Shown here piece after piece: positions 1-64,000 of a DNA stretch of 64,000 nt. Location: the NCBI RefSeq assembly GCF_026011795.1, contig NZ_BRVS01000001.1:372001-436000 (forward strand), in the 5' to 3' direction. This stretch comes from Arthrobacter mangrovi (GTDB lineage Bacteria; Actinomycetota; Actinomycetes; Actinomycetales; Micrococcaceae). Below the pieces are notes generated by a model. It was not told the origin of the DNA, searched no databases, and worked only from the letters and a program-made list of their open reading frames with translations. Within the stretch, counting starts at the first letter, position 1. Every line of letters begins with the position of its first letter. The translations under genes were made by a program, and so were the position numbers.

Positions 1-48
1 CGATTTCGACGCCTTGTTCTCCACCCGGGTTTTTTGTGCAGTGTTCAT
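1..48 (-). CDS. Sugar ABC transporter permease, N-terminal fragment (cut by window edge)
   Basis: Only the first 16 codons (MNTAQKTRVENKASKS) are inside the window. The ATG at 48 overlaps the stop codon of the upstream ABC ATPase in an ATGA junction, so the two are translationally coupled. Ribose/xylose-type ATPases are normally followed by an RbsC-type permease, which is the basis of the call. The visible residues alone do not identify the family. Confidence 0.5.
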   Translation of the reverse strand, partial: MNTAQKTRVENKASKS

Positions 49-1550
49 GATGCTGCCCTTCCATAGCAGTAGGTCAGTAGCTGCTCCTCGTCGGCGCCCT
101 CGGCAGGAACCTCGCCGGATATCCGCCCCTCGTGCATCAGGATGATGCGGTCGGCCAGCCCGATCAGTTCCGGCAGTTCCGAACTGACCACGATGACCGC
201 AGTGCCCTGTGCCGCCAGGCGGCGTATCAGCCCGTAGATCTCGGACTTCGTGCCGACGTCGATGCCGCGCGTCGGTTCATCGAGCAGCAGGACTTTGGGA
301 TTGCGCGCCAGATACTTGGCCAGGACGACTTTCTGTTGGTTCCCTCCGGAGAGCTGGCCAACAATTTGCTGGGGTCCCCTGCTCTTGATCTGCAGCTCCG
401 CTATGGAGCCCGAGGCCAAGGACCTGATGCGGGAACCTGCGACCAGCCCCCACTTGCTGATCGCCTTCAAATTTCCGACGGCGATGTTCTCACCGATCGA
501 CTGGGACAGGACGACCCCCTGGCTGCGCCGTTCCTCCGGCACGAGCGCGATGCCGCGGTCCAGCGCGGCTGCCACCGTCCGGTGGCTGCACTCCTGCCCG
601 TCGAGGGCGATCCGTCCGGAGGAGGAACGCTGTGCGCCGGCAATCATGCGCAGCAATTCGCTGCGTCCGGAGCCGGCCAGCCCGCCGATGCCCAGTACTT
701 CGCCTGGCCTGACTGAGAACGAGACATCTTTGACCCGCCGGCCGGTCAGGCCGGACACTTCCACGGCCTTCCCCGCGCCTGGTACTCCCCGGGCCGGAAA
801 CAGCTCGTCCTGCCTGCGACCCACCATGGTGGAGATGACTTCGTCGATGGTTGTGTCCGCGACGTCCGTCGTCGTTATCACAGCGCCGTTGCGCATGATG
901 GTCGCCCGGTCGCACAGCTCGAACACTTCCTCCAGTCGGTGCGATACGTAAAGGATCGCTACGCCTTCGGCCTGCAGGCTCCGCAGCACCCTGAACAGGT
1001 CGCGGATTTCATGGTCGGTTAATGCAGCCGTGGGCTCGTCAAGGATCAGGACCTTCGCCTCGACGGCGATGGCCCGGGCGACGGCAACCATGGTCTGCTG
1101 CACCGGAGTAAGGCGGCCGGCCATGCGGTGGACGGGAATGTGTCCCTGGTTGAGCCGCTCGAGCTGCTTGCGCGCGGCACTTCGCAGTTCTTTCCAGTCG
1201 ACAAGTCCTGCACGGGTGGGCAGGTCGTCCCCCAGCACGATGTTCTCCGCGACCGAGACGTTCGGCACGATCGACAGTTCCTGGTACAGCGCGACGACGC
1301 CTGCTTTGTGGGCAGCACTGACACCTTTGAAGGCGGCAGGGGCGCCCTCCATCCGGATGCTGCCCGAATCCGGTGTATAGACGCCGGTGAGGACCTTGAT
1401 GAGGGTGCTCTTGCCCGCCCCGTTTTCGCCGAGCAGCGCATGGATCTCACCGGGGCGGATCCGGAGGTCGACACCGTTCAGGGCGAAGACGCCGTCGAAA
1501 TGCTTGGTGATGCCCTCGGCTTCGAGGACATGCTGAATTGTGGTGGTCAT
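45..1550 (-). CDS. Ribose/xylose-type sugar ABC transporter ATP-binding protein (two nucleotide-binding domains)
   Basis: This 501-residue protein has the duplicated architecture of RbsA/XylG/MglA ATPases, which power uptake of pentoses, galactosides or related sugars. Domain 1 has a Walker A (GENGAGKS, about residues 41-48) and a Walker B (LILDEPTAAL), with the degenerate signature (LTPVQQ) usual for this family. Domain 2 has a glycine-rich P-loop variant (GLAGSGRS), a full signature (LSGGNQQK) and LLLDEPTRGID. The ATG at 1550 gives the usual family length and has GGGATGG about ten bases upstream. An in-frame ATG at 1562 is the alternative. The gene lies between a short-chain dehydrogenase and a permease start, so it belongs to a carbohydrate operon. 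The substrate cannot be named from sequence. Confidence 0.9.
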   Translation of the reverse strand: MTTTIQHVLEAEGITKHFDGVFALNGVDLRIRPGEIHALLGENGAGKSTLIKVLTGVYTPDSGSIRMEGAPAAFKGVSAAHKAGVVALYQELSIVPNVSVAENIVLGDDLPTRAGLVDWKELRSAARKQLERLNQGHIPVHRMAGRLTPVQQTMVAVARAIAVEAKVLILDEPTAALTDHEIRDLFRVLRSLQAEGVAILYVSHRLEEVFELCDRATIMRNGAVITTTDVADTTIDEVISTMVGRRQDELFPARGVPGAGKAVEVSGLTGRRVKDVSFSVRPGEVLGIGGLAGSGRSELLRMIAGAQRSSSGRIALDGQECSHRTVAAALDRGIALVPEERRSQGVVLSQSIGENIAVGNLKAISKWGLVAGSRIRSLASGSIAELQIKSRGPQQIVGQLSGGNQQKVVLAKYLARNPKVLLLDEPTRGIDVGTKSEIYGLIRRLAAQGTAVIVVSSELPELIGLADRIILMHEGRISGEVPAEGADEEQLLTYCYGRAAS

Positions 1551-1608
1551 CGTGTGGTCCATCCCTAGGTCTGGAGTGAAGGCCGGAGGAAATGCGCGCC
1601 GGTGCCGC

Positions 1609-2496
1609 TCAGCGCGCGTGCGATAGGGCCAGGGCGCCGCCGTCAATGACATAGGCCCCGCCAGTCATGAAACTGGAAGCCCTGGAGGCCAGCAGGAGTG
1701 CAAGCCCTTTCATTTCCTCCGGGTCCGCCATCCGGCCGAGCGGGATCGTCTGCGCCCACAGGCCGTTGAGCTCCGGAACGTCCAGGGCCCCTTCGCCGGC
1801 AATATTCGTCCTGAACGGGCCAGGTGCAATGGCATTGATCCGCACGCCGCGCGGAGCCAGTTCGAGCGCTGCCTGCCGGACGATATTCAGGACAGCTGCC
1901 TTAGTGGCGACGTAGGCATAGCCGACCATTGGATCCGCGCGGAAGCCGGCGGTGGATGCTGTGACCACGATCCTGCCGCCGTCGGCGATCCGCCCTGATA
2001 CGGCCTTAAGCGTGTTGAAGACCCCATTCAGGTTTACGTCGATAACGGCGTTCCAGTCATCCTGCGGCGTCCCGGTCAGGGTACCGCCGGCTTCCGTGAA
2101 ACCAGGCCCGCGGGAGATGCCGGCGTTGGCGAAAGCGATGTCCAGCCTTCCGAACCGGCCCCTGATACCCTCCACCGCAGAGGCGATCGATTCCGGCGCC
2201 GAAACGTCGGCGGCGATGCCGAACGTTTTCCCGCCGCAGGCCGCTATGCCGGCCGCGACCGATTCGATCCGGTCCTGGTCAACATCAATGAGCCCGACGT
2301 TGGCTCCCGCTTGGGCGAGGATTTCTGCAATGGCCTTCCCCAGTCCGCTGCCGGCCCCCGTCACGACGGCCGCTTCCCCGGACAGGTCGAACATTTCCCG
2401 GATACTCTGCGGTGTTGCGGCATGCTCCATTTGGGCAGTAGACATCGTCGTCCGCACGTCCTTTTTGTCGGTGATCGCTTGGCCGGAAAGCTGCAT
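1609..2496 (-). CDS. Short-chain dehydrogenase/reductase (classical SDR)
   Basis: An NAD(P)-dependent oxidoreductase of 295 residues, probably acting on a sugar or polyol carried by the adjacent ABC transporter (inferred from context). The Rossmann glycine motif TGAGSGLG is at about 46-53, ANAG follows at about 123, and the catalytic triad is Ser181, Tyr195, Lys199 (YVATK). The C-terminal DGGALALSHAR segment is typical of the family. The start at 2496 is supported by GGAAGG upstream. A later ATG at 2445 would give 278 residues and is closer to the average SDR length. It lies 58 bases upstream of the ATPase on the same strand. Confidence 0.85.
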   Translation of the reverse strand: MQLSGQAITDKKDVRTTMSTAQMEHAATPQSIREMFDLSGEAAVVTGAGSGLGKAIAEILAQAGANVGLIDVDQDRIESVAAGIAACGGKTFGIAADVSAPESIASAVEGIRGRFGRLDIAFANAGISRGPGFTEAGGTLTGTPQDDWNAVIDVNLNGVFNTLKAVSGRIADGGRIVVTASTAGFRADPMVGYAYVATKAAVLNIVRQAALELAPRGVRINAIAPGPFRTNIAGEGALDVPELNGLWAQTIPLGRMADPEEMKGLALLLASRASSFMTGGAYVIDGGALALSHAR

Positions 2497-2568
2497 CGCG
2501 CCAGCCTTCCGGGGCCTGCTGGCCTGTCCCAGAGCGTATTAGTGATCCATGTCACCGGCATCCAGCAG

Positions 2569-2597
2569 CCGTGCACGCCAGTATCGAATCCGTGCAC
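2569..2597. promoter_or_regulatory. Candidate AraC-type operator upstream of the regulator gene
   Basis: Two direct copies of CCGTGCAC start 21 bases apart (2569 and 2590), two helical turns, as expected for an AraC-family dimer. The second copy is embedded in TCGAATCCGTGCA (2584-2596). That 13-mer recurs exactly, inverted, at 3898-3910 upstream of the dioxygenase operon. The site lies in the 260-bp gap between the divergent SDR and AraC-type genes. Confidence 0.55.
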
Positions 2598-2756
2598 TGC
2601 TCGACGCGCCGCCACCCGGCCCGCGGCACCAACCACCACCACTGCTTCATATGTGACGCGCGGCACAAGCGGCACGCTAGAATGCATCAACCCGTCAGTC
2701 GTGCAGCGCGGCGGCCGGGACAGGATTCGCCAGGCATTCCGGGGAGGATGTTTGCA

Positions 2757-3740
2757 ATGGCTCTTGCCGATTCAGTAGTAGCTCCGCGCCCTATCCTGCG
2801 GACGGACCAGCCCGTGACATTCAGCGGTTGGGGCGATACCGTGGCGCGGTCGCTGCTCAGCTTTGAGTTCGACTTCGAGGAGCCCCAGTCATTCAAGGGC
2901 GTGGTGAAGAGTAAGCCTTTCGCGGACCTTGAATTCATCGACATGGTCTGTGGCCGCCATGCCGCCTACCGCGACGCGTCCAAGATCGAACAGGGCCAGC
3001 GTCCCGAGTACCTGATGACGCTCCAGCTTTCGGGTGAATTCCGGCTGACCCAGGAGGGCCGGACCGCCGTCCTCAAGCCGGGGCACTTCACGTTCTACGA
3101 TTCGACGAAACCGGCTGCGCTCGAGAGCAGCGATGACTACCGCTCGCTGTGCATCAAATTCCCGAAGAAACTCATCGGCCCGGCCGGTGACGCCGTGAGC
3201 GAGCTGACCGCGACCCGCATCGACGCCGACTCCGGCCTGGCCCCCTCGGTCTGGGCGCTCCTGAGCACACTCAACGAAACACTGGATACAGTCTCCAATG
3301 TCAACCGGTATTCGACAGTCAGCGGTGTCATGAACCTGGTCGGAACGATGCTCGCCAGCCACGTCGGCCCGCCCGCATCAGCACACCCCAAAGAAACCCG
3401 AGCATCTCTCCTGCAGCGCATCCACCAGTACATTGACGAACATTTGGCCAATCCGGAACTGGGTCCGCAGGAAGTCGCCGGCGCGCACTTCATCTCGGTG
3501 CGGTACCTCCACAGCCTCTTCCAGGACAGCGGGTCCAGTGCGGCGGCATGGATCCGCGACCGGCGGGTGGAGCGCTGCCGCATTGATCTGGCAGACCCGG
3601 CACTGGCCAACGTGCCGGCAGCGGCCATCGCCCGCCGCTGGGGCTTCAAAGGCGCCTCGCACTTCGGCCAGATCTTCAAAGCGGCCACAGGGCTGACGCC
3701 GGCGGAATTCCGGCACCACGCCCTCACAGGAATCCACTGA
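2757..3740 (+). CDS. AraC-family transcriptional regulator
   Basis: A 327-residue regulator. The first roughly 210 residues form the cupin-like ligand-binding region of the AraC_binding_2 type seen in regulators of aromatic catabolism. The last roughly 100 residues carry two helix-turn-helix units, including the conserved IARRWGFKGASHFGQIFKAATGLTPAEFR. GGGGAGG nine bases ahead of the ATG at 2757 selects this start over an upstream in-frame one. It is transcribed toward the dioxygenase operon 276 bases downstream, and a shared upstream motif suggests that it controls both itself and that operon. The inducer is unknown, though a phenolic compound is likely from context. Confidence 0.88.
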   Translation: MALADSVVAPRPILRTDQPVTFSGWGDTVARSLLSFEFDFEEPQSFKGVVKSKPFADLEFIDMVCGRHAAYRDASKIEQGQRPEYLMTLQLSGEFRLTQEGRTAVLKPGHFTFYDSTKPAALESSDDYRSLCIKFPKKLIGPAGDAVSELTATRIDADSGLAPSVWALLSTLNETLDTVSNVNRYSTVSGVMNLVGTMLASHVGPPASAHPKETRASLLQRIHQYIDEHLANPELGPQEVAGAHFISVRYLHSLFQDSGSSAAAWIRDRRVERCRIDLADPALANVPAAAIARRWGFKGASHFGQIFKAATGLTPAEFRHHALTGIH

Positions 3741-3897
3741 TCCCGCCCCTCTCCTGACGTGCCCTGACCGGCTGCCGCCTCCATTCGCCCTGCCCATGAC
3801 GTCCGTTCGCGCAGTGCGCCGGGCATCCTTCCACCTCTGCCCGCTTCTCGTGTGCCGTCGTCCTGCCCTATGGGGACACCGTGGCTTTCGCGAACGC

Positions 3898-3910
3898 TGC
3901 ACGGATTCGA
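3898..3910. promoter_or_regulatory. Candidate AraC-type operator upstream of the ring-cleavage operon
   Basis: TGCACGGATTCGA is the exact reverse complement of the 13-mer at 2584-2596 in front of the AraC-type gene. It lies 107 bases before the dioxygenase ATG, in a gene-free 276-bp spacer that otherwise contains only unassigned sequence. The position suits an activator site upstream of a promoter near 3940-3960. Confidence 0.5.
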
Positions 3911-4016
3911 CATTGGTGGTCACTCTCAGGTGATTTCAGTGATCTGGATCATAACTACGGTGGTGCCAACCCCGTAGAAAACAACCGGGTCCAGCCCCTG
4001 TCAAAGGAGACAAACC

Positions 4017-4970
4017 ATGGCTTATGTTGAAGGTTCGCACCACGTGACCTTGTCTGTCGGCGGTGCACAGGAGGACGTGGACTTCCACGTCAAGACCTTG
4101 GGCATGCGCTTCATCAAGCGCACGGTGCTCTTCGACGGCTCCAAGCCGATCTACCACCTGTACTACTCCAACGCCAACGGCGATCCCTCGTCGGTGGTCA
4201 CCACCTTCCCGTGGGCCCAGGCCGGCCTGCACGGCAAGCGCGGCACGAACCAGGCCCGCGAAGTGCTGCTCTCCGTTCCCGATGGCTCGCTGGATTTCTG
4301 GCAGAAGCGCCTGACCGAGCACAAGGTCGAGGTCGAGAACATCGAGCGGTTCGACCAGCGGCGCCTGGCCTTCCGCCACCCCTCGGGCATCGAATACGTC
4401 TTTGTCCCCACCGTCGGCGACGAGCGCGAAGGCTTCGCCGGCAACGGCGTCCCGGCCGAACACGCCATCCACGGCATCCACGGCGTCGGCATCCACGTCA
4501 CCACCCCGGAGCGCATGGTCGACTTCGCCAATGACACCTTCTTCTCCCAGGGCAACATCTCCGAAGACGGCGACCTCGCCCGGTTCCAGGTCGGCAACGC
4601 CAAGTACGGCAACCACGTCGAACTGACCGCGAACATCAGCGAGGACCAGGGCACCTGGCACTACGGCGCCGGTACCTACCACCACTTCGCCTGGAACCTG
4701 GACACCCTCAAGAACCAGGACGACGTCAAATTCGAGATCGAGGGCGCCGGCTACACCGACATCTCCGAACTCAAGGACCGCAAGTACTTCAAGTCCGTGT
4801 ACGTCCGCACCCCGGGCGGCGCCCTCTTCGAACTGGCCGTCACCCACGAGGACGGCGGCTGGACCTGCGACGAGTCCCCGCAGGAACTGGGCAGCGCGTT
4901 CCAGCTGCCGGAGCAGTTCGAGCACCGCCGGGCGGAAATCTTCGAACAGCTCGAGCACATCGACGTCTAG
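4017..4970 (+). CDS. VOC-family ring-cleaving dioxygenase (LinE/PcpA/MhqO-like, hydroquinone type)
   Basis: A 317-residue Fe(II) extradiol-type dioxygenase of the vicinal-oxygen-chelate fold with two glyoxalase-like modules (about 5-135 and 150-280). Likely metal ligands are His9 in GSHHVTL, His222 or His223 in TYHHFAW and Glu272 in GGALFELA, in the order known for PcpA and LinE. Those enzymes cleave (chloro)hydroquinones rather than catechols, so hydroquinone or a substituted derivative is the inferred substrate. AAAGGAG lies eight bases before the ATG. It is the first gene of a co-directional cluster with a flavin monooxygenase, a flavin reductase and two hydrolases, consistent with hydroxylation followed by ring opening. 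Confidence 0.88.
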   Translation: MAYVEGSHHVTLSVGGAQEDVDFHVKTLGMRFIKRTVLFDGSKPIYHLYYSNANGDPSSVVTTFPWAQAGLHGKRGTNQAREVLLSVPDGSLDFWQKRLTEHKVEVENIERFDQRRLAFRHPSGIEYVFVPTVGDEREGFAGNGVPAEHAIHGIHGVGIHVTTPERMVDFANDTFFSQGNISEDGDLARFQVGNAKYGNHVELTANISEDQGTWHYGAGTYHHFAWNLDTLKNQDDVKFEIEGAGYTDISELKDRKYFKSVYVRTPGGALFELAVTHEDGGWTCDESPQELGSAFQLPEQFEHRRAEIFEQLEHIDV

Positions 4971-4996
4971 GCCACCTTCGGACCAAGGAGAACATC

Positions 4997-6187
4997 ATGA
5001 CTGAACAGACCCTCGCCACGTCCCGCCTGCATGTCAGCGATGAGTTCGATGCCCTCATGGAGCGCCTCGACGCCATCACGCCGCTGCTGAAGGCGAACGC
5101 AGACGCAAATGAAGCCGGCGGCCGGCTCACCCCCGAGGTGGAAGCCGCGCTGAAGGAATCCGGTGCCTACAAGGTCGGCATCCCCCGCAGCCTGGGCGGC
5201 TACGAATTCTCGCCCCGGCAGGTCATCCAGGCCATCGAGAAGATTTCCTACGCCGACGCGTCCGCAGGGTGGGTCTTCATGGCCCTGCAGATGATCACCG
5301 GCACCACCGCCGCGTGGCTGCCGGCAGAAGCGACCGCCGAGCTGTTCCCCAACGGGGAGGACTACGCGCTCATCGCCGGCCAGGGCACGCGCCTGGGCAA
5401 GGCGGTAAAGGCCGACGGCGGCTACCGGCTTTCCGGGTCCTGGTCCTTTGCCTCGGGCATGCACCAGGCCACGCACATCCACACCGCCGCCTTCTGCGAG
5501 GAGACCGGCCAGGCGCTGGTCTTCACCCTGCCGAAGGAGCAGGCGACCCTCATCGACAATTGGGACGTCATGGGTCTGAGGGCCACCGGCTCGATCGACT
5601 ACGTGATTGAGGACGTCTTCGTGCCGGAGAGCTACGTCTACGAGGTGTCCACTATGGATTCCCTGAACGGCGGCGCCATCTACCATCTGGGCCTGGCCAA
5701 CATGTCCGGCATCTGCCACACCGGCTGGGCGCTCGGCGTCGCACGCCGCGTGCTGGACGAGATGAAGGACCTCGCCCGGAAGAAGTCGGGTGCTCCCGGT
5801 GCCACGGTGGACACCGACCAGTTCCACGCGGCCTTCGCACAGGCCGAGGCCAAGCTCCGCTCCGCGCGGGCCCTGGTGATGGAAACCTGGGCGGACAACG
5901 AGGCGACCCTGGACAGGGGCGAGCTGCTCTCCACCGAGCAGGAAACCCTGACCCGGCTGACGCTGAACAACACCACCTGGTCCGCGCACGACGTCGTCAT
6001 GACCGTGTACAAGTGGGCCGCCACCGCCGCGCTGCGTTCCGGCGACCTGCAGCGCTTCTTCCGCGACATGCACGCCGGCACCCAGCACGTCACCTCCGGT
6101 CCGGTGGTCCTGCAGAACTGCGGCCGCCACCTGGCCGGGCTGGCGCCCAACGCCCACTGGGTCTTCCTCGAACTGCAGGACCAGTAG
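4997..6187 (+). CDS. Flavin-dependent monooxygenase, acyl-CoA-dehydrogenase fold (HsaA/HpaB-like oxygenase component)
   Basis: A 396-residue protein with the acyl-CoA dehydrogenase fold: helical N-terminus with GIPRSLGGYE, a beta-barrel middle around GSWSFASG and VMGLRATGS, and a helical C-terminus. Group D two-component monooxygenases such as HsaA use this fold to hydroxylate phenols with reduced flavin from a partner reductase, and such a reductase is the next gene. A true acyl-CoA dehydrogenase is less likely in this setting. AAGGAG precedes the ATG by eight bases, and the gap to the dioxygenase is 26 bases. The hydroxylated product would feed the dioxygenase (inferred). Confidence 0.82.
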   Translation: MTEQTLATSRLHVSDEFDALMERLDAITPLLKANADANEAGGRLTPEVEAALKESGAYKVGIPRSLGGYEFSPRQVIQAIEKISYADASAGWVFMALQMITGTTAAWLPAEATAELFPNGEDYALIAGQGTRLGKAVKADGGYRLSGSWSFASGMHQATHIHTAAFCEETGQALVFTLPKEQATLIDNWDVMGLRATGSIDYVIEDVFVPESYVYEVSTMDSLNGGAIYHLGLANMSGICHTGWALGVARRVLDEMKDLARKKSGAPGATVDTDQFHAAFAQAEAKLRSARALVMETWADNEATLDRGELLSTEQETLTRLTLNNTTWSAHDVVMTVYKWAATAALRSGDLQRFFRDMHAGTQHVTSGPVVLQNCGRHLAGLAPNAHWVFLELQDQ

Positions 6188-6199
6188 GCTCTCCGCCGC

Positions 6200-6228
6200 G
6201 GCGTGCCGGCCCCTTCGGCCGGCACGCC
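6200..6228 (+). terminator. Strong intra-operon hairpin
   Basis: A perfect 12-bp inverted repeat (6200-6211 and 6217-6228, arm GGCGTGCCGGCC) encloses the loop CCTTC. It sits just after the monooxygenase stop and before the reductase. There is almost no T-tract, so partial termination or mRNA 3'-end stabilisation is as plausible as full termination. Confidence 0.6.
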
Positions 6229-6261
6229 TTCGACCATCTCCTCCGACTCCAGGAGCTCCCC

Positions 6262-6828
6262 ATGCCCTGCACTTCCACCCAGGCCACCGACCGCCCGGCC
6301 GCGCACTTCGACCAGCTGCTCGCCGCGGAGGACTTCAAGGCGGCCTTCCGCAACCACCCGGCCGGCGTCTCCATCGTCACCGCCGACCCCGGCGACGGCC
6401 CCGTCGGCCTCACCGCCACCTCGGTCTTCTCCGTCTCAGCCAATCCCCCGCTGCTCGTGTTCTCGCTCTCCGGGCACTCCTCCTCGGCGCCTGCCCTCAG
6501 GAGGGCGGAAACCGTCGTCGTGCACTTGCTGGGTGCGGACCAGCTGGAGCTGGCGAAGACGTTCTCCACCAGCGGGATCGACCGCTTCGCGGACGCCGGC
6601 AGCTGGACCCGGCTGGTCACCGGCGAACCGGTCCTTCCCTCGGCCAACGCGTGGCTGCGCGGGAAGATCGTGAACCAGATGGAGGCCGGCGATTCGACCG
6701 TGGTCGCCGTCCAGGTCCTGCAGGCCAAGGTGCCCGACGACGAGGCCCGCGCCGCCGGGCAGTCGCGCCCGCTGGTCTACCACAACCGCACCTGGCACCA
6801 CCTCGGCGACCATTCGGCCCTCTCATGA
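6262..6828 (+). CDS. Flavin reductase (HpaC/HsaB-like reductase component)
   Basis: A 188-residue FMN-binding split-barrel flavin reductase that would supply reduced flavin to the upstream monooxygenase. Diagnostic segments are FRNHPAGVSIVTA near the N-terminus, GLTATSVFSVSANPPLLVFSL in the flavin-binding strand and the C-terminal PLVYHNRTWHHL. AGGAGCTCCCC directly before the ATG at 6262 fixes the start. The end overlaps the next gene in an ATGA junction. A hairpin between the monooxygenase and this gene may set the ratio of oxygenase to reductase. Confidence 0.88.
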   Translation: MPCTSTQATDRPAAHFDQLLAAEDFKAAFRNHPAGVSIVTADPGDGPVGLTATSVFSVSANPPLLVFSLSGHSSSAPALRRAETVVVHLLGADQLELAKTFSTSGIDRFADAGSWTRLVTGEPVLPSANAWLRGKIVNQMEAGDSTVVAVQVLQAKVPDDEARAAGQSRPLVYHNRTWHHLGDHSALS

Positions 6829-7475
6829 CACCCAACCCGCACCTCGAGCAGGAGCCGGTGTTCCACGGGACCGCGCTGGACGAAGCCGGCCTCGCCGTCC
6901 TCGCAGTCCACGGCAGGGGTCAGTCCCCCGCCTTCATGCAGGACCTGGCGGACCGGATCGGGCTGCCCGGCCTCGGCTACCTGATGCCCGCGGCGGCCGG
7001 CGGCACTTGGTATCCCGGCGGCTTCATGCAGCCGGTCGATGACAACCAGCCGCACCTCGACTACGCGCTGGAGGCCGTCGGCGCCCAGCTCGACCGGCTG
7101 CGCGCCCGCGGCTTCGGCCCGGAGCGGACCGTGCTGCTGGGCTTCTCGCAGGGCGCCTGCCTGCTCTCGGAGTACCTGCTGCGCCACCAGGACCGCTACG
7201 CCGCCGCCATCCTGCACACCGGCGGCTATCTCGGCCCGGAGGAACACGGCTGGCCGGAGGAATCAGGGCTCGAGGGCGTGCCCGTCCTCCTCGCCTCGGC
7301 TACCGAAGACGCCTGGGTGCCGCTGCCGCGGATCGAAGCCACCGCCGTCGCACTCTCCAAGGCGGGCGCCGCCGTCGAACTCACCACCTATGACGATCCC
7401 GAACACCACATCAACGACGATGCCGTCGACCGCATGCGCCGCCTCCTGCGCGCGCTCACCACGAAGGAGTCCTGA
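6825..7475 (+). CDS. Alpha/beta hydrolase, phospholipase/carboxylesterase type (MhqD-like)
   Basis: A 216-residue serine hydrolase with oxyanion motif VHGRGQ, nucleophile Ser108 in GFSQGA, a probable acid Asp162 (ATEDAWVP) and a histidine at 194-195 (DPEHHI). This is the small carboxylesterase family that contains MhqD, which accompanies the ring-cleaving dioxygenase MhqO in Bacillus hydroquinone/quinone resistance operons. The pairing with a LinE/MhqO-like dioxygenase here repeats that association. Start and stop are coupled to its neighbours by ATGA and an immediately adjacent ATG. The exact ester or thioester substrate is unknown. Confidence 0.82.
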   Translation: MTPNPHLEQEPVFHGTALDEAGLAVLAVHGRGQSPAFMQDLADRIGLPGLGYLMPAAAGGTWYPGGFMQPVDDNQPHLDYALEAVGAQLDRLRARGFGPERTVLLGFSQGACLLSEYLLRHQDRYAAAILHTGGYLGPEEHGWPEESGLEGVPVLLASATEDAWVPLPRIEATAVALSKAGAAVELTTYDDPEHHINDDAVDRMRRLLRALTTKES

Positions 7476-8480
7476 ATGTCCGCAGCACCCCACCTCTCCG
7501 AAACCCCTGTGGTCACTTCGCGCCGCGGACAGTTCTGGGTGCCCGGGGAGAGAGTCACGACGCCGGGAGGCACCGTCCAGCGCGCGCCCATGTTCGTCAT
7601 GTGGGAGGCGCCGGAAACCATTACCCGGCCCTACCCGCTCGTGCTGGTGCACGGCGGCGGCGGCCAGGGCACCGACTGGACCGGCACGCCGGACGGACGG
7701 CCGGGCTGGGCCCAGCGGTTCGTCGAGGCAGGCTTCGCCGTCTACGTCGTGGACCGCCCAGCGCACGGCCGCTCGCCGTACCACCCGGACATCGTCGGGC
7801 CGATGGGCGGCGCCTTCCCGTACGAGGCCGCCGGCGGGCTGTTCCTGCCCGAGGAAGCGGCCGGCGCGCAGACCCAGTGGGGCTACGACCGGGAGGTCGG
7901 CGCCTGGCATTTGGACCAGCTGACGGCGTCCATGGGGCCGCTGCCGGCCGACCTCGCGGAATCGCAGGCCATGGACGCGGACCGCCTCGCCGCGCTGCTC
8001 GACCTGATCGGACCGGCCGTGCTGGTCACGCATTCCGCCGGCGGTCCCGCCGGCTGGCTGGCGGCCGACGCCCGCCCTGACCTGGTCAAGGCGATCGCCG
8101 CGATCGAACCCGTCGGCCCGCCCTTCGCGGAGCTGCCCGGCATGGGCACGCTCTCGTGGGGGCTGACCTCAGCCCCGATCGGGTACCGGCAGCAGTTCGC
8201 CAGCGCCGACGAAGCGCGGGAGGCTGATCCCGACACCTTCGCCATTCCCGGCCTGGAGGGCAAGCCGGTGGCCGTGGTCGTGGGAAGCGCCTCGCCCTTC
8301 GCCGCCTTCGAGCCGGCGGTCGTGTCCTTCCTGCAGGCCGCCGGGGCCGAGGCCGAGCTGCTGCCGTTGAAGGAACACGGCATCGAGGGCAACGGCCATG
8401 GCCTGATCTTCGAATCCAACTCGGACGAGACGGTCAAGCCCGTCATTGCATGGATCGAGGCGCACTCCCCGCAAGGGTGA
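7476..8480 (+). CDS. Alpha/beta hydrolase (esterase family)
   Basis: A 334-residue hydrolase with oxyanion segment VLVHGGGGQGTDW, nucleophile Ser187 in THSAGGPAG and a C-terminal histidine in GNGHGLIF. The fold resembles secreted or cytosolic esterases that accept bulky substrates. No signal peptide is seen. It begins immediately after the stop of the preceding hydrolase (TGA then ATG, no gap) with GAAGGAG upstream, so it is the last gene of the aromatic operon. It could de-esterify the growth substrate or hydrolyse a ring-cleavage product. The sequence does not decide between these. Confidence 0.8.
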   Translation: MSAAPHLSETPVVTSRRGQFWVPGERVTTPGGTVQRAPMFVMWEAPETITRPYPLVLVHGGGGQGTDWTGTPDGRPGWAQRFVEAGFAVYVVDRPAHGRSPYHPDIVGPMGGAFPYEAAGGLFLPEEAAGAQTQWGYDREVGAWHLDQLTASMGPLPADLAESQAMDADRLAALLDLIGPAVLVTHSAGGPAGWLAADARPDLVKAIAAIEPVGPPFAELPGMGTLSWGLTSAPIGYRQQFASADEAREADPDTFAIPGLEGKPVAVVVGSASPFAAFEPAVVSFLQAAGAEAELLPLKEHGIEGNGHGLIFESNSDETVKPVIAWIEAHSPQG

Positions 8481-8519
8481 CGCGGACAGGGTACCCGGCC
8501 CGCCGCCGTCGTTCAGTCC

Positions 8520-8548
8520 GTGCCGCCCGGTCATCAGCCGGGCGGCAC
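8520..8548 (+). terminator. Hairpin terminator after the aromatic operon
   Basis: A perfect 11-bp inverted repeat (GTGCCGCCCGG at 8520-8530, complement at 8538-8548) has a 7-base loop. It lies 39 bases beyond the last hydrolase stop and ahead of the GntR-type gene. No T-tract follows, which is common in high-GC actinobacteria. Confidence 0.65.
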
Positions 8549-8606
8549 GGCGCCGGGAGGTGCCGCCCACATAGAATGGGCAGGTGACATTTACCCGGGG
8601 GACGGC

Positions 8607-9320
8607 ATGAGTTCGCGGCTGCATAGCCTGGTCATCGAGGCGCTCGGCCAGCGCATCGTCTCCGGAGAGCTCGCGCCGGGAGACACCATGTTCTCCGAGC
8701 GGCTGGAAGAGGAGCTCGGGGTCTCGCGCTCCGTGGCCCGCGAGGCGGTGCGGGTGCTGCAGTCGCTGGGGCTGGTGGAGACGGTCAAGCGCGTGGGCAT
8801 CCGCGTGCTGCCGCGGGAACGCTGGAACGTCTTCGACCCCTCGGTGATCCGCTGGCGGCTGGCCGACGCGGGCAAGGGCGCGCAGCTGCGGTCGCTGACC
8901 GAGCTGCGGTCCGCCGTGGAGCCGGCGGCGGCGGAGCTCGCGGCGCAGCACTCCCCCGAGGACATCGCGGCGGAACTGCTCGCGGTCGCAGCCAGGATGC
9001 GGAAGCTGGGCCGGGCCGGGGACCTGCAGGGCTTCCTGGAACTCGACATCCATTTCCACGCGCTGGTCCTCGCCGCCTCCGGCAACGAGATGTTCGCGCA
9101 GATGGAGTCGATGATCGCCGAGGTGCTGCGCGGCCGGACGGACTACGGCCTGATGCCGGCCCACCCGCACGAGGAGGCGCTGCAGCTGCACGTCGACGTC
9201 GCCAACGCCATCCAGAGCGGGCAGCCCGAGGCGGCACGCGAGGCGATGGACAAGATCATGCGGCGGACCGTGGCCGAGGTCGAGAGCGTATGGCGGGACG
9301 AGCCGCGCGTCTTCAGCTGA
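8607..9320 (+). CDS. GntR-family regulator, FadR subfamily
   Basis: A 237-residue repressor-type protein with an N-terminal winged helix (LGVSRSVAREAVRVLQSLGLVE, about 30-52) and a C-terminal FCD helical domain. The FCD metal-binding residues appear as an Asp/His set in LDIHFHALV and LHVDVANAI. The ATG at 8607 follows GGGGGAC. Subfamily members often control gluconate, galactonate or idonate use. The gluconate operon starts 5 kb downstream on the other strand, with dinB and idnD between, so control of that operon is a reasonable but unproven inference. Confidence 0.85.
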   Translation: MSSRLHSLVIEALGQRIVSGELAPGDTMFSERLEEELGVSRSVAREAVRVLQSLGLVETVKRVGIRVLPRERWNVFDPSVIRWRLADAGKGAQLRSLTELRSAVEPAAAELAAQHSPEDIAAELLAVAARMRKLGRAGDLQGFLELDIHFHALVLAASGNEMFAQMESMIAEVLRGRTDYGLMPAHPHEEALQLHVDVANAIQSGQPEAAREAMDKIMRRTVAEVESVWRDEPRVFS

Positions 9321-9377
9321 AGCTGCAAACCCTGCCGGGGCGGTGCCTGACGAAGGAGTTTGCGGCAGACTAATCGC

Positions 9378-10451
9378 GTGAGCTCAATCCCGTGGGTGCT
9401 GCACGTCGACCTCGACCAGTTCATCGCAGCGGTCGAGGTGCTGCGGCGGCCGGAACTCGCAGGGAAGCCGATCATCGTCGGCGGCCGGGGCGATCCCACG
9501 GAACGGGCTGTCGTGTCGACCGCATCCTACGAAGCCCGTGCGTTCGGCGTGGGTTCCGGAATGCCCCTGCGCATCGCGGCGCGGAAAGTGCCGGATGCGG
9601 TGATCCTGCCCGTCGACCAGGAGGCCTACCTCGCAGCCTCCGAAACCGTGATGGCCACCCTGCGCGAGCAGCCCGGCGCCACGGTGCAGGTGCTCGGCTG
9701 GGACGAGGCGTTTGTCGGCGCCGAGACGGAGGACCCGGAGGCCTACGCCCGGCAGCTGCAGGCCGCCGTCCTGGAGCGGACGAAGCTGCATTGCAGCGTG
9801 GGCATCGGCGACACGTTGGTGCGGGCAAAGGTTGCCACCGGCTTCGGCAAGCCCGCCGGCGTCTTCCGGCTCACTGCCGGGAACTGGCTCGACGTCATGG
9901 GCGACCGGCCCACCAAGGAGCTGTGGGGCGTCGGCGCCAAGGTCTCCGGCCGGCTGGCCAAACTGGGCATCAACACCGTCGCCGAGCTCGCCGCGGCCGA
10001 CCCCCAGGACCTGGTCCCGGAGTTCGGCCCGAGGATGGGTCCCTGGTACGCGGAGCTCGGACGCGGGGACGGAGCCAGCGTCGTGGACGACACCCCGTGG
10101 GTGGCCCGCGGGCACAGCCGCGAGACCACCTTCCAGCGCGACCTGACCGAGCCCGCCCAGGTGGACGAGGCAGTGCGGGAACTGACGGCCCACGTCCTCG
10201 AGGACGTCGTCGCCGAGGGCCGGCCCGTGGTCGGGCTGACCCTCAAGGTCCGCTACGCCCCGTTCTTCACCAAGACCCACGCGAAGAAGATCCCCGAGAC
10301 CTTCGACCGGGACGAGATCCTCGCCCGCGCCCTGGCCCTGGCAACTGCCATCGAAGCGGGCCGGCCGATCCGGCTGCTGGGCCTGCGGGTCGAGATGGCT
10401 ATGCCCGACGACGCCCGCAAGGGGCACACGCCGACGCGCGGCGGCTGGTGA
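9378..10451 (+). CDS. dinB: DNA polymerase IV (Y-family translesion polymerase)
   Basis: A 357-residue Y-family polymerase. The palm carries HVDLDQFIAAVE with the first catalytic aspartate and GWDEAFVG with the second Asp-Glu pair. The steric-gate region, the GIGDTLVRAKVATGFGKPAG fingers/palm segment, the helix-hairpin-helix (LWGVGAKVSGRLAKLGI) and a little-finger domain follow. It lacks a recognisable C-terminal beta-clamp motif. GTG at 9378 matches the usual family N-terminus. A TTG at 9360 is possible but lies only one base after AAGGAG. The protein performs error-prone bypass of DNA lesions and has no functional link to its neighbours. Confidence 0.85.
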   Translation: MSSIPWVLHVDLDQFIAAVEVLRRPELAGKPIIVGGRGDPTERAVVSTASYEARAFGVGSGMPLRIAARKVPDAVILPVDQEAYLAASETVMATLREQPGATVQVLGWDEAFVGAETEDPEAYARQLQAAVLERTKLHCSVGIGDTLVRAKVATGFGKPAGVFRLTAGNWLDVMGDRPTKELWGVGAKVSGRLAKLGINTVAELAAADPQDLVPEFGPRMGPWYAELGRGDGASVVDDTPWVARGHSRETTFQRDLTEPAQVDEAVRELTAHVLEDVVAEGRPVVGLTLKVRYAPFFTKTHAKKIPETFDRDEILARALALATAIEAGRPIRLLGLRVEMAMPDDARKGHTPTRGGW

Positions 10452-10498
10452 CGGCGTAACGCTCAGCCGCCAGCACCGGCTGTCCCGCGCCCGCCCGG

Positions 10499-11554
10499 CT
10501 ACTCCGCGTCGCCGAAGCGCAGCAGCACCTTGCCGCTGCTCGCCGAGTCGCGCGCCATTCCGAAGGCCTCGAGGGCATCCTCGGCGCCGTACTCGTGCGT
10601 GATCACCGGGTCCGCCTGCAGGCTGCCGTCTGCCAGGGCCGCGATCACGTCGTCGATCTCGTCATTGAACCGGAAGGAGCCGACCAGCTCCAGCTCGCGG
10701 GTGATTGCCAGCGAGACCAGCGCGGGCTGTTCACCCGAGGGCAGCAGCCCGACCATGACCACGCGCCCGCCGCGGGTGGCGCCGCGGACGGCCGAGGCCA
10801 GGCCGCGGTAATTGCCGGAGGACTCGAAGCAGACATCGGCGTCGACGGCGACGATCGCCTCCGCGTCCGTGGCGTGCAGCGTGCGGGTGGCACCGACCTC
10901 GCGGGCGATCTCCAGCGGCTTGTCGTGCATGTCGACGGCGACGATCTCCGCGGCGCCGACGCTGCGCAGCACTGCGACGATGAGCGCGCCGATCGGCCCG
11001 GCGCCGATGACCAGCACGCGTTTGCCCTTCACGTCGCCGGCCCGCGAGACGGCATGCCAGGCGACGCTGGCCGGCTCCACCAGCGCGGCGCGGCGCAGCG
11101 GCAGCCCGGCTGGCAGCTCGCGCAGCATCCGCGCGGGCAGGTTGATGTAGCGGGCGAATGCGCCCTCGGTGTGCGGGAAGCGCGCGGCGCTGCCCAGGTA
11201 GGTGCAGCCCGGGGACAGGTTGGGCCGGTCCTGCGGGTAGCGCGCGCCGTCACCCTCGCCCGGCGTCGCCGGGTGGACTGCGACGGCGGTGCCCGCCTGC
11301 GGTCCGTTGCCGTCCGCGGCCGCGGCGGCGACCCGCCCGACGACCTCGTGGCCCAGCAGCATCGGCGCCTTGAGGATGGACTCCCCCGCCGCGCCGTGCT
11401 GCCAGTAGTGCAGGTCGGAGCCGCAGATCCCGCCGTAGACGATCTCGACGACGGCCTCGTCGGGCTTCGGTTCGGGCCGCTCGAAGGGCTCGACGCGCAG
11501 GTCGCCCGCGCCGTGTGCGACGACGCCCAGGGCCTGGGTGGGAAGTTCGGTCAT
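10499..11554 (-). CDS. idnD: Zinc-type alcohol dehydrogenase, probable L-idonate 5-dehydrogenase
   Basis: A 351-residue medium-chain dehydrogenase. Catalytic zinc ligands appear in GGICGSDLHYW and GHEV, and the NAD(P)-binding motif is VLVIGAGPIGALI. The structural-zinc cysteines of typical ADHs are not obvious. L-idonate 5-dehydrogenase oxidises L-idonate to 5-ketogluconate, which the adjacent IdnO-type SDR would reduce to gluconate. The ATG at 11554 has AAGGAG about nine bases upstream. An earlier in-frame start would overlap idnO by a few bases and lacks a comparable site. It is the last gene of the four-gene operon, and the pathway context raises confidence in the substrate. Confidence 0.8.
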   Translation of the reverse strand: MTELPTQALGVVAHGAGDLRVEPFERPEPKPDEAVVEIVYGGICGSDLHYWQHGAAGESILKAPMLLGHEVVGRVAAAAADGNGPQAGTAVAVHPATPGEGDGARYPQDRPNLSPGCTYLGSAARFPHTEGAFARYINLPARMLRELPAGLPLRRAALVEPASVAWHAVSRAGDVKGKRVLVIGAGPIGALIVAVLRSVGAAEIVAVDMHDKPLEIAREVGATRTLHATDAEAIVAVDADVCFESSGNYRGLASAVRGATRGGRVVMVGLLPSGEQPALVSLAITRELELVGSFRFNDEIDDVIAALADGSLQADPVITHEYGAEDALEAFGMARDSASSGKVLLRFGDAE

Positions 11555-11582
11555 CTCGGAGGCTCCTTGTGGTTCTGCAGGC

Positions 11583-12356
11583 TCAGACAACGGTGGTCAT
11601 GCCGCCGTCGATGAAGACGACCTGGCCGTTGACGAAGTTGGCGGCGTCCGAGGCCAGCCACAGGGCCGGGCCGATGATGTCTTCGACCGTGCCCCAGCGG
11701 TGCGCCGGCGTGCGGCCGAGGATCCAGTTGTTGAAGGCCTCGTCGTCGACCAGGTTCTGTGTCATCTCGGTGTGGATGTAGCCGGGGGCGATCGCGTTGA
11801 TCTGCAGGCCGGAGGCGGCCCACTCGGCGGTCATCGCCCGGGTCAGGTTGCGGATGCCGCCCTTGGAAGCGGTGTACGGGGCGATCGTCGGCCGGGCCAG
11901 GTCCGTCTGTACCGAGGCGATGTTGATGATCTTGCCCTCGCCGCGCGGGATCATGTGCCGCGCGGCCTCGCGCCCGACCAGGAACGCGCTGGTCAGGTTG
12001 GTGCGCAGCACCCGCTCCCAGTCCGCCACGTCCAGGTCCAGCATCGGGACGCGGTGCTGGACTCCCGCATTGTTGACGAGGATCCGCAGCGGTCCGACCT
12101 CGCGCTCGACCCAGGCAACGCCGTCGGCCGTGGCTTCCGCGTCGGTGACGTCGAAGCCCTTGGCGAAGATCCGCTCCTCGCCGAACTCCGCGGCCAGCTT
12201 CGCGCGGGCGCCCTCCAGCCGGACCGGGTCCAGCCCGTTGAGCACAACGATGGCGCCCGCGGCGGCCAGGCCCCGGGCGATGGCGTTGCCGATGCCGCGG
12301 CTGGAGCCGGTCACCAGGGCGACGCGGCCGGAGATGTCGAACATGTTCACAGGCAT
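11583..12356 (-). CDS. idnO: Gluconate 5-dehydrogenase-type SDR
   Basis: A 257-residue classical SDR with TGSSRGIG cofactor motif, NNAG, catalytic Ser (NIAS) and YTASK. The IdnO/gluconate 5-dehydrogenase family interconverts 5-ketogluconate and D-gluconate. AAGGAACCACC precedes the ATG. It lies between the symporter and the idonate dehydrogenase on one strand, an arrangement matching the idn pathway: idonate to 5-ketogluconate to gluconate to 6-phosphogluconate. Confidence 0.82.
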   Translation of the reverse strand: MPVNMFDISGRVALVTGSSRGIGNAIARGLAAAGAIVVLNGLDPVRLEGARAKLAAEFGEERIFAKGFDVTDAEATADGVAWVEREVGPLRILVNNAGVQHRVPMLDLDVADWERVLRTNLTSAFLVGREAARHMIPRGEGKIINIASVQTDLARPTIAPYTASKGGIRNLTRAMTAEWAASGLQINAIAPGYIHTEMTQNLVDDEAFNNWILGRTPAHRWGTVEDIIGPALWLASDAANFVNGQVVFIDGGMTTVV

Positions 12357-12423
12357 GGTGGTTCCTTGCGGAGCGGGGACGACGGCGCCGTCCCCGCTCC
12401 CGGTGCTAGTAGTGCTTCAGGTG

Positions 12424-13827
12424 CTAGAAGGATGTGGCGACCAGGAAGATGCCGAGCGCGATAACGAAGCCGATCACGCCGATCAGCGCCTGGCCCACCG
12501 TCCACGTCTTCAGCGTGGTCTTGGTGTCCATGCCGAAGAAGCGGCTGACCAGCCAGAAGCCGGAGTCGTTCACGTGGCCCGCGAACACGGAGCCCGCGGC
12601 CAGCGCCAGCACGATCGCGGCGAGCTCCACCGGGTTGTAGCTGGGGTTGCCCGCCACCACCGGCTGGACCAGCGCGGCGGCCGTGGTCAGCGCGACCGTG
12701 GCCGAGCCCTGGGCGACGCGGACGATCGCGGCGATCACGAAGCCGGCCACGATGACCGGCAGGCCGATGGCGTCCAGCGATTCCGCCAGCGCGTTGCCGA
12801 TGCCGCTGGCGCGCAGGACGCCGCCGAACATGCCGCCGGCGCCGGTGATCAGGATGATCGAGCAGACCGGGCCGAGCGCGCTGTCCACCACGGTCTCCGT
12901 GAGGCTGTGCGGCTTGCCCTGGCGGTGGCCGAGCATCCACATCGCCGCGAAGACGGTGATCAGCAGCGCCACCGGGGTTTCGCCGAGCGTGCGCAGGATC
13001 TGGACCCAGGTGTCCTCCAGCGAGACGGCCCCCGCGGTGGCCAGCATGTTCAGGCCGGTGTTCATGAAGATCAGCACCAGCGGCAGCAGCAGGAGGAAGA
13101 AGATGGTGCCCAGCTTGGGCGAGGACTTGAACTCGGACTCGGCCGAGCCCTGCGGCGCGTCCAGGATGTCCGGCACGGGAATGTCGAACTTGCGGCCCAG
13201 GAAGGTACCGAACAGGTAGCCGACGATGTACCAGGTCGGCAGCGCGACGATCAGGCCGAGGACCAGGACCAGTCCGACGTCGGCGCCGAGCAGACCGGTC
13301 GCGGCGACCGGGCCCGGGTGCGGCGGCACGAAGATGTGCATCACCGAGAACGCCGAGGCGGCGGGGAACGCGTAGAGCAGCAGCGATCCGCCCAGTCGGC
13401 GGGCCACCGTGAAGATGATCGGCAGCATGACCACCAGGCCGGCGTCGAAGAAGATCGGGAAGCCGAACAGCAGCGACGCCACGGACAGCGCCAGCGGGGC
13501 ACGCTTCTCGCCGAAGCGGCGGATCAGCGCGTTCGTCAGCACGTCGGCGCCGCCGGAGACTTCCAGCATGCGCCCCAGCATCGCGCCGAGGCCCACCAGC
13601 AGCGCTACGCTGCCCAGCGTCGTGCCGAAGCCGAGCAGTAGCGTCGGCACAATGTCGGCGGCACCGATGCCGGTCGCGACGGCGGTCAGCAGGCTGACCA
13701 GGATCAGCGCGAGGAACGCGTGCACGCGGAAGCGGATAATCAGCACCAGCAGCGCCGCGATCGCCGCGGCGGCGACGCCCAGCAGGGCCGGCGTACTCAA
13801 CGTCCAGTTGAGTTCGAGGTCGGTCAT
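12424..13827 (-). CDS. gntP: Gluconate/idonate:H+ symporter (GntP family)
   Basis: A 467-residue inner-membrane permease with about 12-14 hydrophobic segments. GntP family features include FVPPHPGPVAATG and the C-terminal GHVNDSGFWL. It would import gluconate, idonate or ketogluconates by proton symport. AGGACAAAG before the ATG supports the start. The gap to gntK is 36 bases and to idnO 67 bases, so one transcript is expected. Confidence 0.9.
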   Translation of the reverse strand: MTDLELNWTLSTPALLGVAAAAIAALLVLIIRFRVHAFLALILVSLLTAVATGIGAADIVPTLLLGFGTTLGSVALLVGLGAMLGRMLEVSGGADVLTNALIRRFGEKRAPLALSVASLLFGFPIFFDAGLVVMLPIIFTVARRLGGSLLLYAFPAASAFSVMHIFVPPHPGPVAATGLLGADVGLVLVLGLIVALPTWYIVGYLFGTFLGRKFDIPVPDILDAPQGSAESEFKSSPKLGTIFFLLLLPLVLIFMNTGLNMLATAGAVSLEDTWVQILRTLGETPVALLITVFAAMWMLGHRQGKPHSLTETVVDSALGPVCSIILITGAGGMFGGVLRASGIGNALAESLDAIGLPVIVAGFVIAAIVRVAQGSATVALTTAAALVQPVVAGNPSYNPVELAAIVLALAAGSVFAGHVNDSGFWLVSRFFGMDTKTTLKTWTVGQALIGVIGFVIALGIFLVATSF

Positions 13828-13863
13828 CTTTGTCCTATCAGGGGTGGGGAAACTGCCGGCGGC

Positions 13864-14382
13864 TTAGCGGCCGCCGGCGAGCGCGTCGGCCACGGCCTCA
13901 GCGATGTCTTGGGGGGAAAGCGTGATGTCAAGGACGATGCCCGCTTCGTCGGCCTCCAGCGGCTCCAGCGTCTGGAACTGCGAGTCCAACAGCGCCGGCG
14001 GCATGTACTCGTGGTTGCGCCCGGTGAGCCGGTCCGCAATCAGGTCCTGCTCGCCCGCGAGGTGGACAAAGCGGACCGCCGGCGCGAAGGAGCGGATCAG
14101 GTCCCGGTAGCGGCGCTTCAGCGCGGAGCAGGCGATCACCCGCGCTTCCCCGTGCTCGAGCCCCTCGGCCAGGCTGCGGCCGATAATGGACAGCCACGGC
14201 TCGCGGTCCTCGTCGGTCAGCGGGTTGCCGGCGGCCATCTTCTGCTTGTTGGCCAGCGGGTGCAGGTCGTCGCCGTCGATGAAAGGCAGGCCCAGGCGCG
14301 CGCCGATGGCCCGGCCGGCCGTCGACTTCCCGGATCCTTGCACACCCATCACGACAACCGGGGGCAGGTTCTGCTCTGCCAT
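13864..14382 (-). CDS. gntK: Gluconokinase
   Basis: A 172-residue P-loop kinase of the GntK family, converting gluconate to 6-phosphogluconate with ATP. It has Walker A GVQGSGKST, FIDGDDLHP, CSALKRRYRD and GRNHEYMPPALLDSQ, all characteristic. GAGGAGTTTCCC before the ATG at 14382 defines the start; the reading frame stays open further upstream but lacks such a site. It is the first gene of the idonate/gluconate operon. An AT-rich perfect palindrome at 14436-14450 lies 54 bases ahead of it. Confidence 0.93.
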   Translation of the reverse strand: MAEQNLPPVVVMGVQGSGKSTAGRAIGARLGLPFIDGDDLHPLANKQKMAAGNPLTDEDREPWLSIIGRSLAEGLEHGEARVIACSALKRRYRDLIRSFAPAVRFVHLAGEQDLIADRLTGRNHEYMPPALLDSQFQTLEPLEADEAGIVLDITLSPQDIAEAVADALAGGR

Positions 14383-14435
14383 GGGAAACTCCTCAGACGC
14401 ATCTTCACATCTGATTTCGAGTGGCCCAGCCGACA

Positions 14436-14450
14436 ATAAATCAGATTTAT
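14436..14450. promoter_or_regulatory. Palindromic candidate operator before gntK
   Basis: ATAAATC-A-GATTTAT is a perfect 7-1-7 palindrome in the 300-bp gap between the divergent gntK and UPF0158 genes. It is strikingly AT-rich in a GC-rich spacer. A second GATTT-type half site is visible at 14412-14418. GntR-family control is inferred. Apart from this, the gap holds no recognised gene. Confidence 0.5.
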
Positions 14451-14682
14451 CTGGACTAAGATAGCACAGCAAATAGTGGCGCTGCGCACAGGGAAAACAA
14501 CGACGCCGGACGTCGCCGTAGCGCGCCGCAGTACCTTTCCTGCGGGGCGGCATCGGCCGGCCGCTGCCACCTGCCTGCCACGCTACCGGCAGAAGCGGAA
14601 GCTGTGCGGGCCGGTGCCAGATCCGGCGTGCAGGACTACGCTTAATCTCATCCCCGACCTAACGCCGCCCCTGGAGGCAGTC

Positions 14683-15129
14683 ATGCTCAGCATCGGCGCC
14701 ATCGACATGGACATGCTGATTACGGCCATGGAAATCAGCGACACCTTCGAAGCCCAATGGTGGCTCGATCCCAGCACCGGCCAGGTCGAAATGACCAGCG
14801 ACGATGCCGGCAACTCCCTCCCCAGCTGGGACCTCGACGGCCACGGCGCCGTCCCCATCCCCCCGGACGATCCCCAGCGCGGCTACCGCGACATGCGCGA
14901 CTTCATCGCCACCCTCGACGACGAGCAGGTCCGTGCCGCCCTGCACCACGCCATCGAAGGGAAGCGGCCCTACCGCCGCTTCAAAGACGCCGTCTACCAC
15001 TACCCCAAGGTTCGCGACGACTGGTACACCTTCCATCAGAAGCGCATGCGCAACCACGCCATCACCTGGCTCATCGCCGAACAACTCGTCGACCCCGCCG
15101 AAGCCCAGCAAGCCATGGCCCAGGCCTGA
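14683..15129 (+). CDS. UPF0158 family protein
   Basis: A 148-residue protein of unknown function. It shows the UPF0158 hallmarks: a short N-terminal helix, WWLDPSTGQV, then GYRDMRDFIATLDDEQVRAALHHAIEGKRPYRRFKDAV and a DDWYTFH segment. It is acidic, with no signal peptide or membrane segment. CTGGAGG eight bases before the ATG at 14683 selects this start over upstream in-frame ones. It is a single gene between the gluconate operon and a repeat-rich spacer. No function is assigned. Confidence 0.82.
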   Translation: MLSIGAIDMDMLITAMEISDTFEAQWWLDPSTGQVEMTSDDAGNSLPSWDLDGHGAVPIPPDDPQRGYRDMRDFIATLDDEQVRAALHHAIEGKRPYRRFKDAVYHYPKVRDDWYTFHQKRMRNHAITWLIAEQLVDPAEAQQAMAQA

Positions 15130-15191
15130 CCCGCCTGCCCGCACCCGCCTGCTCAACCCCGGCACCAAGTCCCGCCTGCTCATCCCCCGCC

Positions 15192-15297
15192 CCTCAGCAC
15201 CCGCCTTCCCGAACCACGCGCCTCAGCACCCGCCTTCCCGAATCCCGCGCCTCAGCACCCGCCTTCCCGAACCACGAGCCTCAGCCCCGCCTGTTCA
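15192..15297. repeat. 29-bp tandem repeat array
   Basis: Three adjacent 29-bp units start at 15192, 15221 and 15250, each beginning CCTCAGCACCCGCCTTCCCG and differing at only a few bases. A diverged partial fourth follows at 15279. Looser C-rich copies are visible back to about 15130. There is no spacer between units, so this is a minisatellite-like array and not a CRISPR. It lies outside genes, after the UPF0158 stop. Confidence 0.85.
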
Positions 15298-15302
15298 AAC
15301 GA

Positions 15303-15353
15303 TTGGCCCGAAAAGGCTCGTTTACAGCGCCTAAAGGGGTCGTTTCGGGCCAA
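15303..15353. repeat. Long-loop inverted repeat between convergent genes
   Basis: TTGGCCCGAAA (15303-15313) and its exact complement (15343-15353) flank a 29-base loop. The loop contains a further near-direct repeat (AAAGG, two bases, CGTTT). It lies between the plus-strand UPF0158 gene and the minus-strand amidase gene, so it may act as a bidirectional terminator or be a dispersed palindromic element. Confidence 0.6.
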
Positions 15354-15408
15354 CAGATGCCGGACCAGGCCGCGCACCTCGGTCCGGCGAATGCCGAACA
15401 GGCCGGCC

Positions 15409-16881
15409 CTAGAGCGGCGGCGTCATGTCCGCCCACGGCCTGGCCTGCTCGACGGCGGCGCCGATGCGGAAGACGGTGTGGTCGTCGAAGGGGTGACCGA
15501 CGATCTGCACGCCGGTGGGGATGCCGACGTCGGCGAGGCCGCTGGGCACGGCGAGCACCGGGCAGCGGTTGTTGATGTTGAAGGGTGCGGTCATGTGCGC
15601 CTCCCAGTAGTGCTGCAGCCTCACTCCCCCGACGTCGATCCCGTCCAGGTAATCCTCGTCGGCCTTCAGCGCGGACACGGCGGAGGCCGGGCAGACGAGG
15701 GCATCAAAGCCGGCCATGGCCTCGGCGAGCTGCGTTTGGATCCGGGCCTCGGCCGTCAGCCCTTCTAGGAGCGTGTGGCGCGACGCGGCAGCGCGCGCGT
15801 CGGCGATGAACCGCCGGGTGTACGCCGCGAGCCGGTCCTCGCTCCCGGCGGTGGCGGCCTCCATCGCCGGGCCGAGGATGTGACCGAAGTGCGTGAAGAT
15901 GGTCTCGCTGATCCCGCGGCTCGTCCACGGCAGCTCGATCTCCTCGACGACGGCGCCGGCCGCCTCGAGCGCGGCGGCAACGGCCCGCGTGTTGGCCTCG
16001 ACGTCGGGCATCACCGGGTAGTCGCCCAAGCGGATGCACAGCGCTATGCGCATCCCCTCGACGCCGTCGTACTCCAGCGGCAGCGGCGCGGCCGGACCAA
16101 CGGAGGTGTGGTCCAGCGGGTGCGGGCCGGCCATCACGTTCGCCAGCAGCGCCGTGTCCGCCACGGTCCGCGCCATCGGCCCGTCGCCGCGGTACCAGTC
16201 GGCGGAGAGCGGCGGCATCCCCGGGATCCGCCCGTACGGCGCCTTGTAGCCGACGTTTCCGGTGAACGACGCCGGAAGCCGGGTCGATCCCGCAATGTCC
16301 GAGGCGGTGGCCAAGGTAGTCATGCCGGCGGCGAGCGCGGCGCCGGCCCCGCCCGATGAGCCGCCGGGCGAGCATTCCGGATTCCACGGGTTCCGGGTGA
16401 CGCCCCACATCGGGCTGTGCGTGACGGTCGCGCAGCTGAACTCGGGCGACGTCGTGCGCGCGTGGATGATTCCGCCGGCGGCCTGGATCCGCTCCACCAC
16501 GGGGTGGTCGACGGCGGCGACATCGTCAGAGCAGGCCAGCAGCCCCTGGCTCAGCGAACGCCCGGCGATCGAGTGCTTCTCCTTCGTCGCGACCGGCAGG
16601 CCCAGCAAGGCGGAGACGGCGGCGGATTGCGCAGCAGCGGAGCCGGCCCTGCCAGTGGACGACAGGGCGCCGTCGTCGTAATCACCCCGCAGATAGCGCT
16701 GCTCGGCAGTACGGGCCGCGGCCATTGCCTCGTCCTGCAGCTGCTCCGTGAAGGCGTTGACCGTGCCATTCACCTCGGCCGCACGGTCAGTGACGGCCTG
16801 CAGCAGCTCCACCGGCGACAGCTCGCGGGAGCGGAAGAGGCGGAGGGCTTCGACGGCGGATAGATAGTGCAGCTTCGTCAT
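15409..16881 (-). CDS. Amidase signature family hydrolase
   Basis: A 490-residue amidase-signature enzyme with the Ser-cisSer-Lys triad. The lysine is in VATKEKHS, the glycine/serine-rich loop is SPGGSSGGAGAALAAG, and the nucleophile is in the following ASDIAGSTR segment. Enzymes of this family hydrolyse amides, including urea derivatives and aryl amides. The ATG at 16881 overlaps the stop of the M20 hydrolase (TGATG), so the two are co-translated. Together they suggest stepwise hydrolysis of a carbamoyl or amide compound imported by the transporter upstream. The substrate is unknown. Confidence 0.85.
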   Translation of the reverse strand: MTKLHYLSAVEALRLFRSRELSPVELLQAVTDRAAEVNGTVNAFTEQLQDEAMAAARTAEQRYLRGDYDDGALSSTGRAGSAAAQSAAVSALLGLPVATKEKHSIAGRSLSQGLLACSDDVAAVDHPVVERIQAAGGIIHARTTSPEFSCATVTHSPMWGVTRNPWNPECSPGGSSGGAGAALAAGMTTLATASDIAGSTRLPASFTGNVGYKAPYGRIPGMPPLSADWYRGDGPMARTVADTALLANVMAGPHPLDHTSVGPAAPLPLEYDGVEGMRIALCIRLGDYPVMPDVEANTRAVAAALEAAGAVVEEIELPWTSRGISETIFTHFGHILGPAMEAATAGSEDRLAAYTRRFIADARAAASRHTLLEGLTAEARIQTQLAEAMAGFDALVCPASAVSALKADEDYLDGIDVGGVRLQHYWEAHMTAPFNINNRCPVLAVPSGLADVGIPTGVQIVGHPFDDHTVFRIGAAVEQARPWADMTPPL

Positions 16882-18155
16882 CACGCACCTGCCTCGGCCG
16901 TGGCGGCCGCGGCAACACGATCATCGACCAGCGCCCCGAACACCAGCTCGCGCGCCACCGCCGTCAGCGCCTCCACGCCCGCCACCATGTCCTCGTCCGT
17001 GCTGAACTCCCGCTCGCAGTGGCTGACCCCGTCCACCGACGGAATGAACATCATCACCGACGGCACAATCCGGTTCATGGCCACTGAGTCGTGCCCGGCC
17101 ATGGTCTGCATCCGCCGCACGCCCAGCCCCAGCTCCGCCGCGACCTTCTCGGTCAGCTCCACGCCGGACTCCGGGTAGTACTGGTTGGCGCGGATGTCGA
17201 AGTCCTTCACGTTGATCCGGATGTCGTGCTCCTCGGCCAGCGCCGCGATGTCCCGCAGCAGCGAATCCCGGGCGGCCTCCACAATCGACTGCGAGTTCGA
17301 CCGCAGGTCAGCCACCAGGTGCACCCGCCGCGGCACCACGATCGGCGAGTTCGGCTCCAGCGTCAGCTGCCCCACCGAGGACACCAGCGCCTCCTCCTCG
17401 AAGTCGCCGGTCACGTCGTGCACCATCAGCACGATCTTCGACGCCGCCACCAGCGCATCGTGCCGGTCAGCCATCGCCGTCGCCCCCGTGTGGGACTGCT
17501 CGCCGAGCACCTCGATGTCCAGCTTCTGCGTGTACCAGCTCGAATCCACTGCACCCAGGGCCAGCCCCTCGCGCTCCAGGATGCGGCCCTGCTCAATGTG
17601 GATCTCCGCGTAGCTCACCGGCTCCGGCCCGGCGTCGGAGCCCAGGTACCCGATCCCCGCGAGCGCCTCCCGCACGGACACGCCCTGCAGGTCCTTCACC
17701 TCCAGCATCTTCTCCCGGTCCATGATCCCGGCGAACACCGAGCTGCCCATGATGGACGGCGCGAACCGCCCGCCCTCCTCGTTGAACCAGTTGACCACCG
17801 CCAGGTTGAACGGCGGCAGCTCCCCGCCGGCCCGCACCTCATCCTCAAGACGCGCCGCCGCGTGCAGCCCGGCGAGCACGCCGTACGCCCCGTCGAACCG
17901 CCCGCCCAGCGGCTGGCTGTCCAGGTGCGAGCCGACCACCACGTACTTCGCGCCGGGCCGGAACTCGAGCAGCGCGAACATGTTGCCGATCGCGTCCACC
18001 CGGACCTCCCAGCCGCGCTCGTCGGCGAACCCGGCGAACCAGTCGCGGGTCCGGCGGTCCTCCTCGGTGGCCGCCTGCCGGTCCACGCCGTTGTTGGGCG
18101 TGGCGCCGATCGTGGCGACGTGGTGGAAATCCTTCAGGAAGGCGTCAGCGGACAT
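16881..18155 (-). CDS. M20-family Zn-dependent amidohydrolase (N-carbamoyl amino acid/allantoate hydrolase type)
   Basis: A 424-residue dimetal hydrolase of the hydantoinase/carbamoylase branch. Metal ligands fall in VGSHLDS, RFDGAYG, FNEEGGRF, EIHIEQG and MAGHDS. The family includes AllC and N-carbamoyl-L-amino-acid hydrolases, which act on ureido groups. AGGAG about nine bases ahead of the ATG sets the start. It overlaps the amidase start and follows an MHS transporter gene from which it is separated by a hairpin at 18236-18266. Confidence 0.85.
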   Translation of the reverse strand: MSADAFLKDFHHVATIGATPNNGVDRQAATEEDRRTRDWFAGFADERGWEVRVDAIGNMFALLEFRPGAKYVVVGSHLDSQPLGGRFDGAYGVLAGLHAAARLEDEVRAGGELPPFNLAVVNWFNEEGGRFAPSIMGSSVFAGIMDREKMLEVKDLQGVSVREALAGIGYLGSDAGPEPVSYAEIHIEQGRILEREGLALGAVDSSWYTQKLDIEVLGEQSHTGATAMADRHDALVAASKIVLMVHDVTGDFEEEALVSSVGQLTLEPNSPIVVPRRVHLVADLRSNSQSIVEAARDSLLRDIAALAEEHDIRINVKDFDIRANQYYPESGVELTEKVAAELGLGVRRMQTMAGHDSVAMNRIVPSVMMFIPSVDGVSHCEREFSTDEDMVAGVEALTAVARELVFGALVDDRVAAAATAEAGA

Positions 18156-18235
18156 GGCGGAGTACTCCTGGTTCTCAACGTGGTGCGGGGCCGGCAGCGG
18201 CGGCCGGCGAAAGTAGCAAGAAAGGTACGGAAAGT

Positions 18236-18266
18236 ACGACGGCGGAAGGCAGGCTCCCGCCGTCGT
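18236..18266 (-). terminator. Hairpin terminator after the MHS transporter
   Basis: ACGACGGCGG (18236-18245) pairs perfectly with 18257-18266, just beyond the transporter stop read on the minus strand, and a T-containing run (ACTTTCC) follows. The same arm sequence and tail recur in terminators at 51837-51897 and 58572-58612. The M20-amidase pair downstream therefore probably has its own promoter or relies on read-through. Confidence 0.65.
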
Positions 18267-18272
18267 CCTCCT

Positions 18273-19613
18273 TTAGCCCAAACGGCCGCGGGTCTCCGGC
18301 ACCTTGGTCAGCGTCAGCAGCAGGAACACGATCACCGCCGCCCCGCAGAGCCAGTAGGCCGGCGAGTACGAGACGCCGGTGGCGTTGACCAGCGCCGTGC
18401 CGATGAACGGGGCGGTGCCGCCGAAGAGCGCGTAGCCCACGTTGTAGCTGACCGCGGCCGAGGTGAAGCGGGTCTTGGTGCTGAAGATCTCGACGAAGAA
18501 GGTGTAGCAGCCGCCGCCGTAGATGCACAGCGGCAGCACGAAGAGCAGCTGTCCCAGGATCGCCAGGCCCAGCGAGCCGCTGGTCACCAGCATGAAGCAC
18601 GGGAACGCCAGCAGCGCGATCGCAGCCGAGCCGGCAATCAGCATCGGCTTGCGGCCCACCTTGTCGCCGATGATCCCGCCGATCGGCAGCAGCAGCGCGT
18701 AGGTCAGCATCGCCACCGCGTTGGCCAGCAGGGACGCCTCGCGGCTGAGGTTGCCGGTGGTCTGCACGTAGCCCACGAAGTAGCCGGTCAGGAAGTAGAA
18801 GCCCATCGCGGTCATGCCCATCACGAAGATGACCTGCAGCATCCGCACCTTGTTCTCGCGGAACGCGTCGCGGATCGGGCTGTACTCCTTCTGGTCGGCC
18901 TTCGCCGCCACCTGCTTGAACGCCTCGGACTCCTCCGTCTTGGAGCGGATCCACACGCCGAACAGGGACAGCGGCAGCGCCAGCAGGAACGGAATCCGCC
19001 AGCCCCAGGCGAAGAACGCCTCGTCCGACATGCTCTGGCTGAGGATCAGGATCATCGCGCCCGCCACCACGGACGGCAGCGCGGTGGCCGCCAGCGTGAT
19101 GTTGAGCCAGAAGCCGCGGCGGTGCACCGGCGCATGTTCGAACACGAACGCGGGAGCGCCCACCGATTCGCCGCCGGCCGAGAAGCCCTGCAGCAGCCGG
19201 CACAGCACCAGCAGCGCCGGAGCCAGCGCACCGATCGCCGCATACGGCGGCAGCAGGCCGATCGCCGCCGTCGCCCCGCCGATCGTCACCAGCGTGATGT
19301 AGAGGACCTTGCGCCGGCCGAGCTTGTCGCCCAGCTGCCCGAAGAACAGGCCGCCGATCGGCCGCGCGATGAACGCGACGCCGAACGTCGCGAACGTGGC
19401 CAGCAGCCCGACCAACGCATTCTCGCTCGGGAAGAACAGCTGCGAGAGCGTCACGGCGGACAGGCCGTAGAGCGCGAAATCGTAGAACTCGATGAACTGG
19501 CCAACACTGCCGCCGGCGAGCACGCGCTTCTGCATGCCGGAGGTCTTGTTGGACTGTGCGAACGCCGTGGCGCTGGCGGCTCCCTGCCGCATCTGGGTCT
19601 CGTTGGTCGTCAT
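18273..19613 (-). CDS. MFS transporter, metabolite:H+ symporter (MHS) family
   Basis: A 446-residue 12-helix permease. MHS features include the N-terminal GGSVGQFIEFYDFALYG segment and GGLFFGQLGDKLGRRKVLY between helices 2 and 3. The family (ShiA, ProP, CitA) imports organic acids, amino acids or betaines with protons. Its neighbours suggest that it brings in the amide substrate of the M20/amidase pair. The ATG at 19613 is preferred over the TTG at 19622. A CRP-like site lies 252 bases upstream. Confidence 0.88.
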   Translation of the reverse strand: MTTNETQMRQGAASATAFAQSNKTSGMQKRVLAGGSVGQFIEFYDFALYGLSAVTLSQLFFPSENALVGLLATFATFGVAFIARPIGGLFFGQLGDKLGRRKVLYITLVTIGGATAAIGLLPPYAAIGALAPALLVLCRLLQGFSAGGESVGAPAFVFEHAPVHRRGFWLNITLAATALPSVVAGAMILILSQSMSDEAFFAWGWRIPFLLALPLSLFGVWIRSKTEESEAFKQVAAKADQKEYSPIRDAFRENKVRMLQVIFVMGMTAMGFYFLTGYFVGYVQTTGNLSREASLLANAVAMLTYALLLPIGGIIGDKVGRKPMLIAGSAAIALLAFPCFMLVTSGSLGLAILGQLLFVLPLCIYGGGCYTFFVEIFSTKTRFTSAAVSYNVGYALFGGTAPFIGTALVNATGVSYSPAYWLCGAAVIVFLLLTLTKVPETRGRLG

Positions 19614-19864
19614 GACTGCCAACCTACGGAGGCGGAATTGCGGTTCAGTTGCCCGGCGTTACGGCGGTGTAAAGCGTTCGGGCGGGAAAGGTTTCGGGCC
19701 GGACCCGGTTCAATGGGGCCTCCGGTAATCGAACGGAAACATGGCAGGTTCTGTCGCAATGCAGTTCCTCCTGGTTGCGTTGGCCGAACCGCGGCTCCTG
19801 CCCCGTATCTTCACGGGAACACCATCACCACCGGCCCGGCCCTTCGGGAATGCACCCCAGTCTC

Positions 19865-19880
19865 TGTGACCGCGCTCACA
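19865..19880. promoter_or_regulatory. CRP/GlxR-type binding site
   Basis: TGTGA-CCGCGC-TCACA matches the TGTGA-N6-TCACA consensus in all ten fixed positions. Actinobacterial CRP-family regulators (GlxR/Crp) bind this motif. It lies in the 354-base spacer 19614-19967 between the LysR-type gene and the MHS transporter gene. That spacer has no gene and presumably also holds the LysR target. Confidence 0.6.
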
Positions 19881-19967
19881 GCTGTCCAATTGATAATTTC
19901 TCCAGTCGCCATCGATTCCTTCTATTCGAAGAACGACGGCGGCACCACCCTTAGGTGGTCATCTCCC

Positions 19968-20891
19968 CTACCGGTCCGCGCCGTAGAGCTTCTTGCAGAT
20001 CGCCTCGAAGGCCAGGGCCCGCCTGGTCGGGCGCAGCCCCTCCGGGCGGGCAATGACGACCTCGATCCCCGGCAGCTCGTCCACCAGCCGCAGCGGCACC
20101 ACCTTCCCGCCGGAGTACGTCAGGTTGTGGTGCAGCCGCTGGTTCAGCACCGAGTAGCCGTGCCCGCGGGCCACAAAGGACCGCACGGTCTCATAACCCG
20201 TCACCCGGTGCCGGATGTTCGGAGTGATGCCGGCGATCTGGAACAGCTGCAGGTAGTACTCCCGGGTGTGCGGCAGATCGAGCAGGATCATCGGCTCTTC
20301 CTGAAGGTCCCGCAGCGCCACTTCTCCCTCAGGATCCGCCGCCAGCGGATGCCCCTCGTGCACCAGCACGTGCGGCGGCACCCGCTCCACGAGCTGCGTG
20401 CTCACTCCATCCAGCAGCCCGAGCGTGTACATCAGCGAGACCTCGCAGCGTCCCTCGAGCAAGGAACGGCGCAGGAACTCCTGGTCGCCCTCGAGGAAGG
20501 ACACCCGCACATCCGGGTACTGCTGCTCGAACGCCTGCAGGATCACCGGCGCCCGGAACGGAGCCAGCGGCGCGAACAGCCCCACCGTCAGCTCGCCCGT
20601 CAGGTTCTCCGACATCCCCCGCGCCGACTCGTACAGCGAATCAGCATGCTCCAGGAACGCCGGTAGCTCCTTTGCGAACTCCCGCCCCGCCGGGCTCAGC
20701 TTCAACCCCCGCTGAGGCAGCCGGATGAACAGCTGCACCTCCAGCTCCTGCTCCAGCTGCGAAATCGCATTCGACAGCGCCGACTGCGTAATCCGCAGCC
20801 GCTGCGCCGCCGCCGTCATGTTCTCCGTCTCCGCCACCACCGCGAAGTACCGCAGCTGAATCAGAGTAAAAGGCCTCGCCATGGTTGTCAT
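19968..20891 (-). CDS. LysR-family transcriptional regulator
   Basis: A 307-residue LysR protein with the N-terminal winged helix (FAVVAETENMTAAAQRLRITQSALSNAISQLEQELEVQLF, about 13-52) and a periplasmic-binding-like effector domain. It is on the same strand as, and upstream of, the MHS transporter, M20 hydrolase and amidase genes, which it probably regulates. The ATG at 20891 and an ATG at 20882 are both possible, and neither has a strong ribosome site. It is the last GC-rich host-type gene before the AT-richer island. Confidence 0.87.
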   Translation of the reverse strand: MTTMARPFTLIQLRYFAVVAETENMTAAAQRLRITQSALSNAISQLEQELEVQLFIRLPQRGLKLSPAGREFAKELPAFLEHADSLYESARGMSENLTGELTVGLFAPLAPFRAPVILQAFEQQYPDVRVSFLEGDQEFLRRSLLEGRCEVSLMYTLGLLDGVSTQLVERVPPHVLVHEGHPLAADPEGEVALRDLQEEPMILLDLPHTREYYLQLFQIAGITPNIRHRVTGYETVRSFVARGHGYSVLNQRLHHNLTYSGGKVVPLRLVDELPGIEVVIARPEGLRPTRRALAFEAICKKLYGADR

Positions 20892-20996
20892 TTTGACAGG
20901 ATTGACAGGCAACTAGAGGAGATATCGGATTGGGATGTCGTGGCCATACCTGTCAGGGCCAGACGCTAAAGTGAGACGACGACAGCAACACCGCCC

Positions 20997-22142
20997 ATGA
21001 CTACAGGGCGTGTGCCCACCGGAGGTCCTGTAACAAAAATGAGCGGCTTATCTCGCGCCCCATACGAACGCGATATCTCAGCGTCTTCCATAACCATGCT
21101 CGATCTGTTCGCCGGTGCTGGCGGACTGACGAACGGCTTTTATGCCGCCGATGACCGCTTCGTGACCAAGCGAGCCGTTGAGTTTGATGCTGCGGCTGCT
21201 GCGTCTTTTGCCGCGACATACGGACAGAAAGTATACGCAGGCCCAATTCAGGACTGGCTTCATGAAGAGCAAACGCCCCAGGTCGACATCGTCATTGGTG
21301 GCCCACCATGCCAGGGGTTTTCCCTCCTTGGGAAACGCGATGAGAATGATGAACGCAATCAGCTTTGGCAGCAATACGCGCAGACGCTAGCCAAAGCCCA
21401 ACCCAAGTACTTTGTCGTCGAAAACGTTGCGACATTCGTTAAGTCCAAGCAGCTTCTCGACTTTCACGAGGCCACCTCACCTACTGGCCTGCTAGCGGAT
21501 TACGCCTTTGAGTGGCAGATCCTTAATGCTGCTGATTTCGGCGCGCCTCAAGCTCGTAAGCGGGCTATTCTCATCGGCCATCGGAGAGACATGGAGAAAC
21601 CCGTCTTTCCGACGCCGACTCACGTTGGTAGACACCGGACAGTCCGTGACGCGCTTGAAGGTATAGATTTCCTGCCTGACGGCCGAGAACTCGGGCCTGC
21701 CCGAATCCAGACTGCCACTCGTCCTATGCCTGGCCCCTTTAGGACGATAGACCTTCATCTAGACCGGGATTACAGAGCCATTTCCCTAAAGCGATTCGCC
21801 GCGATCCCTCCCGGAGGGAACCGGATGGACCTGCCGGATGACCTCAAAGCCACATGCTGGTTGGGTCACTTGTCAGGTTCTGGCGATGTAATGGGACGAC
21901 TTCACTGGGACAAACCTTCTGTAACTATACGGACGGAGTTCTTTAAGCCAGAGAAGGGGCGCTATTTGCACCCAGAGGCAGACAGGGCCATTACCCACCT
22001 AGAGGCAGCTCGTTTGCAAGGTTTCCATGATGAACACCGTTGGGTTGGATCAAAAACCGCGATCGCAAAGCAAATAGGAAACGCTGTACCACGTTGGCTG
22101 GGTCAAGCTATTGCCAGTAGTTTGCTCCCTTATGTGAAATAA
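20997..22142 (+). CDS. DNA (cytosine-5) methyltransferase, DISARM DrmMII-like
   Basis: A 381-residue C5-cytosine methyltransferase. Motif I is LDLFAGAGGLTNGF (about 35-48), the catalytic PCQGFS loop has Cys105, motif VI is ENV (142-144), motif VIII is QARKRAILIG, and the C-terminal motif X is KQIGNAVP. A target-recognition region lies between about 240 and 330. Such enzymes mark host DNA, and DISARM class 2 uses one as its modification component. ATG at 20997 lacks a clear ribosome site. ATG at 21039 has GGAGG about 13 bases upstream and would remove 14 residues. A 113-bp gap separates it from the helicase genes, so it may be transcribed separately. Confidence 0.88.
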   Translation: MTTGRVPTGGPVTKMSGLSRAPYERDISASSITMLDLFAGAGGLTNGFYAADDRFVTKRAVEFDAAAAASFAATYGQKVYAGPIQDWLHEEQTPQVDIVIGGPPCQGFSLLGKRDENDERNQLWQQYAQTLAKAQPKYFVVENVATFVKSKQLLDFHEATSPTGLLADYAFEWQILNAADFGAPQARKRAILIGHRRDMEKPVFPTPTHVGRHRTVRDALEGIDFLPDGRELGPARIQTATRPMPGPFRTIDLHLDRDYRAISLKRFAAIPPGGNRMDLPDDLKATCWLGHLSGSGDVMGRLHWDKPSVTIRTEFFKPEKGRYLHPEADRAITHLEAARLQGFHDEHRWVGSKTAIAKQIGNAVPRWLGQAIASSLLPYVK

Positions 22143-22255
22143 TCCTTTAAGCTGTTGGGGTAGGCGTACCCCGCCCCACATGTGAATCTTGTCAGTGACG
22201 ACGAGTAGATATGTAGGGACAGCAGACGCTGAAGTCGTAAAGGTTGGGGGCAACC

Positions 22256-25200
22256 ATGCTAGAGCAATGGGCCGGAATTGACGGAACGATAGCAAAGTTT
22301 ATTCGTACAGACGCACAATCCGCTCTTGAGGCGTATCGCGTGCGGCCGGATCTGGTGCGCGAACACAGCAACATAGAGCAATCCATCTCGCAAAGCGGAT
22401 ACGGCCGGAAGCAGCTCAATGAACTAATCCAGAATGCGGCAGACGCGATGCGTGGCCACGGCGGACGTATCGCAGTCGTACTCACAAACGACGCCTTGTA
22501 TTGCGCCAACGAAGGAGCGCCGTTCACTAGCAGCGGCTATCAGACACTAATGCTGTCCCACTCCTCGGACAAGCGCGATGACCAAATCGGACGATTCGGC
22601 TTGGGCTTCAAATCCGTGCTGCAGGTTTCGGACACGCCGCAGATCTTCAGTCGCTCCGGCTCGGTTTCCTGGAGCAGGCAACGGAGCCAGCAGTTGCTGG
22701 AATCCGTCTTACCAGGGTTGGTCAACTATCCCGTCCTGCGTCTCGCCGAACCGATTGACGCTAGCGCCGAGGCGGAGAATGACAACGAGCTTGCCTCCCT
22801 CATGTCATGGGCTACGACGGTAGTCCGACTTCCCCTGCGTGGCAACGCGTCGTGGCTACATGACGAACTTGCATCGTTCCCACATCATTTCCTGCTTTTC
22901 TCCCCTGACATTCATGAACTGCGGTTTGAGGACCGTGTAAAGCAAATATCAACTGCCTGGACGTCGGAACGGACCGGCCAGCGAATCACTCTCTCCAGCG
23001 AGGGAGCAACCGAGGAATGGCTACTGCTTGAGCACGTGCACACGGTCTCGGAGACCGCGGCCGCAGATGCGGGTAGCATCTTTGCACGCCGTGAAGTCCC
23101 GGTAAGCTGGGCTGTGCCGCTGGATATCAAGTCCAGGCGCCAACTTGGCACCTTCTGGAATTACTTCCCGACCCAGCACAGGACTTCGCTCCGCGGCATT
23201 ATCAATGCGGCCTTCAAAATGAACGAAGACCGGGTCAGCATGTTGGAAACTCTCTACAACAGGGAAATACTGACTCAGGCCGTTCCTCGGATGGTCGCTG
23301 GCGCCATGCCGTTTCTGAGTACAGGTAACGACCCAGCAGCCCATTTCGATGTTCTTCCGTCGCGCGACCGAGAAACGCGAAGCTGGGCAGATGGCGTTAT
23401 TTACGATCCAATAATGACTGTATTGGCTTCCGTTCCATTCCTACCGGACCGATCCGGAACGCTTCAGACTATTACCAGCATGCGTATCCAGCCGGAGCTG
23501 ACCGAAGCCATGGCAATCGAGGCTATGTGGGAAGCGGCCGTTGGAGCAGATCGACCTTGGGTTCACAAGAGCGCTTTTGCCACTAAGGAGCGCAACGGTC
23601 TCCTCAATCGTCTATTGTTCAAAGCCAACAAGAAGCGCGCCTCAGTCACCGAATGGATTGAGGAAGTTGTGCAGGAAGGCAGCCTGCAATCCTACGAAAA
23701 CGCATTGCAAATCGCTGCCGAGATCGATCGCCGCCAACCTGACCACATTGCTGAGATGCGCCGAAGCCGCATCGTCTTGATGGCCGACGGAAGAATTGAA
23801 GCACCGATCGCAGGTCGGCTCGACTTGCCCACGGACAGCGACGAAGCCGGCGAGACCCTTGTCGCCTACGAGCTCCTGCACTACGGTCAATGCGCTGTGT
23901 ACCTCCGAGCACTCGGGCTCGAGGTCCTCGACGGCATAGGCAAGATCAACAAACTTGCCCGGGCAGTCGCTGACGACTACTCGGATCCGGAGATGGCGCA
24001 ATCGCTTTGGCGCGTTGCGCGCACCTTTAATGCGCCAGACGTGATCGAAGCACTGGGGAAATACACAGAGGCTTCGAAAATCCTCGTCAGGAGGCAAAGC
24101 GGATCGTGGAAGCCGCTGGGCACCGCCTGGCTGTCCGGACCGTACCTCAGCCATGAGCGTCCTGAGGATGCCCCGCTCGTCATAGATCCCCAGTTCCATG
24201 CACGAGATCTGGACCTTTTCCAGCGTCTCGGAATTCGCAAGACCCTGCCTGAACACACCTCGAACAAAGGCGATGCCTACGAATCTTGGAAAAATGCGGA
24301 AGCTCAGCGGCTTTCCAAAGAGTCGGAACAGAGTCCCGAACCCGTCGCGGCTGCTTCCATCAATTTCAATGTTGTACCGCACACCGAGCGGCTCCAGGAG
24401 CTCAGCATAGCCTCGGCTCAATCCCGGGAAACGATCACACGTGAGTTGTTGCGACGCACGCAGTATCGGGCTGTTGCCAAGTTTTCGTCGGCGTACAAGC
24501 GGGACGTCCCCCTCGAAGGTCCGGACCTTTGGTGGGTGAGGAACTTCGGTGTTTTCAATACGCCCTTGGGTTGGGTTGAAACCAAGTACTGCAGCGGAGA
24601 TCCCGATGGGTTCCCGTCGGCCTTCCTGCCCTACCCCGGGGCGGAGGAAGCTGCAGCCCTAGCATTGCCGGATTCCGTTGACGCGATCCAGTGGCAGTAT
24701 GTCGTTCCACTCGCAGAAAAGACGTTGTGCCTCGACGACGTCCACGTCCTGTATGGGCTCATGGCCAAGCATGGAGCGAGGGCACCCAAGGAGCTCCTCG
24801 TAGCCTATGGCCGAGGTCAGACGACGCGCTATCGCTCAGAAGACGTTAACGTTGCCGAGGATGCCAGCAGCCATGAATATCTGTCTGCCAGCGGTCGCCA
24901 CGCATCAATCTACACCAGGCACAGCGAACTGAACGCAGCACTGGCCGAACACTGGGGCCTCACTCCGGTGTCCGTAGAGTTGCAAACCGAACTGCGAACA
25001 GTCGAAAGTAAGGATTCGGATCGTCAACCGGCGAACGAGCTCTTTCCGTTCATTGACCGTGCAAGCAAGGTCAAGCGGTCGACACTCTGTATCCCTTGCA
25101 CCTCGATCGAACGCGTTCGACGTAACAATGTCGATGACCAGAAGGTCGTTGAAAGCCTCCAAATCGTTCGGGATAAGGACAGTGGTTACGTCTACTATGA

Positions 25201-26947
25201 CGAGTCCCTGACCCGTAAAAAACTACTGCAAGGGCTTCTGGACGCCTTCGACGAAACACGCTCCTTACAGGCGATCGAAGACAAGCGTAAGTCGCTGATT
25301 GCCGACGCCAAGCAAAAAGCGCTCGTCGATAAAATCCGTGACGCAGACGGCCCGGCGCAGAAACTAATGGCGCTAGTCGGTCGGGAAGCCCTCGAAAGTT
25401 TGATCCCGCAGCCAGTGCAAGCGATGCTTCAGATGCGCCAGCTCACTCTGACTGATCAGTTGATCTTCGATGTGGTCAGCAACCTCTACGGCACAAACCT
25501 GATGCAGCGGCTCGAACCAGCGCTCAATGAGACCGGCATCGGCAACGTGGAGATCTTCCAGGGAAAGACGAGTGATGCCCGCGCTTTCCTGCGCGAACTC
25601 GGATTCTCGCCGGAGCTGATCAACGAGCCATCGGTCCGCAAGCCTCAACGCGAGGAGATCGTCGGGCCGGTGAGGCTTAAGGAACTTCACGATTACCAAA
25701 AATCGACTTCCCAGAAACTCAAAGCCCTTCTGTCGGGAACTACGGAGCATCACCGCGGTGTTGTCCAGCTGCCCACAGGGGCCGGCAAGACACGGGTCGC
25801 GGCGCAAAGCGTCATCGAACATCTGTCTGTGCAGGCAAAGCCGCAGCTTGTTGTATGGATTGCCCACTCTGAGGAGCTATGCGAACAGGCCATCGAATCA
25901 TGGTCGAACGTATGGCAGGCTGTTGGGCCGGAAGGCGAGCGGATGGCCGTCAGCCGTTTATGGGGTGGAAACTCAGCTCAACAAGAGAACACCCGCCTTC
26001 ACCTCGTCGTCGCCACCATTCAAACGTTGTCGCGGATTGCTGACGATGCCGACCGTGGCGAACCTCGCGGTCTTAAATACTCGTGGCTAAGCAACCCGGA
26101 TATCGTGATTATCGACGAAGCCCACGGAGCCATCGCCACGAGCTACACGGGTGTATTGAAGTGGATGAAGCGTTCGGCCCGCAATTCTGCCGGTCCTCTG
26201 ATCGGCCTGTCGGCCACCCCCTATCGGGGCACCAATGAGATTGAAACCGAGAGGCTGGTCAACCGCTTTGAAGCCAACCTCATCGAACCAAATGAGTTCT
26301 CCGCTGAGGATGCCCATGAGTATCTTCAAGGAATCGACGTGCTGGCCAGGGTACGGCACGAAGTGCTTGAAGGCATTAAGCTGACGCAGCGCAACACGGC
26401 CTCGGAGCGGAATCTGCCGGAAGACGATGCTCGCAACGCAATGCTCGATCAGCGGGTTGACCTGGATCTCGTTGCAGCGAGTGCAGAGCGGAACGAAAGA
26501 ATTCTGGCGCATCTAAGCGATAACCAGGATTCGATCGCGCACGCTCTCGTATTCGCTGCATCTGTAGACCACGCGGAAGCTCTGGCAGCAGTACTCAGCG
26601 CGACAGGCATTCCCGCTGCCTCGATCTCCGGCAGGACCGGTTCCGCGCATCGGCGCAGCCTGATCGAGCGTTTCCGCAAGGGCGAGCTCAAGGTCCTGAC
26701 CAACTTCGACGTCCTCAGCCAGGGCTTTGACGCCCCCAAGGTAGACGCCGTTTACCTGTGCCGGCCGACGTTCTCTCCCAATAAGTACATTCAAATGGTT
26801 GGACGAGGCCTTCGCGGACCGGCCAACGGCGGCAGCGAGGAAGTGTTAGTCGTAAACATTCAGGACAACCTGGACCAATTCGGCACCGCATTGGCCTACA
26901 CCGAATTCGATTACCTGTGGAACCGTACGGAGTCCTATGCAGTCTGA
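22256..26947 (+). CDS. GHKL (sacsin/Hsp90-like) ATPase fused to SF2 helicase
   Basis: A 1,563-residue protein. The N-terminus is a Bergerat-fold ATPase: N-box NELIQNAADA (about 54-63), CANEGAPF and GRFGLGFKS (about 112-120), as in sacsin-type proteins. A middle region of roughly 1,000 residues has no motif I recognise. The C-terminal 420 residues form an SF2 helicase: Walker A QLPTGAGKT (about 1170), IIDEAHGA (about 1285), GLSATPYRG (about 1317), and motifs V and VI in NFDVLSQGFDAP and QMVGRGLRG (about 1513). It overlaps the next gene by 11 bases. It occupies the place of DrmE or DrmD in known DISARM operons but does not resemble DrmE in architecture as I know it. The ATG at 22256 follows AGGTTGGGGG. 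Confidence 0.85.
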   Translation: MLEQWAGIDGTIAKFIRTDAQSALEAYRVRPDLVREHSNIEQSISQSGYGRKQLNELIQNAADAMRGHGGRIAVVLTNDALYCANEGAPFTSSGYQTLMLSHSSDKRDDQIGRFGLGFKSVLQVSDTPQIFSRSGSVSWSRQRSQQLLESVLPGLVNYPVLRLAEPIDASAEAENDNELASLMSWATTVVRLPLRGNASWLHDELASFPHHFLLFSPDIHELRFEDRVKQISTAWTSERTGQRITLSSEGATEEWLLLEHVHTVSETAAADAGSIFARREVPVSWAVPLDIKSRRQLGTFWNYFPTQHRTSLRGIINAAFKMNEDRVSMLETLYNREILTQAVPRMVAGAMPFLSTGNDPAAHFDVLPSRDRETRSWADGVIYDPIMTVLASVPFLPDRSGTLQTITSMRIQPELTEAMAIEAMWEAAVGADRPWVHKSAFATKERNGLLNRLLFKANKKRASVTEWIEEVVQEGSLQSYENALQIAAEIDRRQPDHIAEMRRSRIVLMADGRIEAPIAGRLDLPTDSDEAGETLVAYELLHYGQCAVYLRALGLEVLDGIGKINKLARAVADDYSDPEMAQSLWRVARTFNAPDVIEALGKYTEASKILVRRQSGSWKPLGTAWLSGPYLSHERPEDAPLVIDPQFHARDLDLFQRLGIRKTLPEHTSNKGDAYESWKNAEAQRLSKESEQSPEPVAAASINFNVVPHTERLQELSIASAQSRETITRELLRRTQYRAVAKFSSAYKRDVPLEGPDLWWVRNFGVFNTPLGWVETKYCSGDPDGFPSAFLPYPGAEEAAALALPDSVDAIQWQYVVPLAEKTLCLDDVHVLYGLMAKHGARAPKELLVAYGRGQTTRYRSEDVNVAEDASSHEYLSASGRHASIYTRHSELNAALAEHWGLTPVSVELQTELRTVESKDSDRQPANELFPFIDRASKVKRSTLCIPCTSIERVRRNNVDDQKVVESLQIVRDKDSGYVYYDESLTRKKLLQGLLDAFDETRSLQAIEDKRKSLIADAKQKALVDKIRDADGPAQKLMALVGREALESLIPQPVQAMLQMRQLTLTDQLIFDVVSNLYGTNLMQRLEPALNETGIGNVEIFQGKTSDARAFLRELGFSPELINEPSVRKPQREEIVGPVRLKELHDYQKSTSQKLKALLSGTTEHHRGVVQLPTGAGKTRVAAQSVIEHLSVQAKPQLVVWIAHSEELCEQAIESWSNVWQAVGPEGERMAVSRLWGGNSAQQENTRLHLVVATIQTLSRIADDADRGEPRGLKYSWLSNPDIVIIDEAHGAIATSYTGVLKWMKRSARNSAGPLIGLSATPYRGTNEIETERLVNRFEANLIEPNEFSAEDAHEYLQGIDVLARVRHEVLEGIKLTQRNTASERNLPEDDARNAMLDQRVDLDLVAASAERNERILAHLSDNQDSIAHALVFAASVDHAEALAAVLSATGIPAASISGRTGSAHRRSLIERFRKGELKVLTNFDVLSQGFDAPKVDAVYLCRPTFSPNKYIQMVGRGLRGPANGGSEEVLVVNIQDNLDQFGTALAYTEFDYLWNRTESYAV

Positions 26948-28757
26948 AATTGAGCTGGATCCAAGCCAGCAGGACGTAGCCCACGCAGCGCCCGAAGAGC
27001 GACGATTCGTGGTCGCTGCGGCTGGCCAGGGCAAGACCGAGGTACTGCTGGAACGTATCCGTTCCTTGAGGGCCGACGGGCTGAATCCGGCAGATGAAGT
27101 GCTAGTACTCAGCTTTTCCCGGGCAGCGGTCGAAACGGCACGTCGCCGTTCTCTGCAACAGGGGCTCGACGGCGTACTCATCTTGACGTTCGATGCGCTG
27201 GCTGCCCGTCTGCTGCTGGACGGCGCCACAGATGCCAATCCGCTGGCCGGCAGTTTTGAACAACGGATTAGGCGGGCCACCGAGCTCGTACGGGACGGGG
27301 ACCTTCCTCCCTTGCTGGAGCCGGTACGTCACATTCTCATCGATGAAGCACAGGACGTCGTCGGGGACCGTGCCGAACTGGTTCTGGCGATCTTTGATGC
27401 CCTTGGCGATGACCTAGGCTTCACAGTGCTGGGTGACCCGCTGCAGGGCATCTATGACTTCCAGCTCGACGAGTCAGTCTCACAGATGACGTCCTCCGAG
27501 TTCAGACGACGTCTCTTTGATGACTACGCTCCAGAGCTCGTGCAGCTGGAGGGCCATTATCGGGCGACCAGCAGCCAGATGAGGTCGTTGATCGATATAG
27601 CGGGCAGGATTCGGCCGAGCGACGGCGACGTGGAGGTTGTGGAGAGCGCCCACGAAGTTTTGGACCGGTTCCGACGCAGCATCACAAGCAGCAACTTTTT
27701 GGATGAAGCAGGTGTCTTAGAGCCGGACGACGGTGATACTACAGCCGTTCTTACTTCAACGAACTACGAGGTCTTGATTGCCAGTGAGCTGTTGTGGAAT
27801 GAGGGAATCAGCCATGTTGTCCGCCGCAGAAGCCAGGACATGCGCGTTGCTCCGTGGGTGCATACCGTTCTTCATAACCTTGAAGCACGGTCCTATCCGG
27901 AGAAGGTAATTCTCGACAAACTGTCAGCGCTAGGTGACGAGTCCGTCGAGGACCGATGGAGGGATCTCAAGACGGCAGAAGGTGATTTCCGCTCGCACAG
28001 CTCGCTCAATGTCGCCTTGTTGGGCCAACGCCTGAGGCATCTGTCCGTCCCTGTCTCGCTGACTGTCAGCGACCATCACGCATTGACAGTTTCCACTGTA
28101 CACCGGTCCAAAGGCTTGGAGTTCACCAACGTCATCTATTTGCCGCCTGGACCGAAGGCGCCAGCGGGGCAGCGAACCTGGCCGACGCTTAGGCAAAAGT
28201 ATGTTGCTTTGAGCCGAGCTCGTGAGCAGCTCATCTCTTCCGGGTTTCCCAAGGGTGCCACAAAGGCGTGTAAGACCTTGGGGACTAGCAATCGCTGGAG
28301 CGAGCTGCGCTTTTATGGCGGACGCTCGAATACAGCGCGGATGGAATTCCTGAATGCAGACATTGACGATCAGCTGCCCTTCGGACGTTCAGTCCAGGAA
28401 GCTCTGGAGGTGCAGTTGCGCCTAAGCGAACAAGACGTCATCGGCACACCAATTCACGGAGTCCTGGATGAGTCGAGTGTGCAAGATGGCAGCGCGGCGA
28501 GATACTTCCTCTTCGACGAGGCGGGCAATGCCGTCGGCCGTACGGCAGAAGGATTTGGCTGGGACCTCAGGAGAGCGTTCCGTCTCGGCCGGAAGTGGAA
28601 CTGGCCCGAGAGCTTCTTGGGTGCCCGCATCACCTCGGTGGAATGCGCGACGGGAAACCCTCAGGAAACCATGGATGCCAGCATTGGAGCCTCCGGTATG
28701 TGGCTGGTTCCCAGGTTGACAGGCTTGATTCGACCCATTTGGAAGAAAGAGCAGTGA
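26937..28757 (+). CDS. Compact UvrD/Rep-like SF1 helicase
   Basis: A 606-residue SF1 ATPase. Walker A is AAAGQGKTE (about 27-35), Walker B is LIDEAQD (134-140), a GDPLQGIYDF motif III follows, and motifs V/VI are TVSTVHRSKGLEFTNVIYLPP and YVALSRAREQL. It is shorter than UvrD (about 720) and has no recognisable nuclease domain. The last 150 residues are unassigned. The start lies inside the 3' end of the GHKL-SF2 gene (11-base overlap) and the stop overlaps drmA (TGATG), so it is made in step with both. A role in unwinding or translocating on invading DNA is inferred. Confidence 0.82.
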   Translation: MQSEIELDPSQQDVAHAAPEERRFVVAAAGQGKTEVLLERIRSLRADGLNPADEVLVLSFSRAAVETARRRSLQQGLDGVLILTFDALAARLLLDGATDANPLAGSFEQRIRRATELVRDGDLPPLLEPVRHILIDEAQDVVGDRAELVLAIFDALGDDLGFTVLGDPLQGIYDFQLDESVSQMTSSEFRRRLFDDYAPELVQLEGHYRATSSQMRSLIDIAGRIRPSDGDVEVVESAHEVLDRFRRSITSSNFLDEAGVLEPDDGDTTAVLTSTNYEVLIASELLWNEGISHVVRRRSQDMRVAPWVHTVLHNLEARSYPEKVILDKLSALGDESVEDRWRDLKTAEGDFRSHSSLNVALLGQRLRHLSVPVSLTVSDHHALTVSTVHRSKGLEFTNVIYLPPGPKAPAGQRTWPTLRQKYVALSRAREQLISSGFPKGATKACKTLGTSNRWSELRFYGGRSNTARMEFLNADIDDQLPFGRSVQEALEVQLRLSEQDVIGTPIHGVLDESSVQDGSAARYFLFDEAGNAVGRTAEGFGWDLRRAFRLGRKWNWPESFLGARITSVECATGNPQETMDASIGASGMWLVPRLTGLIRPIWKKEQ

Positions 28758-31700
28758 TGGAAACCCTCGACTCAAAATATGCCTTTCGCCGTGAAATGAT
28801 TGACCGGCTCAAGACGGATCTCTTCGGGCCGGGATCCCAGGATGAAGTGATCAACGAACGACCGCTGGAACGCTACGTGACCGGCATCCTCTGGCCGGCG
28901 GCGGACGAGTCTGTCGAAGAGGTTCCGGATGACCCAGAGTCAGTTGCGGCAGCTAACGGAGAGGCCGCACCGGATAGCCCGGTAGCCAACGCTCGTCTTG
29001 CCTTCCCCAGCAGTATCGGGCTCACAGTTGCCGTCGACCTTTCCCTGACCAACGAGCTCATCGTCAGGCCTCGCGCGGCCCGCTATGAACCGGCCGAGAA
29101 TGACGCGTTGGAAACGGGCAAACGGATGCTAAGCCCGGATTGGCGTCGGATCGAACTCGAAGAACGGCCTATCACGGTTCCTCTGAAAACCGGTGCTTCC
29201 ACACGCAAAGTGGATGAAGGACTTGAACTATATACCTTAGTACGTCCGCGGCAGGACGGCGTTTCCTCGGTGACGCTTGTACTGCGGAATCGGAAGCCCA
29301 AACCGCCTACCGGCACGGACCGCGATATCGCCTGTTGGTTCCAGGTTGGCCTCACCGTCGAAAGCCCGGACTTCTCGTTGACTGATCGGTCCAAACTTCG
29401 AACCACGGTTTCAAATGACGCAGATCTGGCTTCGGCCGAGCTCATCTACCGCGAGCACATGATCTTTGCCGCCGGACACGGTTGTGCCGTAACCGTTGAC
29501 GACCAAGACATTGACGAGGCGAAGTGCCGACGTGTCTCGACCACGTTTGTACCAACCGTCGATGTCCATCGTTCAAAGGCAGGAAGCAGTGCTGCAAACC
29601 TGCGGCTCGGTTTCCTCGGCTCGGCCCCGCGCGAAGAGGTCCTGCAGCAGCTCGAAGCCCTTGCCTCCGACTACGAAGGGTGGATCCGGTCCAAGACGGC
29701 GTCAATCGATGCTCCCGACACGGGCGTCCCAGATCATCTCCGTAAGGTGGCGCAAGACCACATGGACGATGCGAGCAAGGCGCTGTCCAGAATCCGCAAC
29801 GGCATCCAAACCCTGCGCGATTCCGATGAAGCCTTCGAGGCATTCCAGCTAGCCAACCAGGCCATGCACATGCAGCGCTCCCGCCAGGACTGGGTGCGCA
29901 GCGGCCGGGCCAAGGACTTCGGGTTGGAAGACAAGCAGGCCTGGCGGCCGTTCCAGCTTGCCTTCATCCTCATCAATCTGCCGTCGGTTACAGATGGGAA
30001 CCACAAGGAACGTGACGTTGCCGATCTGCTCTGGTTTCCCACCGGCGGGGGCAAGACCGAGGCCTATCTTGGTCTCATCGCGTACCTGATCCTGCTTAGG
30101 CGGCTGCGCGACCCTGGTGCCAAGGGGGTGGCCGTCATCATGCGTTACACCTTACGCCTGCTCACCATCCAGCAGTTCGAACGAGCAGCCATGCTGATCT
30201 GCTCCCTGGAATCTGTTCGCATCGCAAGTGATGGGCGTCTAGGCAACGAAGCTTTCGGCATCGGCCTCTGGGTTGGCTCCGGCGCTACTCCGAACAACAT
30301 CAAAGACGCCAAGGCCAACCTCAACAAACTGATGCGCGGCGACAATGTGGTCGAGGGCAACCCCTGCCAGATTGAAGCATGCCCATGGTGCGGGAGCCGC
30401 CTCCGGCCCGAGAACTACGTTGTATACAAGACCCCAATGGACCAGATGAAGGTCCGCTGCCCGAATGACGAGTGCGATTTCCGTGAAGGCCTTCCGGTTC
30501 ACATTGTAGATACCGACGTATACCGGGAACGGCCGGAACTGGTCATCGGCACTGTCGACAAGTTTGCGCGTATGGCTTGGAATGGCGAAATTTCAACCAT
30601 GTTCGGCCGGCTGGACAAAAATGACCATGGTCCGGATCTGATTATCCAGGACGAACTCCACCTCATTTCCGGCCCCCTCGGTTCCACGGTCGGGCTGTTC
30701 GAGACGGCGGTCGATCTCGCAGCAGGCGGCCGCCTGCGACTGAACGAATCCTCCAATGGTCAACGGCGTCCTAAAATCATCGCCTCGACGGCGACGATCA
30801 GGCGGGCAGGAGACCAGATTCGCTCGGTCTTCAACCGTGAATCGGAGTTGTTTCCCCCGCCGGGACTCAGCCCCGACGACTCGTTCTTCTCGGAGAAGGC
30901 TCCTGCCGATGAACTAGGTACCCGCCAATACGTCGGCGTTATGGCGGCAGGCACCAGCCATGCCACGCTCATGGTGAGGACCTATGCCTCGCTCCTTCAT
31001 TCGGCCATGGTTGTTGAGTCAACGGAGGAGGACCGCGACCCGTACTGGACTCTTATCGGATACTTCAACAGCCTGCGCGTGCTCGGCTCCGCCCACCTTC
31101 AGGTCTACGACGACGTCGCTGCACGGCTCCGGCTTCTGGCGCACCGCGAGGGACGGGAGAACGCACGGGAGGTTCAGCTGTCAGAGTTGTCCAGCCGCGT
31201 CGAAAACAACCTGATACCCGCCGCCCTTAAGGCGCTGGAACAGCGTCTTGGTGGACAGCTCACACCGCAAGACGTAGTGCTTGCAACGAACATGATTTCA
31301 GTCGGCCTCGACGTCGACCGGCTTGGACTAATGACGGTCATGGGACAGCCCCAGTCCAGTGCCGAGTATATCCAGGCCACCAGCCGGGTGGGGCGCAAGC
31401 ATCCGGGGTTGGTCGTGACCATCTTCAATTCGGCAAAAACCCGTGACCGCTCTCACTTCGAAGGATTCACCGACTACCACGGAGCCCTCTACAGGGCTGT
31501 CGAAGCCACGAGCGCCACCCCCTTCGCAGCCCGCTCCCGCGACCGGGCGCTTCATGCGATGTTCGTCTCCGCCTTGCGTATGGTGGCCCCTGAGCTGCGG
31601 TCGAACACCGACGCCAGTAGCGCCCGCGATGCCTCCGCCGTCATTGACCAGGTGCGCAACGTGGTTCTGGACCGTGTCAGGAAGGTTGATGAGCGTGAGC

Positions 31701-31984
31701 TCGCGGCGACAGGGAACGAGCTGGAAACCCTTCTCACCACATGGCGCACCGCGATCAACAACAATGACCAGCTGGTGTACGACAACCGCAGGAACCCCCA
31801 AGGTGCCTTGTTGGTGAACGCTACAGATGCCCTCGATGACCCGGAATTTGCCTACTCCACGGCGTCAGTGCCGTGGCCCACGCCATCGAGCATGCGGGAC
31901 GTCGACGCCGAAACAACCCTGCGCCCCTCCCGCATGCGCAAAACCGCTACTGAACCGGGATTCCAGCGAAAGGACGGCAACTGA
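28757..31984 (+). CDS. drmA: DISARM helicase DrmA
   Basis: A 1,075-residue SF2-type helicase with the DrmA layout. An N-terminal non-catalytic half of about 400 residues precedes Walker A WFPTGGGKTEAYLG, a zinc ribbon (CPWCG and CPNDEC), the DEAD-box variant IIQDELHL, SATIRR, and the C-terminal motifs NMISVGLDVDRLG and YIQATSRVGR. DrmA and DrmB form the conserved DISARM core that loads on phage DNA. Start and end are coupled by TGATG junctions to the SF1 helicase and drmB. Confidence 0.87.
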   Translation: METLDSKYAFRREMIDRLKTDLFGPGSQDEVINERPLERYVTGILWPAADESVEEVPDDPESVAAANGEAAPDSPVANARLAFPSSIGLTVAVDLSLTNELIVRPRAARYEPAENDALETGKRMLSPDWRRIELEERPITVPLKTGASTRKVDEGLELYTLVRPRQDGVSSVTLVLRNRKPKPPTGTDRDIACWFQVGLTVESPDFSLTDRSKLRTTVSNDADLASAELIYREHMIFAAGHGCAVTVDDQDIDEAKCRRVSTTFVPTVDVHRSKAGSSAANLRLGFLGSAPREEVLQQLEALASDYEGWIRSKTASIDAPDTGVPDHLRKVAQDHMDDASKALSRIRNGIQTLRDSDEAFEAFQLANQAMHMQRSRQDWVRSGRAKDFGLEDKQAWRPFQLAFILINLPSVTDGNHKERDVADLLWFPTGGGKTEAYLGLIAYLILLRRLRDPGAKGVAVIMRYTLRLLTIQQFERAAMLICSLESVRIASDGRLGNEAFGIGLWVGSGATPNNIKDAKANLNKLMRGDNVVEGNPCQIEACPWCGSRLRPENYVVYKTPMDQMKVRCPNDECDFREGLPVHIVDTDVYRERPELVIGTVDKFARMAWNGEISTMFGRLDKNDHGPDLIIQDELHLISGPLGSTVGLFETAVDLAAGGRLRLNESSNGQRRPKIIASTATIRRAGDQIRSVFNRESELFPPPGLSPDDSFFSEKAPADELGTRQYVGVMAAGTSHATLMVRTYASLLHSAMVVESTEEDRDPYWTLIGYFNSLRVLGSAHLQVYDDVAARLRLLAHREGRENAREVQLSELSSRVENNLIPAALKALEQRLGGQLTPQDVVLATNMISVGLDVDRLGLMTVMGQPQSSAEYIQATSRVGRKHPGLVVTIFNSAKTRDRSHFEGFTDYHGALYRAVEATSATPFAARSRDRALHAMFVSALRMVAPELRSNTDASSARDASAVIDQVRNVVLDRVRKVDERELAATGNELETLLTTWRTAINNNDQLVYDNRRNPQGALLVNATDALDDPEFAYSTASVPWPTPSSMRDVDAETTLRPSRMRKTATEPGFQRKDGN

Positions 31985-34056
31985 TGGCCCGGACGAACTA
32001 TGCGGCCCGTCGTGCCCAGCTCATTTCCACCTTCGGCGTCGGAAGCCTCTTTCCCGCCGAAAACAACAGCTTCATGATCACGAGCACTGACCAGTGGGAC
32101 GAGAAGCGGCTCAAGCGGGTTTCCGAACCCCGGCTGGCCAGAAACCTCAGGGTCAATGAGCTGTGTCTTCCTCCGTCAGGGAAGAGCGGACACATCCCAG
32201 TGGTGCGTTTCCCGGACATGCTGGTCTGCCCACGCTGCAACCGGCTGGGGAACCTCAGGGAGCTCAAGTCCCGTTACGACGACCCGGTCTGCGGCCTTTG
32301 CTCCAAGAAAGGCGAGCTGGCACCCTCACGTTTCGTCGTCGCCTGCGAGAACGGGCATCTGGATGATTTCCCCTACGCATACTGGGTCCACAGCTACAAT
32401 CCGGAAGACCGCGAAAACCATAAGCTGAGCCTGATCTCCGAGGGGCGGACGTCATCGCTCGCCGACATCATCGTTCGTTGTTCCTGCGGCAAGGCACGTT
32501 CAATGGCCGATGCCTTCAACCCCCTTATGCTCAAGGAGATGCGCTGCGGAGGCAACCGGCCGTGGCTGGGCTGGGGTTACCGCGAGAAGGGCTGTGACAA
32601 GCAGCCCAAGACGGTGCAGCGCGGTGCCTCTAACGTGTGGTTCCCCGCAGTACGGTCCGCCATCTCCATCCCGCCGTACTCGGAGTTCCTCAGCCGGCTC
32701 GTGACGCAGCGGGCGCCTCAGCTCTCCAACCCAAAGATCCTCGAACCGGTCGCGGAGTTCCTGCTTGAAGACATCGTCAAGGAATTCCAGGGGCGGTTCT
32801 CCCTTAAGGAACTTCGGTCAGAGATCGAACGCCAGTTCCACGGAGGCGAAGAGGACGAACTGAGCGAGAAGGAACTGCGCGAGCAGGAATTCCTGGCCTT
32901 GATGAACGGCCGCCAGGACAACCCGGACTCCGAGTTTGTGGCCGAGGTGATGTCTGTGCCTGAGAAACATTGCGCTTGGATTCAGGCCGTCCGGAAGGTA
33001 ACGCGCCTCAGGGAAGTTAGGGCGCTGTACGGGTTCAGCAGGTTGTTTCCCCGTGAACAAAATCCCGAGGCCAAGCTCTCACCGCTGTACCCGGAAGATA
33101 ATGTCCAGCACTGGCTGCCGGCGATTGAAACGCTCGGCGAGGGCCTTTTCATTGCCCTGGACAGGGAACAGGTCGACGCATGGGCCGCGACCAAGTTCGC
33201 GCGGTCCCGCTATGAGATTCTGAAACGCAATGCCGATCAGGCCGCGGCCGCACGTAATACAACACCGGTCCCTGTCGACATTGTCCAGGTTCTCCTCCAT
33301 ACCCTTTCCCACATGGTCATCGACCAATTGGCACTGGATGCTGGCTATCCAGCGTCGTCAATCCGGGAACGCATCTACATCAGCGAAGAACAGTGCGGGG
33401 TTCTCCTGTACACGGCCACAGCGGATTCCGCAGGCAGCCTGGGCGGCATCGCTGCCCAGGCACACGCCGACCGTCTCGGAGCGGCCCTCTCCGAGGGGAT
33501 CGAACGGACCTCATGGTGCTCGGCAGACCCCGTTTGCATAGAGTCCCAGGGCTCAGGAACCGACGCGCGCAATTTGGCGGCTTGCCACTGTTGCGTGCTG
33601 TTGCCTGAAACGAGCTGTGAACTCTTCAACAGTGAACTGGATCGTGCCTGTCTGTTCGGCATTCAAGGCCAGGAAGCACAAGGGTTCTTTGCGTGGGCTG
33701 AGAGCTCAGGACACCGGCCCCAGACAGGTGACCAGGCGGAAGAAACGGGGATTGTGGTGCCTCCGGCAATCGAAGACAGCAAATGGGAGAGCATCTATCT
33801 GGGTGAACCGAAACTTCGCGAACTGATTGAGGAGATCGCCGACGCGGACGTTCCTGTAGCTGAATGGGGTCAGGATGCTGGCCTTGAGAACCAGTGGCAG
33901 ATAGACCTGTCCTGGCGCAGTGAATACGTGGCTGTATTGATTGACAAGAACGCCGAACGTGACGAGTGGCTCGAAGATCAAGGGTGGAACGTCTTCCACC
34001 TCGACGATTATGCGCCGAGCGACCTGGCACACCGCATTAGCCAGGATGTCTACTAA
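31984..34056 (+). CDS. drmB: DISARM protein DrmB (DUF1998)
   Basis: A 690-residue protein. The N-terminus has FGVGSLFPAEN followed by zinc-binding cysteine pairs (CPRCNRLG, CGLCSKKG, CENGHLDDFPY). The C-terminal DUF1998 region has LLHTLSHMVIDQLALDAGY, ISEEQCGVLLYT, DSAGSLGG and a cysteine cluster (CHCCVLLPETSC). The last roughly 100 residues include VLIDKNAERDEWLEDQGW, reminiscent of a restriction-like alpha/beta tail, though this is uncertain. DrmB partners DrmA in all DISARM types. It ends at a strong terminator, and no drmC (phospholipase-D nuclease) gene follows. Confidence 0.87.
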   Translation: MARTNYAARRAQLISTFGVGSLFPAENNSFMITSTDQWDEKRLKRVSEPRLARNLRVNELCLPPSGKSGHIPVVRFPDMLVCPRCNRLGNLRELKSRYDDPVCGLCSKKGELAPSRFVVACENGHLDDFPYAYWVHSYNPEDRENHKLSLISEGRTSSLADIIVRCSCGKARSMADAFNPLMLKEMRCGGNRPWLGWGYREKGCDKQPKTVQRGASNVWFPAVRSAISIPPYSEFLSRLVTQRAPQLSNPKILEPVAEFLLEDIVKEFQGRFSLKELRSEIERQFHGGEEDELSEKELREQEFLALMNGRQDNPDSEFVAEVMSVPEKHCAWIQAVRKVTRLREVRALYGFSRLFPREQNPEAKLSPLYPEDNVQHWLPAIETLGEGLFIALDREQVDAWAATKFARSRYEILKRNADQAAAARNTTPVPVDIVQVLLHTLSHMVIDQLALDAGYPASSIRERIYISEEQCGVLLYTATADSAGSLGGIAAQAHADRLGAALSEGIERTSWCSADPVCIESQGSGTDARNLAACHCCVLLPETSCELFNSELDRACLFGIQGQEAQGFFAWAESSGHRPQTGDQAEETGIVVPPAIEDSKWESIYLGEPKLRELIEEIADADVPVAEWGQDAGLENQWQIDLSWRSEYVAVLIDKNAERDEWLEDQGWNVFHLDDYAPSDLAHRISQDVY

Positions 34057-34084
34057 GTTCCTTGCAGGCAGCCCCGAATGGACC

Positions 34085-34120
34085 GGGCCGGGACACCAAC
34101 CAACAGTGTCCCGGCCCCTT
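34085..34120. terminator. Bidirectional terminator between drmB and the convergent helicase
   Basis: A perfect 12-bp stem (GGGCCGGGACAC at 34085-34096 with 34106-34117) has a 9-base loop and is followed by CTTT. It lies 28 bases past the drmB stop and 59 bases past the stop of the opposing gene, so it can end both transcripts. Confidence 0.85.
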
Positions 34121-34178
34121 TCATCAATTTAGGTAGTATTCGCGCGTCATTGCATTATGTTCTCAGTGGCTGCCCCGA

Positions 34179-36437
34179 CTACTTCATACCAAGCAGCTCC
34201 GATGGCTTGCCGCTCCATGTCACTACAAGCCCATCTCGAGCCCTGGTCGCTGCTACATAGAGCAGGGACCGTTCCCGAAGCAGAGCATCCGCGCGCTCCG
34301 CTGGCGCCACATTACTGACTTGGTGCTTTGCCGGAAGCGCCTGGTCGGAGATGCCAAAGAGCACGACTCGTGTGAACTCCATGCCCTTCGAGCGGTGCAT
34401 TGTCATGACGGTTGGTATGCCAGGCTCGTCGCGGCCCACCGAGGCGGTTTTAGCGGTCAGCCCTCGTTCCTTGAGTCCGTCAACAACCTTTGCAACCTGA
34501 TAGTTTGCACGGACTAAGACCCCGACATTCTCCAGTGCCACGCCTTCGTCACGCCACTGGGTCAAGTAGTCTGCGAGGACGTCCAGTTCGTCTGCAAAGG
34601 AACCTGCGCTGCGCTCCTCAGGCAGTGGGCCGGTGCGCGCCGAAATATATCCGCTATCCGGCACCTTCCCACCTTCCATATCCGTCATGGCCGCCCCTGT
34701 CAGCAGTCGAACGGCGTAGTCAAGGTTTTGCTGTGTCGTCCGGTAATTGAGGGTCAGGCGGCGTGACCGACCCACGATGGCAATCCCAAAGCGTGACAGG
34801 GGTACTTTCTGCCCGTAGATCCGCTGCTGGGAGTCTTCTGCGATGAACAGATCGTCTGCATGTACATCCGCCAGTTCCCTGAGAAAGAGCCAGTGGCCGG
34901 CATGAAGGTCCTGCGACTCGTCCACGAGCACGTGGTCAGCCAAACATCGGCCTCCCAGCGCCGTACGTTGCCTGAGAACGGCAGTCGCCAGATGGGCAAG
35001 CTCCACGAAGGAACAGTTCATTTGGATACTGTTGTAGTTGCGGTAGGCGGCGATTATCGTCCAGATATCCAGGCGCTTCGAGCGGTTGAGGGCCGTTCCG
35101 CGGCCGGTGCGCGGCACCGTGAGATAGGCATCCTTCGAGCTGATGAAGTTTGGAAGCACGACGGTCTCATATTCCTGCTGGAGGAATGTGGCGTTGGCCA
35201 GCTCCGGTTCCAAGTTGTGGGTGACATCATTGATCGCCGCCTCCCACTGATGCCGGGCCAACGCGGCGTCGAGTACTTTGCCGGGGATAACGCTCTCAGT
35301 GCCGAAAACCTCTTTCATCGCCCGCCGCTGCTCTACATCAGTGGCGCCGTGCAGTACCCTACTGACGAGGGAGTCCACACCACCTATATAGATTCCGGGA
35401 TAGCCGGGAGCTGCCGACCGCGGGAGATCCGCGTCCAGCTTGCCGAGTCCCGTGGACAAAGAGTCTGCCAGCGTCGTGGTGTAGGTAGTCAGGACGATTC
35501 GTGACTGCGGTTCAGATAGGGCCAGCATCCTTGCCCTGTGGAGCAGCACGACAGTCTTACCGGTGCCGGCCCCGCCAGAGAGACGGAAGGAACCGTTGTA
35601 ACGGCGCTCCGCGTAGATGCGCTGTTCCGGGTGCAGGAAGGTGCGCCAAGCGTCGAAATCACCGCCCTCAATGACCTGCTTCAGTTCCTCGGGGTTGTCG
35701 CCCACGAAGGTGAACTGCATCTTCGTGGCCGGATGCTCGAGGGCCTTCCGAATCTTCTCTTCCTCGGACTCGTCGGGGTTGTCGACGTAGCCAGTGAGGG
35801 ACAGCTTTTCCTGGATCTCTGCTATGCATGTCCCCGCAGCCAATTCAAGCAGCGCTGTTGCCTGCCATTCCGGAGCTTCTGCCATTACGTCGAAAAGGTC
35901 TTCTTCGGACGACGCGGCAAATACGTGATCGACGATCTCGGCGTCAAGTCCGAGGTCCTTCACGAGGTCCGCCGCAACGAGCCCATAACCAATCAGTGGG
36001 TTCGACCACAGCTCTCCGGACGGTTCGCGCTTCTCGTCGCCGGCCTGCGAATCCTGCTCGCCAGCCTTCTTCTCTTTTTGCGGCGGAGTTGTAGTCACGG
36101 GGTCCGGCGTGGACTCGCGGATGACTTCCAGAACGCCATTGACCGAATTCACCTTGAGAACACTCGACCGGGCAATATTGATGGCCTCGTCGTGCGGCCA
36201 GGCTCCGTAGTAGAAGTAGTGCGGGATCGTTTCATAGAGCACCTTGAACAGCACGGCACGGTAGTTGAGGTCGATCCGCCCTGTGCGGACCCGGGGATCA
36301 GCCGGGGTGTGCATCGGCTCGATGTGAAGGCCAGGGGCGGTGTCATCCTTTTGGAGCTTTTCGAAGAAGGAATAGACCTTCGCCTTCATGGCGCCGTCGA
36401 TCTTGTCCTTCTGCTTAATCCATGTCACTAGTGCCAT
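34179..36437 (-). CDS. UvrD-like SF1 helicase with RelE/ParE-like N-terminal domain
   Basis: A 752-residue protein. Residues 1-95 (KAKVYSFFEKLQKDD, RTGRIDLNYRAVLFK, YFYYGAWPHDEAINIA) look like a RelE/ParE-type toxin fold. An acidic linker near 110-140 follows. The SF1 helicase begins near 270, with Walker A GGAGTGKT (about 287), VDESQDLHAGH (about 502), LNYRTTQQN, TMHRSKGMEFTRVVLFG and LYVAATRARDGL. Proteins of this type are often found in defence islands. It converges on drmB and has its own promoter region near 36440-36570. Whether the N-terminal domain cleaves RNA is unknown. Confidence 0.82.
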   Translation of the reverse strand: MALVTWIKQKDKIDGAMKAKVYSFFEKLQKDDTAPGLHIEPMHTPADPRVRTGRIDLNYRAVLFKVLYETIPHYFYYGAWPHDEAINIARSSVLKVNSVNGVLEVIRESTPDPVTTTPPQKEKKAGEQDSQAGDEKREPSGELWSNPLIGYGLVAADLVKDLGLDAEIVDHVFAASSEEDLFDVMAEAPEWQATALLELAAGTCIAEIQEKLSLTGYVDNPDESEEEKIRKALEHPATKMQFTFVGDNPEELKQVIEGGDFDAWRTFLHPEQRIYAERRYNGSFRLSGGAGTGKTVVLLHRARMLALSEPQSRIVLTTYTTTLADSLSTGLGKLDADLPRSAAPGYPGIYIGGVDSLVSRVLHGATDVEQRRAMKEVFGTESVIPGKVLDAALARHQWEAAINDVTHNLEPELANATFLQQEYETVVLPNFISSKDAYLTVPRTGRGTALNRSKRLDIWTIIAAYRNYNSIQMNCSFVELAHLATAVLRQRTALGGRCLADHVLVDESQDLHAGHWLFLRELADVHADDLFIAEDSQQRIYGQKVPLSRFGIAIVGRSRRLTLNYRTTQQNLDYAVRLLTGAAMTDMEGGKVPDSGYISARTGPLPEERSAGSFADELDVLADYLTQWRDEGVALENVGVLVRANYQVAKVVDGLKERGLTAKTASVGRDEPGIPTVMTMHRSKGMEFTRVVLFGISDQALPAKHQVSNVAPAERADALLRERSLLYVAATRARDGLVVTWSGKPSELLGMK

Positions 36438-36573
36438 GTCAGGCTCCCCCTATTGTGATACCACATCAGTCACGTATAAATGTGAGTCCTTCTGCTTCCG
36501 AAGGCGGTTTCTACGGCTAGTGCCTCCGCCTCACCTCGGGCCCGCCCGAGCGATTAGTTCCATTGGCGAACGG

Positions 36574-37419
36574 TCATACGGCACGCGGCCTTGCCTCAAA
36601 AAGTCTTGGTTCCAATGTGCAGGAATTATCGAGGGCACCCTGGATCGTGTATAGCTCCGGCTGTTTTGCGCCGAAACGAAAGACACGGTAGAGGTGGTAA
36701 CGCTCTGCCTCTTCTCGCGAAAACCGCACTTCGTTTATGCCCACTAAGAATGGCCATTCTCTAACTCGCCGGGTCGTCTTGACGGAAATATATCGTTCGC
36801 GCCCACCCACGTCGAAGGACAGGACGTCGTACCCCACGACGTGGGAATCAAATGGGGACATGCCCTCGACTCGCTCAGCCAGTCGATCTAGACCAAGGCT
36901 TCGGAGTCTTTGCTGCTCAAACTCGACGACCGCCAGTTTGCCAGCCTGCTTCAGACCCAGCTTTTCCGCTTCAATTTTCACGTAATCAAACGGCGCCGCG
37001 TTGCCCTCAACGATGTAGTCATCGACCTCGACGGTCGGCGCCTCCACTAACTTCAGGGCAGCGCAATCAGGAGAGTCCGGTATCGGTTCGTCAGCTACTT
37101 TCAGCATGAGCCCATGAAGATCAGAATCGTGCACCCAGCGTTGCACCACGGCTTCGCGCAGCGCACCTTGTACATTCGCCCTCGGTTTATACCCCTCTAT
37201 ATAGAAGGATTTAAGCCCCTGCAGAACTGCACTAATGTTGCAGTGCTTGAACTCAACAGCACCCTTGCTACGACCGGTTACCGCCTGCACCCGCCGGTTC
37301 TCTTCTGCCTTGTTATATTGCTTACCAGTCAATTCTTGACGGAGCATCCTGAAGTAGCTTTCCACAGTCACATCAATCTCATCGTGACTCCAGAAATGAC
37401 CGATTTCCCCCCTGTTCAT
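36574..37419 (-). CDS. DUF3883 (NOV C-terminal-like) domain protein
   Basis: A 281-residue protein whose last 110 residues match the DUF3883 pattern: GYDVLSFDVGGRERYISVKTT, then WPFLVGINEVRFSREEAERYHLYRVFRF. The Asp...Val-Lys arrangement resembles the core of PD-(D/E)XK nucleases, so DNA cleavage is plausible but not shown. The N-terminal half (about 1-130) has no motif I recognise. In plant NO VEIN and related bacterial proteins this domain is joined to a GHKL ATPase. Here the GHKL ATPase is a separate gene in the same island. The ATG at 37419 is preferred to the GTG one codon before it. Confidence 0.8.
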   Translation of the reverse strand: MNRGEIGHFWSHDEIDVTVESYFRMLRQELTGKQYNKAEENRRVQAVTGRSKGAVEFKHCNISAVLQGLKSFYIEGYKPRANVQGALREAVVQRWVHDSDLHGLMLKVADEPIPDSPDCAALKLVEAPTVEVDDYIVEGNAAPFDYVKIEAEKLGLKQAGKLAVVEFEQQRLRSLGLDRLAERVEGMSPFDSHVVGYDVLSFDVGGRERYISVKTTRRVREWPFLVGINEVRFSREEAERYHLYRVFRFGAKQPELYTIQGALDNSCTLEPRLFEARPRAV

Positions 37420-37871
37420 CACACCAGGCTACCTTGTCGTATGGCCGGGAAACGTAAATCCTCAGGGGGTCCAGCTGACAGCAGCAGGACGAAAATCCGT
37501 CGCCTCCCATCGAGCATCGAAATATGCGCATATTAGAGGACGGCCGCACCTGCTTTCGGCCAGCTAAAAGGGCTAACTATGAGTTTCGCCGGAAAACTGT
37601 CGGCACCCAAGCCTTGGATCTCGGCCGGGTCTCCGTCGGTAATTCCGTCGGTCGGGAGGAGGTCTGGTCCAGAAGCTGGCCGAGAATAGCGCCTATCAGA
37701 TCCTCGCCCAGGAGGATCTCTTGTACCGTGCAGGGTCGCGAAGGGTGAGTGCGCCGGTAAACAGGAGTAGAGCGAAAACGAGAACCGTTCTGATCACATA
37801 GCCACATGTGATCTTTGGCCTCGTTCCTGAGTGCAGACTGGAGTTGCTGCACAGAAACGAGCATACTGCTG
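37420..37871. other. Gene-poor spacer between the DUF3883 gene and the Excalibur/HNH gene
   Basis: No convincing gene was found in these 452 bases. Open frames of 74 codons (plus, from 37524) and 93-105 codons (minus, ending 37577) lack a ribosome site and any familiar motif. The spacer must contain the promoter of the DUF3883 gene. I see no strong hairpin or repeat. Confidence 0.5.
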
Positions 37872-38900
37872 TCATTCGCAGCCGACGCCGTCACCGTCGC
37901 GATCGAATTTGGTGTCCCATCCTGGGTCGCCCACCCTTATCGGTGCTACGCCGGCGGAGCGTACAGCAGTGCAGTTCTTGTAGACGACATCAGGACCGCT
38001 GACAGGACCGGGAACAGGTGCCGTGGGCGTATCCTGCACTGTTTCTGGTACCGGCGCGGGCTCAGCAGCAATAGGAACGGCTACACCACCCTCGTCCGTT
38101 GGAACTGGCTGATCTGGACACGATGACGTCAGGATTCGCTGAATTGCATCGTGCTCCGCCTGAGTCATCCACAGCCCATACTTCGCTTTCACAGCTGTCT
38201 GGATTGCCACGTATTCACATCGGAAGGATTTGTTAGGAGGAAGCCAGGTTGCCGCATCTCCATCGCTCTTAGCCCCGTTAGTAGGCCCATCCGTAGCCAA
38301 CAGATTTAGCGGATCATTGCCGAAGGCTTCTCGCTGCTCGGGCACCAACTGTTGTGCCCCTTTTTGCCACGCGTCGGACAACGGCACAACATGGTCAATT
38401 TGTACTGCAGTGCTGGTTGCGTTGCCACGGACGAAGTGAATCGTCGTTGCCGTGAACGGGTCTGCTAGAACGCCGGATGCGACGACACACCTGTGAGTCC
38501 CGGGCTTATGTACTGTATTGGTCAGATCGCGGTTGAGGATGTCGTTACGGGCATCGCATCCGTTCCGATCGAGATCTTTCCACCCCTGACCGAACACGTC
38601 TCGGTCATATCCGGTCTTTGGAGCCCGCCCCTTGATCGCAATAGTTTCGAGCTGCGCCAGAGCAGTCCCCGCTGACGGATCGGCCGGCGCCCCCCTGACA
38701 GACTCCTCCCCCATGGGTGTGGGGGCCCGCTCGCTGATGATGGGCAACTCTGCCGGTGCTGCAGTGGCCGGAGCAGTGTCAAGGGTTTTAGAGGACTCGG
38801 GCGGCGTTGCACTGGCGGAGTTGGACTGACAGCCGGTTCCAGCGAAGAGAATCGAGATGGCGACCAGCGCGGAAAGGCCTTTGGCCTGAAGATTCTGCAT
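37872..38900 (-). CDS. Secreted lipoprotein with HNH (DUF1524-like) nuclease and Excalibur domain
   Basis: A 342-residue exported protein. A signal peptide (about 1-23) ends in a lipobox-like AGTGC with Cys24. A Ser/Pro/Ala-rich linker follows. An HNH/DUF1524-type nuclease spans about 115-235, with GYDRDVFGQGW, VQIDHVVPLSDAW, DPLNLLATDGPTNGAKSDGD and the closing WMTQAEH. A second flexible linker leads to a C-terminal Excalibur calcium-binding motif (CTAVRSAGVAPI, DRDGDGVGCE). AAGGTACAAA before the ATG at 38900 fixes the start; the open frame further upstream overlaps the next gene. It probably degrades DNA at the cell surface (inferred). Confidence 0.83.
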   Translation of the reverse strand: MQNLQAKGLSALVAISILFAGTGCQSNSASATPPESSKTLDTAPATAAPAELPIISERAPTPMGEESVRGAPADPSAGTALAQLETIAIKGRAPKTGYDRDVFGQGWKDLDRNGCDARNDILNRDLTNTVHKPGTHRCVVASGVLADPFTATTIHFVRGNATSTAVQIDHVVPLSDAWQKGAQQLVPEQREAFGNDPLNLLATDGPTNGAKSDGDAATWLPPNKSFRCEYVAIQTAVKAKYGLWMTQAEHDAIQRILTSSCPDQPVPTDEGGVAVPIAAEPAPVPETVQDTPTAPVPGPVSGPDVVYKNCTAVRSAGVAPIRVGDPGWDTKFDRDGDGVGCE

Positions 38901-38973
38901 TTTGTACCTTCGGTGGTGTCCTCCCACAACGCAAGCCGTTGCGGGAGGACCCGTCGAATTCGGGTTGAAGAGG

Positions 38974-39999
38974 TTACGACTCGCAGGCCGCGCCGTCGCC
39001 ATCGCTGTCGAGGTGAGAGCCGTACCCGGGGTTTCCCCGATAGAGAGGAGCAGCCCCTGCAGCCTTGGCTGCAGTGCAGTTCGCGTAGTAGGCCGCCGGC
39101 GCAGGTGCCGGAGCTGCGGGCTGCTCGACTGGGGCCGGGCCGCTGCCGCCGCCTGATGAATCTTCGCAGGCGACGCCGTCGCCATCAGAATCGAGTTCCG
39201 GATTGTAGCCCCGTGAACCGGAAGTGATGTTGGACAGACCGTCGTTCGCTGCATCTGTGCAGCTTGCATAGCGGTTTGCCTGGGCTTCGGCCTCGCGTTC
39301 CGCTCTCGCTTGGCGCTTCGCTTCTTCCGCTGCCTTACGTTCTTCCAGGGCTTTACGCTTGGCCTCCGCCTTCTTAGCAGCCTCCGCCTTGGCCTTCTTT
39401 TCGGCGGCGGCCTTCTCTGCGGCTTCTTCCTTGGCCTTCTTTTCCTCCGCGACCTTCTTGGCTTCCGCTGCCTTTCGCGCTTCTTCTTCAGCGATTACAG
39501 CAGCTACCACTTTGTCGTGATCGTCGCGATCCATCCACAAGAACACTCCATCTTGATCTTCGGTGCAGATGTAAACCTCGCCGTTGATCCCCTGAATCAT
39601 GCCTTCTGAGTCGCACTCGGTGAATGCCACCGTGCTGACACTGGGGGACGGAGACGCCGTGAAGCTGCCAGTAACCGGTTCAAGTTTTTCTTCGGCAGTG
39701 GCTGAGGCCCCTGTGACTACAAGCCCCAACACAAACGCCAGGACACCGAACATCGAGGTCATTTTGGCTGCACCCCGGCTGCCGAGCCCCATCCACGAGC
39801 GACGCTTGAACACAAGCGCGAACAGGCCAGAGACAGCAGCAAGGATGCCGAGAATTACGAGATAGGGACCGAACCCGCCGTTTGCAAGAAAAATTATAAG
39901 CAGCATCAAAAGGAGTGCAACTGTTATCCAGAAAGAAACAGTGGGACGCCACTTCGGAGACCGATTTTGAGCAGGCTGATAGTACGGATTGTCATACAT
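38974..39999 (-). CDS. Membrane protein with Lys/Glu/Ala coiled coil and two Excalibur domains
   Basis: A 341-residue protein. Three membrane helices lie at about 20-40, 43-65 and 82-100. An extracytoplasmic stretch with ECDSEG and EVYICTEDQDG precedes a highly charged Ala/Lys/Glu coiled coil (about 165-243). Two Excalibur calcium-binding motifs follow (245-279 ending DSDGDGVACE, and 305-340 ending DSDGDGAACE), joined by a Pro/Ala linker. GGGGGAAACC before the ATG at 39999 sets the start. It is in tandem with the Excalibur/HNH lipoprotein (73-base gap), so the two may form a cell-envelope complex. Function is unknown. Confidence 0.8.
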   Translation of the reverse strand: MYDNPYYQPAQNRSPKWRPTVSFWITVALLLMLLIIFLANGGFGPYLVILGILAAVSGLFALVFKRRSWMGLGSRGAAKMTSMFGVLAFVLGLVVTGASATAEEKLEPVTGSFTASPSPSVSTVAFTECDSEGMIQGINGEVYICTEDQDGVFLWMDRDDHDKVVAAVIAEEEARKAAEAKKVAEEKKAKEEAAEKAAAEKKAKAEAAKKAEAKRKALEERKAAEEAKRQARAEREAEAQANRYASCTDAANDGLSNITSGSRGYNPELDSDGDGVACEDSSGGGSGPAPVEQPAAPAPAPAAYYANCTAAKAAGAAPLYRGNPGYGSHLDSDGDGAACES

Positions 40000-40105
40000 G
40001 GTTTCCCCCAACGAGACATGATAAAGCGTTTATGTCGAGGGAATGGTATCAGCTGGAATGCAATTCGGCATAGAGGAAGCCGGATTGCGAGCAGGCTCGC
40101 TGGGA

Positions 40106-41233
40106 TCAGTCTTTACTGACTAAAGACTTGAAAGCGTCGAGCATCTGCTGCAGGCCTGAACTGCCGCCCAGGCTAATGGGCATCACGTCACCCGCGGCGC
40201 CCTTGCGGGTAAAGACTGCCTCATCAGCAGTTAGAAGTAGCGCGATGGGATCAACGTCTCGCCAGCGCACCCTCTCAAGGTTAGATCTACGGAATGAGCC
40301 AGAAAAAATGGGCGTCAGGAAATCTGCGGGAGTAGCCGCCCCAGAGTCTTTCCTCATGACAACGACGCGAAATTCCTCGACGGACGGGGCAACGGCCACC
40401 CCCTCCTTGACCGTGGCTAGAACCGTCGAAGCCAAGGCAGCAACGTATATTGCATTGCGGTCCGCTTTAGTTCGCTTCTTCGTCGTGTGTCTGCCCGTTG
40501 GTGTGAAGGACGGTGTCCTCTCGGGAACCATCTGCGCTGATCCAAACAGAATGACCACCGTGGCGTAGTTGGTGCCGTCTTCGGTCCCTACGTCGACGCA
40601 AGTCGCTTCAGAAGCGTTGTCAGCAAAAGCTTCCTCCAGCGCCATCATGACTGCCTCCGGCTCATGACCGAGGAGCTTTTCCCAGTTCTCCTGGGCCAGT
40701 CCGCAATGAATCCGGTAGCTGCGCTGCCACTCCGCTTCGAGTCGAGCCTTCTCGGCATGAGCCATTTGGTCGGCTTGGACCTTCGCTGCCTTGCGTTCAG
40801 CCAACTGAAAGCGACCGATTCCGGCCAGCATCTGCTGAGACAACGCGTCACGGATGAGTTCGTAGTCAGCTGTGGGCGGCACTGGAACGTCGACTGGCGC
40901 GGCCCGCTCAAAATCCTCGTGATGGAGCGACACCAAGGCGTTCTCCAACACAGCGAGCTCCGCGATCTGCGCTTCGGCGGCAGCTGCCTTTTCAGCACGC
41001 GCAAGTTGCGTGAGGCTGGGACGTTTCGGTTGGAATGAATTACTCGAGGGACGCCTCGTCGTCGAGGTGGGGCTCGACTGGCTCACTCGTACTCCGCCGA
41101 TCTTCGCCGACGAATATATCCCGCCGCTGCCGAAGGAGACCCGCGCCTTGCTGCTTCCGACGCTCGTCCGGATTCCCCTGCTGGAGGCACTGATTCGAAC
41201 GCCTGGAGCGATCTTGAAACTTACTCGTGCCAT
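40106..41233 (-). CDS. DUF4236-like N-terminal domain protein of unknown function
   Basis: A 375-residue protein. The first 55 residues (KIAPGVRISASSRGIRTSVGSSKARVSFG...) resemble the glycine/serine-rich DUF4236 pattern, though the usual opening arginines are replaced. A helical Ala/Glu-rich middle (about 75-185) and a C-terminal alpha/beta region follow. There are no signal peptide or membrane segments. GGGGGAGAAGTC precedes the ATG. It is the outermost island gene on this strand. No function can be assigned. Confidence 0.7.
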   Translation of the reverse strand: MARVSFKIAPGVRISASSRGIRTSVGSSKARVSFGSGGIYSSAKIGGVRVSQSSPTSTTRRPSSNSFQPKRPSLTQLARAEKAAAAEAQIAELAVLENALVSLHHEDFERAAPVDVPVPPTADYELIRDALSQQMLAGIGRFQLAERKAAKVQADQMAHAEKARLEAEWQRSYRIHCGLAQENWEKLLGHEPEAVMMALEEAFADNASEATCVDVGTEDGTNYATVVILFGSAQMVPERTPSFTPTGRHTTKKRTKADRNAIYVAALASTVLATVKEGVAVAPSVEEFRVVVMRKDSGAATPADFLTPIFSGSFRRSNLERVRWRDVDPIALLLTADEAVFTRKGAAGDVMPISLGGSSGLQQMLDAFKSLVSKD

Positions 41234-41413
41234 GACTTCTCCCCCAAAAGAAACGCTTGACTGCGCTACAGCCTATCCGATTGGCGACAGCCAAGACTGG
41301 TTTCCGGAAAAAACACCGACCTCCTACGGCATTCACTCTCTAGCGAATCGCAAAGTTCTGACTTTCAGTTAACAGCCCTTGCCAGAATCGCAAACAACGA
41401 CTAGCTTCGACGC

Positions 41414-42283
41414 ATGGCATCAAATGAGACCGGCGTCACAGAGCGGGTTCGGGCGTCGATTCGGAACTCGGGGATGGCCCAGCGCGAGATCGCGCATCAC
41501 ATGGGTCTGGACGAGACGAAGCTGTCCAAGGCGTTGAATGGCACGCGGCGGTTCCATCCGGAGGAGCTGACGAGCCTGGCGGACATCACCGGCGTAACGG
41601 TGAACTGGCTGCTGTCGGGTTCGGACGAGACGCATGGGCCGTCGGTTCCGCCGCCGGCGATGGTCCTTCCGACCCGGCATCCGGAAAACAACGAGCACGC
41701 GCAGAAGCGGCGGGCGATCATCGAGGCGGCGTGGTGGCTGTTCGCGCGGCGCGGCTATTCGGCGGTCCGCGTGGCCGACATCGCGTACGCCTGCAGCCTG
41801 AGCACGGCCGCGATCCACTACTACTTCTCGGGCAAGCGCGAGATCTTCGCCGAGGCGCTGCGCTACTCGATCAAGCTGGCCTTCGACCGGCAGATCGCCG
41901 AACTGCTTCAGGTTAGCGACCCGGTGCGCCGGCTGAAGCGGCTGATCGAGCTGCAGTTGCCCGCCGGCGAGCGCGGCCAGGCCGAGTTCTCGATCTGGCT
42001 GCAGACCTGGGCGGACGTCGCCGTCGAAGGTTCCGGCAAGGAGAACCACGCGCAGGGCTACCGGCGGTGGCTCAAGACCGTGGAGGACGCGATCGTGCAG
42101 GGCCAGGAGGCCGGCGCCTTCGTGGTCGTCCCGTCCGACCAGCTCGCCATGGAGCTCACCAGCCTGATCGACGGCCTGGGTATCAAGGTCCTGACGGGCA
42201 TGCTGACTTCGGATCAGATGTACCGGCATATCGAAAGTTTTATCGACCGCAATATCGTCCTCGAACAAGGGAGCCCTGCATGA
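41414..42283 (+). CDS. Fused XRE (Cro/C1)-TetR transcriptional regulator
   Basis: A 289-residue regulator with two DNA-binding modules. Residues about 8-65 form a Cro/C1-type helix-turn-helix ([23 protein letters not shown]). Residues about 95-150 form a TetR helix-turn-helix ([40 protein letters not shown]) followed by a TetR ligand domain. Its stop overlaps the start of the dehydrocarnitine-cleaving enzyme (ATGA), so it is co-translated with the carnitine operon it probably controls. The 180-base spacer in front holds the operon promoter; I could not identify an operator there. Confidence 0.85.
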
Positions 42284-43167
42284 ACCGCAAGGTCATCGTC
42301 ACCTGTGCCCTCACCGGCGCCGGCGACACCACCGGCAAGAGCGAGCACGTGCCCGTCACTCCGGAGCAGATCGCGGACAACGCGATCGCCGCCGCCCGGG
42401 CCGGCGCCTCGGTGGTCCATATCCACGTGCGCGACGTCGAGACGGGCCAGGGATCGCGCGATGTGGCGCTGTACCGCGAGGTCGTCCGGCTGGTGCGCGA
42501 GAGCGACGTCGACCCGGTGATCAACCTGACCGCAGGCATGGGCGGCGACCTCATCCTGGATCCAGGCGAGCCGACCAAGCAGCTGCCGGGCACGGACCTG
42601 GTGAACGCGATCGAGCGGCTGGCCCACGTGGAGGAGCTGCGCCCCGAGATCTGCACCATCGACTGCGGCTCGCTGAACTTCGGCGAGGGCAGCCAGGTCT
42701 ACATCAGTACGCCGGACATGCTCCGCGAGGGCGCCGAGCGGATCAAGGAGCTGGGGGTCAAGCCGGAGATGGAAATCTTCGACACCGGCAACCTGTGGTT
42801 CGCCAACATCATGGTCGAGGAGGGCCTCATCGCTCCCCCGCCGCTCTACCAGCTCTGCATGGGCATCCCCTACGGCGCCCCGGTCAACGCGGGCCTGCTG
42901 CAGGCCATGGTCAACATGCTGCCCGACGGCGCCCAGTGGACGTCCTTCGCGATCGGCCGCGACCAGCTGCCGTGGGTCGCCCAGTCGGTCCTGCTCGGCG
43001 GACACGTCCGCGTGGGCCTCGAGGACAACCTCTACCTCAGCAAGGGCGTCAAGGCGACCAACGCTCAGCTCACCGAGCGCGCCATCCAGATCGTGCACGA
43101 CCTCGGGTCCTCCGTCGCCACTCCGGACGAGGCCCGCGAAATCCTCCGGCTCGAGAAGAAAGCGTGA
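42280..43167 (+). CDS. BKACE-family enzyme, probable 3-dehydrocarnitine:acetyl-CoA cleavage enzyme
   Basis: A 295-residue TIM-barrel enzyme of the beta-keto acid cleavage family. It has [11 protein letters not shown], metal-binding histidines in [15 protein letters not shown] and the CMGIPYGAP segment. In carnitine degradation this family condenses 3-dehydrocarnitine with acetyl-CoA to give betainyl-CoA and acetoacetate. The next genes encode a carnitine dehydrogenase and a betainyl-CoA-type thioesterase, the same set as Pseudomonas cdhCAB, which supports that substrate. Confidence 0.85.
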
Positions 43168-43169
43168 AC

Positions 43170-44138
43170 ATGACCGAAGACTTCACTCCCCTGGACATGA
43201 ACGACGTCGACACGATCGCCTGCGTGGGCATCGGCACCATCGGCGGGGGCTGGGCCGCGTACTTCCTGGCGCGCGGCTTCCGGGTCAAGGCCTGGGACCC
43301 CGCACCCGACGCGGAGCAGAAGCTCCGCCGGCTGATCGACGCCGCGTGGCCCGCCCTGACCAAGCTCGGGCTCGCACCCAATGCGTCGAAGGACAACATC
43401 AGCGTCCACACGGACCTCGCCGAGGCGGTCGACGGCGCCGGCTTCGTGCAGGAGAGCGCGCCGGAGGTCCTGGAACTCAAGCAGTCGCTCCTGGCGCAGA
43501 TCGACGCGGTGACGGCCCCCGACGTCGTTATTGCCTCCTCCACTTCCGGGTACGGGATGACGGAGATGGCGACCGAGGCGAAGAATCCGTCCCGGCTGGT
43601 GGTGGGGCACCCGTTCAATCCGCCGTACCTCATCCCGCTGGTCGAGGTGGTGGGCGGCGAGCAGACCTCGGCCGCCGCGGTGAAGTGGGCCTCGGCCTGG
43701 TACGAGCTGATCGGCAAGTCCGTCATCACCATGGACCGCGAGGTTCCGGGGTTCATCGCCAACCGCCTGCAGGAGGCGCTGTGGCGCGAGGCCCTGCACA
43801 TGGTGGACAACGGCGAGGCCACCGTAGAGCAGATCGACCTGGCCATCACCGACGGGCCGGGCCTGCGCTGGCCGCTGCAGGGGCCGATGCTGACCTTCCA
43901 CCTGGCCGGCGGCGAAGGCGGCATGGCACACATGCTCGACCACTTCGGGCCGTCGCTGCTCTCCCCGTGGACCCGGCTGGATGCGCCCGAGCTGACGCCG
44001 GAGCTGCGCAACGCGGTCATCGCAGGCTGCGACGAGGAGGCCGCCGGGCGGTCCGTCGTCGAGCTGGTGGCCGAGCGCGACGAGGCAATCATCGCGATCC
44101 GCAACGCCATCGCCCAGGTCCGGGCCGGCGGCGCATGA
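43170..44138 (+). CDS. L-carnitine dehydrogenase
   Basis: A 322-residue 3-hydroxyacyl-CoA-dehydrogenase-fold enzyme. The NAD-binding motif CVGIGTIGGGWAAYF is near residues 13-27. ASSTSGY, GHPFNPPYLIPLVEVVGG and REVPGFIANRLQ follow, all conserved in carnitine dehydrogenases. It oxidises L-carnitine to 3-dehydrocarnitine with NAD. It starts three bases after the upstream stop and overlaps the thioesterase by ATGA. A generic hydroxyacyl-CoA dehydrogenase is the alternative, but the operon argues against it. Confidence 0.88.
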   Translation: MTEDFTPLDMNDVDTIACVGIGTIGGGWAAYFLARGFRVKAWDPAPDAEQKLRRLIDAAWPALTKLGLAPNASKDNISVHTDLAEAVDGAGFVQESAPEVLELKQSLLAQIDAVTAPDVVIASSTSGYGMTEMATEAKNPSRLVVGHPFNPPYLIPLVEVVGGEQTSAAAVKWASAWYELIGKSVITMDREVPGFIANRLQEALWREALHMVDNGEATVEQIDLAITDGPGLRWPLQGPMLTFHLAGGEGGMAHMLDHFGPSLLSPWTRLDAPELTPELRNAVIAGCDEEAAGRSVVELVAERDEAIIAIRNAIAQVRAGGA

Positions 44139-44605
44139 GCTCGGCGGCTGCCGGCGTGCTGCCCGCGTACCGGTGCCGGGTGCAGCCCGAGTGGATCGAC
44201 TACAACGGCCACATGTCCGAGGCGTTCTACGTCCTGGTGTTCGGCTTTGCCACCGACCAGGTGATGGAACAGCTCGGCATGGACGAGGAGTACCGGCGCT
44301 CCACCGGGTGCTCGCTCTACACGGTCGAGGCTCACATCCGATATCTCGCCGAGACCGGCCTGGACGCGGAGCTCACGGTGACCTCCCGGATTGTCGCCGC
44401 CGGGCCGAAGAAGCTGCATCTGGCCCATGAGATGCGTTCCGGGGAAACGCTGGTTTCCACCGAGGAACTGCTGACGCTGCACGTGGACCAGCAGTCCGGA
44501 CGCAGCACCGGGTTCACCCCTTCCGTCATGGACACCATCACCTCATTCCTGCCCGGCCCCGGTGAGCCGGCACCGGGATGGACCGGCAGGACCGTCAGCT
44601 CCTAG
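44135..44605 (+). CDS. Hotdog-fold thioesterase, probable betainyl-CoA thioesterase
   Basis: A 156-residue hotdog-fold thioesterase with EWIDYNGHMSEAFYV, the 4-hydroxybenzoyl-CoA thioesterase-type active-site segment, and YTVEAHIRYLAE. In the carnitine pathway this enzyme releases glycine betaine from betainyl-CoA. In some bacteria the domain is fused to carnitine dehydrogenase; here the two are separate but overlap by four bases. Confidence 0.85.
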   Translation: MSSAAAGVLPAYRCRVQPEWIDYNGHMSEAFYVLVFGFATDQVMEQLGMDEEYRRSTGCSLYTVEAHIRYLAETGLDAELTVTSRIVAAGPKKLHLAHEMRSGETLVSTEELLTLHVDQQSGRSTGFTPSVMDTITSFLPGPGEPAPGWTGRTVSS

Positions 44606-44632
44606 CCGTCCCTTTTTCAGAAAGAAGGACCA

Positions 44633-46237
44633 GTGGAAACATCTCCTGTTCTTCGCGGGCACCTGCCCGATAGACCTGCCCTGGCGCCGACCCGGCGCCG
44701 GGTGCTCGGGATAGGCCTGGCCCTCGGGCTGGGCGGCTTCCTTGCCGCGTGCGGCACCGGCCCCGCCGCGGTGCTGTCCGCACCCAGCGGCCCGCCTCAG
44801 CGTGGAGGCCGGCTGCGGGTGGGGCTGGCCGGCGGCGGCGCAGCCGACAGCCTGGACGCCCACTCCTCCGTGAGCACTACCGACATTGCCCGGATCGTGA
44901 ACCTGTACGAGCCCCTCCTCTACCGGGACGAAAACTACGAACTGAAGCCGCTGCTGGCGGCCAAGGTCACGCCGTCGGCCGATGCCCGGGTCTGGACGGT
45001 AGACCTGCGGCGGGACGTGCTGTTCCACGACGGCCGCCCGATGACCGGCAAGGACGTGGCCACGAGCTTCAAGCGAATTGTGGATCCCAAGGATCCCAAG
45101 AGCGGCGCCGCCGCGCTGGCGATCCTGGACGAGGTGGCCGTAGTAAACGAGCACCGGGTGGAATTCCGGCTCAACAGTCCCAGCGCAACGTTCGACGACT
45201 CGCTGGGCCAGTACACGCTCGGCATCGTCCCGGCCGACTACGACCCGGCCAACCCCGTGGGCACGGGTCCCTTCAAGTACCGGTCCTTCGCTCCGGGGCG
45301 GAACAGCGTCTTCGTCCGCAACGAGCGCTACTGGCGGGACGGCGAGCCGTACCTGGACGAGCTGGAGATCCTGAATTTCAACGACGACGACGCGCTGATC
45401 AACGCGCTGCTCTCCACCCAGGTCGACGCGATCGGACAGATCCCGCTGACGCTGCTGGAGGTCATCGACGCGGACCCCCGGATCAGCATCCTTTCCGCCG
45501 AAACCGGCGCCTGGATGCCGTTTACGATGCGAGTGGACCGGCCGCCCTTCGACGACAAGCGGGTGCGCGAAGCCTTCCGGCTGGCCGTGGACCGGGAGCA
45601 GATGATCGAGCAGGTGCTCAGCGGCAACGGCAGCCTCGGCAACGACATGTACTCGCCGTTCGACCCGGGCTATCCCTCGCATCTTCCGCAGCGCAAGCAG
45701 GACATTGCACGGGCCAAGGAGCTGCTGGCCGAGGCCGGCCATCCGGACGGGCTCACGGTGGAGCTCGTGACGGCGCCGATCCAGTCCGGCGCGGTGGAGG
45801 CGGCGCAGGTCTTCGCCCAGCAGGCCGCGGAGGCCGGGATCATGGTCAAGATCCGCCAGGTGGATACAACCACGTTCTTCGGCGACAGCTACCTGAAGTG
45901 GGACTTCGCCCAGGACTTCTACTACACCCGCAACTACCTGCCGCAGGTCAACGCGAGCACCCTGCCGACGTCGCCGTTCAACGAGACGCACTGGGACCAC
46001 CCCGAGTTCAACGCCCTGATCAAAAAGGCCAACGCCACCGTCGACGACGACGAACGCAACGCGCTGATCGCGCAGGCCATGGAGATCGAATACAACGAAG
46101 GCGGCTACATCATTTGGGGCCACGCGAACCAGGCGGACGCCTACCAGCAGTACGTCGCGGGCCTCGTCCCCAGCCGCACTGGGCTGGCCCTGTCCGGCTT
46201 CGAATTCCGCCGCGTCTGGCTAGGAGGCGCCTCATGA
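44633..46237 (+). CDS. ABC transporter substrate-binding lipoprotein, peptide/opine family (SBP family 5)
   Basis: A 534-residue DppA/OppA-type binding protein. The N-terminus has TRRRVLGIG followed by a hydrophobic stretch and the lipobox LAAC with Cys40, consistent with Tat or Sec lipoprotein export. Family 5 hallmarks include IVNLYEPLLYRDENYELKPLLAAKVTPSAD and DGRPMTGKDVATSFKRIVDP. The GTG at 44633 has AAGAAGGAC upstream. It follows the thioesterase by 27 bases and overlaps the permease (ATGATG). It may bind carnitine, acylcarnitine or a betaine precursor (inferred from context), although most relatives bind peptides. Confidence 0.87.
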   Translation: METSPVLRGHLPDRPALAPTRRRVLGIGLALGLGGFLAACGTGPAAVLSAPSGPPQRGGRLRVGLAGGGAADSLDAHSSVSTTDIARIVNLYEPLLYRDENYELKPLLAAKVTPSADARVWTVDLRRDVLFHDGRPMTGKDVATSFKRIVDPKDPKSGAAALAILDEVAVVNEHRVEFRLNSPSATFDDSLGQYTLGIVPADYDPANPVGTGPFKYRSFAPGRNSVFVRNERYWRDGEPYLDELEILNFNDDDALINALLSTQVDAIGQIPLTLLEVIDADPRISILSAETGAWMPFTMRVDRPPFDDKRVREAFRLAVDREQMIEQVLSGNGSLGNDMYSPFDPGYPSHLPQRKQDIARAKELLAEAGHPDGLTVELVTAPIQSGAVEAAQVFAQQAAEAGIMVKIRQVDTTTFFGDSYLKWDFAQDFYYTRNYLPQVNASTLPTSPFNETHWDHPEFNALIKKANATVDDDERNALIAQAMEIEYNEGGYIIWGHANQADAYQQYVAGLVPSRTGLALSGFEFRRVWLGGAS

Positions 46238-47190
46238 TGCCCATCATCCTTCGCAGGCTCGCCACCAGCGTGCTGATCCTGCTGGCGGTGTCCGTACTGG
46301 TCTTCGTGGCCACGCTGCTGCTGCCCGGCGATCCGGCGCAGGCCATCCTGGGCCAGCAGGCCACGCCCGAACGGCTGGCCGCGCTGCGCGAGCAGATGAA
46401 CCTGAACGACCCGGTCTGGCAGCGCTACCTCACCTGGCTGGGTGGCCTCTTCATCGGCGACTTCGGTGTCTCGGCTGCCTCCGGCGGCGCCGTCAGCGCT
46501 CTGCTGGGAGAGCGGATCGGCGCCTCGCTGGTTCTGCTGGTAGCGGCAGGCGCCATCAGCATCCCCGTCGGCCTGCTGCTGGGCACCTACAGCGCGCTGC
46601 GCCGCGGCCGGGCTGGCGACCACATCGCCACCGGCACCAGCCTGGTGCTGGCCGCGCTGCCGGAATTCGTCATCGGCATCGCGCTGGTCACGCTGTTTTC
46701 GACGACGGTGTTCACCATCCTGCCGTCCGTCACCATGGCCCCGCCCGGGGAGCCCGTGTGGAACTATCCGCAGCAGCTCATCCTGCCGACGCTGACCCTG
46801 GTCCTCGTGGTCACGCCCTACATCATCCGGATGATGCGGGCGACGATGCTGGAGGTCCTCGAGTCCGGCTACGTGGAGATGGCCCGGCTCAAGGGCGTGC
46901 CCGAACGGCAGGTCATCCTTAAGCACGCCCTGCCCCACGCGCTCTCCCCCGTCGCCCAGGTCGTGGCGATCCAGCTGGCGTGGATGGCCGGCGGCGTGGT
47001 CGTCGTCGAGTTCCTCTTCCGCTATCCCGGGATCGGCCAGGCCCTCGTGGACGCCGTCACCAACCGGGACGTGCAGGTGGTCCAGGTGCTCGCCATCCTC
47101 ATCGCCGCCGTCTACATCGTGGTGAACCTGCTGGCCGACGTCGTCGGCATCCTGACCAATCCGAAGTTACGCACCGGGGGTGCCCGATGA
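46234..47190 (+). CDS. ABC transporter permease, DppB type
   Basis: A 318-residue inner-membrane protein with six hydrophobic segments. It has the family start (LRRLATSVLILLAVSVLVFVATLLLPGDPA) and the permease EAA loop (EMARLKGVPERQVILKHALPHALSPV). It pairs with the DppC-type permease whose ATG overlaps its stop. The start overlaps the stop of the binding-protein gene. Confidence 0.9.
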   Translation: MMPIILRRLATSVLILLAVSVLVFVATLLLPGDPAQAILGQQATPERLAALREQMNLNDPVWQRYLTWLGGLFIGDFGVSAASGGAVSALLGERIGASLVLLVAAGAISIPVGLLLGTYSALRRGRAGDHIATGTSLVLAALPEFVIGIALVTLFSTTVFTILPSVTMAPPGEPVWNYPQQLILPTLTLVLVVTPYIIRMMRATMLEVLESGYVEMARLKGVPERQVILKHALPHALSPVAQVVAIQLAWMAGGVVVVEFLFRYPGIGQALVDAVTNRDVQVVQVLAILIAAVYIVVNLLADVVGILTNPKLRTGGAR

Positions 47191-48074
47191 CCGCCATTGA
47201 TTCGCCTCAGCTCGTCACGCAGGAAACCAAGGCACCGCCCGGGCTGCTCCGCCGGCTGGTGGCACAGCGCCAGGCGAAGATCGGGATCGGGCTGACCGCC
47301 GCCGTCGTACTTCTGGCCCTGCTGGGACCGGTCCTGCTGCCCGTGATCACGGGCTTCACCAGCACCGAATTCACCGGGCGGCCGTTCCAGCCGGACGGCG
47401 TGTTCGGCACCGACAACCTGGGCCGCGACGTCCTCAGCCGCTTCCTCGACGGCGGGCTGCGCCTGCTGGCCTACTCCGCGCTGGCGACGCTGCTGGGCAT
47501 GGTGCTCGGCGTGCTGGCCGGGATGACCGCGGCCTACGCAGGCGGCCGGGTGGACAGCCTGATCATGCGCAGCAACGACGTCCTGCTGGCGCTGCCATCG
47601 CTGGTGTTCGCGCTGCTGGCCATCACGGTCCTGGGGCCGGAGGGCTGGGTGCTGGTGGCGGTCATCGGCATCACCCACGCGCCGCGGATTGCCCGGGTCA
47701 CGCGCTCCGCCACGGTGGACGTCATCACCGAGGACTTCATCCGCGCCGCCGAGATGTACGCGGTGCCGCGCTGGAAGATCCTGGTGCAGGACGTGCTGCC
47801 GAACATCACCGGCCCGCTCATGGTGGAGCTGGGCCTGCGCATGACCTACTCGATCGGCGCCGTGGCGTCCCTGTCCTTCCTGGGCCTGGGCATGCAGCCG
47901 CCGACGGCGGACTGGGGGCTGATGATCAACGAGAACCGGATCGCGCTGGTCATCCAGCCGTGGGGCGTCATCCTGCCGGTCCTCGCCATCGCCGTCCTGA
48001 CCGTCGGCATCAACCTGATCACCGATTCGTTGGCCCGCGCGGCGGCGAACGCGAACGTGGGAGCAAGCAAATGA
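47187..48074 (+). CDS. ABC transporter permease, DppC type
   Basis: A 295-residue permease with the DppC pattern: a short cytoplasmic N-terminus, one helix, then FGTDNLGRDVLSRFLDGG and five further helices. The EAA loop (IRAAEMYAVPRWKILVQDVLPNITGPL) and SFLGLGMQPPTADWGLMI near the end are diagnostic. It overlaps both neighbours by four bases. Confidence 0.9.
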   Translation: MTAIDSPQLVTQETKAPPGLLRRLVAQRQAKIGIGLTAAVVLLALLGPVLLPVITGFTSTEFTGRPFQPDGVFGTDNLGRDVLSRFLDGGLRLLAYSALATLLGMVLGVLAGMTAAYAGGRVDSLIMRSNDVLLALPSLVFALLAITVLGPEGWVLVAVIGITHAPRIARVTRSATVDVITEDFIRAAEMYAVPRWKILVQDVLPNITGPLMVELGLRMTYSIGAVASLSFLGLGMQPPTADWGLMINENRIALVIQPWGVILPVLAIAVLTVGINLITDSLARAAANANVGASK

Positions 48075-49741
48075 GCACGTCCCTGCAGGATCCGATCAGA
48101 ACGGCAGTCCTCAGCGCCACCGGCCTCAGGATCGCCACCACGGCAGGCAAGGAGATCCTGCACGACGTCTCCTTCGAACTGCAGCCCGGGAAGATCCTCG
48201 CCCTCGTGGGCGAGTCCGGCTCGGGAAAAACGACGGCGGGACTCGCCTGCCTGGGCCACTTCCGCGCCGGGCTGACGCACACCGGCGGTGAGATCCGGAT
48301 GGCGGGTTCCGGTCCGTCGTCGAACATCCTGGACCTGCCCGAACCGGAACGCCGGAAGCTGCGCGGCGGCGTCATTTCCTATGTTCCGCAGGATCCGGCG
48401 CTGTCCCTGAATCCAGCGATGCGGATCGGCGACCAGATCATGGAGGTGCTCCAGGTGCAGGGCCACGGCAGTTCCGACGCGGAGCGGCGGGCCCGGGTTG
48501 CCGAGGTGCTGGCGGAGGTCGGCCTCAAGAACGACGACGCGTACCAGCGCCGCTACCCGCACCAGCTTTCCGGCGGGCAGCAGCAGCGCGTCGGCATCGC
48601 GATGGCGTTCGCGTGCCGGCCCAGCGTCATTGTGCTGGACGAGCCGACCACCGGCCTGGACGTCACCACGCAGGCGCTGGTGCTGCAGACCATCGACCAG
48701 CTGGCCGAGCTGCACAACGTCGCCGGGCTCTATATCACCCATGACCTGGCGGTGGTGGCAAAGATTGCCGACGAGGTGGTGGTCATGCTCTCCGGAGAGG
48801 TGGTGGAACAGGGGCCGACGGAGCGGGTGCTGTACCAGCCGCAGCATGACTACACGCGGAAGTTGCTCGATTCAGTGCCGGACCTGGCGGGCAAGCGCAG
48901 GGTCGGGCGGACCTCGGTGATCACCGGGGAGCAGCCCGTGGTCGATCCCCGGCCGGCCGCGGCCGAGGACCGCACGCGCCGGGAGGCATCCGCAAACTTC
49001 CTGGAAGTTTCCGGCCTGCGCCTGGCCTACGGCAGCAACCAGATCCTCGACGGCATCAGCTTCACGCTGGCGCCGGGCGAATCGATGATGCTGCTCGGCG
49101 AATCGGGCTCCGGCAAGACGACGCTCTCCCGCTGCGTGGCGGGGCTCAACGACGACTATTCCGGCGAGGTCCGGCTCTCCGGCGACACCCTGTCCGCGGG
49201 CACGCGGGCGCGCACCGCCGAGCAGCGCCAGCGCATCCAGTACGTCTTTCAGAGCCCGTTCTCCTCGCTGAACCCGCGGCGGACCATTTGCGAATCCGTC
49301 GAGGTGCCGCTGCAGATGTCCGGCAAGATGGGCCGCAAGGAACGGCGGCGCCGGGTGCTCGAGGCACTGGACCAGGTCCGGCTCGGCAGCAGCTACCTGG
49401 ACCGCCGGCCCGGAGACCTCAGCGGCGGCGAGCGCCAGCGCGCGGCGATTGCCCGGGCGCTGGTCAACGCGCCGTCACTGCTGGTCTGCGACGAGGTCAC
49501 GTCCGCACTGGACGTCTCGGTGCAGGCATCCATCATCGACCTGCTGCGCGCCCTGCAGCACGAGACGAAGATGTCGATGCTCTTCGTCACGCACAACATC
49601 GCGCTCGCCCGGCACATCTCGCAGCGCATGGCCATCCTGCAGCACGGGCAGATCGTGGAGTCCGGCAGCACCGACGAAGTGCTGGAGCATCCGCGGCACG
49701 AGTACACGCGCGAGCTGCTGGCCAACGTCCCGACGTTCTGA
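48071..49741 (+). CDS. ABC transporter ATPase, fused DppD-DppF type
   Basis: A 556-residue protein carrying both ATPase domains of a peptide-type importer. Domain 1 has GESGSGKT, SGGQQQRVGIAMAF and VLDEPTTGLDV; domain 2 (from about 310) has GESGSGKTT, SGGERQRAAIARAL and VCDEVTSALDV. Domain 2 has Val in place of the usual Pro after Glu of Walker B, a minor variation. A C-terminal oligopeptide-type tail follows domain 1. It completes a full importer encoded with the carnitine genes. Confidence 0.9.
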   Translation: MSTSLQDPIRTAVLSATGLRIATTAGKEILHDVSFELQPGKILALVGESGSGKTTAGLACLGHFRAGLTHTGGEIRMAGSGPSSNILDLPEPERRKLRGGVISYVPQDPALSLNPAMRIGDQIMEVLQVQGHGSSDAERRARVAEVLAEVGLKNDDAYQRRYPHQLSGGQQQRVGIAMAFACRPSVIVLDEPTTGLDVTTQALVLQTIDQLAELHNVAGLYITHDLAVVAKIADEVVVMLSGEVVEQGPTERVLYQPQHDYTRKLLDSVPDLAGKRRVGRTSVITGEQPVVDPRPAAAEDRTRREASANFLEVSGLRLAYGSNQILDGISFTLAPGESMMLLGESGSGKTTLSRCVAGLNDDYSGEVRLSGDTLSAGTRARTAEQRQRIQYVFQSPFSSLNPRRTICESVEVPLQMSGKMGRKERRRRVLEALDQVRLGSSYLDRRPGDLSGGERQRAAIARALVNAPSLLVCDEVTSALDVSVQASIIDLLRALQHETKMSMLFVTHNIALARHISQRMAILQHGQIVESGSTDEVLEHPRHEYTRELLANVPTF

Positions 49742-49825
49742 GCAGCCAGTGCCTGGTGCCGGCCTGCCCGCGCGAAGTCCCCTGCCCAGTTCTGACCCCA
49801 CCCGACCTGTTTGAGAAGGAGAATC

Positions 49826-51052
49826 GTGGACCTGGATTTTGAGAGCCATAACGACGGCGGCCTGCCGCCAGCCGGGTTTGCCGGCTTGCGTGAGGTTTTC
49901 GCCCGGCATCTGGCGGCAGCGCAGGGCGGCATGGCGTTCTGCGTGTACCGCAGCGGCGAACCGCTGGCCCGTTTCTACGGCGGCAGCACCAACAGGCGTG
50001 CTGCTCCATCGGCCGAGGTGGAGGAAGCCTGGAGCCCGAAGACCATGGCTGTCATGTTCTCCGGCACCAAGGGCGTGGTCGCCACAGTGGCGGCGATGCT
50101 GGTGGACCGCGGCCTGCTCGACGTCCGCAAGCGCGTGGCCGAGTACTGGCCCGAATTCGCCGCCGGCGGCAAGGAAGCCGTCACCGTTTCCCAATTGCTG
50201 AGCCATACCGTTGGCCTGCCCTACGTCGACCCGGAGCCCGAGGGCGACGACCCGCAGCTGGACAACCAGGGAAACGCGCGCGCCCTCGCCGCCCAAGCGC
50301 CGCTCTGGGAACCCGGAAGCAAGGTGGCCTATCACGCCGCCACTTACGGCTATCTGATGACCGAGGTCTTCGGCCGCGCCACGGGCAAGCCGGTCGGACA
50401 GCTCATCGCCGAGCTCATCCGCGAGCCCCTCGGCCTGGAGATCTACCTCGGCCTGCCGGAGGAGCTCGATCCGCGGGTGGCCACCGTCTTCCGCTCCGAT
50501 AGCTACGCGATCAGCACCTACCTGCAGGATCCGGAGCGGCGCAAGATCGTCGAGCGGATGTACCGGAACCTGGTGGATCCGGACAAGGACTCTTTCAACA
50601 GCATCGGCATGCGCCGAGGCGAGATGTCGGCCGGAGGCGGCATCGGAACCGCCGATGCCATGGCCAGCCTCTACTCCCGCCTGGCCGATCCGGCCGGAGG
50701 CGGCATCGGAACCGCCGATGCCATGGCCAGCCTCTACTCCCGCCTGGCCGATCCGGCCGGCGGAGTGGTCAGCCCGGCCGCGCTGGCCGACGCGACCACC
50801 ACCTGGTCGGAGGGCGTGGACGCGATCAATGACCGGCCCCTGCGCTTCGGCCTCGGCTACGAACTCGCCGACCCCATCGGAACCTACGGCCCCGTCGCCC
50901 CCGCCTTCGGCCACTCCGGCGCCGGCGGCGGACTGCACGGCGCCTGGCCCGGCAAGAACGTCGGCTTCTCCTTCCTGACCAACGAGATGCTCGCCGAGAA
51001 CCAGGACCGGAGGGCGAAGGACCTGCTCGCGGAGCTGGCCAAGCTCGTCTGA
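49826..51052 (+). CDS. Class C beta-lactamase-fold serine hydrolase/esterase with internal duplication
   Basis: A 408-residue cytoplasmic-looking EstB/beta-lactamase-family hydrolase. The nucleophile motif is Ser79-Gly-Thr-Lys82, the tyrosine is in YHAATYGYL (about 174), and the third motif is FGHSGAG (His363). Residues about 271-312 contain two identical 21-residue copies of GIGTADAMASLYSRLADPAGG, caused by a perfect 63-bp tandem duplication. GTG at 49826 follows AAGGAG. It comes 84 bases after the transporter ATPase gene, so it may de-esterify an acylcarnitine or similar compound brought in by that importer (inferred). Confidence 0.83.
   Translation: MDLDFESHNDGGLPPAGFAGLREVFARHLAAAQGGMAFCVYRSGEPLARFYGGSTNRRAAPSAEVEEAWSPKTMAVMFSGTKGVVATVAAMLVDRGLLDVRKRVAEYWPEFAAGGKEAVTVSQLLSHTVGLPYVDPEPEGDDPQLDNQGNARALAAQAPLWEPGSKVAYHAATYGYLMTEVFGRATGKPVGQLIAELIREPLGLEIYLGLPEELDPRVATVFRSDSYAISTYLQDPERRKIVERMYRNLVDPDKDSFNSIGMRRGEMSAGGGIGTADAMASLYSRLADPAGGGIGTADAMASLYSRLADPAGGVVSPAALADATTTWSEGVDAINDRPLRFGLGYELADPIGTYGPVAPAFGHSGAGGGLHGAWPGKNVGFSFLTNEMLAENQDRRAKDLLAELAKLV
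50628..50760 (+). repeat. Perfect 63-bp in-frame tandem duplication
   Basis: Copy 1 is 50628-50690 and copy 2 is 50691-50753, with identity continuing seven bases further to 50760. No mismatch was found. The duplication adds 21 residues within the esterase gene and keeps the frame. The absence of drift implies a very recent event, or an assembly artefact. Confidence 0.92.
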
Positions 51053-51184
51053 CGGCCCGCACGGAAGGCGGGAAAACCCCTAACGGAACAGCCGCCGTCT
51101 TAATAGCACTACGAACCCACACTGATCTGCAGCGCTATTGCTTCGCGGCGCGGCCAGAAGGAGAGTACTGGTTAGGGTGGAACC

Positions 51185-51814
51185 ATGCGAAGCGACTTCA
51201 GCCCTGAGGAACTATCGTCCCGGGATTTCTACCGGCTGCTGACAGCAGTTGTGGTTCCTCGACCGATCGCTTGGGTTTCGAGCACGTCCGCGGACGGCGT
51301 GGACAATCTGGCGCCCCATTCATTCTTCACCGTGGCGTCGGTGAACCCGCCGATCGTCCAGTTCACCTCGGTGGGCGAGAAGGACTCGCTGCGGAATATC
51401 CGGGCGACCGGAGAATTCGTAGTGAACCTTGCCACGGCTGGCCTGTTGGCTGAGGTCAACGCGACCGGCACGAACTTCGATCCTGAGGTGAGCGAGTTCG
51501 ACGCAGCAGAGGTGACGAGGGAACCGAGCCGGACAGTGAAGCCGCCGCGGGTGCAGGAGTCCCCCGTGGCGCTGGAGTGCAGACTGCACCAACTGCTGCC
51601 GATGGGCGACTGTACGTTGGTGTTCGGAGAGGTCGTGCATGCTGCCGTCTCGTCCGACGTGCTGGAAGGGACGCACCCTCGGATCGACCAGCTGGATCCG
51701 CTGTCGCGGCTCGGGCTGGATGAGTGGGGAACGATGGGCGAAATCCGCGAAACCAAGCGGATCAGGAAAGCAGAATGGCCGGGCCATTTCCGTCCGGGCC
51801 CCGTTGAGGGGTAA
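51185..51814 (+). CDS. Flavin reductase-like FMN-binding protein
   Basis: A 209-residue split-barrel flavoprotein of the flavin-reductase-like family: RLLTAVVVPRPIAWVSS, NLAPHSFFTVASVNPPIVQFTSV, and an ECRLHQLLPMGD segment typical of the larger members. It has no adjacent oxygenase, so its partner is unknown. A purine-rich stretch lies 8-20 bases upstream of the ATG. It ends at a long hairpin terminator shared with the convergent maleate carrier gene. Confidence 0.83.
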   Translation: MRSDFSPEELSSRDFYRLLTAVVVPRPIAWVSSTSADGVDNLAPHSFFTVASVNPPIVQFTSVGEKDSLRNIRATGEFVVNLATAGLLAEVNATGTNFDPEVSEFDAAEVTREPSRTVKPPRVQESPVALECRLHQLLPMGDCTLVFGEVVHAAVSSDVLEGTHPRIDQLDPLSRLGLDEWGTMGEIRETKRIRKAEWPGHFRPGPVEG

Positions 51815-51836
51815 GGGAAAATAGGCAGGCAAAGGT

Positions 51837-51897
51837 GACGGCGGCCCGCCCCTCGACTCCGGAACCGGAGTCGTAAAGGGGCGGGCCGCCGTCGTAC
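51837..51897. terminator. Long bidirectional hairpin terminator
   Basis: A perfect 17-bp outer stem (51837-51853 with 51877-51893) and an inner ACTCCGG/CCGGAGT stem form one hairpin, followed by TACTTTCC. It lies between the flavin reductase stop (51814) and the convergent carrier stop (51932). It shares the CCGCCGTCGTACTTTCC module with the terminator at 18236-18266. Confidence 0.85.
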
Positions 51898-51931
51898 TTT
51901 CCTTCACCGCACCTGGCAGGCGCGGCCAGAA

Positions 51932-53296
51932 TCAGCCGATGCCGAGCTGCACGAAGACCAACCACACGAGCAGCGGCACAACCGCAATCATGGCGACGGC
52001 CCAGAGCAGCAGGGCGCGGAAGAACATGCGCTCGTCCTTGGGCTGCGCGCTGGCCATCAGCAGGGCGCCGCTCGTGGACATCGGGCTGACATCGACGACC
52101 GAGGAGCTGATGGCAATGGCAGTGACGACGCCGATCGGAGTGAGGAGCGGATCCATCGCGATCGGGGTCACGATGGGGCTGATGACGCCCAGGGTGCCGG
52201 TGGTCGAGGCGAAGGCCGACACGATGCCGACGACGTAGCTGGTGATCAGCGCGGCTACGGAGCTGTTGCCCAGCCCGGCGATCCCGGCCTGGAGTTCCTC
52301 GAGGGCACCCATCTCCTCCAGCATGCCCACGTAGGTGACGATGCCGGTCACGAGCACGATGGCGGACCACGGCATGCTCTCAACGGCGGGCTTCTGGACA
52401 CCCGGATTCAGGATGATCAGCGCAAGCGCAACGACCAGCGAGGCCACGCCGACGTCCAGCCCGAACGTAGTGGTCATGACCAGCAGTGCGCCGATGCCCA
52501 GCAAAGTAGCGACGCGGATAGGCGTAGCTGCCACCTTGACCGGCGTCCTTTCGGCGGCTTCAACAACGACGGCGGCCGGTGCGGTCATGAGTGCCGTTGC
52601 GCCTCCGCCTGCGGTCGGCGCAGGAGATCCAAGCCCCTCAGACCCGGACTCCGGCGCGCCGTTACCTTCGGCTACCGCGGCGCGGGCGGCCCGCTTCTTC
52701 ATGATGCTTTCAATGAGGAGGTAGGCGATCACGGCGAGCACCGCGTTGAAAGCGAAGCAATAGAGGTACAGCTTCAGGGAGTCCTGCGATGCTCCGGCGT
52801 CATCGAGCATGACGTTACCAAGCACGCCGAAGGGGTTCACCGGCGAGAAGGCACCGGCATTGGCGCCCTGGACGATCACCAGGCCCATGGAGAGCGTGCT
52901 GATCCCGAACCTGGAACCGAGTGCCAATCCGACCGGTGCCACGATGGCGATGGCAGCCGGGGTGAACGCGCCGGCCGAGGCCAGGGCTGCGGTCAGCAGG
53001 AACATCAGGACCGGAACCAGGAAACGTCGGTTTCCCGCCAGCAGTTCGGCCCAGTAGGCCAGCAAGTCGATCGTGCCGTTGATTCGCACTATGGCAAAGA
53101 GCAAGGTGGCGCCGACGAGGATGAAGAACAGCCCGGCGGGGAACTGGCCGATCACGTCCTTGATGGTCAGTCCGGCCACGAGGGTCCCGACGCCGAAGGC
53201 AGCGACGGTGGCGATCAGGCCGGCGTTGATGCGGGTGAACGAGCCGACGGCGAATGCAGCGATAAGTACGGCGAAGGCGATAAGCGACACTGACAT
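51932..53296 (-). CDS. MatC-like dicarboxylate carrier (SLC13-type)
   Basis: A 454-residue permease with 11-13 hydrophobic segments in two halves. They are separated by a hydrophilic loop (about 205-250) rich in Gly, Ala and Pro. The N-terminal half resembles the MatC_N dicarboxylate carrier family; GAFTPAAIAIVAPVGLALG, GANAGAFSPVNPFGV and the C-terminal VDVSPMSTSGALL are typical. Gene order with maleate isomerase, 12 bases upstream on the same strand, suggests maleate import. GGGGAG six bases before the ATG supports the start. Confidence 0.83.
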   Translation of the reverse strand: MSVSLIAFAVLIAAFAVGSFTRINAGLIATVAAFGVGTLVAGLTIKDVIGQFPAGLFFILVGATLLFAIVRINGTIDLLAYWAELLAGNRRFLVPVLMFLLTAALASAGAFTPAAIAIVAPVGLALGSRFGISTLSMGLVIVQGANAGAFSPVNPFGVLGNVMLDDAGASQDSLKLYLYCFAFNAVLAVIAYLLIESIMKKRAARAAVAEGNGAPESGSEGLGSPAPTAGGGATALMTAPAAVVVEAAERTPVKVAATPIRVATLLGIGALLVMTTTFGLDVGVASLVVALALIILNPGVQKPAVESMPWSAIVLVTGIVTYVGMLEEMGALEELQAGIAGLGNSSVAALITSYVVGIVSAFASTTGTLGVISPIVTPIAMDPLLTPIGVVTAIAISSSVVDVSPMSTSGALLMASAQPKDERMFFRALLLWAVAMIAVVPLLVWLVFVQLGIG

Positions 53297-53308
53297 GGCT
53301 GCTCCCCT

Positions 53309-54139
53309 TTAGATCCCGGTGGGCAGCTTGACCGGCGCACCGGAGAGCAGGCTGCCGGCTCCGCTGATCGAGGGCTTGTGGCCCAGGACCTTGAGGATCT
53401 CGTACGTGGTTGCCGTTGCCGCAGTGATGACCGGCAGGCCCAGCTCGTCCTCGACCAGCTGGACGGCAGGCAGCGACGGCATCTGCACACAGGCGGACAG
53501 GACAATCGCCTCCGCGCCCTCATGCTGGAGGTCGCGGGCGATCTGCGGCAGGTTCTGCGGGTCCAGGCGACCGACGGCGAGGTTGTCGGCAACTTCCAGG
53601 CTGACGGCGTCGAGCACCTCGATGCCCGCACCCTCGATGTACTCGCGGACCATCTGCGTCAGCGGCTTCATGTAGGGGGTCACCATGGCGATCTTCCGGA
53701 CGCCCATCTCCTGGAGGGTGCGGACCAGCGCTCCGGCGCTGCTGGTGACGGCGGCAGGATGGCCGTTTTCGGCAGCAGCTTGGGCGATGCTCTCTTCCGA
53801 TCCGGTGTGCGCGTTGGGCCCCTGCGCCATAACGGCAACGAGGCAGGCATAGGCGATGGCGTCGACGTTGGCATCGGAGATGGCGGCAGCGCAATCCGCG
53901 GCCTTCGCCACCATGGCCAGCAGCTCTTCGCGGTTGACGTTCTTCATGCCGGCGCGCGCCGAGTGGAAGGTGTATTTGTGCCCGGTTGCCTCAGCCTGCC
54001 GGCGGAAGAGCTCGGGCAGTTCCGTCTCCATGGTCGTGTTCGAGCTGGGAACGATCAGTCCGATGCGGGACAGGCCGGCCTGCTTCGGGGCCGGAACGGT
54101 CTCGCATGCCATGTCAGGGGTGTTCACGTAGTTCTCCAT
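53309..54139 (-). CDS. maiA: Maleate cis-trans isomerase (Asp/Glu racemase superfamily)
   Basis: A 276-residue cofactor-free isomerase. The substrate loop PSSNTTMETE is near 31-40. The catalytic cysteines appear as Cys99 in YACLVAVMAQG and Cys217 in SACVQMPSLP, matching the two-cysteine mechanism of maleate isomerases, which convert maleate to fumarate. Arylmalonate decarboxylase relatives are less likely given both cysteines. The ATG at 54139 with GAGAAG upstream is preferred to an earlier GTG. The MatC-like gene follows after 12 bases. Confidence 0.87.
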   Translation of the reverse strand: MENYVNTPDMACETVPAPKQAGLSRIGLIVPSSNTTMETELPELFRRQAEATGHKYTFHSARAGMKNVNREELLAMVAKAADCAAAISDANVDAIAYACLVAVMAQGPNAHTGSEESIAQAAAENGHPAAVTSSAGALVRTLQEMGVRKIAMVTPYMKPLTQMVREYIEGAGIEVLDAVSLEVADNLAVGRLDPQNLPQIARDLQHEGAEAIVLSACVQMPSLPAVQLVEDELGLPVITAATATTYEILKVLGHKPSISGAGSLLSGAPVKLPTGI

Positions 54140-54159
54140 GCTTCTCGGTGACAATCAAA

Positions 54160-54172
54160 CCCACTTAGTGGG
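54160..54172. promoter_or_regulatory. Palindromic candidate operator, maleate isomerase/IclR intergenic region
   Basis: CCCAC-TTA-GTGGG is a perfect 5-3-5 palindrome 21 bases upstream of the isomerase ATG, in the 189-base divergent spacer. A second imperfect ACCC...GGGT pair lies at about 54179-54193, and GGGTCACA occurs twice further on. Binding by the divergently encoded IclR-type protein is inferred. Confidence 0.45.
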
Positions 54173-54328
54173 ATCGCAACCCATAATGCGGGTCACACTC
54201 TGGCTATGTCAACTGGGTCACATCCCGGGCGGCCGGTTCGGCCGGCCTCATAGCGCGCCGGGAACGCGACGGGAAGGCGATAGGATTGCGGGGCATCGAC
54301 AGCAACAACCAGGGCAAGGAAATCCAGT

Positions 54329-55108
54329 TTGGCGGCGGAGAACAACGGCGGCTCGTCCCCGATCCTGGTCCTCCATAAAGTGACCCAGATCCTCAACTGC
54401 TTCTCCATTGAGGCGCCCGATCCGACGCTTCAGGAGATCATCCGCAGGACCGGGTTGCCGTCCAGCACCTGCCAGCGGCTGGTCCAGAACATGGTGCGGG
54501 AAGGCTTCCTTGACCGCGACGGCGACCGGTACCGGATCGGGATTGGACTGGTGCGGTGGGCTACCCCCGGAACGCTCGGTCTCGACGTCGTACGCTTGGT
54601 CAAGCCGATCCTGCAGCAACTGCGCGACGACACCGGCGAAAGCGCCTGCTTCTACGTCCGCGACGGCGCATTCCGCACGATTGTCGCCGTCGCCGAAACC
54701 CGCCACGTGGTCATGCGGCCCTTCATGGTTGGGCAGGTCATGCCCATGCACGCCGGCGCGGCCGGAAAGATTTTCCTCGCTTTCGACCCGGAGGCACGGT
54801 CCGCCATCACCGGGTCGCCACTAACGAAGTTCACGCCCGCCACCCCCGGCAATCTTGCCGACCTGGACCGCCAAGCTGAAGAAACACGCAGGCAAGGCTT
54901 CGCCGCGGCCTTCGGCGAGCGCCACAGCGACGTCGGTTCCATCAGTGCGCCGGTCTTCGACCACGCAGGCCAGCTTGCAGGCGCCCTCGGACTCGGCTTT
55001 CCGACGCAGCGCGTAGGCCCGGAGGACGTGGATCTGCTGGGCCCGAAAGTCGCGGAGGCCGCTCGTTCAGCCAGCGAGGCCCTCGGCTACCAGGGCCCCT
55101 CCATCTAA
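54329..55108 (+). CDS. IclR-family transcriptional regulator
   Basis: A 259-residue IclR protein with an N-terminal winged helix (LQEIIRRTGLPSSTCQRLVQNMVREGFLDRDG, about 32-64) and a C-terminal GAF-like effector domain including GQVMPMHAGAAGKIFLA and GFAAAFGERHSDVGSISAPVF. It starts with TTG, chosen because AAGGA lies eight bases upstream and no ATG/GTG fits. It is divergent from the maleate isomerase/carrier operon, which it probably controls in response to maleate or a related acid (inferred). Confidence 0.87.
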   Translation: MAAENNGGSSPILVLHKVTQILNCFSIEAPDPTLQEIIRRTGLPSSTCQRLVQNMVREGFLDRDGDRYRIGIGLVRWATPGTLGLDVVRLVKPILQQLRDDTGESACFYVRDGAFRTIVAVAETRHVVMRPFMVGQVMPMHAGAAGKIFLAFDPEARSAITGSPLTKFTPATPGNLADLDRQAEETRRQGFAAAFGERHSDVGSISAPVFDHAGQLAGALGLGFPTQRVGPEDVDLLGPKVAEAARSASEALGYQGPSI

Positions 55109-55117
55109 CGGGCGGCG

Positions 55118-55849
55118 TCAGCCAGTCGGCATGGCAAGAGTTGAGTGCCCGGGGCTGTCCTGCACCAGGCCTGCCCCCGTAGCCAGCACATGTCGGCGCA
55201 TCGCGTCTTCAGCCGCATCTTCATCCCCGGCCCGCAGGGCGGCGCAGACCTCGCGGTGTGCGTCGACCGACGCCTGCTTCACCTCTGCCGTGCTCCAGTA
55301 GTCCTGCTTGTACGGCAAAGGCACCTCAAGCTGACGCCGCGCAATGTGTGTCAGCCGGTCGTTCCCGACGAGGTCAAAGATGAGCCCGTGGAAGAACTGG
55401 TTCTCCAGGTCGCACTCCTCAGCGGCCCCCACCCGGAGTTCTTCCAAGCGGTCGCAGCTGGCGTCGAGGGCAGCCAGGTGGCTCGGTGAAACATGCATGA
55501 CCGCCCGGCGCGCGACCTTACCCTCCAGCACACTGCGGATTTCATGGATTATGGCCACCTCCTCAGCGCTGTAGACCCGCACCTTGGCGCCGCGTCCGGG
55601 CAGCAACTCGATGAGCCCTTCGGTCTCGAGCACCCGGAATGCCTCACGAACAGGCGTGCGGCTGACCCCCACCCGCTCGGCAATTTCGGCCTCCTTCAGC
55701 CGCTCGCCCGGCGCGTAATCGCCGCGCAGGATGGCGGACCGGATTGCCTCCACCGCCCCGGCGTTGTGGGTTGTGCTGCTGGCCAAGGATCGTCCCTCCC
55801 TCAAACTTCTCAAGACAGCTGGCCCCGCAGTAGCGGATATGTCCTGCAT
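55118..55849 (-). CDS. GntR-family regulator, FCD subfamily
   Basis: A 243-residue regulator. The winged helix lies at about 30-85 (GDYAPGERLKEAEIAERVGVSRTPVREAFRVLETEGLIELLPGRG) and an FCD effector domain follows (FFHGLIFDLVGNDRL, SVDAHREVCAALRAGDEDAAEDAMRRH). The ATG at 55849 gives the usual length; an upstream in-frame start at 55915 would run over the operator. It is divergent from a MatC-like carrier gene, with a palindromic site between them at 55874-55896. Control of that carrier is inferred. It converges on the IclR gene with only nine bases between stops. Confidence 0.87.
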   Translation of the reverse strand: MQDISATAGPAVLRSLREGRSLASSTTHNAGAVEAIRSAILRGDYAPGERLKEAEIAERVGVSRTPVREAFRVLETEGLIELLPGRGAKVRVYSAEEVAIIHEIRSVLEGKVARRAVMHVSPSHLAALDASCDRLEELRVGAAEECDLENQFFHGLIFDLVGNDRLTHIARRQLEVPLPYKQDYWSTAEVKQASVDAHREVCAALRAGDEDAAEDAMRRHVLATGAGLVQDSPGHSTLAMPTG

Positions 55850-55873
55850 CACACCATATGCTACGGTGGAGCG

Positions 55874-55896
55874 GATTGCATGCAATGTATGCAATC
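55874..55896. promoter_or_regulatory. Candidate FCD-GntR operator between divergent genes
   Basis: Arms GATTGCAT (55874-55881) and ATGCAATC (55889-55896) form a 23-bp palindrome, with the perfect 12-bp ATTGCATGCAAT nested inside. The repeated TTGCAT/ATGCAA pattern resembles FCD-type GntR sites. It is 28 bases before the carrier ATG and 25 bases before the regulator ATG, well placed to repress both. Confidence 0.6.
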
Positions 55897-55923
55897 TCAC
55901 GTCCCGATCCTCCAAGGGAACTC

Positions 55924-57270
55924 ATGACTCCTGAAATCGTCTCGATCATCGTCCTGGCCGGGCTGTTCCTGGTCGCCACAATCCGATCCGTGAACATGGG
56001 CGTGCTTGCGTTCGTCGCGGCCTTCGCTGTCGGGGTTCCCGTTGTCGGAATGGCTACAGACGACGTCATTGCCGGCTTTCCGGGCGAGCTCTTCCTCGTC
56101 CTGATGGGCCTGACGTTCCTCTTCGGCTTCGCCCAGCAGAACGGCAGCATCGACCTGCTGGTCCGCTGGAGCCTTCGGGCGGTCCGCGGCAAAGTCGCCG
56201 CCGCGCCCTGGATCTTCTTCGCGCTTTCGGCCCTGCTGATCTCCGTCGGCGCCCTCTTCGCCGTAGCCGTTGTCGCGCCGCTGGCCATTCCGTTCGCCCG
56301 CCGCTACCGGATCAACCAGCTCATGATGGGCATGATGGTCGTACATGGGGCGCTGGCCGGTGCATTCTCCCCCATCAGTGTCTACGGTGCGTTCATCAAC
56401 GGCTATCTCGCGAAGGAGGGACTGCCGGTTAGCCCGCTGGCCCTGTTCTTCGTGCCGATGGTCTTCAATACCATCATTGCCGGCATCGTCTACTTCAGCA
56501 TGGGCGGCCGTAGCCTGAAGGGCCTCCGCATTACCGACGACGGCCCCGGCACCGGCGGCCGGCTTCCGTCCTCCGGACTTCCGGCCGGCGGTACTGCTCC
56601 ACATAGCGGCGGAACAGCGCTGTTGACCAGGCCGCAGGTCGAGGCACCGGACGCTGGACCGGGTCCGCAGAAGGCAACCCCGTACCAGAAACTGACCCTC
56701 GTCGGCCTTGCCGCCCTGGCGGTGGGTACCGCGGTCTTCGGCCTCGACGTCGGAATCCTCTCCCTGAGCATCGCCTCGGTGCTGGCCATCTTCTCGCCCA
56801 AGGCGGCCAAGGATGCCATGAACAAGGTGAGCTGGTCCACCGTGATCCTCGTGGCCGGTGTGCTGACCTTTGTCAACGTTCTCGAGACCGCCGGGACCAT
56901 CGAATTCGTGAGCGCAGGCATTGCCTCTATCGGCATCCCGCTCGTCGCTGCCCTGCTGCTGTGCTACCTGGCAGGCATCACCTCCGCCATGGCGTCATCT
57001 GTCGGCATCATTGGCGTGGCGATCGCCCTCGCGGTGCCATTCCTGCAGTCCGGTGCCATCGATCCCATCGGCTTCGTCGTCGCCCTGGCGATCGCTGCCA
57101 CAGTGGTGGATGTCAGCCCGTTCTCGACGAACGGCGCGCTTGTGCTGGCAAACGTCGATGACAAGGACCGGGACAAGTTCTACCGGAAGATGCTCATCTA
57201 CGCGGGCATCGTCGTCGCCGCCGGTCCCGGCCTGGCCTGGCTGACCGTCCTGGTTCCGGGCTGGCTCTGA
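55924..57270 (+). CDS. MatC-like dicarboxylate carrier, second copy
   Basis: A 448-residue permease of the same family as the 51.9-kb carrier, with the matching N-terminal (IRSVNMGVLAFVAAFAVG), GALAGAFSPISVYGAF and C-terminal VDVSPFSTNGALVLANV motifs. A hydrophilic central loop of about 60 residues lies near 200-260. AAGGGAACTC before the ATG at 55924 sets the start. It is divergent from the FCD-GntR gene. The substrate is probably a C3-C4 dicarboxylate or related acid but could differ from maleate. Confidence 0.83.
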   Translation: MTPEIVSIIVLAGLFLVATIRSVNMGVLAFVAAFAVGVPVVGMATDDVIAGFPGELFLVLMGLTFLFGFAQQNGSIDLLVRWSLRAVRGKVAAAPWIFFALSALLISVGALFAVAVVAPLAIPFARRYRINQLMMGMMVVHGALAGAFSPISVYGAFINGYLAKEGLPVSPLALFFVPMVFNTIIAGIVYFSMGGRSLKGLRITDDGPGTGGRLPSSGLPAGGTAPHSGGTALLTRPQVEAPDAGPGPQKATPYQKLTLVGLAALAVGTAVFGLDVGILSLSIASVLAIFSPKAAKDAMNKVSWSTVILVAGVLTFVNVLETAGTIEFVSAGIASIGIPLVAALLLCYLAGITSAMASSVGIIGVAIALAVPFLQSGAIDPIGFVVALAIAATVVDVSPFSTNGALVLANVDDKDRDKFYRKMLIYAGIVVAAGPGLAWLTVLVPGWL

Positions 57271-57311
57271 GCCCGGCCCCACGGATACCGATCTATCGAG
57301 GACTGACATAT

Positions 57312-58562
57312 ATGGGCAATGCTGTGAAGGATTCCGCTGCCTTGCCGGAGTCCGGTAGCGATGCGCTTCCCGAGAGCCGGGGACGGCATCCCGGACTCAC
57401 GGCCACAGCAATGGCTTCCGCCACCACCATTGTGACCGTGCTCCCCGTGTTCCTTGTTGGCGGGCTGGCCATCCAGCTGGAAGATGACCTTGGCATGAGC
57501 GCCGCGCTCCTTGGTGCCGGCGTCGCCACTTTTTGGGCCGTTTCGGCCCTGCTCTCCACGACGGGTGGCCGCATTGCGCAACGGCTCGGTGCCCGCAACG
57601 GGATGCTGCTGTCGGTCGGTGGAGGCCTGGCGTCACTGGCGGGAATCGGTTTCGCTACTCCGCAGTGGCCTTGGCTATACGCTTGGCTGGCCCTGGGCGG
57701 TGTGGCAAATGCCCTTGGCCATCCCCCGTCGAACGGTCTGATTGTCCAGCAGGTCGGCGTCCGGAACCGTGCCTTTGCGTTCGGGCTCAAGCAGGCCGCC
57801 GTGCCGGCGGCCACGTTGATCGCGGGCATCTCCGTCCCCGTCCTCGCGCTGACCATCGGCTGGAAATGGACGTTTGCCATCGGTGCCCTGTTCGCCATGC
57901 TGCTCGTTCCCGTGCTGCTCGGCGTCACTCCCCGGCGACGGCAGGCGACAGCAACGGCCGGGCACGGGGCGGACAAGCACCCTCTTCCGCGGGAGCTGAA
58001 AAGGTTTTTGGTCCTTACTGCCGTTGCCGCAGCATTGGGATCTGCGCAGGCAAATGCGCTGGGGGCTTTTACCGTCATTTCGGCCTCCGCGGCCGGTTTC
58101 GATGTCGCGACAGCAGGCCTGCTGCTCGGCTTAGGCAGCGCCGCCGGATGCCTGATACGGCCGCTTGTCGGCTTGGCCGCGGACCGTGGATTCGGTGGCT
58201 CCATGGCTACCGTCGCCGGAATGCTGGCCATTGGATGCACCGGCTTGCTAGCCATCGCGTGGGGCAATAACGTTGCCTTCGCCATCGGGTGCACCCTTGC
58301 ATTCGGTTTCGGCTGGGGCTGGAATGGTCTCATCCATTACGTCGTTTCGCACAAATCCCACCCCTACACTGCCCGGGCCACAGGCATCGCACAAAGCGGG
58401 ACTTACATCGGCGGAACGGTGGGCCCGTTGGCCTTCGGACTGGTGCTCGCGCAGTTTGGGCCTACCGTCGCCTGGACATCGGCCGCTGTATTTGCTGTCC
58501 TGGGCGCCGGCTTCGCCCTGCTGGCCCATCACCAGGAGAAGAGCATTCCGCACGTGGGCTGA
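57312..58562 (+). CDS. MFS transporter
   Basis: A 416-residue major-facilitator protein with 12 predicted helices. The N-terminal half has GGRIAQRLGARNGMLLSVGGG in the motif-A loop, and the C-terminal half has GIAQSGTYIGGTVGPLAFG. It resembles small anion or aromatic-acid MFS carriers, but no substrate can be assigned. GAGG lies about ten bases before the ATG. It follows the MatC-like gene by 41 bases, so one GntR-controlled unit carries two transporters without an enzyme gene. Confidence 0.83.
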   Translation: MGNAVKDSAALPESGSDALPESRGRHPGLTATAMASATTIVTVLPVFLVGGLAIQLEDDLGMSAALLGAGVATFWAVSALLSTTGGRIAQRLGARNGMLLSVGGGLASLAGIGFATPQWPWLYAWLALGGVANALGHPPSNGLIVQQVGVRNRAFAFGLKQAAVPAATLIAGISVPVLALTIGWKWTFAIGALFAMLLVPVLLGVTPRRRQATATAGHGADKHPLPRELKRFLVLTAVAAALGSAQANALGAFTVISASAAGFDVATAGLLLGLGSAAGCLIRPLVGLAADRGFGGSMATVAGMLAIGCTGLLAIAWGNNVAFAIGCTLAFGFGWGWNGLIHYVVSHKSHPYTARATGIAQSGTYIGGTVGPLAFGLVLAQFGPTVAWTSAAVFAVLGAGFALLAHHQEKSIPHVG

Positions 58563-58571
58563 CCGGAGGCG

Positions 58572-58612
58572 TACGACGGCGGTGGCCGGCAACACTGCCT
58601 GCCCACCGTCGT
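58572..58612. terminator. Hairpin terminator between convergent genes
   Basis: ACGACGG (58573-58579) pairs with 58606-58612 and TGG (58583-58585) with 58603-58605, leaving a 3-base bulge and a 17-base loop. It lies between the MFS stop (58562) and the epimerase stop (58630). The TACGACGGCGG arm is shared with the terminators at 18236 and 51837. Confidence 0.6.
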
Positions 58613-58629
58613 CAGACCTATAGCAGGAG

Positions 58630-59481
58630 CTATGCCGCTGAGCCGGTTGCTGCCCCGACTGCATCAAGGCATTGGCGCAATGCAGGAAGCGGGTCAAGGG
58701 CATAACTGCCGTCGCCGAACAGCTCGAAAGTCATAAAGCCCGAGTAGCCGATGTCGGCCAGCCCCGCCAGGTACCGGCGCAGGGGCAGTTCTCCGTCTCC
58801 CCAGGCAAGGTGGCCCGCCGGGGCGCCGTCGATCAGGTGCACATGCCGGACCCTTTCTCCGAATGCAGCTCCGTAGTCCTGCACACTCTCTCCGGCCACC
58901 GCCATCGCGACCGTGTCCAGCGCAACGCCGAGGTTGGCGGAGCCCACGTCTGTGAGCATCTTCTGCAGACCGGCGATGTCGTTGACGAGATTGGATTCGG
59001 TCCTCTGCAGCGGTTCGAGGACGCAGCCCACGCCCTGGGACGCCGCATAGTCGACGACCGCCGCCAGCGATTCAGCTGCCCTGCCCCAGGCCTCCTGCAC
59101 CGGTTCGTCTTCGAGCCCGCGGCCCGCGGTCAGGAACAGCAACGGCGCCTCAAGATCGGCGCAGATATCGGCGGCCTTGCGGAACATCCGAATACTCTGT
59201 TCCCGCAGCCAGCCGGTACCCGAAGCAAGGTTCACGGGATATGCCACCTGCTCGGGGGTCAGACATTCGACGCTTAGGCCCCGCTCATTGAGCTGACGCC
59301 GGATGCGGCGGAGGTCCCCCAGTCCGAGCGCGGGAATGTGCAGGTGCGGCGCCACTCCCCAGAGCTCGACGCGCTGTCGCCCGAGCACGGCCATATCATC
59401 CAGGAACCGTTCGAAGCTCAGGTGCTGGTAGGCGAAATTGGATCCCGTAATCCGCTCCAGGATGTCCGGCCCGACGTTCAC
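58630..59481 (-). CDS. Sugar phosphate isomerase/epimerase-like TIM-barrel protein
   Basis: A 283-residue xylose-isomerase-like barrel protein. Metal-binding residues appear in VLEPLQRTESN, VALDTVAMAV, VRHVHLIDG and FMTFELFGDGSY. The family includes the fructoselysine 3-epimerase FrlC, which would fit the adjacent frl-like genes. GTG at 59481 overlaps the permease stop (GTGA), so it is the last gene of the transporter operon. The reading frame stays open upstream but would run through the permease gene. Confidence 0.78.
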   Translation of the reverse strand: MNVGPDILERITGSNFAYQHLSFERFLDDMAVLGRQRVELWGVAPHLHIPALGLGDLRRIRRQLNERGLSVECLTPEQVAYPVNLASGTGWLREQSIRMFRKAADICADLEAPLLFLTAGRGLEDEPVQEAWGRAAESLAAVVDYAASQGVGCVLEPLQRTESNLVNDIAGLQKMLTDVGSANLGVALDTVAMAVAGESVQDYGAAFGERVRHVHLIDGAPAGHLAWGDGELPLRRYLAGLADIGYSGFMTFELFGDGSYALDPLPALRQCLDAVGAATGSAA

Positions 59482-60314
59482 TTGCCGACTCCGTCTGCCA
59501 GCCCCTTGATGAAGTAGCGCTGGCCGGCGAAGAACAGCAGGACCACGGGCAAGGCCGCTATCGCCATGCCGGCGAAGACAACGGGATAGTCGGTCCCGTG
59601 TTTGCTCATCAGGCTGGTCAGTCCCACGGGGAGAGTCTGCATTTCGGTGCCGCTGGTAAAGACCATGGCGAACAGGTACTCGTTCCAGGCGAACAAGACA
59701 TGCAGGATCACCGTGGAGACGATGATCGGTTTGCACATCGGCAGGATGATCTTCCAGAACGTCGTTGCCTTGCTGGCGCCGTCGACCTCGGCGGCCTCAT
59801 CCACTTCCCGGGGCAAGTCGATCATGTAGGCGCGGATCAGGAAGGTCGTGAACGGGATCCGGAAGGCCGTATAGAGGATGAGCAAAGCCCAGAAGGTGTT
59901 GTAGAGGCCCAGGGACTGGAAGAGCTTGACCAGCGGCACAAGCGCGACGGTCGGAGCGAGCATCAGTCCGCCGAGGATGAGGGTGACGATGGTCCGGCTG
60001 AAGGGGATATTCACCCGGGTCAATCCGAACGCCGCCCACGCACTGATGAAGACGGTGGCTACGGTGGACGTGATGGTCACCAGGACGCTTGTCATCAGGT
60101 AGTTGTCGACGCCCCGGTTCCAGGCGTCCACGTAGTTCTCCCAGTTCCATGCCACGGGCAGGGCAAACGGGTTGCCGAACAGCTCGGCGTTCTCCTTGAA
60201 GCCGTTGAGAACCATCCATAGCAGTGGGTAGAGAACAACGACCGCGAGGCCGAGGAGGAAGGTCCACGTGAAAATTCTGGTGATGCTGAGGAGGAAGGAA
60301 CTGCGAGTCACCAT
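59478..60314 (-). CDS. Carbohydrate ABC transporter permease, MalG type
   Basis: A 278-residue permease with six membrane helices. The EAA loop (LPREVDEAAEVDGASKATTFWKIILPMCKPI) is diagnostic for MalG-like subunits of carbohydrate uptake family 1 transporters. The ATG at 60314 overlaps the MalF-type stop by seven bases, and its own stop overlaps the epimerase GTG. Confidence 0.9.
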   Translation of the reverse strand: MVTRSSFLLSITRIFTWTFLLGLAVVVLYPLLWMVLNGFKENAELFGNPFALPVAWNWENYVDAWNRGVDNYLMTSVLVTITSTVATVFISAWAAFGLTRVNIPFSRTIVTLILGGLMLAPTVALVPLVKLFQSLGLYNTFWALLILYTAFRIPFTTFLIRAYMIDLPREVDEAAEVDGASKATTFWKIILPMCKPIIVSTVILHVLFAWNEYLFAMVFTSGTEMQTLPVGLTSLMSKHGTDYPVVFAGMAIAALPVVLLFFAGQRYFIKGLADGVGK

Positions 60315-61306
60315 TCAACCCTTCGCTTGCGGGAGATGTAGAGCTGGCCTAGGGCCAGACCGAGCGTGACGACGAAGATCACGGTGGCGATGGCCGCCGC
60401 ATAGCCGAAGTCGTTCCGGACGAAGCCGTTGCGGTAGAGCCAGGTGCCGAGCACTTGGGTGGAGTTGTTCGGCCCGCCGCTGGTCATCACCATGACTTCG
60501 TTGAAGACCTGGAAGGCGCCGGAGATCGTCACGATGATCATGAGACCGGACATCTCCCGGACGAGAGGCATGGTGATGTGGAACAGGCGGCGGGCGGGTC
60601 CGATGCCGTCCAGGGCCGCTGCTTCATACAGTTCGGACGGAATCCGCTGGATCGCCACCGCGAAGAGCAGGGTCGAGTAGCCGAAACCCTGCCACTGGCT
60701 CATCGCGATCACCGCGAGCATGGCGGTGCTCTCCTGCCCGAGCCAGGGCTGGGCCCAGGCCGCGAGGCCGAGCGTCTCCAGCACATAGTTGAGCATCCCG
60801 AGGTTGGGTTCGTAGATGAAGTAGAACAGCAGACCGGCCACCGTCAGCGAGATGGCGGACGGGATGAAGTAGATGGCCCGCAGAGCGCGACGCCAGCGGT
60901 CGCTGCGGATGCCCTCAATCATCGCGGCCAGCACGATGGCGCCGAAGACCTGGAAGGCGATGGAGATCACCGCGTAGAGGACGTTGTTGCCCAGCGCGGA
61001 CCAGAACACCGGGTCCTGCATGAGCTTGACGTAATTGTCGCCGCCGATGAATGTCTGGCGGCCGGAGTAGATGTCCCATTCCAGCGTGCTGAACGCAAAG
61101 TTCTGCAGCAGCGGCAGGTAGACAAAGGAGCCCAGCAGCAGCACCGCGGGCAGGACCCACGCGAAGCTGCGCAGGCGTACCGAGGACAGCCGCCCCGAGG
61201 ACGAACGATCCCGCCGCGCCCCGGGCCTCCGCAGCCGGCGCCGACCGGGAACTGGCTGAACCAGGCCGGCGCCGGAGGCGGTCTTACTTGGCTGCTGCAG
61301 AAGCAT
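60308..61306 (-). CDS. Carbohydrate ABC transporter permease, MalF type
   Basis: A 332-residue permease. A basic, Arg/Pro-rich cytoplasmic N-terminus (about 1-48) precedes six helices. The EAA loop (PSELYEAAALDGIGPARRLFHITMPLV) and MTSGGPNNSTQVLGTWLYRNGF are conserved in this family. ATG at 61306 overlaps the end of the binding-protein gene by 23 bases. It forms the membrane channel together with the MalG-type subunit. Confidence 0.88.
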   Translation of the reverse strand: MLLQQPSKTASGAGLVQPVPGRRRLRRPGARRDRSSSGRLSSVRLRSFAWVLPAVLLLGSFVYLPLLQNFAFSTLEWDIYSGRQTFIGGDNYVKLMQDPVFWSALGNNVLYAVISIAFQVFGAIVLAAMIEGIRSDRWRRALRAIYFIPSAISLTVAGLLFYFIYEPNLGMLNYVLETLGLAAWAQPWLGQESTAMLAVIAMSQWQGFGYSTLLFAVAIQRIPSELYEAAALDGIGPARRLFHITMPLVREMSGLMIIVTISGAFQVFNEVMVMTSGGPNNSTQVLGTWLYRNGFVRNDFGYAAAIATVIFVVTLGLALGQLYISRKRRVEW

Positions 61307-62603
61307 TGCGCACGCTCTCGAGTACTTCTTCCGGAGTGGCATCGCCGCTGATCAGCGCTTCGCCGCCGGCGAGCCAAGCGTCCGCAACCTCGGGAACCGT
61401 GACGGTGTCCAGCCAGATCACCAGCTGCGAGGCGTCGTTGACCCGGCCGATGCCTTCGAAGACGGCGGCGCTGGAGGTGTCCTCGGTAACGGCGCCCACC
61501 ACCGCGCTCGGTTGTCCATACGGGGGCGCCGAAAGCGTGGATGCGTTCTCCGCCGTCGTCGCGAATTTCATGAAATCGACGGCCAGGGCGGCCCGCGGCG
61601 ATTTGCCGTTGATCAGGTAGCCTTCGGGCGACCCCTCGATGGCGCCGGGGTCCCCCGCCGCCCCGGTGGGGACGGGCAGCGGGAAGATGCCGAAATCCTC
61701 AGGTTTGAGCTGGGTGCCCTCGGCCGTCACGGTGTCGAACTCGAGGACCTCCTGGTAGTACATCGCGGCCTTGCCGCCAGCCAATGCTTCCTGGGCTGTC
61801 GTGTAGAGGACGCCGTTGGTTCCCCGGCCGGTGTCGGTGCACTCGTCAACCAGCGCCTTGAACTGTTCCAAGGACTTGATGTAGCCCGGTTCGTCCAAGG
61901 TGGCCGATTCCGGAACGAAGTCCGCACTGAGCTTGTCGCCCGGAACGTTGTAGGCAAAGAGCTGCTGCAGGTAGTGCAGGCCCGGCCAGCCGTCCTTGTT
62001 CCCGAAGGCGATCGGTTCATAGCCGGCTTCCCGGATGGCGGAACAGCTACTGAGGAGCTCTTCGAAGGTCGTCGGCACTTTGACTCCGGCCTTCTCGAAG
62101 ACGTCCTTGTTGTAGCCCATGAACTTGCCATTGTTGTACAGCGGGATTCCGTAGTACTTGCCCTCATAGGAGAACGCGTCCAGCGAGGCCTCCCCAAAGG
62201 AGCCGCCCCACTCCGTGTCCGGCCCGAGAACCTCGGTCAGGTCGGCGGCAAGCCCGCCCCGCACAAAGTTCTCCGCCCAGTTCCCGGTCCAGGAAAAGTA
62301 GATGTCCGGCAGTGCTCCCGATGCTGTGAGCGTCTTGGTCTTGTCCTTGATGCTCTGGTCTGTTTCCTGGATCAGTTCCACGGTGACGTCCGGGTGCAGA
62401 GCCTCGTACTCCGCAGCCAGGTCCTCGAAGTAGGGCTCCAGCGGCTCGCCGGCGAACTTGGTCAGGATGCTCAACGTGCCGGCGTACTCCGGCGCCGCGC
62501 TGACATCGGCTGCCGCCTCGGGGCTCCCCCCGCCGCATCCGGTGAGTGCCAGGGCTGCCAAGGCCGAGACGGCCGTGACCGTTGCGAATCTGCGTGCGTT
62601 CAT
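61284..62603 (-). CDS. Carbohydrate ABC transporter substrate-binding lipoprotein
   Basis: A 439-residue extracellular solute-binding protein of family 1. A signal peptide with lipobox LTGC (Cys about 23) precedes the mature protein, which has DIYFSWTGNWAENFVRGG and YGIPLYNNGKFMGYNKDVFEKAG. GAAGGAAGACA before the ATG sets the start. It is the first gene of the leftward operon and is divergent from the SIS-domain gene. It would bind the sugar or glycated amino acid that the locus degrades. Confidence 0.9.
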   Translation of the reverse strand: MNARRFATVTAVSALAALALTGCGGGSPEAAADVSAAPEYAGTLSILTKFAGEPLEPYFEDLAAEYEALHPDVTVELIQETDQSIKDKTKTLTASGALPDIYFSWTGNWAENFVRGGLAADLTEVLGPDTEWGGSFGEASLDAFSYEGKYYGIPLYNNGKFMGYNKDVFEKAGVKVPTTFEELLSSCSAIREAGYEPIAFGNKDGWPGLHYLQQLFAYNVPGDKLSADFVPESATLDEPGYIKSLEQFKALVDECTDTGRGTNGVLYTTAQEALAGGKAAMYYQEVLEFDTVTAEGTQLKPEDFGIFPLPVPTGAAGDPGAIEGSPEGYLINGKSPRAALAVDFMKFATTAENASTLSAPPYGQPSAVVGAVTEDTSSAAVFEGIGRVNDASQLVIWLDTVTVPEVADAWLAGGEALISGDATPEEVLESVRNASAAAK

Positions 62604-62722
62604 TGTCTTCCTTCATCTCGCGCCTGCTGCTGGCCGGACGGGACTGCCGATCTGGATCGGGGGAGCCCCTCTTCTCCAGTGGCCCCCGCCACTGTTCGTG
62701 TGGTGCGACTCTACAGAAAAAG

Positions 62723-62736
62723 TGATACCGGTACCA
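62723..62736. promoter_or_regulatory. Operator copy 1 of a shared palindrome (transporter side)
   Basis: TGATACCGGTACCA matches the perfect palindrome at 62810-62823 in 13 of 14 bases. It lies 120 bases upstream of the binding-protein ATG. A palindromic core with a central CpG (ACCGGT) is typical of LacI-family operators. The regulator gene is not in the window. Confidence 0.65.
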
Positions 62737-62770
62737 GAGATTTTTTCCGGAAAATCAAAAAACTTGGCCA

Positions 62771-62800
62771 TTGACGAGCAATGAGGCGTGTGCCACGATG
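62771..62800 (+). promoter_or_regulatory. Candidate sigma70-type promoter for the SIS-domain gene
   Basis: TTGACG at 62771-62776 is followed after 17 bases by CACGAT, a weak -10. The LacI-like palindrome at 62810 begins about ten bases downstream, where a bound repressor would block initiation. The -10 match is modest. Confidence 0.4.
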
Positions 62801-62809
62801 TAGCTCGGC

Positions 62810-62823
62810 TGATACCGGTATCA
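62810..62823. promoter_or_regulatory. Operator copy 2 of a shared palindrome (SIS-gene side)
   Basis: TGATACCGGTATCA is a perfect 14-bp palindrome 58 bases upstream of the SIS-gene ATG. Two near-identical copies, one facing each divergent gene across an 87-base interval, strongly suggest joint repression of the transporter and catabolic genes by one regulator. Confidence 0.7.
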
Positions 62824-62881
62824 GATGTCCTCTGTAAACCGACGCCACCCCTCCCAGAAAACCTTCCGAAAGGATCCACAG

Positions 62882-63883
62882 ATGCTCGGTTTCGACGAAT
62901 CGGAGTTCCGCGCCCAGACGGCGAGCGCCGTCGGTCTCAGGCCGCAAATCGAAGAGCTCGTCCAGAGCCTGACCTCGCAGGGCTTCGACAACCTGTTCCT
63001 CGTCGGGGCCGGCGGGACGTACGCAGCCATGTGGCCCTACGAGCACCTGGCGGCGAAACACTCGACTCTTCCGGTCAAGGCAGCGATCGCGGCGGAACTC
63101 ACCGCCGTCGGCGACGCAACTCTGGGGGAACGCTCGGTGGCCATTTTCACCTCGGTCTCCGGCACGACGGACGACAGCCTGCGCGCGATCGAGTTCTGCA
63201 AGGCGAAAGGCGTACGCACCATCGCTTTTACGGGCTACCCGGACTCGCCGATCGCCCAGGCCGTCGACGTTGCTCTCGTTTCGCGGCCGAAGACCTGGCC
63301 GTTCGACATGCAGATGCTGCTGTTCATGACCTGCCTGCTCTCCACCCGCGGCGAATTCGCCGGCTACGAGAAGTTCGCGGACGAGCTTGCCAACCTTCCC
63401 GACGTGCTCGTCGAAGTCGCCCGGCAGGCAGAGCCTGTGGCGGCGGCGTTTGCCGAAGCACACCGGGACACCGAGTACCACTTCCTGGTAGGCGGCGGGA
63501 ACCTGTGGGGCTTCACCTACCTCTACTCCATGTGCATCCTCGAAGAAATGCAGTGGCTGCGCACAACCCGTGTACACAGCGCCGAGTTCTTCCATGGCTC
63601 GCTGGAACTTCTGGAAAAGGACACCAGCGTCATCCTGTTCCAAGGCGAAGACGAGGCCCGTGTCCTGACCGACCGCGTCGAACGGTTCGTCCGCAAGGTC
63701 TCCGACGACGTGACCATCTTCGATACGAAGGACTATCCCTTGACCGGGATCAGCGAGGAATTCCGCGGCATTCTCGCTCCTATGGTGCTCGACACGGTAA
63801 CCGGCCGGGTGAGCAAGCACCTGGAGCGCGTGCGCGAGCATTCCCTGGACCTCCGCCGGTACTACCGGGTGATGGAGTACTAG
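62882..63883 (+). CDS. SIS-domain sugar isomerase/deglycase (FrlB/AgaS-like)
   Basis: A 333-residue protein with two SIS phosphosugar-binding domains. The first has FLVGAGGTYAAMWP and FTSVSGTTDDSLRAI, and the second has FLVGGGNLWGFTYLYSMCILEEMQW. HSAEFFHGSLELL is the segment that in FrlB and GlmS relatives holds catalytic Glu and His residues. FrlB splits fructoselysine 6-phosphate to lysine and glucose 6-phosphate. That substrate is inferred from the transporter, epimerase and kinase context. GAAAGGA precedes the ATG at 62882. Confidence 0.8.
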   Translation: MLGFDESEFRAQTASAVGLRPQIEELVQSLTSQGFDNLFLVGAGGTYAAMWPYEHLAAKHSTLPVKAAIAAELTAVGDATLGERSVAIFTSVSGTTDDSLRAIEFCKAKGVRTIAFTGYPDSPIAQAVDVALVSRPKTWPFDMQMLLFMTCLLSTRGEFAGYEKFADELANLPDVLVEVARQAEPVAAAFAEAHRDTEYHFLVGGGNLWGFTYLYSMCILEEMQWLRTTRVHSAEFFHGSLELLEKDTSVILFQGEDEARVLTDRVERFVRKVSDDVTIFDTKDYPLTGISEEFRGILAPMVLDTVTGRVSKHLERVREHSLDLRRYYRVMEY

Positions 63884-63977
63884 GAGGCCGTCGCACACAG
63901 CTGATCAGCACCGCCGCAGGCGCTGCCGGCATCGAGGGTGCCGGCAGCGCCTGGACTGGCCCGGAAAGGGGCATGCA

Positions 63978-64000
63978 ATGAAGGTTCTTGGTTTCGGTGA
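63978..64000 (+). CDS. Probable PfkB-family sugar kinase, N-terminal fragment (cut by window edge)
   Basis: Only MKVLGFG and part of the next codon are visible. This is a usual PfkB kinase opening (beta strand then Gly-x-Gly). A GGAAAGGGG stretch lies upstream of the ATG at 63978. After an FrlB-like gene, a fructoselysine 6-kinase (FrlD) would be expected. The call rests on context and seven residues. Confidence 0.5.

Follow-up and report, generated by a model that had tools for sequence, protein, structure and literature searches.

Gene content and layout of the locus

Here, we describe a five-gene operon on the forward strand of a 64,000-nucleotide stretch of Arthrobacter mangrovi DNA (contig NZ_BRVS01000001.1, positions 372,001 to 436,000), hereafter the window. 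It opens with a C5-cytosine DNA methyltransferase gene (20997..22142; PF00145, 177.7 bits), followed by a GHKL (sacsin/HSP90-like)–SF2 (RadD-like) fusion (ORF 22244-26947 from a TTG, with a likely ATG start at 22256), an SF1 (UvrD/GajB-like) helicase (26937..28757; PF00580 and PF13538), the helicase DrmA (28757..31984, likely ATG at 28757 in an ORF that opens at 28595; NF038325), and DrmB (31984..34056; DUF1998/MZB, NF038324), which carries a 120-aa C-terminal extension (about 33694..34053) of PD-(D/E)xK-like predicted topology. The last four are referred to as core genes 1 to 4. ORFs and profiles confirm this gene order as read in the initial annotation, together with the end-to-end overlap of the last four genes, i.e., 11, 1, and 1 nt at the GHKL-SF2/SF1, SF1/DrmA, and DrmA/DrmB junctions.

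Two accessory genes on the reverse strand converge on the operon: a UvrD-type helicase (34179..36437; PF13361 and PF00580) and a DUF3883/NOV_C protein with a candidate nuclease fold (36574..37422; PF13020, 57.5 bits; PADLOC PDC-S36, 282.3 bits). The UvrD and DUF3883 assignments made earlier stand; the RelE-like N-terminus that had been attributed to the helicase was not detected, either by Pfam (window protein and nine homologues) or by a PDB sequence search. The count of four helicases holds, with SF2, SF1, and DrmA in the operon and the convergent UvrD beside it. DUF3883 is termed a novel REase domain in the accessible text of PMC3710099. The whole locus lies in a variable island (20900..41340) delimited by GC content and flank homology: GC within it is 56-61%, and homology of the flanks to genus relatives ends at 20,899 and returns at 41,340. 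A clean empty site was not found in these relatives, in which the flanks are kept but are non-adjacent. Nine island proteins were scanned with Pfam, and the PADLOC release used was that of 2023.

DrmA and DrmB place the locus near DISARM

Both DISARM proteins pass the NCBIfam curated cut-offs, DrmA with 1022.4 bits (NF038325, cut-off 950) and DrmB with 471.6 bits (NF038324, cut-off 240), and they are adjacent and in the usual order. They match the two chains of the solved DrmAB structure, 7s9v_A (E 1.5e-161) and 7s9v_B (E 2.4e-75), respectively; the window DrmA has the V1296-equivalent valine, and the DrmA Walker A motif is kept in 83/84 cassettes. The linked C5 methyltransferase may be a further likeness, here to class 2 DISARM, of which DrmE is the defining gene; it scores higher with the DruM profile than with DrmMII. 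The remainder of the operon is different, with drmC, drmE, drmD, and the adenine methyltransferase missing and GHKL-SF2 and SF1 added. The absence of drmE and of the PLD nuclease drmC beside these genes, suspected from the start, was borne out by a search of the organism's own genome: there are no DrmE_fam matches at E<=1, and the PLDc_2 matches fall on three contigs (28, 8, and 26) other than that of the window (contig 1). An ORF with an HKD motif was found near DrmB in none of the 84 cassettes, by a regular expression that detects only 4/11 class 1 loci. Neither DrmD (SNF2 helicase) nor the adenine methyltransferase DrmMI appeared in the Pfam scan of the nine island proteins.

Taken with the conserved four-gene core described below, these results support the description of the locus as DISARM-related with a non-canonical composition. 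No named system with this gene order and no adjacent drmC emerged from the profile libraries and open-access papers, and searches of the open-access PMC literature gave no recognised description of GHKL-SF2 with DrmAB. The recurrence of the same four genes in many related bacteria suggests a DISARM branch that has not yet been described, an unnamed variant that is probably a methylation-linked DNA-motor defence unit and has no obligatory known nuclease.

A possible relation to ARMADA, which the initial annotation had raised, is not supported. As defined in the accessible part of PMC12458937, ARMADA combines a YprA helicase, with DUF1998 fused to it, with BrxHII-like and PglX-like genes, and type II ends in a RelE-UvrD helicase, ArmD. 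The window shares with it a YprA-family helicase among several helicases, and the nearby UvrD helicase may resemble ArmD, though its RelE part was not detected. However, YprA is fused to OB-CON-DUF1998 in ARMADA, whereas DrmA and DrmB are separate genes in the window; Pfam found no BrxHII- or PglX-like gene among the nine island proteins. With PglX, BrxHII, and the fused YprA missing, ARMADA was rejected on its defining genes.

The GHKL-SF2 and SF1 proteins

The head of GHKL-SF2 matches the sacsin ATP-binding domain (NF047352, 76.5 bits, cut-off 50), and its structural model (pLDDT 85.2) is matched by HSP90, sacsin, and MORC2 in Foldseek. Residues E57, N61, D64, G116, G118, and K120 are at least 90% conserved across 32 aligned rows. 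The tail matches RadD (NF053632, 1e-31) with 109.9 bits, under the equivalog cut-off of 720, and its SF2 motifs are kept in most cassettes (Walker A and DEAH each in 82/84, motif VI in 83/84). TmtA of PADLOC is similar in its sacsin-like head (aa 15-357, 162 bits), and its DUF3883-like end resembles the separate DUF3883 gene of the window; compared by sequence alone, the match is limited to the head, whereas the window protein continues into the RadD-like SF2 tail. The SF1 protein matches PcrA (2e-33) and GajB (1.8e-21) in profile comparison, keeps its G.GK[TS] motif in 84/84 cassettes, and ends in a C-terminal domain that is conserved, unrecognised, and without a Pfam match.

Recurrence and phylogeny of the four-gene core

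Among the 79 best-matching loci, selected by similarity to the query and nearly all actinobacterial, 71 have all four core genes on one strand. The four-gene order was found again in other genera, and the order is therefore beyond chance. The four proteins diverge in parallel, with distance correlations of 0.941-0.981 over 71 SF1-type cassettes, values that shared descent inflates and that none of 500 permutations reached. Among 396 genomes sampled evenly across the phylum, GHKL-SF2 is present at full length in four and adjoins DrmA in three of these. The convergent UvrD helicase is less regular, with model matches in 14 of the 79 loci.

DrmA proteins of the window type group together in a clade distinct from that of class 1 DISARM. 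A second DrmAB lineage, one with a NERD-SF1 helicase, likewise comes with GHKL-SF2, and a single GHKL clade, as expected from one gain, was rejected by the AU test (p-AU 0.0005) with the nested SF1 rows L019, L053, and L087 left out; in the same tree, again without these rows, the GHKL+SF1 group joins class 1 at a support of only 21. Please note that the link of GHKL to SF1-DrmAB is not absolute, since in genome G473 GHKL-SF2 lies about 29 kb away from SF1-DrmAB, and L019 and L053 have SF1-DrmAB without GHKL nearby. More generally, nine loci (L019-L021, L053, L055, L058, L060, L062, and L075) resemble the window in having SF1 or NERD-SF1 directly before DrmA and DrmB and differ from it in having no adjoining GHKL-SF2.

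A mosaic operon with an apparently exchangeable methyltransferase

The window operon is a mosaic. A block covering the methyltransferase and the GHKL head (21087..25296, forward strand) is 76.15% identical in DNA over 4218 columns to L027, an operon of the same genus in which these two are followed by Mza-type genes. The window itself lacks Z1, MzaB, and MzaD and has instead the SF2 tail, SF1, DrmA, and DrmB; PADLOC and Pfam found no MzaB GHKL, MzaC (Z1), or MzaD among the nine island proteins.

The methyltransferase, with visible PCQ, ENV, and QxRxR motifs, looks like a linked but exchangeable component. Its distances follow those of the core weakly (r 0.42-0.46, 18 loci), and motif-positive C5-methyltransferases, counted within the stored stretch around each locus, occur in only 29/79 loci; marking by methylation may therefore be limited to some of them. 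Coupling to the GHKL middle as a target-recognition part was tested and found no support (r about 0.28 with the head, 0.28 with the middle, and 0.27 with SF2, 39 loci); between L036 and L028, the methyltransferases are 84% identical and the GHKL middles 17%. Its top PADLOC profile is DruM rather than DrmMII (DruM 303.7, MTase_II 261.8, and DrmMII 160.9 bits).

Interpretation and alternatives

We lean toward reading the locus as a DISARM-related defence unit with a fixed core of GHKL-SF2, SF1, DrmA, and DrmB, all NTP-driven or DNA-motor proteins. What the sequences show is the gene content and its conserved order, the ATPase motifs, the parallel divergence of the proteins, the DrmA clade, and the mosaic make-up; an anti-phage function is inferred. 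In such a unit, the linked, exchangeable C5 methyltransferase would mark host DNA, and DrmAB, by analogy with DISARM, would load on phage DNA whose 5′ ends are single-stranded, the trigger of DrmAB reported in the accessible text of PMC9142583. The GHKL head may act as an ATP-driven clamp that closes on DNA, like its relatives MORC and HSP90, and thereby license the SF2 motor with its RadD-like make-up. Together with the others, the SF1 motor would unwind or strip the DNA; this would block replication and leave the DNA to be finished off by nucleases, either of the host or accessory (possibly NERD in the sister branch and DUF3883 nearby). A bolder version, which we put forward tentatively at somewhat below even chances, is that the locus represents a third and as yet unnamed class of DISARM, its core free of an obligatory nuclease and an HSP90/MORC-like clamp-motor at the place of DrmE/DrmC, and that methyltransferase and clamp head form a plug-in for the DrmAB and Mza/Z1 defence back-ends, in other respects unrelated, that is swapped between them within one genus.

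Alternatively, the locus could be a restriction-modification system of the MORC/paraMORC type, kin to Mza, that has borrowed DrmAB, with the GHKL head and methyltransferase recognising DNA and an unrecognised nuclease cutting it. We regard this as unlikely, although it survives best of the alternatives. Methyltransferase and GHKL head do precede MzaB/MzaD/MzaC(Z1)-like genes in L027, L034, and the plasmid locus L022, and comparable operons of GHKL, SF2 helicase, methylase, and endonuclease are described in the accessible part of PMC2292703, which treats the GHKL ATPases of MORC/paraMORC operons as prokaryotic kin of eukaryotic MORC proteins. Also in its favour is the DrmB extension, which has a PD-(D/E)xK-like topology in its AF2 model (pLDDT 77.7, order H-H-E-E-E-H-E-H), though it is probably inactive. 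However, the extension has no conserved lysine, and since it is present in the window and eight loci (five DrmB proteins not being assessable by the motif used), it is not a general answer to cutting. No Foldseek match of the extension passes E 0.001, profile comparison with four Vsr proteins gave a probability of 1.7, and Pfam returned one weak DUF match (E 0.089). A nuclease inside the core was looked for without success, Pfam giving no nuclease match in the middle of GHKL-SF2, at the C-terminus of SF1, or in the DrmB extension; nor is the methyltransferase specially coupled to the GHKL head or middle.

It is quite improbable, in our judgment, that the locus is an ordinary class 2 DISARM in which SF1 is drmE renamed, GHKL-SF2 an accessory insertion, and drmC lost. 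The gene position would fit (a methyltransferase, then one or two genes before drmA and drmB), as would the Lactiplantibacillus plasmid locus L070, which consists of a C5-methyltransferase, an 801-aa gene, DrmA, and DrmB without a listed drmC, and L078, in which the gene at the drmE place weakly matches DrmE_fam (34.1 bits, cut-off 80). Against this, SF1 matches UvrD-type helicases and no DrmE model (among the best 25 of 40 PADLOC families), the own genome is without a DrmE_fam match, and the DrmA proteins of L070, L074, and L078 fall outside the window's clade; GHKL-SF2, part of the four-gene core in 71/79 loci, is not an incidental insertion. Equating SF1 with drmE also found no support in profile comparison (probability 0.3) with a DrmE reference of three proteins chosen by gene position, one of which matches the DrmE model, weakly. 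Least probable of all is a DNA repair or plasmid-exclusion unit: the RadD-like, UvrD-like, and YprA-family helicases do have repair relatives, e.g., MrfA for the YprA family (PMC12458937, accessible part), but DrmA and DrmB score above the DISARM cut-offs, presence is patchy (4/396 genomes), the island is variable and low in GC, and a methyltransferase and candidate-defence neighbours are linked.

Returning to the DISARM-related defence unit, how DISARM attacks DNA without requiring a nuclease of its own is posed as an open question in the accessible text of PMC9142583, where DrmC is reported to be dispensable. A DISARM relative without drmC and drmE, with four co-diverging genes across many genera, makes it testable which of the motors suffice and whether the clamp supplies the missing step. 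The mosaic offers a natural experiment, i.e., a nearly identical methyltransferase and GHKL head before two different back-ends, and the locus connects DISARM with the MORC/paraMORC restriction operons (PMC2292703, accessible part). Parts of GHKL-SF2 are also met on viral contigs: among 80 loci, L158 alone matches most of the protein, and the matches of the remaining 79 all lie within aa 1117-1553, the SF2 region.

The operon and its proteins

On the plus strand, a C5 methyltransferase gene (20997-22142) is followed, after a 113-base gap, by GHKL-SF2 (ATG 22256 to 26947, about 1,563 aa), SF1 (26937-28757), DrmA (ATG 28757 to 31984), and DrmB (31984-34056). The remaining junctions overlap by 11, 1, and 1 nt, confirming the end-to-end overlap of the last four genes seen in the initial annotation. 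As also noted there, two minus-strand genes converge on the operon, one encoding a UvrD-type helicase (34179-36437), the other a DUF3883 protein (36574-37422). GC content is 56-61% across 20-42 kb of the window versus 63-72% in the surroundings; left-flank homology to same-genus genomes stops at 20,899 and right-flank homology starts at 41,340. The locus looks to occupy a variable site, since homologues of both flank genes are ~74 kb apart in genome G062. Further along the island, 37872-41233 (minus strand) holds a GmrSD_C/Excalibur protein, an overlapping Excalibur ORF, and a DUF4236 protein, which look secreted or cell-surface, unlike the other island proteins.

DrmA and DrmB exceed the NCBI curated cut-offs and match the solved DrmAB pair 7s9v. 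PMC12458937 and PMC9142583 describe in class 1 DrmA an N-terminal EVE-like domain and a trigger loop (176-232), as well as V1296 as a proposed base contact. The alignment of the window DrmA with its Serratia counterpart begins at Serratia residue 211, so the EVE-like domain and most of the trigger loop are missing or shortened in the window protein. The V1296-equivalent residue is V, and an SMRxV-type motif is found in 84/84 cassettes. The GHKL head model (pLDDT 85.2) matches HSP90 (5.8e-6), sacsin (2.1e-5), and MORC2 (1.0e-4) in Foldseek, and its predicted fold is HSP90-, sacsin-, and MORC-ATPase-like. The SF2 tail is RadD-like (1e-31, a score under the RadD equivalog cut-off; profile against RadD 6jde, 4.8e-37). 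SF1 is a UvrD/PcrA/GajB-like helicase by profile comparison, with a C-terminal domain that is conserved, yet no Pfam model matches it. The methyltransferase is a C5 enzyme for which PADLOC profiles rank DruM above DrmMII.

A conserved four-gene core

The initial annotation had proposed a survey of GHKL-SF2, SF1, and DrmAB synteny. We scanned the genome_contigs collection with A1, our GHKL-SF2 alignment, and, of 509 relatives, analysed the 79 best-matching loci (by record title, 78 Actinomycetota and one Holophagae MAG). GHKL-SF2, a plain or NERD-domain SF1 helicase, DrmA, and DrmB lie on one strand in 71 of these best 79 (SF1 in 68, NERD-SF1 in three); a strict-order positional count gives 69/79, a rule that misses L154 and, in L115, the first cassette. 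Among the eight exceptions, the cassette is cut by contig ends in L137, L140, and L147, the stored stretch of L144 ends within a NERD-type cassette, DrmAB is nearby but on the opposite strand in L087 and L099, and L153 and L156 have a RelE-UvrD-model gene with no DrmAB within the stored stretch.

As the 79 loci were the best hits to the query, an even phylum sample of 396 genomes was added, in which A1 matched seven genomes, four at full length. DrmA adjoins the full-length GHKL-SF2 in three of the four; in the fourth (G473), the two genes share a contig but are ~29 kb apart. In the window's own family, the protein was matched in 14/197 genomes; the 13 matches besides the window comprise five SF1-type, five NERD-type (NERD domain confirmed by Pfam in two, L035 and L036), and three Mza-type loci.

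Several arrangements were seen in passing. Two GHKL-SF2 genes occur in L115 (a full cassette, then a second copy) and in L144 (one facing the NERD-type cassette). A full-length GHKL-SF2 relative with 36% identity is found on a 36.7 kb IMG/VR contig (L158:9965-14671). Divergent genes stand upstream of GHKL-SF2, mainly in Streptomyces loci (e.g., L105:4944-8946): ~716 aa HTH in 34/79, ~330 aa in 34/79, and ~331 aa in 26/79 of the best 79 of 509; two of those in L105 match PADLOC candidates PDC-M33A and PDC-M33C.

Two DrmAB lineages and co-divergence

The 84-row DrmA tree contains one clade of 32 GHKL+SF1 and three SF1-only rows (100), another of class 1 and four unlabelled rows (99), and a third of nine GHKL+NERD rows (99); IQ-TREE with 48 rows recovered these three groups again. 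A single clade for both GHKL classes was rejected by the AU test (p-AU 0.0005; 45 rows, three nested SF1-only rows left out), so GHKL-SF2 is associated with two DrmAB lineages. Their placement relative to class 1 has a support of just 21 in the 45-row tree. Four alphaproteobacterial plasmid loci with SF1 ahead of DrmAB form a separate clade. Two other contexts were noted: in L024, L025, L055, L058, L060, and L062, a model-called NERD-SF1 directly precedes DrmA and DrmB in the absence of a neighbouring GHKL gene, which adds another drmC-less context for DrmAB; in L020, L021, and L075 (Azospirillum and Rhizobium plasmids), SF1, DrmA, and DrmB are followed by a NERD-domain gene, and both helicase kinds flank a single DrmAB pair.

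Removal of five near-duplicates from 76 SF1-type cassettes left 71, across which the four core proteins show correlations of their pairwise distances between 0.941 and 0.981; 0/500 permutations attain any of these values. Please note that common descent inflates all such correlations, and the methyltransferase serves as the internal control, at 0.455 with GHKL and 0.419 with DrmA (18 of 71 loci, model match). A second comparison, covering 39 loci, revealed no preference of the methyltransferase for any GHKL protein part or any core gene. The methyltransferases of L036 and L028 are 84% identical and their GHKL middle regions 17%, which argues that this enzyme moves between the two GHKL classes.

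A mosaic with Mza-type operons

Window positions 21,087-25,296 share 76.15% DNA identity with L027, a locus in another genome of the same genus. Protein identity of the head is 93% over aa 1-500, 82% to 750, 74% to 900, 66% to 1000, 40% to 1050, and 12% beyond. The L027 head protein ends at this drop and is followed by three Mza-like genes; their counterparts on an Arthrobacter plasmid, which match MzaB, MzaD, and MzaC(Z1), share 34%, 37%, and 41% identity with them, respectively. From 25,647 onward, the window instead matches the DrmAB relative L028 (64-71% DNA). In the 55-row GHKL tree, Mza-linked heads fall at two places among the DrmAB-linked heads of the Micrococcaceae: L027 groups with the window (100), and L022, L033, and L034 group together (100). 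L064 was given no weight as a Mza-linked row, being a long-branched fragment with SF2 only. By these comparisons, the window operon is a mosaic.

Nuclease and possible mechanism

A 120-aa extension on the window DrmB has a PD-(D/E)xK-like predicted topology (pLDDT 77.7) and no conserved lysine. Its Foldseek leads were all non-significant: PvuRts1I (E 0.11), mitoribosomal proteins, Vsr (E 0.83), and an endonuclease-like protein (E 1.1). The extension is present in eight loci besides the window, five DrmB being not assessable. In the NERD branch, the NERD domain sits on the SF1 helicase. DUF3883 is called a novel REase domain in PMC3710099; NOV_C/DUF3883 models match in 8/79 loci (best 79 of 509), i.e., near but not constant. 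An HKD-type ORF near DrmB was found in 0/84 cassettes, a weak test as the regex recovers only 4/11 class 1 loci. The four-gene core thus has no obligatory known nuclease, in accord with DrmC being reported as non-essential in PMC9142583.

ATP-site motifs are retained in nearly all cassettes, and the core therefore looks like a working machine. We infer that the methyltransferase would mark self DNA, DrmAB would load onto single-stranded ends, and the GHKL head would be an ATP-gated clamp licensing the SF2 and SF1 motors; DNA would be unwound, stripped, or held, and degraded by whatever nuclease is available. A motif-positive C5 methyltransferase within the stored stretch in 29/79 loci (best 79 of 509) counts against the generality of the self-marking step.

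Relation to named systems

The initial reading of a DISARM-related, non-canonical locus stands: the DISARM core is there, with DrmA and DrmB present, and tests for drmC, drmE, drmD, and drmMI were negative. Membership in ARMADA, a question raised there, falls on the ARMADA-defining genes, and Mza on the Mza-defining genes. We call the locus a putative DISARM-related variant outside any named class; in open-access literature, we recognised no description of GHKL-SF2 with DrmAB. On a Tsukamurella plasmid (L019:9480-31165), a C5-MTase, a RelA/SpoT-domain protein, SF1, DrmA, and DrmB are followed by a DEAD/DEAH helicase, a large methyltransferase-like gene, and a Zn-binding-domain gene, an order directly after SF1-DrmAB that recalls ARMADA.
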